DNA of 38,777 nucleotides, taken from the IMG/VR virus record IMGVR_UViG_3300022745_000088, positions 1 through 38,777 of that record; one strand, 5' to 3'. Under the pieces are notes generated by a model. The model made no database searches and had not been told where the DNA came from. It was given only the letters and a program-made list of their open reading frames with translations. This stretch comes from a virus. This document shows positions 1-38,777 of the stretch, piece after piece; the first letter of the stretch is position 1; every line of letters starts with the position of its first letter. Both the position numbers and the translations under genes were made by a program.

Positions 1-20
1 GATAGACCCACAAACACGCT

Positions 21-43
21 CACCAAGCGCCCGCGATGGGCGC
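21..43 (-). promoter_or_regulatory. GC hairpin, possible variant early promoter
   Basis: A 6-bp stem GCGCCC/GGGCGC (27-32 and 38-43) with loop GCGAT lies just beyond the stop codon of the RNAPII large-fragment gene. It begins with CCAAGCGC, the same string that opens two of the five hairpins described further right, and has the same orientation, so it may drive a leftward gene outside the window. No T-run follows on either strand, so it is a poor terminator. The loop differs from GGYA, so the assignment is weak. Confidence 0.3.
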
Positions 44-55
44 ATGGCATTCTAA

Positions 56-1300
56 CTAGCAAAGTGCATAAGCACTTTCTCTAATCTTCTCACCCAAGGT
101 ATTAGATAACTTCGTAGAAGTACCAGGACTTCCATGAATCTGGCTCAACAGATCATCCAGAAGGTATGTATTTGCAAGCTCAGCCATGATTTCCCTGTAC
201 TGCCAACGCACCCAGTTCACATTATTAGGGTGTGCTTTGAAGTCATCATGCACAGTAACCAACTCAAATGGTTGGTACTGAAGCATCCCATTGATGATCT
301 TGGCAAGCTCTTCCAGATGTTCCTGGGACAACTCTTCAAGGTTCTCTTGGGTCAGGTAGGGCATGATCACAATGTCAGCAACACTACTTCTTTCGTACTG
401 TTCGACGTAGTAACCAGCCTTACCTGCTGGCTTGGATGTGCAGCGATTGGCTCCCATAATGCGTTCCAGCATCTCGATCTCAATCCATGCTGCTACTTGT
501 TCTGCAACCTCACGGTTGTAGTTGCAGCGTCTATGCATAGACCTGAGGACATATGCATCCACACTGTGAACGACATTGGCAGCATTGCTGAGGCCACTTT
601 TGGCACCTTTGTTCTCATAGAACTCATAGGTGAAGGTAGCGTGATCAAGCTCATCTACCTCGATCCTGGCCTCTACCTGCTTCATGACCTTGATACGTGC
701 ATCAAAGCCATCAGGAAGCTTCCAGCGATGCTCTAGGGCATAGGGTTGCCATGATGCCAACAAGTCCTGTAGAAGCTCCCAGGCACCAGGTGCAATGATC
801 TGTGCTGCTTGGTAGAAAGCAGCAAGCTCAGGAGTTTCTTCACCAAACAGACGTTTGGGGACGTTCTTAGACCCGTAGAAGCTCGTCATCAAAGCTTCCT
901 TGGCATCCTTACGTGATGCACTGAAACCGCCTCCTAGAAGGGTATTCATGGTCTCTGTGCACGCTGTATAGGCATCTGCACGTACGTTGGGATCAACCAA
1001 GCCAGTAGCTCTAGCACCAGCTTCACAGCCAGTCAGAACACTCATCATCTGAATGCCTGAGCATGTGCCATCAACACCTACCATGTGACCAATAGGATTG
1101 CCTTGTTGGGCATCCCTGATAGCCATGACAACTTTGATGTACATGGGCTTGGTTTCAGCATCGTTAGCCAATGCTTCTAGTTCATCCAGATGGTCCATAG
1201 ACCACTGGATACGTTCTTCGAACGTGAGCTTGTCCAGTCCATACTGGGTAGCTGCATCAATCAAGAGCCATTGAAAGCCCGTATACATAACCATTGCCAT
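56..1300 (-). CDS. N4-like RNA polymerase II, large C-terminal subunit (gp16-like)
   Basis: This 414-residue protein is the catalytic half of a T7-type single-subunit RNA polymerase that N4-like phages split into two chains. Motif A is VDGTCSGIQ with the metal-binding D77; motif B is R130-x3-K134-x7-Y142-G143, the exact T7 spacing; NVVHSVDAYVLR follows at 242-253; motif C is HDDF at 351-354, so D352 is the second catalytic aspartate. The start at 1300 has a strong AAGGAG site; an ATG ten codons upstream lacks one. Together with the 301-residue subunit at 2062-2967 it should form the enzyme that transcribes middle genes. In N4 the two genes are neighbours; here three small genes separate them. 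Confidence 0.93.
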   Translation of the reverse strand: MAMVMYTGFQWLLIDAATQYGLDKLTFEERIQWSMDHLDELEALANDAETKPMYIKVVMAIRDAQQGNPIGHMVGVDGTCSGIQMMSVLTGCEAGARATGLVDPNVRADAYTACTETMNTLLGGGFSASRKDAKEALMTSFYGSKNVPKRLFGEETPELAAFYQAAQIIAPGAWELLQDLLASWQPYALEHRWKLPDGFDARIKVMKQVEARIEVDELDHATFTYEFYENKGAKSGLSNAANVVHSVDAYVLRSMHRRCNYNREVAEQVAAWIEIEMLERIMGANRCTSKPAGKAGYYVEQYERSSVADIVIMPYLTQENLEELSQEHLEELAKIINGMLQYQPFELVTVHDDFKAHPNNVNWVRWQYREIMAELANTYLLDDLLSQIHGSPGTSTKLSNTLGEKIRESAYALC

Positions 1301-1310
1301 CTGTTTCTCC

Positions 1311-1559
1311 TTAATTAATATCAAAATCAAGTATCAATGCTTCAAGTTTCATCTCTTTAGGAAGGTCTGCAACTCTCTTCCATGTATGTCCTGCACCTCG
1401 ACGCTTCTTACGAACACGCCATTGAGTAGTCGGCGTACCGTAGCCTCTAGTAAGGCTGGGATATCTCTCATACACACCAAGATGAATCTCTGCGTATGCC
1501 AAACGCTTCTCTCTGAAGCCAATGCCGGGTATGTATGCATTAGCGATAGTCTTTGCCAT
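1311..1559 (-). CDS. Small basic hypothetical early protein
   Basis: An 82-residue basic protein with an Arg/Lys patch (RVRKKRRG) in its middle. The start at 1559 follows AAGGAG by six bases; an in-frame ATG 18 codons upstream would overlap the preceding gene and lacks a ribosome site. The C-terminus reads LPKEMKLEALILDFDIN, which resembles the VPKEL-LL-LLL ends of the next two small genes upstream, although the rest is not alike. It sits between the two RNAPII subunit genes, with 10 bases to the large-subunit start. I do not recognise a family; nucleic acid binding is possible from its charge but unproven. Confidence 0.7.
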   Translation of the reverse strand: MAKTIANAYIPGIGFREKRLAYAEIHLGVYERYPSLTRGYGTPTTQWRVRKKRRGAGHTWKRVADLPKEMKLEALILDFDIN

Positions 1560-1569
1560 TATTGGCTCC

Positions 1570-1806
1570 TTATTTAAGTAATAGATCCAATAGAAGAAGT
1601 TCTTTAGGAACATCCTCTATTAGCACTGGAGTTAGGTCTTTGAGATACCACTTATTACCACTGAAGAAGTTTCCATCAGGTACTCTGATGTAACAGCCAT
1701 CTGGTAAGTCATGTCTTTTCATTCCACTGAAGGGTAGGTCTTTATTTATGCAGAGATGTTCGTGGTAAACCAATCCTGCATAGTACACACGAGTTATGTA
1801 ACTCAT
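1570..1806 (-). CDS. Small hypothetical protein, VPKEL-tail family
   Basis: A 78-residue protein with an AGGAGAT site directly before ATG at 1806. It looks related to the 83-residue product just upstream: both begin with a short hydrophobic strand followed by V(Y/D)-type residues and a 'H-x-x-C/R-I-N' segment (EHLCIN versus EYTHIN), and both end in VPKEL followed by leucine repeats (VPKELLLLDLLLK). The pair is probably a tandem duplication. It lies in the leftward early operon between the RNAPII subunits. No enzymatic motif is visible and function is unknown. Confidence 0.7.
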   Translation of the reverse strand: MSYITRVYYAGLVYHEHLCINKDLPFSGMKRHDLPDGCYIRVPDGNFFSGNKWYLKDLTPVLIEDVPKELLLLDLLLK

Positions 1807-1813
1807 AAATCTC

Positions 1814-2065
1814 CTAAGATAGTAATAGGTTGAGTAGACGTAGCTCTTTGGGTACGTAATCTAAGATGACTTGCTTCTGGGATATATCCCACCAGCCATT
1901 AACTCCACCTCCATATCCATTAATGTATATAAGGATGTAGCCCATGTAGTGAAGCCCATGCTCTTTGAGTTCTGGAATCACCAAGTCAAGAGGCCACAAC
2001 CTGTTGATATGGGTATATTCCCTATGTAGATCGTTATCCACAAACACACGTATTACTTTGATCAT
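1814..2065 (-). CDS. Small hypothetical protein, VPKEL-tail family
   Basis: An 83-residue protein whose ATG overlaps the TGA of the RNAPII small-subunit gene (ATGA), so translation is probably coupled. It carries a Gly/Tyr-rich centre (INGYGGGVNGWW) and ends VPKELRLLNLLLS, much like the downstream neighbour's C-terminus. Position between the two RNAPII genes suggests a role early in infection, perhaps linked to the polymerase, but this is inference from position only. No known domain recognised. Confidence 0.72.
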   Translation of the reverse strand: MIKVIRVFVDNDLHREYTHINRLWPLDLVIPELKEHGLHYMGYILIYINGYGGGVNGWWDISQKQVILDYVPKELRLLNLLLS

Positions 2066-2967
2066 GGAACACCTGTGACATGTTCTTTCTTAGCAAAGTC
2101 GAGCATTGCTTTCTTGAAGGCTGTACCCTGAGTAGTGATGTGGTATCCACAGGAGTAGATACGACCACGCTTATCAACCTTATGAGTCAAGTAGAACTCG
2201 TTGCCTTGTTCTTCCATCAACTCATAGAACATATAGCTCTGACGCTTGAATGCATTCCAACCATCCGTCTTGTCCTGGGTATCCAGTTCAAAGGTTGGTT
2301 CCTCTTCTACATTGCATAGAAAAGGTACATTCAAACTCAATGCCACGTTGTTCATGGTATTCAGTACATCGAGGCACAGATCACCATCATGATGATTACC
2401 TGATCCAAGGATCAATGAATCATTGTGAGTGAGATATCCACTGCTGAAGTTATGGGTTAACTCCAGAGGTGAACACACCATTGGTGGTAGATACTGACTA
2501 TGCTCGATGAACTTAATAAGCTCAGGACTGAGTGGAATACGTGACACAACCATCAAGCTTGCTTGCTTGTTTTCTTTGGTAATGTCAAAGGCATCTGTAT
2601 TACACAGTACTGCCATTAACTCTGCCACAGTAGTAATAGCTTCAGTGCGATCACTGAACTTAAGCCTAGCTGCTATCTGTGCACTCACAGATGTGAATAG
2701 CTCTGGCTTCAATGAATAGGCAATGCCTACGAGTATGTCCATTACCAATGTAGGTACGTCCAACTGTTTAAGCTGAGCAATACGCTTCATCTTGGACTCA
2801 TAGTAGTTGCCATTCATGTAGTCATTGACTAGGCTATTACCCTGAACGATCTTCTTGAGCATTTCAGGATTGGTTTCAATAGCCTTACGAATCTTGGCAT
2901 CAATATGCTTGCGATTGAATCTCTCTTCGTTCATCTCCTGAAGAACGATTTGACGAATAGTGTCCAT
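2062..2967 (-). CDS. N4-like RNA polymerase II, small N-terminal subunit (gp15-like)
   Basis: This 301-residue protein corresponds to the N-terminal part of the split T7-like polymerase. Near its end, DKRGRIYSCGYHITTQGTAF (265-284) matches the T/DxxGR motif of single-subunit polymerases, which contacts the RNA:DNA hybrid near the active site; the chain then stops where the partner subunit with motifs A-C takes over. The ATG at 2967 overlaps the TAA of the macro-domain-like gene (TAATG) and has a GGAGAG site; an ATG four codons upstream lies inside that site and is less likely. With the 56-1300 product it should form N4-type RNAPII, needed for middle gene transcription. Confidence 0.9.
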   Translation of the reverse strand: MDTIRQIVLQEMNEERFNRKHIDAKIRKAIETNPEMLKKIVQGNSLVNDYMNGNYYESKMKRIAQLKQLDVPTLVMDILVGIAYSLKPELFTSVSAQIAARLKFSDRTEAITTVAELMAVLCNTDAFDITKENKQASLMVVSRIPLSPELIKFIEHSQYLPPMVCSPLELTHNFSSGYLTHNDSLILGSGNHHDGDLCLDVLNTMNNVALSLNVPFLCNVEEEPTFELDTQDKTDGWNAFKRQSYMFYELMEEQGNEFYLTHKVDKRGRIYSCGYHITTQGTAFKKAMLDFAKKEHVTGVP

Positions 2968-3311
2968 TAGTCTCTCCATCCTTGAGGAAGATTGCAGTTA
3001 GTGGGTGCACCAGTAAACATAGGTGCAATGTCTTTGTCTTGATAACCTGCCAAACCACATCCAATACGAGTGACATTGAATGTCAACTCTGGATGTTGAG
3101 TAGCAAACTGCTTGAAGTCATTCACGTAAACATGAATGTCTTTCAATGGCAGAGTACGAATGTTGTGGTCTTTAGTGGGTATGCCGTAACTATCACCTTG
3201 AAGGCCAATGCCCTGGCGATAGATAGCCCCGTGGTTCAATACTGCGTACTTAGCAGCACCTGCACCGTGAATGCCAGCTAGATTGCTGCCAAATACAAAT
3301 ATCTGTTTCAT
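2967..3311 (-). CDS. Macro-domain-like phage non-structural protein
   Basis: A 114-residue protein with the pattern FVFGSNLAGIHGAGAAKYA at 5-23 and TRIGCGLAGY at 81-90, typical of a widespread phage family distantly related to macro domains, which bind ADP-ribose and related ligands. GIPTKDHNIRTLP at 43-55 is also characteristic, and the ending GAPTNCNLPQGW is conserved in the family as I recall it. The start at 3311 has a TATGGAG site; an ATG four codons upstream is part of that site. It is the first gene after a hairpin promoter at 3344-3359 and is coupled to the RNAPII small subunit. The biochemical activity in phages is unproven; ADP-ribose binding is family inference. Confidence 0.8.
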   Translation of the reverse strand: MKQIFVFGSNLAGIHGAGAAKYAVLNHGAIYRQGIGLQGDSYGIPTKDHNIRTLPLKDIHVYVNDFKQFATQHPELTFNVTRIGCGLAGYQDKDIAPMFTGAPTNCNLPQGWRD

Positions 3312-3343
3312 TGGTTTCTCCATAAAGGCAAGAGCGCCAGCAC

Positions 3344-3359
3344 AAGCGCGGCAGCGCTT
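3344..3359 (-). promoter_or_regulatory. Hairpin early promoter (virion RNAP type)
   Basis: The + strand, which is the template for leftward genes, reads AAGCGC-GGCA-GCGCTT: a 6-bp stem with a four-base loop. It lies 33 bases before the macro-domain-like gene and after a leftward terminator. N4 virion RNAP recognises a small template-strand hairpin with a purine-rich loop (GGA in the P2 promoter) that extrudes from supercoiled DNA; five copies in the same orientation occur in the early region here. The tetraloop differs from N4's three-base loop. Confidence 0.65.
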
Positions 3360-3410
3360 TTATAGAGATAACTGTTTCAGCTGGGGTTTATTGTGTGTAG
3401 CAACCACGGG

Positions 3411-3443
3411 AAAAAACAAACCACCACCCCGAAGGGTAGTGGT
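3411..3443 (-). terminator. Leftward intrinsic terminator with UUCG loop
   Basis: On the minus strand a 10-bp stem ACCACTACCC/GGGTGGTGGT (one T-G wobble) closes a UUCG tetraloop and is followed by TTTGTTTTTT. It follows the 87-residue early gene by 8 bases and precedes the next hairpin promoter, so each early unit here has its own promoter and end. Confidence 0.9.
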
Positions 3444-3451
3444 TCACTGGA

Positions 3452-3715
3452 TTACTCCAGTGCGAAGCCGGAGCCATCGGCAGGAATGGCGGTCTGGTAA
3501 TCGATCTCGAGCGTAGCCAATATCTTCTGAGCACGCGACGGGTCTTCATTGAGCCAAGCCAACAGTGCCTTTTCATTAGGCTTGTTGTCTTTCAGCGGGA
3601 TGAAGCCGAGCTTCTTACGGCCACCAGCTTTGCTGGGCAGGTAGAAGTTCAGGAAGCCCTGAGCTTGCCAGTTAGTGTTGTTGGTATTGGACTGGGCGTT
3701 CGATTGATAAGCCAT
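3452..3715 (-). CDS. Small early hypothetical protein
   Basis: An 87-residue soluble protein. Residues 16-45 (WQAQGFLNFYLP, then KLGFIPLK) resemble a family of small phage proteins of unknown role in which an aromatic-rich strand is followed by a short Lys/Gly-rich turn; the second half, ending with DYQTAIP, looks helical. The start at 3715 has a TTGGAG site. It is a single-gene unit: hairpin promoter 45 bases upstream (3760-3773), UUCG terminator directly downstream. That compact arrangement suggests strong early expression. Function unknown. Confidence 0.75.
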   Translation of the reverse strand: MAYQSNAQSNTNNTNWQAQGFLNFYLPSKAGGRKKLGFIPLKDNKPNEKALLAWLNEDPSRAQKILATLEIDYQTAIPADGSGFALE

Positions 3716-3759
3716 GATAAAACTCCAAAAATGTGAATAACGGCAGGATTTGCCTTCTT

Positions 3760-3773
3760 AAGCGCGGTAGCGC
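3760..3773 (-). promoter_or_regulatory. Hairpin early promoter (virion RNAP type)
   Basis: AAGCGC-GGTA-GCGC on the + (template) strand, with a 4-bp GCGC stem and a GGTA loop, placed 45 bases before the 87-residue gene. It shares orientation and sequence with the copies at 5506 and 5758. Confidence 0.6.
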
Positions 3774-3876
3774 GATCAACGGTTCAAACTCCTTTACATC
3801 CCACATTCCCGCCACACATTTCAGCGGACGGAAACTCTACTCAACGCAGAGGATGAGATGTAAGGGAAGGTATGGA

Positions 3877-3966
3877 TTAGCCCCTCCAGGCCAGCATCAC
3901 ACCAATGCCTGCAAAGAGGACAACGGAGACGATGGCGTACAGAAGATCGACGTAGACGGATTTCAT
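3877..3966 (-). CDS. 29-residue single-pass membrane peptide
   Basis: A tiny gene starting at ATG 3966, six bases after AAGGAAA, and ending in TAA at 3877. The product is MKSVYVDLLY followed by a hydrophobic stretch of about 16 residues (AIVSVVLFAGIGVMLA) and a short WRG tail. This is a complete single transmembrane helix with a positively charged cytoplasmic end. The good ribosome site, the hydrophobic composition and its place between two early genes support it, although it is shorter than usual annotation limits. Early phage membrane peptides often affect host physiology or superinfection, but nothing here shows which. Confidence 0.6.
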   Translation of the reverse strand: MKSVYVDLLYAIVSVVLFAGIGVMLAWRG

Positions 3967-4020
3967 GATGTTTCCTTAGGTAGTGATACGTAGCGAGAGA
4001 GGATTAAGTTGTATTAAATT

Positions 4021-4052
4021 CACATGGAACTACCCTCAGGTAGAACCATGTG
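4021..4052 (-). terminator. Two-tier hairpin over a stop codon, possible terminator
   Basis: An outer stem CACATGG/CCATGTG and an inner stem CTACC/GGTAG are stacked, separated by symmetric two-base bulges. The TGA stop of the 73-residue gene lies in the inner loop. The minus strand continues AATTTAATAC, a weak U tract, so it may terminate or stabilise the small-gene operon message. Confidence 0.5.
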
Positions 4053-4257
4053 ATAGGTGACTGTTGAAGTGCTTGCGACGAGTGGTGGAAGTCAACTGAA
4101 TAGTTGTTCCACTGTCATCACAAATTTCAACAAGGTATGCATGAGCCGATAGCACTGGATAGTGTTTATCGACAGATACGTGCTGTAGCAGGTGCCCAGC
4201 TACAAATTGACGCATAGGTTTGAGGGTGACATAGGCCACCTCTTTATAAGTAGTCAT
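4036..4257 (-). CDS. Small early hypothetical protein
   Basis: A 73-residue protein, last in a chain of four overlapping small genes (4546-4896, 4403-4549, 4254-4403 and this one). Its ATG overlaps the TGA of the HTH-like gene upstream (ATGA). The middle part (AYLVEICDDSGTTIQLTSTTRRKHF) looks like a small beta-sheet followed by a basic segment. No family recognised. The coupling suggests it is made in step with its neighbours. Confidence 0.65.
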   Translation of the reverse strand: MTTYKEVAYVTLKPMRQFVAGHLLQHVSVDKHYPVLSAHAYLVEICDDSGTTIQLTSTTRRKHFNSHLSHGST

Positions 4258-4403
4258 GGGAATGCAACAAGATCATCCAGTCGAACGTATTCACGGATGA
4301 CTGTTAGAGGCACCAGACGTAGCTCTTCGGCTACTTGGATAGGTGGCAAGCCACGCTGCCATGCTTGATAGATGCGATCCATCTGTTCAGAACTGGGTTT
4401 CAT
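4254..4403 (-). CDS. 49-residue helix-turn-helix-like protein
   Basis: A short gene starting at ATG 4403 with a GGAGAT site seven bases upstream. Residues 9-40 (DRIYQAWQRGLP, then PIQVAEELRLVPLTVIREYV) fit a compact helix-turn-helix: a first helix, then VAEELRL-x-P-x-TVIREYV as the turn and recognition helix, like many homeodomain-like phage and transposon regulators. Its start overlaps the stop of the previous gene (TAATG) and its stop overlaps the next start (ATGA). A role as a small DNA-binding regulator is likely but not demonstrated; a partial family member of a larger regulator is the alternative. Confidence 0.65.
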   Translation of the reverse strand: MKPSSEQMDRIYQAWQRGLPPIQVAEELRLVPLTVIREYVRLDDLVAFP

Positions 4404-4549
4404 TAGTAAATCTCCATAAGGAATTGGTCGTATTTAGAAGTACCTTCAGCAATGACTTCATAGTCATCGCTCATATAGCTGTAGTCACCGATCTCGTTCC
4501 AATAGCACCACGTACCATCGGGCCAGAGGCAGATATCGTCTGAGTTCAT
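4403..4549 (-). CDS. 48-residue acidic Trp/Tyr-rich protein
   Basis: This gene starts at ATG 4549 overlapping the upstream TGA (ATGA) and ends in a TAA that overlaps the next start (TAATG). The product contains LWPDGTWCYWNEIGDY and MSDDYEVIAEGT, a pattern I recall from small phage proteins of unknown function in several families. Strong acidity and aromatic content suggest a protein-binding or DNA-mimic-like role, which is only speculation. The continuous overlap on both sides strongly supports that it is translated. Confidence 0.65.
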   Translation of the reverse strand: MNSDDICLWPDGTWCYWNEIGDYSYMSDDYEVIAEGTSKYDQFLMEIY

Positions 4550-4896
4550 TGCACACCACCATGCTTATTAAGCAGGTCGAGGACGACCTTTAGAGGCACA
4601 TGTGGATATACACCTCCAGGTCCATAGGTACAGTCCTCAGCATACTCATCAATGAGTACATCAGGACCACTAGGGAAACCCAGTTCAAAGAACTCATATG
4701 GTCCTACGTTGTCACGAGGACTACAGTAGTGCATAGAACTGGCCTGGACTGAGACTTGATAGCCATCAGCACAGACGATAGCTTTACAAGGATCACGATA
4801 TTCAGGGAATGAATCCAAGGTCTTGCCTTGTTTGACATAGACCTGAAGCATTTGATTAGTAACTAACATATACATCTCCGATGTAGGCTGAGACAT
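4546..4896 (-). CDS. Early hypothetical protein
   Basis: A 116-residue acidic protein and the first gene of the four-gene overlapping set; the hairpin promoter at 4913-4926 is 17 bases upstream of its ATG. A central segment SMHYCSPRDNVGPYEFFELGFP and the end HVPLKVVLDLLNKHGG are visible, the latter resembling a C-terminal helix that recurs in small neighbouring genes. No known domain recognised. The start lacks a strong ribosome site (GGAAAGG lies about 12 bases upstream). Confidence 0.7.
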   Translation of the reverse strand: MSQPTSEMYMLVTNQMLQVYVKQGKTLDSFPEYRDPCKAIVCADGYQVSVQASSMHYCSPRDNVGPYEFFELGFPSGPDVLIDEYAEDCTYGPGGVYPHVPLKVVLDLLNKHGGVQ

Positions 4897-4912
4897 TCAA
4901 CCTTTCCATAAC

Positions 4913-4926
4913 AAGTGCGGCAGCAC
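4913..4926 (-). promoter_or_regulatory. Hairpin early promoter with covarying stem
   Basis: AAGTGC-GGCA-GCAC on the template strand. Compared with the other copies the stem changes from GCGC/GCGC to GTGC/GCAC: both sides changed so that pairing is kept. That is direct evidence that the hairpin, not only the sequence, is under selection. It is placed 17 bases before the 116-residue gene. Confidence 0.65.
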
Positions 4927-5135
4927 GGTATTTAGGGAATATCGGGTGAGTATCGGAATGGGAGAGGGAAATGGAGGCATAGGAATAGTGTGAGGATATG
5001 GGTGATAGTCCACTGATAGCCAATCTCTATCACTCTCTCACTAACCCTGAGCACCAACTAGACTCTAGTTATGCACACTAGTTAACTAGCCTTCCTATTG
5101 GATGGACTATCTCTGGTGTGTAATGTGTGAATGTG
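4927..5135. other. Gene-free early region with inverted repeats
   Basis: I see no credible gene here. It holds a GTGATAG/CTATCAC inverted repeat (5002-5008 and 5027-5033) and four AACTAG half-sites: AACTAGA-C-TCTAGTT at 5056-5070 and the perfect palindrome CTAGTTAACTAG at 5078-5089. Such clustering looks like a protein-binding site or a structured untranslated RNA between two leftward units. Confidence 0.4.
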
Positions 5136-5171
5136 TAAAGACCTAAAGCTCACCACCGTAAGGTGATGAGC
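5136..5171 (-). terminator. Leftward intrinsic terminator
   Basis: The minus strand forms GCTCATCACC-TTAC-GGTGGTGAGC, a 10-bp stem with one wobble, followed by TTTAGGTCTTT. It comes just after the stop of the 67-residue gene. Confidence 0.75.
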
Positions 5172-5178
5172 GATAGGC

Positions 5179-5382
5179 TTACTTGGTAGCTGCGATGGTG
5201 AGCTTCTTGTCCGACTTCTCGAACTCAGCCCACTGACGTGCACGCTCAATACGTGCCTTATCTGCCATCTGTTGGGCAGATTCCTCAGCCATCATACCGA
5301 TAGCGTCCACTGCATTGGCATAACGGCCAACAGCAGTGAACAGAACGGTGATGGTAGCCAACAGTGCCTTGATTGCATTCAT
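5179..5382 (-). CDS. Small early protein with N-terminal hydrophobic helix
   Basis: A 67-residue protein. Residues 3-30 form a hydrophobic, alanine-rich helix (ALLATITVLFTAVG) and the rest is a charged amphipathic helix rich in Glu, Lys and Arg. It may be membrane-associated. The ATG at 5382 has a TAGGAGT site. It is a single-gene unit with a terminator right behind it and a hairpin promoter 124 bases upstream; the long leader in between holds a further stem-loop. No family assignment. Confidence 0.7.
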   Translation of the reverse strand: MNAIKALLATITVLFTAVGRYANAVDAIGMMAEESAQQMADKARIERARQWAEFEKSDKKLTIAATK

Positions 5383-5505
5383 AACAAACTCCTAAAACGT
5401 TTAAGGGATGTGGGCCTCAGAGTCCCACACGACAGCGCTGATAGCCGCTGATTACTAGGCTGACGAATGCCATGAGCTAGGGATGGGAGTCACCACATCC
5501 ATACC
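5383..5505 (-). other. Long leader with stem-loop
   Basis: Between the hairpin promoter at 5506 and the 67-residue gene lies a 123-base leader, much longer than those of the other early units. The segment around 5410-5430 folds as GTGGG-C-CTC-A-GAG-T-CCCAC on the + strand. Only very short reading frames without ribosome sites are present. It may be a regulatory leader or may contain an unrecognised small RNA. Confidence 0.35.
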
Positions 5506-5519
5506 AAGCGCGGTAGCGC
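5506..5519 (-). promoter_or_regulatory. Hairpin early promoter (virion RNAP type)
   Basis: CC-AAGCGC-GGTA-GCGC on the template strand. It follows the end of the 63-residue membrane gene by few bases on the leftward path, so it begins a new unit that reads into the 67-residue gene. Confidence 0.6.
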
Positions 5520-5526
5520 GCCTTAC

Positions 5527-5718
5527 TTACATCACCTCTGGATGAGGTGGGTGATTAGCAGCACACTTGTCGATGTATGCATCACCATGAACCATGCGCT
5601 CAATGAACGCTTCAATCTCACGACGAGTGAACGTCACACTAACCTTGTGCATGAACAACAGGGCGCAGACACCGTTGATGCACATGAATACCAAACCCAT
5701 TACAACGAACTCAAACAT
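5527..5718 (-). CDS. Small early membrane protein
   Basis: A 63-residue protein with an N-terminal transmembrane helix (residues 2-24, FEFVVMGLVFMCINGVCALLF) and a soluble tail that begins with a basic/acidic amphipathic segment (FTRREIEAFIERM) and ends with a His/Pro-rich stretch. I chose ATG 5718 because GGGAGT precedes it; an ATG 12 codons upstream would start inside the promoter hairpin zone. It is the first leftward gene of the early block, 40 bases after the hairpin at 5758. Function unknown; early membrane proteins commonly alter the host envelope. Confidence 0.65.
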   Translation of the reverse strand: MFEFVVMGLVFMCINGVCALLFMHKVSVTFTRREIEAFIERMVHGDAYIDKCAANHPPHPEVM

Positions 5719-5757
5719 AGCCAACTCCCATTGAACAGAGCAACATCGCTCCATGCC

Positions 5758-5771
5758 AAGCGCGGTAGCGC
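5758..5771 (-). promoter_or_regulatory. Hairpin early promoter (virion RNAP type)
   Basis: CC-AAGCGC-GGTA-GCGC on the template strand, identical over 16 bases to the copy at 5504-5519. It is the rightmost copy and so the first early promoter if DNA enters from this side. Confidence 0.6.
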
Positions 5772-5787
5772 AATGATCTATGGGGTG

Positions 5788-5871
5788 GGTAGGACACTAA
5801 GAATCACTATGGACAAAGGACCGGGGGGGATGCTTCGATGCATGAAGCCGGGAGAGTAAGTCCTGCCTCCA
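5788..5871 (+). other. Structured segment with tRNA-like ends
   Basis: GGTAGGAC (5788-5795) pairs over 8 bp (one T-G) with GTCCTGCC (5860-5867), followed by TCCA. Inside is a GCTTC/GAAGC hairpin (5832-5848) and a run of seven G. The ends mimic a tRNA acceptor with CCA, but no D-arm and no TTCGA loop in the right place can be drawn, so I do not call a tRNA. It may be a decayed tRNA or another structured RNA. Confidence 0.3.
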
Positions 5872-5904
5872 TACCCAGCTATCGATTTTTTCCAAAATGC
5901 GAAT

Positions 5905-5938
5905 GCTTAATTATTAAGCACCCCATTTCTAATATAGA
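5905..5938 (+). promoter_or_regulatory. Possible tRNA promoter overlapped by a palindrome
   Basis: The perfect palindrome GCTTAAT-T-ATTAAGC (5905-5919) overlaps TTAATT (5907-5912), a weak -35 candidate, with TAATAT (5930-5935) 17 bases on. Transcription would start near the tRNA 5' end at 5950. The palindrome could be an operator. Sequence match to a consensus promoter is only fair. Confidence 0.35.
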
Positions 5939-5949
5939 ATTCCTCCCTC

Positions 5950-6035
5950 GGATGCGTAGACACGTAAGGAGCGTGGACAGCCTGTAAAGCTGTTGTCCTT
6001 TGGCCCACATGGCTCGATACCATGAGCATCCACCA
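5950..6035 (+). tRNA. tRNA-Tyr (anticodon GTA)
   Basis: An 86-base class II tRNA with encoded CCA. The acceptor stem GGATGC pairs with GCATCC (the seventh pair is G-A), the anticodon stem ACAGC/GCTGT carries loop CTGTAAA, the same loop as bacterial tRNA-Tyr, and the T stem CATGG/CCATG carries loop CTCGATA. The 14-base variable arm agrees with tyrosine tRNAs. The D arm is irregular (CAC/GTG) and the T loop lacks the first T, so it is divergent. It lies on the opposite strand from the genes on both sides. A covariance-model scan would settle its state. Confidence 0.8.
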
Positions 6036-6040
6036 ATTAA

Positions 6041-6070
6041 AAAGGGAGCTAACTGCTCCCTTTGTCTTTT
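6041..6070. terminator. Bidirectional intrinsic terminator
   Basis: AAAGGGAGC-TAACT-GCTCCCTTT with GTCTTTT on the + strand and TTTTTAATT on the minus strand. It ends the tRNA transcript from the left and the gp49-family gene from the right. Confidence 0.9.
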
Positions 6071-6082
6071 GGTTTGAGTAGC

Positions 6083-6466
6083 TTACTTACTAAGCTGCTC
6101 TTTCAATGCATAGCCCATCAAGGGCCACATCTTGTTTACTGCATTGGCTCGGGCAATCTTTCTACCAAGTTTTGCATCGAAGTTCTCTGGTGATGCACAT
6201 GCAGACTCACCCGTGACGGTGAAGCCATTCTGTAGAACCAAGACGCAGAAGGTAAGTAGGGATAGTTCCTTTGGTGCTTTGCTGTTGACCATGAAACCAA
6301 CTTCACTATAGGCCGCGTCATAGCCCTGATCTGCCGTGAAGTAAACCTCTTGTTTGATGTTGGCTTCAATGTCTGCAGGAGTGACACGAGGGGCAGTGAG
6401 ACCCTTGGCTACGATCTCTTGCTCGATGGATTGATCACAAGTACGAGGTGATTGGATGTGGTTCAT
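6083..6466 (-). CDS. N4 gp49 / Sf6 gene 66 family protein
   Basis: A 127-residue protein whose second half, FCVLVLQNGFTVTGESACAS followed by NFDAKLGRKIARANAVNKMWPLMGYAL, matches the phage gp49/66 family: leading strand, GESAC turn, helix with GR-IAR-A and a final W-P-L-GY. The N-terminal part, VTPADIEANIKQEVYF, also follows the family pattern. Function is unknown in all members. Its ATG overlaps the TGA of the Tad2-like gene (ATGA), so both are one operon. In N4 the homologue sits beside the virion RNAP gene; here it lies at the other end of the late block. Confidence 0.88.
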   Translation of the reverse strand: MNHIQSPRTCDQSIEQEIVAKGLTAPRVTPADIEANIKQEVYFTADQGYDAAYSEVGFMVNSKAPKELSLLTFCVLVLQNGFTVTGESACASPENFDAKLGRKIARANAVNKMWPLMGYALKEQLSK

Positions 6467-6945
6467 GCGAAGCTCCAGTCGTCGGCCAGTACATCAGTTT
6501 GGCTTGCGGTCCAAGGTACCAGCTGGTTATCAACCGTCTTCATGAAGATAGCATCACGAAAGGTTGGTTCATTCAGCATTTCCCCGAAACCGTATCCATG
6601 CAACTTGGCAATGTCATTGCTTCCTTGGATGATAAAGAGATACATCCCTTTCCCATTCCAACCACTGCGACATACGCTGATGCCTTTCTTCATGGCTTCG
6701 ACGGCCAAGCCGAAAGGCATTCCATTGGTCTCTCGGTAAGCAACTTCGTGTTGAGCCTTTGGAGACCAGGAGACGTAGCCTGCATGGGTTGATAGGTTGG
6801 GCTTGCCTCCGTCAAGGTACTCGACTAGGTAGCCTTCGTCAGACCCGTCTTCATTGGCAGGTAGTTCCCAGCCCCGAAAAGTAAGGTATTCCGCACGAGT
6901 CATGGGCTTGCTGCGTATAAGTTTGGTTCCAATGTAGGTTTTCAT
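6463..6945 (-). CDS. Tad2-like (DUF2829) protein with extra N-terminal domain; putative anti-Thoeris
   Basis: A 160-residue protein of two parts. Residues 76-160 fit DUF2829/Tad2: MPFGLAVEAMKKGISVCRSG, then WNGKGMYLFI, and near the end VPWTASQTDVLADDW. Characterised Tad2 proteins sequester 1''-3' gcADPR and so block the Thoeris defence. Residues 1-72 form a separate widespread phage domain (KPMTRAEYLTFRGWELP, GYLVEYLDGG, HAGYVSWSP) that I know mostly as a stand-alone protein. The start has an AGAGGAAA site. It heads an operon with the gp49-family gene and diverges from the late genes. The ligand is inferred from the family. Confidence 0.82.
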   Translation of the reverse strand: MKTYIGTKLIRSKPMTRAEYLTFRGWELPANEDGSDEGYLVEYLDGGKPNLSTHAGYVSWSPKAQHEVAYRETNGMPFGLAVEAMKKGISVCRSGWNGKGMYLFIIQGSNDIAKLHGYGFGEMLNEPTFRDAIFMKTVDNQLVPWTASQTDVLADDWSFA

Positions 6946-7027
6946 GGTTTCCTCTGGTTGATGAACGGGGTGATTCTAAACGGTTTTCTACCATATACTG
7001 CCGATATATTAACTATGGCCCGGCACT
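6946..7027. promoter_or_regulatory. Divergent intergenic region; likely late promoter
   Basis: This 82-base gap separates the leftward Tad2-like operon from the rightward late genes. GATATATT at 7003-7010 could be a -10 box for the late transcript, without a clear -35, as expected if an activator such as the SSB is needed. A similar GATATATAG occurs at 12887-12895 before the gp58-position gene. Neither is proven. Confidence 0.35.
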
Positions 7028-7720
7028 ATGACTGCACTTACAGTAGAACAGTTCAAACAAGCTCTTCCTGATAAGGTCAAGAAGAGTATCAATCAGGAGT
7101 TGATTGATCAGATCAATGGGACTCTGGCTGATCCAGAGATGTTTGAGTCTTACAGAGACAACCTGCTTAGCTACACCAAGGTGATGGCTGATGGCAGGTT
7201 CAAGGTACAGGAGTATGTGAGTGCAGTTAAGTACGTGAGCCATAAGCTCATGGGATGTACGAACATCGAGGCTTACACTAAGACCTTCCCCGATAAGTAC
7301 CAAAGGTTTGTTGCTCAAGGTGTTGTGGCTAAGGACATTGCTTCTTATGTCACTGCGTACAACAAGAGCAAGCTGGTGAACCTGATCTTTGAGCAGACAC
7401 TGATTCCCCACTATGTCCTGAACCAGGACTTGTATCAGAAGGCATTGAATGTGCAGGCTGATCTAATGGTGAACAGTGGTAGCGATAAGGTACGGTGTGA
7501 TGCAGCTAATAGTCTGCTTACTCATCTGAAGATGCCAGAGACTCAGAAGGTTGAGTTGGAGATTGGTATCAAGGAAGACAGTTCCATTAGCCAGCTGCGT
7601 CAAGCTACTCTTGAGTTGGCTCGACAGCAGAGGCTTGCTATGGAAGCAGGGCAGATGAGTGCACAGGAGGTGGCTCATACCAAGATCATTGTGGATGTTG
7701 AAGCCAAGGAAGTGAAGTAA
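7028..7720 (+). CDS. Probable small terminase-like protein (N4 gp69 position)
   Basis: A 230-residue, largely helical soluble protein directly before the large terminase; its TAA overlaps the terminase ATG (TAATG). Position, size and the coupled translation suggest the DNA-recognition subunit of the packaging motor, but I see no clear helix-turn-helix. A central segment (QADLMVNSGSDKVRCDAANSLLTHL) and the C-terminal helix rich in Gln/Arg could form the oligomer core. The ATG at 7028 lacks a good ribosome site. The alternative is a conserved N4 gp69-type protein with another role. Confidence 0.7.
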   Translation: MTALTVEQFKQALPDKVKKSINQELIDQINGTLADPEMFESYRDNLLSYTKVMADGRFKVQEYVSAVKYVSHKLMGCTNIEAYTKTFPDKYQRFVAQGVVAKDIASYVTAYNKSKLVNLIFEQTLIPHYVLNQDLYQKALNVQADLMVNSGSDKVRCDAANSLLTHLKMPETQKVELEIGIKEDSSISQLRQATLELARQQRLAMEAGQMSAQEVAHTKIIVDVEAKEVK

Positions 7721-9330
7721 TGGTCGATCCAGTAGCAGAAGCACTAGCTCCGTGGAAGGTTGAGGATTACCTCAACGCTATGGACTATGGGGACACTGCA
7801 GGCTATGTCCCTAGTGACTTTGCCCTGGAGTTCGTTACCTTCATTAAGCTGGTTAATGGTGCACAGGGTGAGGAACACAAGACTCCCCTGGTGCACTACC
7901 GCATGTTGGATACGCTGACTGAAGGCGGTAAGCGGATCATCAACCTGTGCCACCGGGGTATTGCCAAGACCACAGTGATGGGTGAGTACCTGTTCCTGTA
8001 CATCGCTACCTATGGTGAGATTCCTGGCTTCGGTAAGATTGACTTGGCTTTGTATGTGTCTGACTCCATCGAGAATGGTGTCAAGAACATGCGTAAGAAC
8101 TTAGAGTTCCGTTGGGATAACTCTGACTTCCTGAAGCAGTATGTGCCCGAGGTCAGGTTCACAGATATCCGCTGGGAGTTTAAGAACGCTGATGGCAAGG
8201 TGTTCATTGTCAAAGGCTACGGTGCCAAGACTGGTGTTCGTGGTGCTAAGGAGATGGGCACTCGACCACAGCTGGCAGTGCTTGATGACTTGATCAGCGA
8301 TGAGGATGCACGGTCAGTGACTGTGATCAGTGCTGTAGAAGACACGGTTTACAAGGCTGTGAACTACGCACTACATCCGACTAAGAACATGATCATCTGG
8401 TCGGGTACACCGTTCAATGCCAAAGACCCTTTGTACAAGGCAGTGGAGTCTGGTGCCTGGGCAGTGAACGTGTTTCCTGTGTGCGAGCAGTTCCCATGCA
8501 CACGAGAAGAGTTCAAGGGCAGCTGGCCTGATCGCTTCACCTATGACTACGTGAAGGAACAGTACGACACTGCTGTGAAGCTGGGTAAGCTGGAGACATT
8601 CAACCAGGAGTTGATGCTGCGAATCATGTCGGATGAAGACCGAATGATTCAGGATGGTGACATTGGTTGGTACAAGATCGATGCTGTCCTTCGTCACAAG
8701 AACAGATTCAACTTCTACATTACCACTGACTTTGCTACCTCAGTGAAGGACAAGGCTGACTACTCGGTCATCAGTGTCTGGGCCTACAACAATGTAGGTG
8801 ATTGGCTCTGGGTTGATGGCATATGCAAGCGCCAGCTGATGAACAAGAACATCGATGATTTGTTCAGGTTGAGCCAGACATACAAGCCTCAGTCCGTGGG
8901 TATTGAAGTGACTGGTCAGCAGGGTGGCTTCATCCAGTGGATTCAGGGTGAGATGATGGAACGCAACATCTACTTCTCCTTGGCTTCGGATGGGAATGGT
9001 AATGCGCCAGGGATCAGGCCTAATACGAATAAAATGGTCAGGTTCAATACGGTGGTTCCTTTCTTCAAGGCACGGAAAGTATTCTTTCCAATTGAACGGA
9101 AGCAAGAACCTACAATCGTAGAAGCCATCAATGAATTGAGCCTTGTCTCTGTATCTGGTTTCCGTAGTAAGCACGATGACTTCTTAGACACGATCTCCAT
9201 GCTGTCCTTGCTGACTCCGTGGAAGCCATCTGAGGAAGCTCCTATGAAGGAAACAGAGAAGGGCGGGGGTATGTGGGAAGTGGATGTAGAAGATGATCCT
9301 CTGGATCGTTTGGCTTCATACATCGTCTAA
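7720..9330 (+). CDS. terL: Terminase large subunit
   Basis: A 536-residue packaging ATPase/nuclease. The ATPase has a Walker A-type HRGIAKTT at 78-85 and Walker B AVLDD at 186-190. The RNase H-fold nuclease has FYITTDFA with D337, the strand VGIEVTG that follows, and SKHDDFLD at 483-490 with D486/D487. Length equals that of N4 gp68-type terminases (about 540). It pumps DNA into proheads through the portal encoded downstream. The start overlaps the upstream stop codon. Confidence 0.95.
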   Translation: MVDPVAEALAPWKVEDYLNAMDYGDTAGYVPSDFALEFVTFIKLVNGAQGEEHKTPLVHYRMLDTLTEGGKRIINLCHRGIAKTTVMGEYLFLYIATYGEIPGFGKIDLALYVSDSIENGVKNMRKNLEFRWDNSDFLKQYVPEVRFTDIRWEFKNADGKVFIVKGYGAKTGVRGAKEMGTRPQLAVLDDLISDEDARSVTVISAVEDTVYKAVNYALHPTKNMIIWSGTPFNAKDPLYKAVESGAWAVNVFPVCEQFPCTREEFKGSWPDRFTYDYVKEQYDTAVKLGKLETFNQELMLRIMSDEDRMIQDGDIGWYKIDAVLRHKNRFNFYITTDFATSVKDKADYSVISVWAYNNVGDWLWVDGICKRQLMNKNIDDLFRLSQTYKPQSVGIEVTGQQGGFIQWIQGEMMERNIYFSLASDGNGNAPGIRPNTNKMVRFNTVVPFFKARKVFFPIERKQEPTIVEAINELSLVSVSGFRSKHDDFLDTISMLSLLTPWKPSEEAPMKETEKGGGMWEVDVEDDPLDRLASYIV

Positions 9331-9339
9331 GGAATACAT

Positions 9340-10086
9340 ATGAAACTGAAAGAAGTATTTGACCAGCTTACCTATGGTGAGTTATCGCAGCTGAGCATTG
9401 GTGGTGGTGAAGCGGGTGTGATCAATGAGAGCAACTACGCTCGCGTGCTTGCACATGTGAACCTTGGTTTGACTGCATTGCATAAGCGGTTCCTGTTGAA
9501 GGAACGTGAGGTAATGCTTGCACTACAACCGGGGCGACTAACCTATCCGATTCACAGTTCGTTTGCTGCTAGTAACTACAAGTCTAGAGAGACAGTACGT
9601 TACTTGGTTGATTCGCAGTCTGATCAGTTCGCTGATGATATCTACAAGATCGAACGTGTATATACGTCCAAGGGTTTTGAGATGGGACTCAACGACAAAG
9701 AAGACCCTTACTCTTTGCATACACCCAGCTACTCTGTACTACAGGTACCAGCGAAGATCGTTACGCCTACCTTGGATGTACCTGTTGAGTTGCAGAGTGC
9801 GACTCTGAGGATTGTCTACCGTGCTGGACACCCACACATTGTGATGGGCCTGAGTCAGTTCGCACCTGAGCGAGTTAACGTAGACATTCCAGATAGTTAC
9901 TTGGAAGCACTGCTATTGTTTGTGGCTAGTCGGGTACATACTCCCACTGGTTTGACGAATGAATTGAATATGGGCAATAACTATTCAGCCAAATATGAGG
10001 CAGAATGTCAGAAGCTTGAGGTGTACAACCTCCGTGTGGATCAAGGCAGTCAGCCTGATCGTGCTGCTCGGAATGGTTGGGTCTGA
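9340..10086 (+). CDS. Virion protein, N4 gp67-like (head-tail region)
   Basis: A 248-residue protein nine bases after the terminase, with an AAGGA site before ATG 9340. The N-terminal helix LTYGELSQLSIGG, then YARVLAHVNLGLTALHKRF, and the IYKIERVYTSKG segment are typical of a podovirus family found next to the terminase in N4-like phages; the second half (IPDSYLEALLLFVASRV) is helical. By analogy with N4 it is a structural protein near the neck. I cannot assign an exact place in the virion. Confidence 0.75.
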   Translation: MKLKEVFDQLTYGELSQLSIGGGEAGVINESNYARVLAHVNLGLTALHKRFLLKEREVMLALQPGRLTYPIHSSFAASNYKSRETVRYLVDSQSDQFADDIYKIERVYTSKGFEMGLNDKEDPYSLHTPSYSVLQVPAKIVTPTLDVPVELQSATLRIVYRAGHPHIVMGLSQFAPERVNVDIPDSYLEALLLFVASRVHTPTGLTNELNMGNNYSAKYEAECQKLEVYNLRVDQGSQPDRAARNGWV

Positions 10087-10121
10087 GTGGTACGCATTAA
10101 CTTCAACCAAAAGGAATCTCT

Positions 10122-10184
10122 ATGATGAAGAAGCAAGCTCCGGGTAAAGGTGGTGGTAAGGGTGGCGGCGGCAAGAAGTGTTGA
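10122..10184 (+). CDS. 20-residue Lys/Gly peptide ending in Cys
   Basis: ATG 10122 is seven bases after AAGGAA and the frame ends in TGA at 10184. The product is MMKKQAPGKGGGK followed by GGGGKKC: 13 of its 20 residues are Gly or Lys. It lies between the gp67-like gene and a strong terminator, in the same operon. The clean ribosome site and position favour a real gene, though codons of this size give little statistics. Very short Lys/Gly-rich frames occur at similar places in other podoviruses as I recall, without known function. Confidence 0.5.
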   Translation: MMKKQAPGKGGGKGGGGKKC

Positions 10185-10202
10185 GCCGATAGCCCCAAGA
10201 AG

Positions 10203-10230
10203 AAAGGCTCCCGTAGGAGCCTTTTCTTTT
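10203..10230. terminator. Strong terminator, works both ways
   Basis: AAAGGCTCC-CGTA-GGAGCCTTT followed by TCTTTT on the + strand; the minus strand reads AAGGCTCC-TACG-GGAGCCTT then TCTTCTT. It ends the terminase operon and also the leftward dUTPase gene, whose TAA lies in the T-run. Confidence 0.9.
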
Positions 10231-10648
10231 ATGTGCCGCTGGAACCAAATCCACCAGTACCTCGATTGGTTTCATCCAGAGAAACCACCCGTTCCAAGAT
10301 AATGTTGGCAATGGGAATGATCATGAACTGAACAATGCGGTCGCCTGCTTCCCAGCTGAAGGGCAGACCAGACTTTGTTTTCAGTGCAGCTTTCCATTCT
10401 CCGCGATAATCGGAGTCGATAACACCACAGGTGTTGTTTAGTTCCAAGCCATGCTTGGCTCCAGTACCGGAGCGGGGCAAGAGCAGTCCTACATAACCAT
10501 CTGGGATGGCTGCAGCAAAGCCAAGGCCAATCATTTGGCTGGCACCCATTGCTGTACCGGGTACAGGCATATATACGTCAAAGGCTCCAGCCTTATCAGA
10601 AGCCTTTGTTGGCATAATGAATGCCTGATGAAGAGGTTGAATACGCAT
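10229..10648 (-). CDS. dut: Deoxyuridine triphosphatase (dUTPase)
   Basis: A 139-residue trimeric-type dUTPase: motif I AGAFDVY at 20-26, motif II PRSGTG at 58-63, motif III GVIDSDYRGEW at 75-85 with the catalytic aspartate, motif IV GDRIVQF at 102-108, and the C-terminal Gly-rich motif V GTGGFGSSG at 130-138. All five are intact, so an active enzyme hydrolysing dUTP to dUMP is expected. It is the only leftward gene inside the rightward late block and has a weak ribosome site at ATG 10648. It needs its own promoter; its insertion between the terminase and portal operons suggests a mobile gene cassette. Confidence 0.93.
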   Translation of the reverse strand: MRIQPLHQAFIMPTKASDKAGAFDVYMPVPGTAMGASQMIGLGFAAAIPDGYVGLLLPRSGTGAKHGLELNNTCGVIDSDYRGEWKAALKTKSGLPFSWEAGDRIVQFMIIPIANIILERVVSLDETNRGTGGFGSSGT

Positions 10649-10707
10649 TTTGTTAATCTAAGAAGGGTTGACTGGATGCTCCATGAATTTCAAGGAACAC
10701 CAACATT

Positions 10708-12876
10708 ATGAACGACCAAGAACGAAACCTGGGAATGGAAGCTCCAGAGCTTACGAACTGGAAGAATCCACCAAAGCTCAGTAACCTGAAGCAGGATTTG
10801 GTGTTCGCTACGCCGACTCACAACCTGCAGAAAGCAAAGATTGGTGAGTGGCTTGATAACCTTAATGTCACTGGTGCTGCAAAGATCACCACTGCCAAAG
10901 GTAATTCTCAGATCGTTCCTAAGCTAATCAGGAAGCAAGCTGAGTGGCGTTACGCTGCTCTGACGGAACCCTTCATGAGTACGGATAACGTGTTCAACGT
11001 TAAGCCAGTCACATGGGAGGACCGTGCTGCAGCAACACAGAACGAGTTGGTGCTAAACAACCAGTTCAATGTTCATATCGACAAGACCAAGTTCATCGAT
11101 GAGTACGTGCGTGCTGCTGTCGATGAGGGTACGGTCATTGTCCGAGTGGGTTGGGAGTTCGAAGAAGAAGAATATAAAGGCACCTTTCCTAAGGTTGAGT
11201 ACAGAATAAATCCTCAATTTGCTCCGATGCATCAGCAGTTGGAACAGATGAAGAAGGAATCTCCGAGCCAGTACGAGACTGACGTACCGGAAGAGTTGAA
11301 GCAGGCTCATGACATGACCCTCGAGAATGGTCAGCCCATCGAGCCAGTGGTTGTAGGTCAGGTGGAAGAGACTCGCACCCGTACTTTGCTCAATCGACCC
11401 ACCCTTGAGGTGTGTGACTACCGCAATGTGACGGTCGATCCTACTTGCCTGGGTAACTTGGACAAGGCTGGCTTCCTTATCTATACCTTCGAAACGTCCA
11501 TGTCGGACCTGGAGAAGGAGCCAAAGAAGTACAAGAACCTGAAGTACGTCAATGTCGATGGCAATACCGTCCTTGGTACGCCAGACCATATCCCTTCGGA
11601 TGGTGTTCGTAGCTTCAACTTCAGAGACCAGCCCCGTAAGAAGCTAGTTGTTCATGAGTATTGGGGCTACTGGGACATTGATGGCAGTGGTTTGACCAAA
11701 CCATTCGTCGCTTCCTGGGTTGGTGACACCCTGATTCGCATGGAAGAGAACCCTTTTCCAGACAAGAAGATTCCCTTTGTCATTGAGCAGTACCTTCCTG
11801 TGCGTAAGAGCACCTATGGCGAACCAGATGGTGCCTTGCTTGAGGACAATCAGAAGATCATTGGTGCAGTTACCCGAGGCATGATCGATATCATGGCTAA
11901 GTCTGCCAATGGTCAGACGGGTATGCGCAAGGACATGCTCGATGCAACCAATCGACGCAAGTTCGACAAGGGCCAGGACTACGAATTCAATGTGAATGTG
12001 GACCCGAAGCAGGGTGTGCACATGCATACCTACCCTGAGATTCCCCAGTCTGCCCAGTTCATGCTTGGTTTGCAGAACCAAGAAGCTGAATCTCTGACTG
12101 GTGTGAAGTCCTACTCGCAGGGTGTGTCTGGTGCATCCCTTGGTGACGTTGCTGCAGCTGTGCGTGGTGCACTGGATGCTGCTTCCAAGCGTGAATTGGG
12201 CATCCTTCGTCGCCTGTCCAATGGCATGGTTCGTATTGGTCGCAAGATCATCAGCATGAACGCCGAGTTCCTGTCCGAGAAAGAGATCGTACGTATCACC
12301 AACGACCAGTTTGTGACTGTGCGTAAGGATGATCTGCCTGGGAACTTTGATCTTCGTCTGTCGATCTCCACTGCGGAAGAGGACAACAACAAGGCTGAGC
12401 AATTGGCTTTCCTTTTGCAGACTGTTGGCCCCAATGGAGACAGGGAACTCATGCAAATGATCCTGTCAGACATTGCCAAGCTACGGAAAATGCCTGATCT
12501 GGCTCATAAGATCAGTACCTTCCAGCCTCAGCCTGATCCTATGGCTCAGCAGAAGGCTATGTTGGAGCTTGAGTTGCTTAAGGCACAGATCGAGCGTGAG
12601 CGTGCACATGCTTTGAGCTATCAAACCACCTCTCAATTGCATTCAGCTAAGGCTGGTACAGAGGGAGTTAAGCAGCAACACCTTAAATCAGATACCGACT
12701 TGAAGAACCTGAACTTTGTCGAGCAAGAGTCTGGTGTTACTCAAGAACGGGCTAAGGAATTGCATGGTGAACAAGCCAGAAGCAACATGGAAATGAAGTT
12801 AGCCGAGCATGAAATGGATAAAGAGATGCATCGACGCGACTTTCTTAAAGACTACCTGCTTAAAAAGAAGGAATAA
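10708..12876 (+). CDS. Portal protein (N4 gp59-like)
   Basis: A 722-residue protein at the portal position between the terminase operon and the scaffold/capsid genes. Features match the large podovirus portal: N-terminal W-rich segment, a wing with the long loop at 160-220, the core helix region 380-520 (NGQTGMRKDMLDATNRRKF, then SLTGVKSYSQG and AAAVRGALDAASKRE), and a C-terminal coiled coil from about 610 onward rich in Gln/Glu/Lys, which would form the barrel. It makes the twelve-fold DNA gate of the head. No other protein in the window could fill this role. Confidence 0.88.
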   Translation: MNDQERNLGMEAPELTNWKNPPKLSNLKQDLVFATPTHNLQKAKIGEWLDNLNVTGAAKITTAKGNSQIVPKLIRKQAEWRYAALTEPFMSTDNVFNVKPVTWEDRAAATQNELVLNNQFNVHIDKTKFIDEYVRAAVDEGTVIVRVGWEFEEEEYKGTFPKVEYRINPQFAPMHQQLEQMKKESPSQYETDVPEELKQAHDMTLENGQPIEPVVVGQVEETRTRTLLNRPTLEVCDYRNVTVDPTCLGNLDKAGFLIYTFETSMSDLEKEPKKYKNLKYVNVDGNTVLGTPDHIPSDGVRSFNFRDQPRKKLVVHEYWGYWDIDGSGLTKPFVASWVGDTLIRMEENPFPDKKIPFVIEQYLPVRKSTYGEPDGALLEDNQKIIGAVTRGMIDIMAKSANGQTGMRKDMLDATNRRKFDKGQDYEFNVNVDPKQGVHMHTYPEIPQSAQFMLGLQNQEAESLTGVKSYSQGVSGASLGDVAAAVRGALDAASKRELGILRRLSNGMVRIGRKIISMNAEFLSEKEIVRITNDQFVTVRKDDLPGNFDLRLSISTAEEDNNKAEQLAFLLQTVGPNGDRELMQMILSDIAKLRKMPDLAHKISTFQPQPDPMAQQKAMLELELLKAQIERERAHALSYQTTSQLHSAKAGTEGVKQQHLKSDTDLKNLNFVEQESGVTQERAKELHGEQARSNMEMKLAEHEMDKEMHRRDFLKDYLLKKKE

Positions 12877-12886
12877 AAGATATATA

Positions 12887-12913
12887 GTACGGGGTGTGGG
12901 TGAATCCACCCCC
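12887..12913 (+). promoter_or_regulatory. Possible -10 box and hairpin before the head genes
   Basis: GATATATAG is followed by GGGGTG-TGGGTGAATC-CACCCC, a 6-bp hairpin without a T-run. The segment could be a late promoter with a 5' hairpin, or a processing site, in front of the gp58-position gene. Confidence 0.3.
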
Positions 12914-12947
12914 AACTCTATTAACTTTTGAAAGCACTGGTAGGCAA

Positions 12948-13295
12948 ATGAGTAATTCAACAGTCAAAGCGATTGAGGAAAACATTCGCAAGTCAAAGCA
13001 AGTCGTGGAAGCAGGAGCCGCTCTTGAGCGTCTTATGACTAACCGTGACTTCAAGAAGGTCATCCTCGAAGGTTACTTCGAACAAGAGGCTATTCGGCTT
13101 GTGCATCTGAAATCCGATCAGAACTTCCAATCGCCAGACATGCAACGATCCATCATTGCCCAAATGGACTCCATTGGGAATGTGCACCAGTACTTGAATC
13201 TGGTTTTGTTCAAGGCATCTCAAGCCAGCAAGAATATCCTTGCTGATGAAGAAGCCCGTGATGAGATTCTGACGGAGGCTGCTGATCATGAGTGA
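12948..13295 (+). CDS. Late hypothetical protein (N4 gp58 position)
   Basis: A 115-residue helical protein. I place the start at ATG 12948, where MSNSTVKAIEENIRKSK begins; a GTG 18 codons upstream would run through the hairpin and yields a proline-rich lead unlike the rest. The sequence looks like a four-helix protein (KVILEGYFEQEAIRLVHLKS, then QRSIIAQMDSIGNVHQYLN). It overlaps the scaffold gene by eight bases and follows the portal gene. Probably involved in head assembly or a minor virion part; family unknown to me beyond podovirus equivalents. Confidence 0.72.
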   Translation: MSNSTVKAIEENIRKSKQVVEAGAALERLMTNRDFKKVILEGYFEQEAIRLVHLKSDQNFQSPDMQRSIIAQMDSIGNVHQYLNLVLFKASQASKNILADEEARDEILTEAADHE

Positions 13296-14457
13296 TCCCA
13301 CCGCCGTCAAGGAAGACGAGATTGATTATCTGAACATGTCCGATGAGGAATTGCTTGCTGCAAAACCTCCTGGTGCAGTGGCTTCGGCCGATGCAGACGA
13401 CACGGACGATGATCTCCCTGAGCCAACTGAAGAAGTTGCTGAGGAAGCTGCGGAAGATAAAGCCGTAGAAAACAAGGAAGATGCTGAGGACGCTGACGAC
13501 GAGGCGGGCGACAGCCCAGCCGAGAAGGAAGCGGACGAAGGCAAGGCAGCAGAGAAACCAGCTGCAGAAGTTAATACCGAAGTTAAGGAAGAGGTTGCTG
13601 ATGCAGCTGCTCCTAACTACGAAGCAGAGTACAAGAAGCTTCTTGCTCCGTTCAAAGCCAATGGCCGTGACATTCAGGTTAAGTCTGTAGACGAAGCTGT
13701 CACGCTCATGCAAATGGGTGCGAACTACAATAAGAAGATGGCTGCTCTGAAGCCAAATCTGAAGTTGATGAAGCTGTTGGAAAACAATGGCTTCCTCAGT
13801 GAGGATAAAATCAGCTTCTTGATTGATCTGGGGAACAAGAACCCACAGGCAATCAATAAGTTGGTAAAGGACAGCGGCATTGATCCTATGGACTTTGACG
13901 CTGAAAAGGCAAGCGCGTATAAGCAGACTGCTTACACTGTTGATGACCGCGAGATTGAACTGGATACGGTGCTGGATGATCTCCAGACTACACCTACGTA
14001 CAACCGGACGCTCGAAATCGTTAGCAATAAGTGGGACGCTGCAAGTAAACAGGTAGTCGCTGGAAATCCCCAGTTGCTGCGTGTCATAAATGACCATGTT
14101 GCAAATGGAATTTATGACCGTATCACGAAGGAACTTGAAAGCGAACGAATGTTTGGTCGCTTGAGTGGTATGTCTGATATCGAAGCCTACCGGCAAGTCG
14201 GTGATCAGCTACACGCTAAGGGTGCGTTCAACTCGATGCTCCAGGGTAGCTCCCAGGACACGCAGCAACAAGCTCCAGCGAACGTAGTTGTGCAACCGAA
14301 ACCGAAGCAGGTTGATGACGACAAACTGAAAGACAAAAAGCGGGCTGCAAGCTCCACTAAACCTGCTGGACTAGCCAGCAAAGTCGCTGCGGATTTTGAT
14401 CCCTTGGCTTTGTCGGATGAAGAGTTCAGCAAACTTGTTAATAAACGATTTCTGTAA
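13288..14457 (+). CDS. Probable scaffolding protein (N4 gp57 position)
   Basis: A 389-residue protein with a very acidic, low-complexity first third (runs of Asp, Glu and Ala at about 25-110), then helical segments (NYEAEYKKLLAPFKANGRDI, MGANYNKKMAALKPNLKLM) and a basic C-terminal part with LKDKKRAASS. Acidic N-terminus, helical rod, basic end and the position directly before the capsid gene are the hallmarks of tailed-phage head scaffolds. It should guide capsid assembly and leave or be cut before packaging. No protease gene is visible nearby. Confidence 0.82.
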   Translation: MSDPTAVKEDEIDYLNMSDEELLAAKPPGAVASADADDTDDDLPEPTEEVAEEAAEDKAVENKEDAEDADDEAGDSPAEKEADEGKAAEKPAAEVNTEVKEEVADAAAPNYEAEYKKLLAPFKANGRDIQVKSVDEAVTLMQMGANYNKKMAALKPNLKLMKLLENNGFLSEDKISFLIDLGNKNPQAINKLVKDSGIDPMDFDAEKASAYKQTAYTVDDREIELDTVLDDLQTTPTYNRTLEIVSNKWDAASKQVVAGNPQLLRVINDHVANGIYDRITKELESERMFGRLSGMSDIEAYRQVGDQLHAKGAFNSMLQGSSQDTQQQAPANVVVQPKPKQVDDDKLKDKKRAASSTKPAGLASKVAADFDPLALSDEEFSKLVNKRFL

Positions 14458-14469
14458 AGGAACTACATC

Positions 14470-15882
14470 ATGAAATTCAATGATCCCGTAAACGGTAGCC
14501 CGTCCAGCGTCGGTACCCAAATCCAGAACCACTACTACGCCAAGAAGGCGCTGGTAGAACTGCCCAAGCTGCAATTCTTCTCGCAGCTGGCTGACGTTAC
14601 TTCTATGCCGAAGAACTTCGGTAAGAAGATCAAGCGGTATCACTACATGCCCATGCTCGATGATCGCAATATCAACGACCAAGGCATTGACGCTGCTGGT
14701 GTGGCGATCTCTGGTTCGACCTATACGGTTCGCTTTGCTGCGAACGTCGTGAAGGTTGCGAATGCTGGTAAGGCTGCTGCTGCTACCGCTATCAATGACA
14801 ACACCAGTGGCCTCGTTGCTACTGCTGGTGCCGATGGTTCGGGTGGTACTGGTCTGGCTAACATCACCCTGGTTGGTGGTCTGAGTGCCCAGTATGCAAA
14901 CGTCACCAAGGCTAATGCCGTGGTTGCTCTGAACGTTGGTGTGCTGTCCCAAGTCAATGGCGGCAACCTGTATGGTTCCAGCAAGGACGTTGGTTTCATC
15001 TCCGGCAAGATGCCTGCTCTCTCTGAGACCGGTGGCCGAGTGAACCGTGTTGGTTTCAAGCGTATCGAACTTGAAGGCACCATCGAGAAGTTTGGCTTCT
15101 TCGATGAGTACACCCAAGAGTCGATGGACTTCGACACCGACGAAGGTCTGATGGAACACATCAACCGTGAGATGGTTCTCGGTGCCAACGAAATGACGGA
15201 AGATGCTCTGCAGATCGACTTGCTGAACTCTGCCGGTGTGGTCAAGTACGCTGGTGCTGCCACGACCAATGCCGAGATCACCTCTGCCAGCATCGTTACC
15301 TACGGCGACTTGCTGCGTACGTCGATCACGCTTGATCAGAATCGTTGCCCCAAGCAAACGAAGATCATCACCGGTTCGCGCATGATCGATACGAAGGTTA
15401 TTCCTTCGGCTCGTGTTGCGTACATTGGTTCGGAGCTTCTGCCCCTGTTCAAGGCCATGAAGGACTTGCATAACAACCCCGCCTTCATCGGTGTGGAGCG
15501 TTACGGTGCAGCTGGTTCTACGACCCTGAACGGTGAAGTCGGTACCGTTGACCAGTTCCGTCTGGTGGTTGTGCCTGAGATGATGAAGTGGGCTGGTGCT
15601 GGTGCAGATGCCTCTGGCGATGCCACCTGTTACGAAACCAACAACCGTTATGACGTGTTCCCGATCCTGGTGGTTGGTGATGAGTCGTTTACGACCATTG
15701 GTTTCCAGACGGACGGTAAGACCGTGAAGTTCAAGATCATGCACAAGGCACCTGGTGAAGCTAACGCTACCCAGCTTGATCCTTATGGCGAGACTGGCTT
15801 CATGTCGATCAAGTGGTACTACGGCTTCATGTGCCTGCGTCCTGAGCGTATTGCTCTGATCAAGACCGCTGCTCTGCTGTAA
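14470..15882 (+). CDS. Major capsid protein (N4 gp56-like)
   Basis: A 470-residue protein right after the scaffold gene with an AAGGAAC site. The N-terminal part ([23 protein letters not shown], then [18 protein letters not shown]) and the central [18 protein letters not shown] segment match the capsid family of N4-like phages, expected to have the HK97 fold. Residues 80-180 form an Ala/Gly/Thr-rich region that may be an insertion domain, making it longer than N4's roughly 400 residues. Strong codon use (few rare codons, C-ending Asn/Phe/Tyr) suggests high expression. A terminator-like hairpin follows. Confidence 0.92.
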
Positions 15883-15898
15883 ACCAGTGAGCTAACAA

Positions 15899-15930
15899 GG
15901 AAGGGTAGGGCAACCTACTCTTCCTCTTTT
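15899..15930 (+). terminator. Terminator or attenuator after the capsid gene
   Basis: An 11-bp stem GGAAGGGTAGG/CCTACTCTTCC with one wobble closes a GCAA tetraloop and is followed by TCTTTT. It would let the capsid message end before the less-needed internal proteins. Confidence 0.85.
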
Positions 15931-15953
15931 CATTCCCTTTAGAAAGAACCGCA

Positions 15954-16517
15954 ATGTCTGATATTGACAACGATCTCCAAGTCACCACCCAAGATGAACT
16001 TGCTGCACTCAAGGCCCGAGCCGACATGCTTGGTATTTCCTACCATCCTTCGATTGGTTTGGAGAAGCTTCGTGACAAGGTGAATGGTACGTTGACCAAT
16101 GCCCCTGTTGAAGAAGAAGAGAAACCAGTCGTTGCTAAGGCAGAGACTGAAGGCCAAATTCGTAGTCGTCAGAAGGCAGATGCTTCTCGACTTATACGTG
16201 TCCGTGTGACCTGCATGAACCCTGCCAAGAAAGAGTGGGAAGGTGAATTCTTCTCTGCTGGCAATTCGGTGGTTGGCACGATGACCAAGTATGTCCCCTT
16301 CAACGTTGACGAAGGCTGGCATATCCCCAACATCATCTACAAGATGGTCTGTGATCGTCAGTGCCAGACGTTCTATACCGTTACGGATGAACGTGGCAAT
16401 AAGACTCGTCGTGGCAAGCTCATCAAAGAGTTCGCTGTGGAAGTATTGCCTGATCTGACTCCTGAAGAACTGCATGATTTGGCTCAACGTCAAGCCATGT
16501 CCAAGTCCATCGACTAA
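15954..16517 (+). CDS. Late hypothetical protein (N4 gp55 position)
   Basis: A 187-residue protein. Residues 12-45 ([20 protein letters not shown], then [12 protein letters not shown]) form a small helix-extended loop-helix fold of the LEM/SAP type seen in many phage structural proteins; an acidic linker (VEEEEKP) follows, and residues 80-175 are a compact domain with [19 protein letters not shown]. Homologues usually lie just after the capsid gene in N4-like and other podoviruses. Exact role not known. Its ribosome site is weak (AGAAAG). Confidence 0.7.
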
Positions 16518-16540
16518 GTAAGCCAAGCCCGGATAGACCT

Positions 16541-18043
16541 ATGACACCTATTGCTATTGATGACCTAACCCAAGCTTCGCTTGAGGGCACAGGTGTATTT
16601 GATATTCTGATGCGAGCCAATAAGGCTCACCTTGAAGCGGAGTTCACCAAGAACCGTATCAAGGGTCCAGAGTATTCAACGGTCTATCTGGGTGCTTTGT
16701 CCCAAGTCATGCAGACTGCGCTTCAGTTTGTACTCTCGCGTGAGAAGATGAACCTTGAAGCCCAGCTGCTCGATCAACAGATTCTGTTGGCTCAGGTTGA
16801 GGTTCAAAAGGCCAATGCCACACTGCTTCAAATCAATGCTCAGACCGAGCTTGTTAAGACGCAGCAAGCCAACCTGCTCATTGAGGCACAGAACATCCCT
16901 AAACAGGGTGATCTTCTCGTGGCTCAGAAGAACCACATGGTTCAGCAGACTGACAATCTGACCATTGAAGCACTGAATATCCCCAAGCAAGGTGTTGTTC
17001 TTACCAACCAAGCTGCCCAGGTTGCTCAACAGACTGCCAATTTGGTGGCTGAGTCTGCCAACATTCCTAAGCAAGGTTTGTTGATTGAGGCTCAACGTGA
17101 AGTCCAGGTTCAGCAGAAGCTGAATCTGGTCACTGAATCTGCTCGTACAGCTGCTCAGACTGAACAGATTGCACAAGAAGTACAAAACCTTGTGGCTACG
17201 AAGCTTCATATTGAGGCTCAGACCTCGATGGTTGCCCAGCAGCGTACCAATCTGCAGGATGAATTACAGACTGCAGCTAAGCAGCGGGACAAGATCAGTG
17301 CTGAGTTGCTTAATCTTGCTTCGCAGAAACTGCAAACCGAGGCACAGACGGTTCAGTTGACGCAGCAGACAGCCAATTTGGTAGCTACCAAGCTTCATAT
17401 TGACGCTGAAACGTCGAACCTGACTGCAACCAAGGCGCAGATCGAATCGCAGACTGTTCAGAACACCCAGCAGACCGCTAATTTAGTTGTTCAGAAGAGT
17501 CAGATTGAAGCACAGACAGCTCAGCTTACTCAGCAAACCAGTAACTTGGTCGCACAAAAGACTCATATCGAGGCTGAAACTACACAACTTGCACAGCAGA
17601 CACAAAACCTTGTGTCTCAGAAGGCTCAGATCGAAGCTGAGACTCTTTTGTCTGGTCAGAAGAAGCTGAATGCAGAAGTTGAGCATGATGTACTGAAAGC
17701 TCAAGAGTGCAAACTCAAGGCAGAGTACACACTGACTACATCTTCGGTTCTTAAGACTGACCAAGAGACTCTTTTGATCAGCCAGAAGGTGGCTACTGAG
17801 AAAGCTCAGGTTACTGGCTTGGGCGTGGATGACAATAGCGTGGTTGGTCGTCAGAAAGCTCTGTACATGGCTCAAACCAAGGGCTTTGCACGGGATGCTG
17901 AACAGAAGGCAGCTAAGATCATGGTCGATAGCTGGAATGTTCGTCGCACAACGGACGATACCCTTGATGCCAATCCAGCCAGCCTGGGTGATGTGTCTGT
18001 AGCCAGCGTGGTTCAGAAGCTGATGACCGGTTTGTCTCAGTAA
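16541..18043 (+). CDS. Long coiled-coil virion protein with heptad repeats
   Basis: A 500-residue protein that is mostly one long helix. Residues 120-180 contain three NIPKQG motifs spaced 28 residues apart, i.e. four heptads. Residues 271-368 contain units of 21 residues such as [20 protein letters not shown], with one unit shortened to 14; 21 and 14 are three and two heptads. No TM segment. It lies between the gp55-position gene and the TM-bearing internal protein. It may be an internal or tail rod; a tape-measure role is unlikely in a short-tailed phage. A terminator follows. Confidence 0.75.
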
Positions 18044-18060
18044 GTTAGAAGTACCTCGAT

Positions 18061-18090
18061 AAAGGGGAGCCAAGTGCTCCCCTTTTTCTT
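18061..18090 (+). terminator. Intrinsic terminator
   Basis: Perfect 10-bp stem AAAGGGGAGC/GCTCCCCTTT with loop CAAGT and a TTCTT tail. It follows the coiled-coil gene and lies just before the ribosome site of the next gene. Confidence 0.88.
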
Positions 18091-18103
18091 ATCAGGAGAT
18101 CAT

Positions 18104-20335
18104 ATGGGGCTATTTAGCAGCCAGCACGTTACCACTGTAGGTACTTCGGTTGTCCGTGTGATCCAAGATGACATGGTGCCTAAGGCATCCAGAACTGGAA
18201 CACTCAAAGCACTGTTCCAGAATGGTGATATTCCCGAGTACATGATGGAGGAAGTCATCTCGAGTATTGGCGTGCGTGCAGAGAACATGTACGGATATGC
18301 CGAGAGGGCTTACACGCATGGTTTGCCATCCGGTGAGGTCTTCTCATCGACGCAGGGAAGGGCTGCTGTAGAGGCTGTAATCGAAGGACTAGAGGGTAGG
18401 CAAGTACTCATTGAGTATTCACACTTCGGTCCCCCAAATGCACTGCACATTGGTTGGATGAACTTGGTTTCATCCTTCGGGTATGACCAATACACCAATG
18501 AACTGACCACGGTCACTGCATCTAAGGGCGTTCCTGTTTACCTCAAAGACATGGTGGTAGTGGTGCCATCTAGTATGGCTGGTACGTTCCAACAAGGCGC
18601 TCTAGATCAATGGGGTACAGCAGCCACAGCAGGGTTCACCCCTGATCGACTGAGTAATGCACCTTCAGTTGTGAACATCCCCAAGCAGTCTCCAATCACC
18701 TACAGCGATACATCTGCTGATCTTCATGTGAAGGTCACTATGACTTGGGAAACCAAGGCAACAGCTACAGTACCTAAACAGATCAAAGAAGAGTCATTCA
18801 ATTTGTCTGTATCTGGTTATGCAGGTACCGCTGATTACTTCCATGCGAAATACTCGTATGGAAATACCGTTAAATACTGGATGTACCGGAACAAGTCAGG
18901 TACATATCCGACGCTTGATTCTGTCTATGTAGAGAAGCCAGCAGAAGCAGGTTCGTACTTTCCCTTTGCATACTTTAGGTACAACAAGCAGTCGGTCATT
19001 ACCAATAAGACTACTGATGCCTATAAGACTACCAAGAAGATGGTCAAGTATTTGGGTATGGACTTCGACACCATCGCTACTACCATTGATGAGAACCCAA
19101 ACATTGGTGATGTAGAACAAGCGGTACTGATGCTGGCAGTTCCTGCCATATCTACTGACCCAATGGAGTCAAGATACCTGTTCGATTACTTTGACAACAT
19201 GTATTACGCCTTGGAAGGTGTAGGTGCTGATGCGGAGTTCTTGTCTGATGCTGAACTAGCTAAGCTTAGTGGTTTGGCTCCTGCCCATACACAGATCATC
19301 AAGGACAAACAGTTCAAGATGGCTTTGAGTAACAACGGCATCTACAAGAAGATGATCGCTGGGTCTATCGGAGCAGTAGATACCTACAAGAACGAGTTGA
19401 TTACTACGTTCTATGAAGAAGACTGGACCAATGAAACCAGTGGTCAAGTAATGACCATTCAGTATCCGATCACGATCCATAAATACAGACACCAAATCAC
19501 TGATGGTCTGTATGAAGAGGTTGCTGTACATCGTCTGCAGATGCAGTACTACGTCTATGAAAATTACACGTCTACTGCTGACGAGAATGACCCAATTCTG
19601 TTGATTCCAATCGACAGAGATGTGACCCAGTACTACTCCGTGCCAGACAAGGAAACCCTTTATTCAAGGTCTTTACACTTTGTATTCAATAGCCGTGTAG
19701 TCACAGAGGTTAAGTGGTATCAGACTGGCTTGTTCCAGATTTTGATGATCGTGATTGCCATTGTTATTACCATCTACACTTATGGAGCAGGCGAAGGCAC
19801 CATTGCGGTTGCATTGGGGTTAACAGGTACGTCTGCTTTGATAGCCACAATCGTGATCAACTTGATCATTGGTCAGTTGATGGCTATTGGTTTCAAGCTG
19901 TTTGTTAAAGTTGTTGGTGTGGACGTTGCAACTATTGTTGCAGTGATCGCTATCGTGGTTGGTGGCTATCAGATCATTCAAGCTGGTGGAGTATCTGGTG
20001 CCCCTTGGGCAACAACTATGTTGCAAGTAGCCAGTGGTCTTCAGGGTGCAGTATTGAATGCCAAGATGGCTGGTTTGGTCGATGAATACAACGACTTTAC
20101 TGATTACACCAAGACCAAAGACGAAGAGCTTAAGAAAGCACAGGAACTGCTGGATAGCACTTCTATTCTCAGTCCCTTTGTGATATTTGGAGAGCCACCA
20201 GAAGGCTTTTACAATAGGACAGTACACTCCGGTAACATCGGAATTCTGGGTATCAATGCCATTTCCTCCTACGTGGATATAGCACTCACCCTTCCCAAAC
20301 TTAAAGACACGTTAGGAGAAGAAGCTTATGGCTGA
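18104..20335 (+). CDS. Large internal/ejection-type protein with C-terminal membrane segments
   Basis: A 743-residue protein. ATG 18104 follows AGGAGAT; an ATG ten codons upstream lies in the terminator stem and is not used. The first 530 residues are a soluble mixed-fold region; from about 542 to 640 there are three to four hydrophobic segments (LFQILMIVIAIVITIYTYG, LIATIVINLIIGQLMAIGF, VATIVAVIAIVVGGYQII), then a short soluble end. Such late-made membrane-capable proteins in podoviruses sit inside the head or tail and insert in the host envelope during DNA entry. It overlaps the next gene by eight bases. Role inferred from layout. Confidence 0.75.
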   Translation: MGLFSSQHVTTVGTSVVRVIQDDMVPKASRTGTLKALFQNGDIPEYMMEEVISSIGVRAENMYGYAERAYTHGLPSGEVFSSTQGRAAVEAVIEGLEGRQVLIEYSHFGPPNALHIGWMNLVSSFGYDQYTNELTTVTASKGVPVYLKDMVVVVPSSMAGTFQQGALDQWGTAATAGFTPDRLSNAPSVVNIPKQSPITYSDTSADLHVKVTMTWETKATATVPKQIKEESFNLSVSGYAGTADYFHAKYSYGNTVKYWMYRNKSGTYPTLDSVYVEKPAEAGSYFPFAYFRYNKQSVITNKTTDAYKTTKKMVKYLGMDFDTIATTIDENPNIGDVEQAVLMLAVPAISTDPMESRYLFDYFDNMYYALEGVGADAEFLSDAELAKLSGLAPAHTQIIKDKQFKMALSNNGIYKKMIAGSIGAVDTYKNELITTFYEEDWTNETSGQVMTIQYPITIHKYRHQITDGLYEEVAVHRLQMQYYVYENYTSTADENDPILLIPIDRDVTQYYSVPDKETLYSRSLHFVFNSRVVTEVKWYQTGLFQILMIVIAIVITIYTYGAGEGTIAVALGLTGTSALIATIVINLIIGQLMAIGFKLFVKVVGVDVATIVAVIAIVVGGYQIIQAGGVSGAPWATTMLQVASGLQGAVLNAKMAGLVDEYNDFTDYTKTKDEELKKAQELLDSTSILSPFVIFGEPPEGFYNRTVHSGNIGILGINAISSYVDIALTLPKLKDTLGEEAYG

Positions 20336-20963
20336 TCCACAAAACTCATTGCAAAATCCTTTCCCACCTCCTGCTAACCCGTGGGAGACGTTTACTCAGG
20401 GTTATAAACCGCTATCGCTTGTTGATACTTACCTGAAGCAACAAGCCACCCCTGGCACGATGCCTTCTTGGTGGACTCCTTCGACTGCTGCTCCTGTTCA
20501 AGGCAGTGGTGCAGGTGGTTTTGACTTCAATCGTGACATGCCTGGGCTGATGCCTAACAGCACTCCGTTTGCCAACACACCCAATAACGCACAGATTGCT
20601 TATGACGCTGGTTTCAGCAATTCACCTGGAGGTGGTGGCTTCATGTCTGGGATCGGTGACTGGATGAAGTCCAGTGGCTTCCTTGGTGGAAAGAACGCTG
20701 ACGGTACTCAGTCGCAAGGCTGGGGTGGTATTGCTGTTGGTGGTGCACAAGCACTTGGCAATTTGTACATGGGTATGCAGCAGTACAACCTTGCCAAGGA
20801 TGCGTTGGCTAACAACAAGGATCAGTTTGAGCGTAACTACGCTGCACAACGTACTACGACAAACGGCCAACTTGAAGATCGTCAACGTTCACGAATCAAC
20901 TCTAGTGCACCTGGTGCTTATGAGTCTGTTGATTCCTACATGAACAAGCATCGGGTGGCCTAA
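20328..20963 (+). CDS. Internal virion protein, gp14-like C-terminus
   Basis: A 211-residue protein: Pro/Trp/Gly-rich disordered first half and an ordered end, GNLYMGMQQYNLAKDALANN followed by FERNYAAQRTTTNGQLEDRQ and a YESVDSYMNKHRV tail. This helical end recurs in internal or ejection proteins of many podoviruses (T7 gp14-like position). Start and stop overlap both neighbours (8 bases, then TAATG), so the internal-protein genes are translated as one coupled set. Confidence 0.7.
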   Translation: MADPQNSLQNPFPPPANPWETFTQGYKPLSLVDTYLKQQATPGTMPSWWTPSTAAPVQGSGAGGFDFNRDMPGLMPNSTPFANTPNNAQIAYDAGFSNSPGGGGFMSGIGDWMKSSGFLGGKNADGTQSQGWGGIAVGGAQALGNLYMGMQQYNLAKDALANNKDQFERNYAAQRTTTNGQLEDRQRSRINSSAPGAYESVDSYMNKHRVA

Positions 20964-22588
20964 TGTCTACACCTATCACTTGGAAGAACGTAACTGGACC
21001 CTCGCTTGCAGAAGCGAGTCGTCCTTTGGAAGTCGCACAACGTTCCTTCTCTGGGGCGTTTGATGGCATCAATGATCTCTTTAAAAAGCAAGAGACTATT
21101 GATGCAGCCAACTGGACACAAACCAAAGACAACAACACCCAAGCTTTCTTGGACAAGTTGTATGCGGCACAAGGCCCCGAAGGCTTCAAGCAACTGCAAG
21201 CATCTGGTGAGCTAGACAAGATGATTGCTTCCAATGGTGTGCAGATTGACCGTGCAGCTGCAAGAGCAGCTGTCGATACCCGTCTTGGCACATTGCAAGG
21301 ACAGGCGCAGAAGGGCTGGGAGTATCAGCGAGCAGCAGAAGATGAAAAGGCTGCACCGCTCCTAGGTGAGGCTCGCAACCTTATGCTGAGTGGCAAGTTT
21401 GAAGATATGACGCCATTGATGGGCCAGATGGACCCACGTAACCGTGCACTCGTTGCAGGTGAGATGGACAAGTATCGTCGTGAACTTGTGGTTCGTTCAC
21501 AAACTGATGCCAAAGCAGCTAAAGACCTCGTACGTGTTGATGCTGAAATAGACCACTGGAAGAGGGCAGATGAAACAGCTGCTACTCAAGCCCGCGCATC
21601 AGTCATGTCTGCCAATGCTGCACAAACCCAAGCAGGTGCATCACTGCGGCAAGCGGCTGCTCATGAGAAACAAGTTGATTTTGCTCAACTGGAGCATAAC
21701 GAAAAGCGTCTGACTGAACTGGTTAAGGCAAAGGGCTCACTGGGCGGCGGCACTATTGGCTCATCCGATGGTCAAAAGTTTGTCGTAGATGAGATCAGCA
21801 AAGTAGTACCAGCAGGTGAAGACCGAAATCGTTTATTCGGTGCACTCGAAACGATTCGTGCTGATCCCCAGTTTAAAGATGCCCGTCCAGCGGATGTGGT
21901 CACATCTTTGCTAGGCGACGTGAGTACTGGGTCTGCTGCTAGGAAATTCTTTTGGAATGGCACAGGAGACTCAGCAGCAGACAGCCTGAAAAAAATTCTC
22001 AATTCTGGCGTAAACGTTAAGTCGGATACTGAGACTAAATATGCTGTCAGTACGATGGATCAGCAAATTGCTGCATTGAAAAGTGCACTGAAATATCCGA
22101 ATACAGCTGCTGATCCAGTCAATCCTGCTAAGCCTGGGGTACCTGTTCCAGGCGCTGCACCGGGTGCTGCTGCTCCTAGCCCTCAACCTGGGGCAGCTGC
22201 CCCTGCAACAGGGTCTACTAACACCTGGAGTCCTGAACTTCGCAATGCCTACCGCCTTGAGCAAGCGGAGATGGCTGCTCGTGTTCGTCCACTAGGAAGC
22301 TTCAGTCCAGAAGTCCAGAAAGCGATTGAGCAAGACAAGATTGACCTTACCAAGGCCACCGCTGATCAGCACAACAAGCGTGTGGAGATGGCTAAAAAGA
22401 CTCCAGGTGTGCCGGTACTTGATATGCCCGGTACCGGTGATGGTGGTCTTAATCCTATTCTTGCTGGTTTTCTTGACCCTGCTGCTCGTGCACAGATGGC
22501 TCGTGTTGAGCAATCCAAGTATGAAAACTGGGCCAAGGCAATGGATGATCGTCTGCAACTGGAGCTTGAGAAGGGAAAATCCCGGTGA
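20963..22588 (+). CDS. Internal virion protein (N4 gp51/52 position)
   Basis: A 541-residue protein, mostly helical, with a Pro/Ala/Gly-rich linker near residues 385-415 that divides it into a large N-terminal and a small C-terminal part. No TM helix and no catalytic motif are visible. It starts at the TAATG overlap with the gene before and ends at GTGA, overlapping the nuclease-like gene. Context, between a gp14-like protein and the virion RNAP, suggests a head-internal protein that leaves with the DNA. Confidence 0.68.
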   Translation: MSTPITWKNVTGPSLAEASRPLEVAQRSFSGAFDGINDLFKKQETIDAANWTQTKDNNTQAFLDKLYAAQGPEGFKQLQASGELDKMIASNGVQIDRAAARAAVDTRLGTLQGQAQKGWEYQRAAEDEKAAPLLGEARNLMLSGKFEDMTPLMGQMDPRNRALVAGEMDKYRRELVVRSQTDAKAAKDLVRVDAEIDHWKRADETAATQARASVMSANAAQTQAGASLRQAAAHEKQVDFAQLEHNEKRLTELVKAKGSLGGGTIGSSDGQKFVVDEISKVVPAGEDRNRLFGALETIRADPQFKDARPADVVTSLLGDVSTGSAARKFFWNGTGDSAADSLKKILNSGVNVKSDTETKYAVSTMDQQIAALKSALKYPNTAADPVNPAKPGVPVPGAAPGAAAPSPQPGAAAPATGSTNTWSPELRNAYRLEQAEMAARVRPLGSFSPEVQKAIEQDKIDLTKATADQHNKRVEMAKKTPGVPVLDMPGTGDGGLNPILAGFLDPAARAQMARVEQSKYENWAKAMDDRLQLELEKGKSR

Positions 22589-23340
22589 CACCACAACCAT
22601 CTGCTCCTTCGGGAGCAGTGGCGTCACCTACGATGGATTCAAAAGCACCTAAGGTCAGCGTACCTCTAGCATCCAATATTGGAACTGCTCCAGCTAAAGT
22701 CACAGGTTCCCAAACCCTAAGTTTCGGTGGTGATGGGTCAGTTGCGTCTGCTGCTACGCTACAAGTTAGTAAGGCGGATATTCGGGCACTTGGTAAGCCA
22801 AGAGAAGTAGTGACTGCTGCCCCTGGTGCAGTGTCCAGTAATAGTGCAAAAGTTGTTCTGACCTTTGCAACTAACATCAAAGATGGTGATACGGTTGACT
22901 TTGCTACTCCTGGGGGTAAAGCGCTGCCTGAAGGAACCGTTCCTAATAAAGCAGGTGGGTTTACTTGCAGAATCGAAGGTATCAACGCACCTGAAACAGG
23001 AAAAGGTTGGAAAGTTGGTGATAAAGGCGATCAACAACATGCACAAGAGTCTCTTCGGTACTTAGAAAAGCTAATCGCTAGCAAGCAAGTAAACGTGACT
23101 GTTACTGGAGATGCTAAGTACGGTCGTAACCTGTGTCAGTTGGAGGTACATGGCAAAGATGTGTCTCTAGAAATGCTTAGAGTAGGTGCAGCGATGATGT
23201 ATCGCAGGTATGTCCAACCAGGAAACCCACATTACGCTGAGTACGACGCCGCTGAAAAATCTGCTCGTGAAAATCATCGAGGTATCTTCGGGTATTCGAC
23301 GCCTCCTATCGATCCGGAAAGATACAACCACAGTAATTAA
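22585..23340 (+). CDS. Staphylococcal-nuclease-fold protein (thermonuclease-like)
   Basis: A 251-residue protein starting at GTG 22585 in a GTGA overlap. The first 85 residues look disordered, with no signal peptide. The rest is an SNase domain: KDGDT at 99-103, RIEGINAPET at 129-138, KYGRNL at 178-183, then RVGAAMMYRRYV, EYDAAEKSARENHRGIFGY. By alignment D102, R129, E137 and R181 match the nuclease residues D21, R35, E43 and R87, while D40 is N134. Coupling with internal virion protein genes suggests it is packaged or acts in head maturation. Activity is likely but the Asn needs testing. Confidence 0.87.
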   Translation: MTPQPSAPSGAVASPTMDSKAPKVSVPLASNIGTAPAKVTGSQTLSFGGDGSVASAATLQVSKADIRALGKPREVVTAAPGAVSSNSAKVVLTFATNIKDGDTVDFATPGGKALPEGTVPNKAGGFTCRIEGINAPETGKGWKVGDKGDQQHAQESLRYLEKLIASKQVNVTVTGDAKYGRNLCQLEVHGKDVSLEMLRVGAAMMYRRYVQPGNPHYAEYDAAEKSARENHRGIFGYSTPPIDPERYNHSN

Positions 23341-23349
23341 CTGCTGGGC

Positions 23350-23398
23350 TGATCCCATCTGATGTTTCTATAATGCTTAGAACCTCCAGATGGGATCA
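23350..23398 (+). promoter_or_regulatory. Inverted repeat enclosing TATAAT, abutting the virion RNAP start
   Basis: TGATCCCATCTG (23350-23361) and CAGATGGGATCA (23387-23398) are a perfect 12-bp inverted repeat with a 25-base loop. The start codon is at 23401. The weak ribosome site (GGGA at 23393-23396 region) lies in the 3' arm. The loop carries a perfect TATAAT at 23369-23374 without a good -35. RNA read through from upstream would fold and hide the site; RNA started inside the loop would not contain the 5' arm and would be free to translate. Confidence 0.7.
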
Positions 23399-23400
23399 GA

Positions 23401-26400
23401 ATGCCAAACTTCGAAATCAATCAGTATCTCGCCAGCCGTTTATCCGACGCGACGCTTCAAGCCAAACTTCGTGACATTGATCTTGCCGCCAAAGAAAAGA
23501 TTGTCGATCTAGGCGCAAAGAACGCAGCATTTGAAGCCCAACATGCAGCAGAAAAGGCTGCATACGACAATTCCTGGGTCGGTAAGATTGGTTTGGAGTC
23601 CGGTGGCTTCTTTGCCAACCGTGTTAACGACGCTGCTTCATTGGTTTCGGGTGCTTCCCGTCTGGCTGGACAGACCCTCTCTTTACCGGTGAATACTGCC
23701 TCTTTTATGGAGACGGCTGGCAATACCGAACAGGAAACCCAAGCATACAACCGATATGTTTCTGGCAAGCCACAAACCGGTGACATTGCCATCCTCGAGA
23801 CGCCTAAGGGTGCAGATGGCTCTACTGCTCTGAGTAACTTCCAGAATGCAGATAAGTTGCGTGGTGCTGCTCGTGATGTGAACAACACGTTCGATCTAAA
23901 CAAGATTGTCGATCCAGTCAACCGTAACAAACTTAGCCAAGACCTTGGTAACGGGTTTGATGCTCCTTGGGCAAAGCTTAAGGAGGGTGCTGAACAGGTA
24001 AGTCGAGGCAACCTGAGTGGAACAGGTGACGTTGCCAAGGGCATTGCAGGCCTCTTGAGCACCGCTGGCTCAGCGATCCTTAGCAACCCCTCAGCTGTAC
24101 GTGAATACGTGCTGGAGAACGCTCCACAGCTGCTGGTAGGTGCTGCAGGTAAGGCAGGCCAAGTGGGTATGGCTGCAAGCAACATCGGCTACGCAGTCGA
24201 TACCTATCAACAAGGCATCGAAAACTACGCCAAAGCCAACAATGGTCAGCTTCCTCCCGAGGAACAACGCCAACGCATGGCATTCCAGGCGGCTACTTTG
24301 GCCCTGGCTGAAGAGGGTAGTGATCTCATTGGCTTGGGCTTAGCCAAGGTAGGCGGTAAGGCATCTCGGAATGGTTTCAAGAACATTCTTAAAGCTGCTG
24401 CCGGTGGGTTTGCTTCTGAGGCACCTACGGAAGGCTACCAGACGTACATGGAAGGCGAGATCACAGGCAAACCTGCATCTGCCAAGGATGTATTCACCGG
24501 TGCTGTGATTGGGGGTGCTTCTGGTGCTGGCTTAACCGGAGGTCTTCGTGCATTAGCTGAGTCCACTGGGACTACTCCTGAAAAGATCGAAGAGCGTACT
24601 AAAGAAGCTCAGCTAAAGGAGGTCACGTTAAAGGCAATTCAGTCTGGAGATGTATCTGCATTTCTTGATGAGAAGTTGCCTACATATGCTCCTGAGCAAG
24701 CTGTCATTGCTCTCAGTGCGAACAATGCCCTTCCCGGGGCAACTGCTGAAAGTAAACAAGCCAACCTTGAGAAGGCTGGAGAGATCATTACTGGTCTGAA
24801 AACGACTAGAGATGACACTCAACGTGCCTACGATATCTCATCCCCTGAAGCCATTGCAGACTTCAAGACTCGTCTTGTAGAAGCTACTGCAGCTGGCGAG
24901 ACTGAGAAAGCAGCCTTTCTTCAATCGATGATCGACGAGGGGGAGAAAGACCCTAAGGCTGCTGATCGTCTCAAAGCCAAGCTCACTGGTATTGATGAAC
25001 AGATCAAAGCAGCTGAGGCTGCTCGGGTCAACATGCACCAGGAGTCTCAAGACAAGGATGTAGATGTAGCCAAGGAGATCGAGTCACTGAAGAGTGCTGA
25101 TCCTGTGGTTGCTCAAGCATCTGCAGAGAAGATCATCAATTTGTCGATGGCATTGCCTGACAAGCTGACTGATGTTCAAGCCACTGCACTTGCAGATGAC
25201 CAGACAATCAACCTTAGTCAGAATCAACGTACTTACCTCAGAGAGTTCTCTGCTGCTCGTCAGGCTGAGAATGCTTTGAAGAGCCTGGGTAAGGTTTCTG
25301 AAGATGTTCTTTACGGTGATGGTTCCAAGAATCTTGGCATTGCTGACTACCGTTCTAGCGTAGCTGTAGCCCTCAGCAGTGGTGATCAACGCTCTGCTGA
25401 TGAGAGCCTTTCTAAGCTGGATTCTTTCATCAAGGACCACACGAATAAAGCTCGTGTGTTGGCTCAGGCTTGGAATGCTTTTCAGAAGAATCCTAAGCAA
25501 GAACTGCAAGTGGTTAGTGATGGCAAACGTGGTTGGTCTTTTGAACCTAAAACCATGTCTAACGCTGAGCGTGAGGCCAATGGTGCTGTGTTTGTTTACG
25601 GGGCTACCAAAGACCTCGTAGCTGCTATTCCAGCTGAAGCTGAAGCATTGACCAAAGCAGCGAAAGAATTGCGTGCTGCATATGCAATGAAGTTTTCTAC
25701 AACCCCTGCAACTGAGGTAAGCAATGAGCAGAACGTACCGGAAGCATCCAGTGGAATTGAAAGCGCAACACAGCAATCTCAAACCCAAGCCACGCAAGAA
25801 AGTGGAACCGTTGATCAAAGTACTGGAACTGCAGAAGGAACTACCGGAGCAGTCGAAGCACCAGCTGCCAGTGTTTCAACGGGAACTTTAGGAGAACGGG
25901 TCAAGGCGGTTCTTGCCAAGGCAACTCGAGAAACTAAATGGGGTGCTGTAGATGACCCCATTGCTCAAGACCTGCTGAAGTCCAAATCTTTGGATTCGGT
26001 CTCTAAGGTTGTTGAAGACCTGGGTATTACTGCTGTGTCTGGTGTCTTGGGTGCTGGTGCAGGAAGTATCGTACTTGACACTGACAAGGGAGCACTTCGT
26101 TTGGGTGCAGGTAAGTTGGGCGACAGCATTAAGTCGTCTAACGTAATCCAGCCCATTGCTAGTGGTGAAGTTGGTGGCTTGCGGTATGAACTTATGCCAA
26201 AAGCAGATACAGCCAACATCACTGAAGAAGATGTAAAAGCCATGAGTGAAACTCTGGCAAAAGAAGGACTGGAGTTTTCTGACCCCGGTACAGACAACTT
26301 AGGTCGTGTTGATGGGAAGCTTGTTGTCATTGACTCAGGTGCTGTACAGAAGGCTCCTGCCTCTTCTGTGAAGACTAAGGAAGCTAAAACAGATCAAGGG

Positions 26401-29400
26401 CAACAGCAGTCTACTGAAGGTAGCACTGCACCCAAATCTGTGCAGCCTACGACACAGAAAGTGGAACCTAAGCCTGCCAAGGCTGAGAAGGTCAAGGCTA
26501 GTCCTGAGGACTATGCTCAGGCTGTTCGTATTGTTGAATCTCAGAAGACTGAAGAACCTTTGGATGTACCTGAGGGAATGGAGTCTTTGGTTCGTGCAGT
26601 ACAAAATAATGAAGAAGTCGATGTTCAGGAAGATGCACCTGAGCAAGGTTTGTCTGCTCTTCAAGAGAAGACCCTGGAAGGGGCCTCTCATCGTGAAAAG
26701 AAAGCTGGAGACTTCTTTAAACAGACTCCTAGCAAAGACACTGACGCTTCTAAGCGTCCGTTGGTTATGGTCAAGGATTTCCTGACCCAGGTTCTCAATA
26801 AAGCAGTCTATGCAACTGACTTCTTGAAGAACGGTGATGCTACGTCTCCAGAACAGCGTCGTGCATTCAAGACCTTTGTGCATGTGGCTCAGTTGTGGTT
26901 TAAACCAATCACCGAAGACTTGGTTGCATCACACAATGAGCTGTTCAACTATGAAGACCCTATCCGGTACTTCATCACGCAGACTAACCAAGATGGTAAG
27001 ACGACTGCAGATGTTGAAGAGAACATTAAGACTGCAATCGTTGCAGGTGTTTTTGGTTACATCAATGATCAGAGTGGCACTCCGCTCTATAACGATGAGA
27101 AAGCTATCAATGCTCTGCTTGGAAGAGAGAAGAGCACTCCTGTTCACGACTTCGTTCGTAAAGAGCTTGCACGTACCGGCCCACATCGTTTCCTGGTAGT
27201 CCAGAACGTTGGTAAGAAGATTACTGATGCTCTTGGTTTGCGTGAAGCATCGAAAGATGTGCCAGTGGACATGCTGGCTAAGCTGCAGGTGTCACTGGGC
27301 AATCATGCAATACGCCTCATGGAAGAGAAGGGTCTGTTTACCCGTCAAGAGAAGACCCAGGCTGAATGGAAGGCAATTGAATCAGCGGGTCAAGAAGAGG
27401 ATGAAGGTGACGGCTTTGCCGTTACTGAAGATAACGAGGGTGCTACGAAGATTCGCATTGGGGACAAGAACTTTGTCTTCTTGCAGCTGCAGAACAATGG
27501 TCGTGAACTGACTGGTGATGTTCGCAAGATTGCCGACTCGATGAAGGGTTCCAGCAACATCATTGATAACCTGTTCGGTATGGAGTCTGCCGTCCGTACG
27601 CCAAGCACTGAACCAATCAAGAAAGTCCAAGAGACTTCCAAGACTGGTATGGGTGTGCCTAGCTTTCTGCAGAAGCTCTTCAAGAAGAAACAGACTGAAG
27701 ATGGCTGGGTTGTTAACGAGCGTCAGATGAAGGTGCTTTCCTTCTTTGATCGTGATGAAGTTAGCGAACTGTACGGAGCCAAAGAAGAAGCCTTCGTCCA
27801 CAAACGCAACCTTTCATCTTGGGAAGCTAAGAAGGCTGGCCTGCATCGTGAGTACAACCAGTTTATGGACTGGTTTGGTGAAGCTATTGCCACTGCAGCT
27901 GAGCCATACAAGGTGCTGTCGTACATGGCTCCTGACATGTGGAACATGCAACGTCAGGGTTTGAAGAACTCTGTTGCCAATCCACAGAGCAGCAAGGTTG
28001 TGCGTCAGCTGATGAGCCTTCAGGCCTGGAACACTGAGGTCAAGCTCAACGATCCAGCCATGCTGAACAGCTTCATGCTGCGTGTTGCAGAAGGTATGGG
28101 TCGTAAGACTGAACGCTTCTTCTCACAGCCTTCCCTTGACTGGATTCAGTCCAAGATGGCAGACCCAGTAATGTCTGCTGGTGTGGAAGCTGCACAGGTG
28201 ATGTTGTTCGGTAAGGAAGCTCCTACCGATGAACAGAAGCAAGCCTTCACCGCTGCTGTCAAAGCAGGCGGTGAGAAGCTTCACAGCATGTCTGCACTCA
28301 TGGCTTGGGCACAGTACAAGGAAGCCCTCAAATCAGGCCCTGAGGCATCCTTTGAGACCAACCTCATGGGTGAGGTTGATGGTGTCTCCAATGGCTCTAT
28401 CCTGAACCATGTGTTGTACGGTGCTGCAGCTGGTGCAAAGGCACTGAATGAATTGCTCCAGCGTGGTGGTATCTATACCGCCAGTGCTGTAGCTCAAAAG
28501 TACAACGAGTACTACTCACAAGGTGGACGGGATATCTACCAGCACAATGCTTCGCTGGTTGATGCTGCTCTCACTGCAAAGGGAGAAGGGAACGTAAGCT
28601 TCAAGACTGCACTTACAGCAATCTGGGCTACGTCTAAGGTGCCTGTTGATGATAAGGGTGAAGTCACTGCTGGTGGTCGTGACATGCTGAAGACTGCTCT
28701 GAATCCTTTGAACTATGGTTCTGGATTTAAAAGCATCAAGAAAAACATGTCTGCCAAGTATGTGGATGGCATCTATGCTCAGCTGGAGAAGTTTGCTGAG
28801 GAAAGCTCCAAGCCAGACAACAAGCAACGTGTCCAGCTTGAACTGAACAGCTTCATTCAAAATTTGAACACTCTCTTGGGTGATCAAAAGGTGCATGAAG
28901 GTCGGCCCATTGAGTTCTACATGAACCTGGAACTCACCAAGAGCCAGACTAGAACGTTGGAAAATACTTACTCAGATATCGTTGCTGATACTGCTGAGGA
29001 AGTAGTGAAGGAAACCTTCAAGGATTTGCTTGCAGGTACTAAGGCAGTGACTACAGCTACCAACACAGCATTCGCTGTGTACAACGCTGTATATACAGCT
29101 GAACGTGCAGCATTCATCAAAGAGCTGGGCATCAAGGAAGTCAATCGTGGCAACAAGGACCGACCAAACATTGGACCTGAGCATGATCTGACGGCTGCAC
29201 AAGAAGAAGAACTGAAGATCAGACTTGCTCCGTTGGTTCCCATCATGCACACAGCAATGTCTGCACAAGAGGGGAATATCTACAACGGTTTGATGATGGC
29301 GAAGAAGAAGCGGAAGACTGATTACGGTGCTACGTATGAAGTCAGTTCCAACTTCCCCAAGAAATCGACTGTTGATGGCACTAAGACGATGCGTGGACAT

Positions 29401-32400
29401 GGACAGAGTGTTTCTCTGGCTGATCCTAGCGTCATGCCTATCTCTGCCTCTACGCAGGCTGTAGACGCTGCTATCTCTGCTGCTGCACAAACAGAACAGT
29501 CTGTTCTTAACTTGCATGATGCCAACGGTGATGGTGTTGGTACGCTGCATCTGACTGCTCAGGCACTCAACAAAGCCACCTGGGACAACCTGATGGCTTA
29601 CTCACCTCTGGCAGCTGCACATGAAGCTCTCATGCGTACTGTTCGTGGTGTGGTGGAGATGGAACGTGCAGGTACCTTGAGTCCTGAAGCCAAGGAAGCA
29701 ATCCGGGGGGCATTGGAGGCACTTGCAAGCAAGACCTTTGGCAAAGAGACAGCTGAGACCATCGTTGCCAATACTGCTTACAACACGTTCTTCATGGCTG
29801 CAAATGCAGACAGTACTAAGTACCAAGCCATGTCCCAGTGGACGGTGGTTGATCAGTACGCCTTTGATGGTGGCAGCTATACCGTCACGGACAAGAACAG
29901 AGAAGACGCAGCGAAGAAAGCAGACGAAGTACCCCAGGCCATGAAGCCAGCAAATGAGAAGTTGCTCCAGGATTTCACTGGTTTGGTTTCGGGTAATCCT
30001 ATTGATGTTGTCTATCAAGCCAAAACCAAGAATGAACTGACAGAAGACGAGCTTGCTACTCTCAAGGTAGAGACTCCTGACGCTATTACTGAGTTCTTCA
30101 AAGCCAATCCAACTGCATCTGTCACTGATGTGATTGGTTTGCTGGCTCCTGCTGGGATGCTTAGTGATGTGAATCGCAAGCTCCTGCAGTTGGTTTCCCG
30201 TGTCATGGATAAGTCGGTCAAGGTTCGTTTCCTTACGCCTGGTGAAGTGCGTGCGGATAACGTCCTTGCTTTGCCTAAGACTCCATCCTATGGCTGGTAT
30301 GTTTCGAAGGGAGACAAGGCAGAAATCTACTTGATGGATAAGGGGCTGACTGCTGAAACCATTCTTCATGAATTGATTCATGCAGCCATCACTCAAGCCA
30401 TCCACAACCCATCTGAAGCAGCCAAGGAATTGGTTGCTGAGTTGGGAGACATTCTTACCCAGGCAAAAGACTTCGTGGGTAAGTTGACAGAAGACAAGCA
30501 GCAGCAGTTTGCCCCTGCCTTGACGAGTATTGATGAGTTGGTTGCATGGGGTATGACCAACCAAGCCTTCCAACAGGAAGTGCTTGAGAAGTTCACCATT
30601 GAAACGAAGACTGCAGGCAATTCCCTGGTTACTGCTATGCAGGGTTTCATTGCTGCCCTGGTGAAGTTGCTTCGTGGAAAGCAAGATACGGTAATCAATT
30701 CGGGATTGATTACCTTAACCAACAACGTTGCGGGTTTGTTTGCAGAAGCAGGACAACAAAAGCAAGGCGACTTGATAAAGACATTCAAGGTCGCAGTTGC
30801 AGCTGTGGATTTAGATGATTCTTGGAATTCAAAGACTCCTGAAGCAAAAGCCAAAGTTGCTGCAGCACAGGCTGCTTACACCCGTTTGTTTGATGCCACG
30901 AAATCGATGCTCTTGGCTATGTCTAAGTATGGTTCTGAATTTACAGAGGGCTTGAAAGAGCGACTTGATCTAATCGATGAAGTTGTGGGAGACGACGAGG
31001 ATATTGACCTGCTTGTTGATCTTTATAACGAAACCAAAGAGTTCAAGGATGCTTTCAACGAGAAGCAGGGTTCGTTCAATTTCTCTATGGCTTCTCCAAT
31101 CGATACTTATAGTACGTTGGACATTCACAGAGCATTGGATAACGGAACGCTAGACCCAACGTTCCAAGACCACCTAGCCAACCTATTGAGTGGCATCGTT
31201 GAGAGCATCCACGGCCCGTTTGGTGCCTTGATGAACGAAATGAAGAAGTCTCTGGCTACCGATCCTATTGCTGTGTGGGCCAGGGCTGTCAATGCAGGAC
31301 ATGCACCGTTTGCTTCTGCCATCACTGCCTCCAATTTTGCAGGTACAGGACAAGAGCATTTCGCCATGACCCAGGTGGAGGCTACCGTTCGTGCTGCACT
31401 GGATGGTACTGACTCGACCCATGCTGTTTACAAGGAACTGGCAAAGCTGTTCGGAGAAGCCAAGAGTCAGCTGAAGCCTTCTGACTTTGCAAACGCCGGT
31501 GACTACGAGTTCATTTTCAACATGAACACGAACAATGGAGAGCGTTCGGATTACCTGTCGAGGTTTGCTGCTATTGGTTTGGCAAACAAGAAGGTCAATG
31601 ACCTGTTGAAGTTCAACACGGCAGCAAAGACCAGCAGACCAAACGCAACATTGTTTGATCGTCTGATGAACCTGTACGGCATGGTTATGACGTTCCTCAG
31701 TGATCGTGTCACTAAGGTCTATTCAGGCCAGCGTGGAGACTCCAAACTTGAAACGTTGGTGACTCAGCTGGTGGAGATGGAAGCACGCAAGCGTGAAGTC
31801 CTTCAAGCCAGACAGAACGGACAGAGAACCCTTGTTGAGCGTTTTGAGAAGAGCACTCAAGGTGTTGCTGATACTGTTCGTACCACTGCTACTGCAGCGC
31901 TTGGGTCTCAGTTTGTTCGAAACAACTCAAGTAACGTAGTACGCGGTGTTGGTGCTGTTGCACGCAGTATGACTGCAGGTAACTCTGACAAGTTTATGGA
32001 TGCAATCCGTAAGACTCGGGACAAGGTTATTGCTGACCAAGACGGCGTGATGATGGGTATCTTCACTGCTGTTAAGGGACCACTACAACAGTTCGAAGCA
32101 CTCCTTCGTGAGACGAAGAAGAGAGAGAAAGACCGTGAAGGACACATCAGCCGATATGCTGAGCAGGCTATGTATGCTTGGGGTAACGTCAAGTTCACCA
32201 AAGAGCAGAAGGCAAGCGTTACTGCTGTGTTGATGCGTACTGGTTTGCACAACTTGCTTGGACCTTTCGCCCTCAATGAAATTGAGCAGTTAATCAGCAA
32301 GCCAGCTGAGTTGAACAAAGCCATTGCTGACTACGAGAGCAAGCTTACTGGTCGCTTAAAGGATCATTACATCCATCAAGCCAATGGCCTTGGTTACTAC

Positions 32401-34524
32401 AAAGCCACGGGTATCAATGCTATTGACGTGTTGATGAAGAACGCTACCCTTATCTCAGGGATGAGAGGCACGAAGTACCAGAACCAAACAACAGAAGCGC
32501 AAGCAAAGGTAATGGAACCAATCATTGCTGGCTTGGCTACGTTGTATGCTTTGAAGTACACCGATGCTGTTCAACTGCACTCGGTTAGCCAGCTAATGCG
32601 TGACCAGAACCAACGTACTGACGGTAATGGTGCTGAGTTCATGCTGAAGGCACACAAAGACCTCGAGAAGGAATCCCTTGATCGAATCTTTGATGGTAAT
32701 CCATTGCTCATGGAGCATGGATACACGCCTGACATTGTGAATCCCTACACAGACATTAAGGTAGTGGACCAGCAAGAAGGCGAATCTCTTGTACGCCAGG
32801 GCTATAGCAAGGTTGTTGGTTTGGCTCAAGACAGTTCTAACGTCCGTGGCACATCCAAGGCTATCTACGTACTTCGTGACGGTGGTTTGATGCCCTGGTT
32901 GTCAGGCATCTTCTCTTTGACGAGTCGCCAAGCCAAAGGTACTAGCCTGCACAACGGATATCGCAATATCAATACTGCTGTTGGTTTGGAAAATGAAATC
33001 CTCCACATGGAAGTAACCGATGAGAAGCTGGACCGTCTTGATAAGTTGAAGAACCCGAGACAAGACCTGTCGATGGTGAAGGGAACCAACATGGCTCCCG
33101 TTTACAACGATGCAGGTGGTATCTCCAACTGGGCCTACTTGATGCAACACAGTACCAAGGACAACCTTTTGGAGCGAGACAATAACTTTGACACGGTACT
33201 TGGTGTGCTGGCTGGTTCGATTTACGACAAGGAAACCAGCAAGACCAACAACGAGAAAGCACTCCGGGCAATGGAAGAGCAGTACGAGGCAGACAAGCAA
33301 TCCGGCAATCTTGCTTCGTACATCTCCGTTGGACCTAAGTCTGCTTCGCGTGAGATGCGTGAACTGTGGAGGCTTCTGCCACAGGAAACCAAGGACGCAA
33401 GCAAGCACATCTTCGGTACTGAGGGCATCAAGGTTCGCAAGGATTCAGTGGACCTGTTCTTTGGCTACCGTAAATTGTCTGCCTCAGACTTCCTGCGTAA
33501 GGATCGCGCTGCTTTGGATGGTATTTCCAAGATTGCACGTAACGTCTTCCATCTCTATGCCACAACGCGAGGTATGAACCTGGGCGAAGCAGACGACTTT
33601 GCCAAGCGTATGGGCACGTACATCCGTAGGGGAGAGCGTGGTTGGCAAGAGGTGGTTAAGGAGGTCAAAGACATTGTGGTGATCAAGAACATCATCACCT
33701 TGTTGAGCAACATTTACGGCAATGACTCGATGCTCTTCTTGAAGGGTGTGGAGAACCGTTGGCAGCTTCAGCACACGGCTATTCAGGGAGCCTTAGATTA
33801 CCAGCGAGACAGTACCGAATTGGAGAACTTGGAAAACAACATTCGCATGGGTTACATCAAGGGTGACTTGCGGACGATGGAAGCTCGCATTGTTAAGCTC
33901 AAGAATGACTTGGACCGTAACCCGGTTAAGCCTTTGATTGATGCTGGCTTGATGCCTACGATTGTTGAGGACGTTGGTAATAACGACAACGTTTACTCTT
34001 ACAAGAGCATGTTCGCACGCAAGGCAGAGGGCATCGTTAACAAAGTACCAGGACCACTTAAGACGTTGGGCAAGAACGTTTATCTGACCCACGACACAGC
34101 AGCGTACAAGTTCTTGAGCAAGACGACGCAGCTGTCCGACTTCACGGCACGGTATGCCTTGTACAAGCATTTGACCCAAAGGGCAGACAACCCATTGAGC
34201 CATGAGCAGGCAGCGTCAGAGGCTTCGGATACGTTTATTAACTACGACATTCCGATGAACAGGAAAGTACAGTATTTGGATGACATGGGAGTTATTCCAT
34301 TTACCAAGTACTTCTTCCGTATTCAGAGAGTGTTGATGAAGACGTTCAAGGAAAATCCAGGTAGGGTATTAGCTTTGTTGGCATTGGCTCAGGCTAAGGA
34401 CTTAGGCCCCATCGTTCTAGATAGTTCTTGGATTCACCATCTAGGCAACAACCCTGTGCGATCTGGAGCATTCCAAATCTTCGGAGTGATGGACGAACTG
34501 CCAGCATTGAAAGTGCTGAAGTAA
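23401..34524 (+). CDS. Giant virion RNA polymerase (N4 gp50-like) with kinase-like and metallopeptidase-like modules
   Basis: A 3707-residue protein (N4: about 3500), packaged and injected to transcribe early genes. The polymerase core has motif A GEVDGVSNG with D1660, motif B R1760-x3-K1764-x7-Y1772-G1773, and motif C NLHDANG with H2039/D2040; spacings are close to N4's. Residues 835-985, flanked by low-complexity linkers, look like a small protein-kinase fold: Gly-rich LGAGAG (883-888), ELMPK hinge (930-934), D961-x4-N966 and D978. Residues 2255-2420 hold HELIH (2323-2327) with E2379 as third-ligand candidate. The N-terminus has glycine-rich hydrophobic segments (near 190-390). The C-terminus (NYDIPMNRKVQYLDDMG onward) resembles other N4-like virion RNAPs. 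Start preceded by an inverted repeat. Confidence 0.93.
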   Translation: MPNFEINQYLASRLSDATLQAKLRDIDLAAKEKIVDLGAKNAAFEAQHAAEKAAYDNSWVGKIGLESGGFFANRVNDAASLVSGASRLAGQTLSLPVNTASFMETAGNTEQETQAYNRYVSGKPQTGDIAILETPKGADGSTALSNFQNADKLRGAARDVNNTFDLNKIVDPVNRNKLSQDLGNGFDAPWAKLKEGAEQVSRGNLSGTGDVAKGIAGLLSTAGSAILSNPSAVREYVLENAPQLLVGAAGKAGQVGMAASNIGYAVDTYQQGIENYAKANNGQLPPEEQRQRMAFQAATLALAEEGSDLIGLGLAKVGGKASRNGFKNILKAAAGGFASEAPTEGYQTYMEGEITGKPASAKDVFTGAVIGGASGAGLTGGLRALAESTGTTPEKIEERTKEAQLKEVTLKAIQSGDVSAFLDEKLPTYAPEQAVIALSANNALPGATAESKQANLEKAGEIITGLKTTRDDTQRAYDISSPEAIADFKTRLVEATAAGETEKAAFLQSMIDEGEKDPKAADRLKAKLTGIDEQIKAAEAARVNMHQESQDKDVDVAKEIESLKSADPVVAQASAEKIINLSMALPDKLTDVQATALADDQTINLSQNQRTYLREFSAARQAENALKSLGKVSEDVLYGDGSKNLGIADYRSSVAVALSSGDQRSADESLSKLDSFIKDHTNKARVLAQAWNAFQKNPKQELQVVSDGKRGWSFEPKTMSNAEREANGAVFVYGATKDLVAAIPAEAEALTKAAKELRAAYAMKFSTTPATEVSNEQNVPEASSGIESATQQSQTQATQESGTVDQSTGTAEGTTGAVEAPAASVSTGTLGERVKAVLAKATRETKWGAVDDPIAQDLLKSKSLDSVSKVVEDLGITAVSGVLGAGAGSIVLDTDKGALRLGAGKLGDSIKSSNVIQPIASGEVGGLRYELMPKADTANITEEDVKAMSETLAKEGLEFSDPGTDNLGRVDGKLVVIDSGAVQKAPASSVKTKEAKTDQGQQQSTEGSTAPKSVQPTTQKVEPKPAKAEKVKASPEDYAQAVRIVESQKTEEPLDVPEGMESLVRAVQNNEEVDVQEDAPEQGLSALQEKTLEGASHREKKAGDFFKQTPSKDTDASKRPLVMVKDFLTQVLNKAVYATDFLKNGDATSPEQRRAFKTFVHVAQLWFKPITEDLVASHNELFNYEDPIRYFITQTNQDGKTTADVEENIKTAIVAGVFGYINDQSGTPLYNDEKAINALLGREKSTPVHDFVRKELARTGPHRFLVVQNVGKKITDALGLREASKDVPVDMLAKLQVSLGNHAIRLMEEKGLFTRQEKTQAEWKAIESAGQEEDEGDGFAVTEDNEGATKIRIGDKNFVFLQLQNNGRELTGDVRKIADSMKGSSNIIDNLFGMESAVRTPSTEPIKKVQETSKTGMGVPSFLQKLFKKKQTEDGWVVNERQMKVLSFFDRDEVSELYGAKEEAFVHKRNLSSWEAKKAGLHREYNQFMDWFGEAIATAAEPYKVLSYMAPDMWNMQRQGLKNSVANPQSSKVVRQLMSLQAWNTEVKLNDPAMLNSFMLRVAEGMGRKTERFFSQPSLDWIQSKMADPVMSAGVEAAQVMLFGKEAPTDEQKQAFTAAVKAGGEKLHSMSALMAWAQYKEALKSGPEASFETNLMGEVDGVSNGSILNHVLYGAAAGAKALNELLQRGGIYTASAVAQKYNEYYSQGGRDIYQHNASLVDAALTAKGEGNVSFKTALTAIWATSKVPVDDKGEVTAGGRDMLKTALNPLNYGSGFKSIKKNMSAKYVDGIYAQLEKFAEESSKPDNKQRVQLELNSFIQNLNTLLGDQKVHEGRPIEFYMNLELTKSQTRTLENTYSDIVADTAEEVVKETFKDLLAGTKAVTTATNTAFAVYNAVYTAERAAFIKELGIKEVNRGNKDRPNIGPEHDLTAAQEEELKIRLAPLVPIMHTAMSAQEGNIYNGLMMAKKKRKTDYGATYEVSSNFPKKSTVDGTKTMRGHGQSVSLADPSVMPISASTQAVDAAISAAAQTEQSVLNLHDANGDGVGTLHLTAQALNKATWDNLMAYSPLAAAHEALMRTVRGVVEMERAGTLSPEAKEAIRGALEALASKTFGKETAETIVANTAYNTFFMAANADSTKYQAMSQWTVVDQYAFDGGSYTVTDKNREDAAKKADEVPQAMKPANEKLLQDFTGLVSGNPIDVVYQAKTKNELTEDELATLKVETPDAITEFFKANPTASVTDVIGLLAPAGMLSDVNRKLLQLVSRVMDKSVKVRFLTPGEVRADNVLALPKTPSYGWYVSKGDKAEIYLMDKGLTAETILHELIHAAITQAIHNPSEAAKELVAELGDILTQAKDFVGKLTEDKQQQFAPALTSIDELVAWGMTNQAFQQEVLEKFTIETKTAGNSLVTAMQGFIAALVKLLRGKQDTVINSGLITLTNNVAGLFAEAGQQKQGDLIKTFKVAVAAVDLDDSWNSKTPEAKAKVAAAQAAYTRLFDATKSMLLAMSKYGSEFTEGLKERLDLIDEVVGDDEDIDLLVDLYNETKEFKDAFNEKQGSFNFSMASPIDTYSTLDIHRALDNGTLDPTFQDHLANLLSGIVESIHGPFGALMNEMKKSLATDPIAVWARAVNAGHAPFASAITASNFAGTGQEHFAMTQVEATVRAALDGTDSTHAVYKELAKLFGEAKSQLKPSDFANAGDYEFIFNMNTNNGERSDYLSRFAAIGLANKKVNDLLKFNTAAKTSRPNATLFDRLMNLYGMVMTFLSDRVTKVYSGQRGDSKLETLVTQLVEMEARKREVLQARQNGQRTLVERFEKSTQGVADTVRTTATAALGSQFVRNNSSNVVRGVGAVARSMTAGNSDKFMDAIRKTRDKVIADQDGVMMGIFTAVKGPLQQFEALLRETKKREKDREGHISRYAEQAMYAWGNVKFTKEQKASVTAVLMRTGLHNLLGPFALNEIEQLISKPAELNKAIADYESKLTGRLKDHYIHQANGLGYYKATGINAIDVLMKNATLISGMRGTKYQNQTTEAQAKVMEPIIAGLATLYALKYTDAVQLHSVSQLMRDQNQRTDGNGAEFMLKAHKDLEKESLDRIFDGNPLLMEHGYTPDIVNPYTDIKVVDQQEGESLVRQGYSKVVGLAQDSSNVRGTSKAIYVLRDGGLMPWLSGIFSLTSRQAKGTSLHNGYRNINTAVGLENEILHMEVTDEKLDRLDKLKNPRQDLSMVKGTNMAPVYNDAGGISNWAYLMQHSTKDNLLERDNNFDTVLGVLAGSIYDKETSKTNNEKALRAMEEQYEADKQSGNLASYISVGPKSASREMRELWRLLPQETKDASKHIFGTEGIKVRKDSVDLFFGYRKLSASDFLRKDRAALDGISKIARNVFHLYATTRGMNLGEADDFAKRMGTYIRRGERGWQEVVKEVKDIVVIKNIITLLSNIYGNDSMLFLKGVENRWQLQHTAIQGALDYQRDSTELENLENNIRMGYIKGDLRTMEARIVKLKNDLDRNPVKPLIDAGLMPTIVEDVGNNDNVYSYKSMFARKAEGIVNKVPGPLKTLGKNVYLTHDTAAYKFLSKTTQLSDFTARYALYKHLTQRADNPLSHEQAASEASDTFINYDIPMNRKVQYLDDMGVIPFTKYFFRIQRVLMKTFKENPGRVLALLALAQAKDLGPIVLDSSWIHHLGNNPVRSGAFQIFGVMDELPALKVLK

Positions 34525-34528
34525 AACG

Positions 34529-34562
34529 AAAGCCGGGTAGCTCATAACTACCCGGCTTTTTA
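34529..34562 (+). terminator. Terminator after the virion RNAP gene
   Basis: A 12-bp stem AAAGCCGGGTAG/CTACCCGGCTTT with loop CTCATAA and a following T-run. It ends the late transcript five bases after the stop codon. Confidence 0.92.
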
Positions 34563-34583
34563 AAAGGGGTGCACATGCACCCC
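34562..34583 (-). terminator. Leftward terminator facing the late block
   Basis: GGGGTGCA-TG-TGCACCCC followed by TTTT on the minus strand. It should stop the leftward replication-gene transcript before it enters the virion RNAP gene. Confidence 0.75.
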
Positions 34584-34828
34584 AGGGAGGATATGTTGAT
34601 GGTGGCAGGGAGTTCCCTACCGACTCAAATGCGTGTCTACACCCGTTGTTAAGAGATGCTCTGGTAGACTAAAAAGCTGCAGCAACGACATGCACTGCCT
34701 TCAAGTTGCTATACCACCATCAAAGCTGCTGACTGACCGCTTCGACCCCAAGGCTTGTACTTCGCCTGGATGCCAATCAACAGCTTTGATAGTCCCCGTC
34801 TTTCCGGGGTGTCAACCTATCGGTAGGT
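34584..34828. other. Structured gene-free region between convergent blocks
   Basis: No credible gene is seen. There are several stems: ATCAAAGCTG (34719-34728) with CAGCTTTGAT (34781-34790), GCAAC/GTTGC (34682-34686 and 34705-34709), and CCCCG-TCTTTC-CGGGG (34794-34809). The leftward transcript past the H-NS-like gene would contain all of them before its terminator, so a structured 3' RNA of about 240 bases is possible. A 24-codon leftward frame and a 19-codon rightward frame exist but are not convincing. Confidence 0.45.
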
Positions 34829-35137
34829 TTACTTAACCAGCAGATCGTCAAGCGATCCACCATTAGCCAAGTGATCTTCAACCCATTTGGGTTTACGACC
34901 TCGGCCTGACCAAGATTGTTTGCCAATCTTATACTTAACTGGCACCTTGGATTTTACAAGTGGACCAGTAGGCCTACTTACACCCTCGAACTCAAGGTCA
35001 CGGGGTCGAATGTCATAGAGCTTGATCAGTTCGTTGATCGAGTCAATCGCTTCTTCCTTCTCCTTGATCAGTAGCTCATCGCGCTGTTGTTGTAGTGCGT
35101 CGATCTGCTGCTGGAGTTCAGTAAGCTTACTAGCCAT
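34829..35137 (-). CDS. H-NS-like nucleoid protein
   Basis: A 102-residue protein with an N-terminal coiled coil (LTELQQQIDALQQQRDELL onward, to about residue 50) for oligomerisation and a C-terminal DNA-binding domain with the WSGRGRKPKW core, which inserts in the AT-rich minor groove, followed by DHLANGGSLDDLLV. I chose ATG 35137, with AAGAAGG five bases before it, because it gives the normal H-NS start and length; a GTG at 35236 would add 33 Lys/Pro-rich residues and overlap the gene before. It may silence host or phage genes or counter host H-NS. Family type resembles beta- and gamma-proteobacterial H-NS. Confidence 0.85.
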   Translation of the reverse strand: MASKLTELQQQIDALQQQRDELLIKEKEEAIDSINELIKLYDIRPRDLEFEGVSRPTGPLVKSKVPVKYKIGKQSWSGRGRKPKWVEDHLANGGSLDDLLVK

Positions 35138-35180
35138 CTTTGCCTTCTTTGCTTTGGGTGGTGGATCGAAGAAGAGTGCG

Positions 35181-35408
35181 TCAAGTTCCTTTGGAGCCTC
35201 TTCTTTCCGAATTCCTTGAACTCGGGGTTGCTTCACAGTATTCCTTGATGAGTAGTGCCACGAAAGCTATCACAGCTAGGCCCAACAGGATGAATCCTGA
35301 TGCTGCCATAGCTGCGGAAATTACCACACCAGCTGCTACTAAGAGTGAAACCACCAAGATAGAGAGCAGTACATATCCTACCCACTTGAGGAAACGTACG
35401 ACTCCCAC
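35181..35408 (-). CDS. Small membrane protein with two transmembrane helices
   Basis: A 75-residue protein with two hydrophobic helices (LLSILVVSLLVAAGVVISAA at 14-33 and FILLGLAVIAFVALLI at 39-54), a basic N-terminus and a charged C-terminal tail (SSRNSERRGSKG). The GTG start is two bases after the previous stop codon, which suggests translational coupling in the absence of a good ribosome site. The role is unknown; small two-TM proteins in this place could be holin-like, but this is in a replication operon, not with lysis genes. Confidence 0.6.
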   Translation of the reverse strand: MGVVRFLKWVGYVLLSILVVSLLVAAGVVISAAMAASGFILLGLAVIAFVALLIKEYCEATPSSRNSERRGSKGT

Positions 35409-35410
35409 GA

Positions 35411-35737
35411 TCAGCTGAACAGGCTGCTGGTCGATGGCTTGACCACTTCCTCTACCACTGCTGGCTCAGGCACAGGGTCTTGGCCTACGTCAGGTGGAGC
35501 AGGTGCTTGGCTCGGTACCAAAGCCAGAACTGCAGCCTTGGCTACTTCCTCTGCTGGTTCGTTGGTGTAGCCAGGGATGGCAACATCTTCGATGACCAGA
35601 TCAGCGGTGATACCCGATTCCTTTCGGCCAGCTGTGAAGGAAATTTTCACATCCTTGCCGTCCAGACTGATGCCTTGACCGCTGATGTACTGCTTGAGTG
35701 CAGTGACGATCTCGTTTTGTTTAAGTTGAATTTGCAT
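35411..35737 (-). CDS. Hypothetical protein sharing the SSB's SLF tail
   Basis: A 108-residue protein with an ordered N-terminal domain (EIVTALKQYISGQGISLDGK, then VKISFTAGRKESGITADLVI) of mixed helix and strand, a Pro/Val/Glu-rich linker, and the ending STSSLFS. The SSB three genes upstream ends with an Ala/Gly linker and TNSLFA. The shared short tail on flexible linkers suggests a common partner. Small proteins of this type are common in N4-like replication regions. AGGAAA before ATG 35737 supports the start. It directly follows the RuvC-like gene. Confidence 0.72.
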   Translation of the reverse strand: MQIQLKQNEIVTALKQYISGQGISLDGKDVKISFTAGRKESGITADLVIEDVAIPGYTNEPAEEVAKAAVLALVPSQAPAPPDVGQDPVPEPAVVEEVVKPSTSSLFS

Positions 35738-35750
35738 ACGTTTCCTATGG

Positions 35751-36344
35751 TTACTTGGCTGTCATGAATGGCAGCATCTGCTTGAATGCGGTGCAGGATA
35801 TGCCCGCGTAGATCGCTCCAACGGCATCTGCCATATGTTCAGCTTTCGCCTCACTAATGACATTCCTGCCTTTGTGGAGATACCAGGGCCAGTTGGCTTC
35901 AGGATGTGCCTCCACTGCCCAGGTAATCATCTCTCGCTTGGTCGCTGTCTTGTCGCCAGGACCAGCGAGCTTGACCTCGGTAGGTGTCACCTCAAAGAAG
36001 GGTACACCATTGGCTCTAAGTGCCCCAAGGACGCCCACGCAGATGCCATAGGATGCCATTGCTCTAGCCGACTGGCTACCAATGGGAACCTCGACAAACA
36101 CTGCGTGAGCGCCCTCTGCTGCACCGGCAGCACCACCATACAGTTGATACGCAGACTCAAGATCAAAGCTGTTCTGACGAGTCTGCTTGCCAGTAGGCAA
36201 GACAGGCTGTGTTATGTCCAGAGCTTTGATAGTGAGCTTCTTGGTTTCAAGGTGTAGGGTGGCTACTGCCAAGCCCCAGTTACGGAGAGATGGGTCCATG
36301 CCCACTACCGTAATGGTCTTGCCGTCAGTGCTTGACGGCATCAT
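35751..36344 (-). CDS. RuvC-like Holliday junction resolvase
   Basis: A 197-residue RNase H-fold nuclease. Strand 1 TITVVGMDPSLRNWGLA gives D17; VFVEVP gives E85; the last helix AEHMADAVGAIYAG gives E169/H170 and D173. This D-E-(H/E)-D set fits RuvC-type resolvases, which cut four-way junctions. A basic segment between (GDKTATKREM) could bind DNA. In the phage it would clear branched replication intermediates before packaging. The ATG overlaps the previous gene by 20 bases and has no strong ribosome site; an internal start would remove strand 1, so the full form is preferred. Confidence 0.85.
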   Translation of the reverse strand: MMPSSTDGKTITVVGMDPSLRNWGLAVATLHLETKKLTIKALDITQPVLPTGKQTRQNSFDLESAYQLYGGAAGAAEGAHAVFVEVPIGSQSARAMASYGICVGVLGALRANGVPFFEVTPTEVKLAGPGDKTATKREMITWAVEAHPEANWPWYLHKGRNVISEAKAEHMADAVGAIYAGISCTAFKQMLPFMTAK

Positions 36345-36606
36345 CCGGTGCTTCGTCGTCCGTCATCTCAATGGCAAAAGGCAGTCTGCCCAGTTCCATG
36401 AGACCCAGTGACAGGCCAATCTGAAAGCCTTTATACACATCGCCGGACAGTGAAATGTCATCTTCCCCATTGAAGGAGACTGCAGTGCCTTCCGGTACTG
36501 CAAGCATGTGTTCCAACACACGAACCTTGTCTTGATGCCAACCGATCAGCATCTGCACAAAGGTATCGATGTTCTCCACCAAGATGGCTTCTTGGGGATC
36601 ACTCAT
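36325..36606 (-). CDS. Hypothetical acidic protein
   Basis: A 93-residue acidic protein: helical N-terminus (AILVENIDTFVQMLIGWHQD), a short beta region with VSFNGEDDISLSGD, a helix FQIGLSLGLMELGRLPF, and an Asp/Glu tail. Its ATG lies eight bases inside the previous gene's end. Probably part of the replication operon; no family recognised. Confidence 0.65.
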   Translation of the reverse strand: MSDPQEAILVENIDTFVQMLIGWHQDKVRVLEHMLAVPEGTAVSFNGEDDISLSGDVYKGFQIGLSLGLMELGRLPFAIEMTDDEAPDDAVKH

Positions 36607-36781
36607 CTGCTGCTTTCGGAGCTTCTTGGAGAGCTTGCAACTGGGCAGCTGCTTGCTGCTGGAGGTTGGTAATCAAACCAACCACTCGGTCATAGGGTTG
36701 TGCACCCAGTGAGCCAAGAATGACGTTGACTGCTTCAAGCGAGACAGTCAGGGTGATGGGGGTGTTGTTGTCTACGGACAT
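36599..36781 (-). CDS. Small conserved phage protein
   Basis: A 60-residue protein. I place the start at ATG 36781, four bases after AGGAG; a longer frame would run back into the SSB terminator. The sequence ITLTVSLEAVNVILGSLGAQ followed by PYDRVVGLITNLQQQAAAQL is a pattern I recall from many small phage proteins: one strand, then two helices, with the second Gln-rich. It resembles small adaptor proteins near DNA replication genes, with no defined function. Confidence 0.72.
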   Translation of the reverse strand: MSVDNNTPITLTVSLEAVNVILGSLGAQPYDRVVGLITNLQQQAAAQLQALQEAPKAADE

Positions 36782-36793
36782 AGGACTCCTAGT

Positions 36794-36822
36794 TAAAAAT
36801 GGAGGATGGGTTTCCCCATCCT
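36794..36822 (-). terminator. Terminator after the SSB gene
   Basis: AGGATGGG-GAAA-CCCATCCT then CCATTTTTAAC on the minus strand: an 8-bp stem with a GNRA loop. It probably lowers readthrough from SSB into the small genes. Confidence 0.8.
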
Positions 36823-36828
36823 TTTGGC

Positions 36829-37563
36829 TCAAGCGAACAGGCTGTTCGTGGGCTTCTTGGCTGCAGCTGCTGCGCCAGCTGCCTTCGGTGCACCAGGAGT
36901 GCCAGAAGCACCCTTGGACTTCATCTTGACGGTGCCAGTGAACTTGGCATCCCAGGTGTCGATGAAGGTAGGCGTTTCAGCCTGTGCACGAATCTCAGCC
37001 GTGGTCATGCGATCCTTGGCACGGAACAGCTTGTCGATCTCGTTCTCGTCACGGGTCTCACCAGTGGCTTCATAGATGCCAGTGGATTCGTTCTTCTTCG
37101 TCTTATCGACGGTCTGACGAATCAAGCCAACGATGATTTCCTTGCCCAGCAAGTCCATGATCATCTCGACCTTGGTAGGCACTTCAGACTTGGCTTCAGG
37201 CGAGTAAACGTTGACCACCTTGGTCTCGGTATCCAACTGCGAGATTTCCTTGCCACAGGTCAACAGGGCCAAGCTGTTGGCATGGTTGAAGCCAGGGAGG
37301 TAATGCTTCTCACCGTCCTTCTCGTAGTAGTTCTTGCCACCCTTGGCAGTACCAGAGGTCATCCACAGGGTTTGACGAATCTCACGACCAGCTTCGGTCT
37401 TGAGGTTCAGCACCAGGCCGAGTGCACCACTGGATGCCTTGTTAATGTAAGCAAGATTGACCTTGGCGTTGTACAGGCCAGAGTCAAGGGGACCACCAGA
37501 ACCCACGGAATCTTTTTCTTCGGTGATGGTCGAGTCGGTAGAGAGGTTTGCAAGCAGAGACAT
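36829..37563 (-). CDS. N4-type single-stranded DNA binding protein
   Basis: A 244-residue protein with the N4 gp45-type N-terminus (LLANLSTDSTITEEKDSVGS, then GGPLDSGLYNAKVNLAYINK) and a middle part with GREIRQTLWMTSG and NSLALLTCGKEIS. It binds ssDNA in replication and recombination; N4's homologue also activates host RNAP at late promoters without binding DNA, through the beta-prime subunit. The C-terminus is an Ala/Gly/Pro/Lys linker ending TNSLFA rather than the acidic tip of bacterial SSB. TAGGAAA precedes the ATG. It follows the ATPase gene and a terminator follows it. Confidence 0.87.
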   Translation of the reverse strand: MSLLANLSTDSTITEEKDSVGSGGPLDSGLYNAKVNLAYINKASSGALGLVLNLKTEAGREIRQTLWMTSGTAKGGKNYYEKDGEKHYLPGFNHANSLALLTCGKEISQLDTETKVVNVYSPEAKSEVPTKVEMIMDLLGKEIIVGLIRQTVDKTKKNESTGIYEATGETRDENEIDKLFRAKDRMTTAEIRAQAETPTFIDTWDAKFTGTVKMKSKGASGTPGAPKAAGAAAAAKKPTNSLFA

Positions 37564-37607
37564 TTAGTATTTCCTAAGTTGGTTTGGGGGAATGGTTTTT
37601 ACCACGC

Positions 37608-38333
37608 TTACGCATAGTAATTTTTGAGTCTGTTCAAGACCAGTTGAATGTTGTTGTCGATGAAGGTCTCTTTGGTTTCAAAGAGTCCCAGAGGTCCACG
37701 AAGTCGCTCGTTGACTGATTCCTTGGTGATACGTGTCTGATACACGTACTTGAAGCCAAGTGCTTCCTCTTCTGAAGTGATCTTCAGCATTGGAGAGCTA
37801 TAGTCTTTGAGAGTCTTCAGTGGAACTTTCTTGGAGGCAATCACAATAGTGAAGTAGCTTTCCAAGCCGTTGTTCTTCAAGCTGCCCTTAACAGGCACCT
37901 TGGTCTCCATGATCATCTCACCCTCATTCAGCGTATCGCTGGTGTGGGCAGTGAAGATCACAGCCTTGGTAGATGCTGCAACGTACTGTTGCATCAGGTT
38001 CTTGAAGTACTGGGCAAATTGGCCCCACGCGGCCATCCCATTGGCAGAGTTGAGAACGTAAACGCTCTCATACATGTCCAATAGGTAGGTCACGCTATCA
38101 ATGATGATGGTGTGAATCTGGGGTTGGCTTTCTGCCCAGGTGAATGCTTCATAAACCTGTAGTGGGTCAGTCACCGTCTTCTGGATGAACTTGGCTCGAA
38201 ATGGGAGTTTCTTGCCAGCCTCACAGTTGAGGTACAGCACACCTTCAGGGTTCTCAAGACCCATGAGTGATGCTGATTTGCCTGTTGCAGACTTGCCGCA
38301 GAGCAGTACTAGATGGTCATTGGTTTCAGCCAT
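37608..38333 (-). CDS. RecA-like P-loop ATPase
   Basis: A 241-residue ATPase with Walker A GKSATGKS at 13-20 and Walker B IHTIIIDS with D79. The arrangement of short N-terminus, YLNCEAG after strand 2, and a third motif FTAHTSD fits the RecA-like AAA_24 / Sak4-type proteins often encoded beside phage SSB and used for recombination-linked replication. I chose ATG 38333, after AAGGAA; an upstream frame start would lengthen it by 18 residues and overlap the hairpin at 38357. In N4 the homologue is gp44 by position. No helicase motifs beyond the RecA fold. Confidence 0.85.
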   Translation of the reverse strand: MAETNDHLVLLCGKSATGKSASLMGLENPEGVLYLNCEAGKKLPFRAKFIQKTVTDPLQVYEAFTWAESQPQIHTIIIDSVTYLLDMYESVYVLNSANGMAAWGQFAQYFKNLMQQYVAASTKAVIFTAHTSDTLNEGEMIMETKVPVKGSLKNNGLESYFTIVIASKKVPLKTLKDYSSPMLKITSEEEALGFKYVYQTRITKESVNERLRGPLGLFETKETFIDNNIQLVLNRLKNYYA

Positions 38334-38356
38334 TGGTTTCCTTATTGGTTTCAAAG

Positions 38357-38372
38357 AAGCGCAGGAGAGCGC
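38357..38372 (-). promoter_or_regulatory. Hairpin resembling the early promoter family
   Basis: AAGCGC-AGGAGA-GCGC on the + strand, in the same direction as the early hairpins and 24 bases upstream of the ATPase gene. The loop is six bases and not GGYA, so this may be a divergent promoter or chance. Confidence 0.25.
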
Positions 38373-38373
38373 C

Positions 38374-38777
38374 TCAACGCTTAGCAATTGTCTTGGCTAC
38401 GGTGATCATGATGGTCGCCATTACTTCTGCTTCATCGAGCTTGTCTGGAATTTTATTATTGAGATCAATAACCCTCATCCGGATTTTTTCAAAGTCGAAT
38501 CCAGCATCCAACAAGATCATTGCGTAACGCAGGAGCATGTTGTTACGGTTGCCATCACCAATGTTATTGATGACCCACCGCTCAAGGTTGTCCATAGACT
38601 GCTGAGAGTTCATCAACTCCTTGCGTTCTTCATTCTTACTGGTTTTAGGAATGAAGGGCAGGGCATCCAGTAGCTCACCTTCGTTGTACGTAAACGTACC
38701 TTCGTTGGATAGCCACTTGCGTGCACGTTGATTGGTTCCCGTGTCCACTTCGAATGGAAGCCACTCGTAGATGTTAG
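38374..38777 (-). CDS. Probable DNA primase, C-terminal part (5' end outside window)
   Basis: The visible 133 codons run in from the right edge without a stop. The sequence begins NIYEWLPFEVDTG, then RARKWLSNEGTFTYNEGELLDA, and ends with IGDGNRNNMLLRYAMILLDAG followed by ALN-type helices and VMATIMITVAKTI, which matches the small PriCT-like helical domain found at the end of phage archaeo-eukaryotic-type primases. Position before the RecA-like ATPase and SSB fits N4's primase region. The catalytic domain is not visible, so this rests on the tail. Confidence 0.68.
   Translation of the reverse strand, partial: NIYEWLPFEVDTGTNQRARKWLSNEGTFTYNEGELLDALPFIPKTSKNEERKELMNSQQSMDNLERWVINNIGDGNRNNMLLRYAMILLDAGFDFEKIRMRVIDLNNKIPDKLDEAEVMATIMITVAKTIAKR

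Follow-up and report, generated by a model that had tools for sequence, protein, structure and literature searches.

The analysed window, a stretch of 38,777 bases of DNA from an uncultured virus, was judged to come from an N4-like schitovirus by its genes for terminase, portal, capsid, and virion RNA polymerase (vRNAP). Its plus strand carries in succession a gp51-like gene, a gene for a 251-residue endonuclease-like protein (22585-23340; phrog_452, E about 1e-6), and the gene for the 3707-residue vRNAP (23401-34524), whose identification in an earlier note on this DNA is borne out by a match to phrog_2206 (E=0). The 60-nt gap between the last two genes holds a perfect 13-bp inverted repeat 5′ of the vRNAP gene, with the 5′ arm CTGATCCCATCTG at 23349-23361 and the 3′ arm CAGATGGGATCAG at 23387-23399, separated by a 25-nt loop (23362-23386) with weaker inner pairing of TTCTA with TAGAA. 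The earlier note had rightly described a perfect repeat with a 25-nt loop, but gave its length as 12 bp and placed the end of the 3′ arm two bases before the ATG, where the sequence has only one (23399 and 23401). As the note had also reported, TATAAT lies in the loop at 23369-23374, and GGGA, found in the leader only at 23392-23395 within the 3′ arm, is the Shine-Dalgarno site. The TATAAT is the putative -10 box of a promoter belonging to the vRNAP gene itself, and transcripts from it would be expected to start near 23381. The stop codon of the endonuclease-like gene is 8 nt 5′ of the hairpin, and ribosomes halting there might open the hairpin base. Directly 3′ of the vRNAP stop codon, at 34529-34559, is a strong 12-bp terminator-like hairpin. 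In the related contig L003, a single 977-residue open reading frame (987-3920) precedes vRNAP and ends in sequence that looks similar to the end of the 251-residue gene, so the endonuclease-like gene may be fused there.

All other perfect inverted repeats in the window are shorter than this 13-bp one. Repeats of at least 12 bp are not rare on a genome-wide scale, with three seen in ten shuffled 38.8-kb genomes; within the leader, none of 4000 dinucleotide shuffles attained 13 bp, the best reaching 10 bp, and the leader RNA folds with a z-score of -4.5 to -4.9 relative to shuffles. TATAAT is present as a single copy on the two strands of the window, in the hairpin loop, where Markov models predict 3-8 copies. 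Compared with a sigma70 promoter, whose -35 box stands 16-18 nt from the -10 box, the window has a perfect -10 box, no extended -10, and no -35 box, in agreement with the earlier note, as the best hexamer matches at 3/6 positions. The missing -35 box would fit a possible dependence of the putative vRNAP promoter on the single-stranded DNA-binding protein SSB. On both strands of the window, TATAAT and most of its one-off variants (TATGAT, TACAAT, TATACT, TAGAAT) are several-fold below expectation, and -10-like hexamers are likewise depleted in the late half of N4; this scarcity may reflect selection that removes accidental host promoters. An Rfam search of the element returned no family, only a 16-bit chance match against a gathering score of 100, and the window leader found no matches in a DNA search of the phage collection and no relative in a scan of genome contigs. 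The pattern of the loop 16-mer was found in 108 stretches of viral contigs; among those examined only one, in the related contig L167, lies at a vRNAP start, and the others are due to chance.

Computed folding indicates how strongly the hairpin would hide the ribosome site. We calculated an opening cost, defined as the free energy needed to free positions -15 to +3 around the start. For the window this cost is 20.9-23.6 kcal/mol on a read-through RNA that includes the 5′ arm, compared with 4.2 kcal/mol on an RNA beginning 20 nt before the ATG, near 23381. The same difference is seen in L167 (26 kcal/mol with the 5′ arm and 4.5 without) and L003 (20.8 and 4.0 kcal/mol). On the long RNA the computed stem covers the Shine-Dalgarno site, as a leader of the T4 gene e type requires. 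Opening costs above 15 kcal/mol were found at 7/59 schitovirus vRNAP starts and at 5/238 other gene starts (Fisher p=0.003, which is optimistic because related sequences were included). The start region of a 541-residue gene at position 20963 of the window is also costly to open, at 17.2 kcal/mol.

The hairpin, the TATAAT loop, and the spacing are kept in L167 and L003 despite different arm sequences, which upholds the earlier description of an RBS-masking hairpin with a promoter-like box in its loop. The vRNAP of L167 is 54% identical to that of the window over the first 136 residues, and its capsid protein 87% identical. Its arms AATCCTGTCGGTTCGT and ACGAACCGACGGGATT flank TTTCTATAATGCTT, which shares its loop core with the window, and are followed by a T-run and the ATG. 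The L003 vRNAP is 47% identical to that of the window at the N terminus, and the arms CATAGTCCATT and AATGGACTATG enclose GTAATTG and CAATTAC; the loop contains CTATAAT, and a single base separates the 3′ arm from the ATG. Comparison of the arms across relatives for paired changes, proposed in the earlier note, shows that 5/11 arm positions differ between the window and L003 and that all five substitutions are compensated on the opposite arm. CTATAAT is the longest block invariant across the three leaders. Across the two L003 contig pieces of 23 kb and 20 kb, the plus strand has no TATAAT besides the loop copy, and the loop copy of L167 is the only one on either strand in 11.9 kb. The nested TATAAT is shared with only these two close relatives. 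A long hairpin around TACACT in L046 was not counted, its start-masking cost being only about 9 kcal/mol. The hairpins of L085 and L164 are strong (15.6 and 17.8 kcal/mol), but have no convincing -10 box in the loop and belong to starts that are only predicted.

Inverted arms that surround a -10 box could also act at the level of DNA, as inverted binding sites for a repressor or activator around the promoter. We consider this very improbable: the arm sequences are unrelated between relatives while their complementarity is kept, the distance between the perfect arms varies from 25 nt in the window to 33 nt in L003, and the 3′ arm is always over the ribosome site.

In N4 and most other lineages, the gap before vRNAP is occupied by an intrinsic terminator. 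Such terminators lie upstream of 32/59 vRNAP genes and 31/181 other genes (p=1e-7, again optimistic because of related sequences). In a tree of 66 vRNAPs, 11 leaders have a masking hairpin and 33 a terminator, and the two almost never coincide, since only L167 has both (p=0.006). The window clusters with L167 and L003 in a supported group that is separate from the roseophages and lies inside terminator-bearing lineages. A -10-like box follows the T-run of the terminator in many relatives, as TATATAAT in L006, L061, L079, and L302 and as TAGAAT in L019, L049, L064, and L090. In L043, L056 (about 3413-3450), L094 (about 15138-15170), and L096 (about 17901-17936), GATAAT instead stands directly before the terminator stem upstream of vRNAP. 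Because this box abuts the stem, RNA initiated from it would be missing part of the 5′ arm, and the layout would be a promoter-in-terminator version of the arrangement in the window. The leader of N4 gene 50, which encodes vRNAP, is like that of the window in two respects: an element separates gp51 from vRNAP at the same place, and a -10-like TATAGT precedes the ATG. The N4 element is, however, an intrinsic terminator, and the leader has no strong start-masking hairpin. Within the window, a terminator-like hairpin 3′ of the capsid gene is followed by TTTAGAA and the next gene start (15883-15953), a layout resembling the terminator-plus--10 arrangement before vRNAP in relatives. Phages of Pseudomonas, several of Vibrio, and those of Kosakonia/Pectobacterium have no gap at this place and neither hairpin nor terminator, and the Pseudomonas schitoviruses in particular indicate that members of the family can do without the device.

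The window hairpin itself was rejected as an intrinsic terminator owing to its 25-nt loop and the lack of a T-run after 23399. It was likewise rejected as a hairpin promoter of the kind recognized by N4 vRNAP, which has a stem of about 5 bp and a 3-nt loop with a central purine (PMC6027278), compared with 13 bp and 25 nt here. With terminators as the usual occupant of the gap and TTTTTT after the L167 stem, the element could be a degenerate intrinsic terminator that plays no part in translation. This is scarcely probable, given that the window and L003 have no U-run and loops of 25-33 nt, that their perfect or near-perfect stems are maintained by compensatory change, and that one arm is placed on the ribosome site. 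A long perfect stem between cistrons could also be an RNase III processing site, separating the upstream cistron from the vRNAP mRNA and creating its 5′ end without an inner promoter. We regard this reading as distinctly unlikely, since it would explain neither the unique TATAAT in the loop of three lineages nor the exchange with terminators. In L167 (11397-11449), the stem followed by the T-run could both terminate read-through and mask the ribosome site, and it is possibly an intermediate state between a terminator and a masking hairpin.

Start-masking hairpins also precede vRNAP in cultured roseophages, of which we read six (DSS3phi2, EE36phi1, R7L, DFL12phi1, RPP1, and V13). In the first five the hairpins cover the Shine-Dalgarno site and mostly the ATG too, at 17-26.5 kcal/mol, while the hairpin at the V13 start is weaker (13.6 kcal/mol, under the 15 kcal/mol line). 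One stem pair in R7L is switched from C-G to G-C, a compensatory change. Because the stem is shifted in V13 and RPP1, pair statistics from the alignment of the six phages are weak, with a single pair showing changes on both sides; the masking in V13 and RPP1 is visible in folding only. The Rhodovirinae leaders thus resemble that of the window in having hairpins, either of 11-13 bp or composite, whose 3′ side covers the Shine-Dalgarno site and, in many cases, the ATG, but differ from it in their unrelated sequence, separate tree branch, and lack of TATAAT in the loop. No sigma70 -10 box is present in the roseophage loops, and a conserved TTATGA in the 5′ arm is a candidate promoter motif only. 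We did not find these hairpins described in the roseophage genome paper (PMC2784036). Especially long composite hairpins extend over the vRNAP start region in DFL12phi1 (L297, 1450-1500) and in Alteromonas phage PT15-A5 (L286, 19040-19095).

By its anatomy, the layout in the window is that of T4 gene e, as the earlier note had recognized, and no known device is closer. In T4, longer early transcripts of gene e form an inhibitory structure that lowers lysozyme synthesis 100-fold, late promoters adjoining the ribosome site give RNA without the 5′ strand, and the soc, 49, and I-TevI leaders carry related structures (PMC3014915). Common to both systems is a hairpin that blocks the Shine-Dalgarno site or the start codon of longer transcripts, a role predicted by folding for the window. 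The T4 gene e leader nevertheless has no sequence relation to that of the window, in whose relatives terminators replace the hairpin, and T4 late promoters are of the gp55 type (TATAAATA) rather than the sigma70-type TATAAT of the window. We found no account of such an element for N4-like phages in a limited search of the literature.

Which RNA would be masked depends on the strand layout. The plus strand upstream of vRNAP carries 16 kb of late structural genes, for terminase, portal, tape measure, and capsid proteins, while genes of early or middle type (RNAPII subunits, dUTPase, RuvC, Gam, and Sak4), recombination genes among them, are on the minus strand. For late transcription, N4 uses the host sigma70 polymerase, which N4SSB directs; its late genes, among them those for terminase, portal, tape measure, and capsid proteins, are transcribed in the opposite direction to the early and middle genes (PMC4496689). 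Because the structural genes share the strand of the hairpin and early- and middle-type genes are on the other, the RNA that crosses the hairpin is most likely that of the late structural operon, unlike in T4, where the device silences early RNA. The earlier note had proposed a timing role, in which the hairpin keeps earlier transcripts from yielding vRNAP until a late promoter becomes active, the use to which T4 gene e and I-TevI put this layout (PMC3014915). The gene arrangement on the two strands speaks against such a timing device, and we think it unlikely. With read-through RNA most likely late, insulation or control of dosage fits better than an early/late switch. Furthermore, a terminator could take the place of the hairpin in relatives if insulation from the operon is the role, which a pure early-to-late timer would not explain.

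Our preferred reading, to which we assign a probability of roughly 0.68, is therefore an RNA insulator that acts in cis and has a promoter nested in it, similar to the device of T4 gene e; it would shield vRNAP from the late operon and determine how much of it is made. From the sequence of the element, its pairing, its conservation, and its replacement by terminators, we infer promoter activity, translational repression, and a purpose that could combine as follows. Messages from late promoters upstream, in the operon of terminase, portal, and capsid genes, would run into the vRNAP gene and fold the 13-bp hairpin, which would hide the Shine-Dalgarno site so that read-through RNA yields little vRNAP. 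Host sigma70 polymerase, probably with a phage late activator, would initiate at the loop TATAAT, giving a shorter message without the 5′ arm and with a free ribosome site. A private promoter, and not the abundant structural operon, would thus set the synthesis of vRNAP, of which the N4 virion carries 4 ± 1 copies (PMC12633501). The intrinsic terminator that most relatives have in the gap before vRNAP would achieve the equivalent result by stopping transcription, and L167 would have both devices.

A broader proposal is that the place before vRNAP is an 'insulator slot' across the Schitoviridae, filled interchangeably by a terminator, a terminator-promoter fusion, or a promoter-bearing start-masking hairpin, that uncouples this giant protein of roughly four copies from the structural operon, with the clade of the window and the roseophages having reached the RNA solution separately. 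We give this generalization even odds. The insulation idea can be tested in the cultured phages N4, DSS3phi2, and EE36phi1. If true, it would place a device familiar from T4 in a second and unrelated phage family, at that family's defining gene, and it offers an answer to how phages avoid operon-level synthesis of a 3,500-residue protein needed in few copies. The exchange of terminators and start-masking hairpins at one conserved place would then show that transcriptional and translational insulation are evolutionary equivalents.
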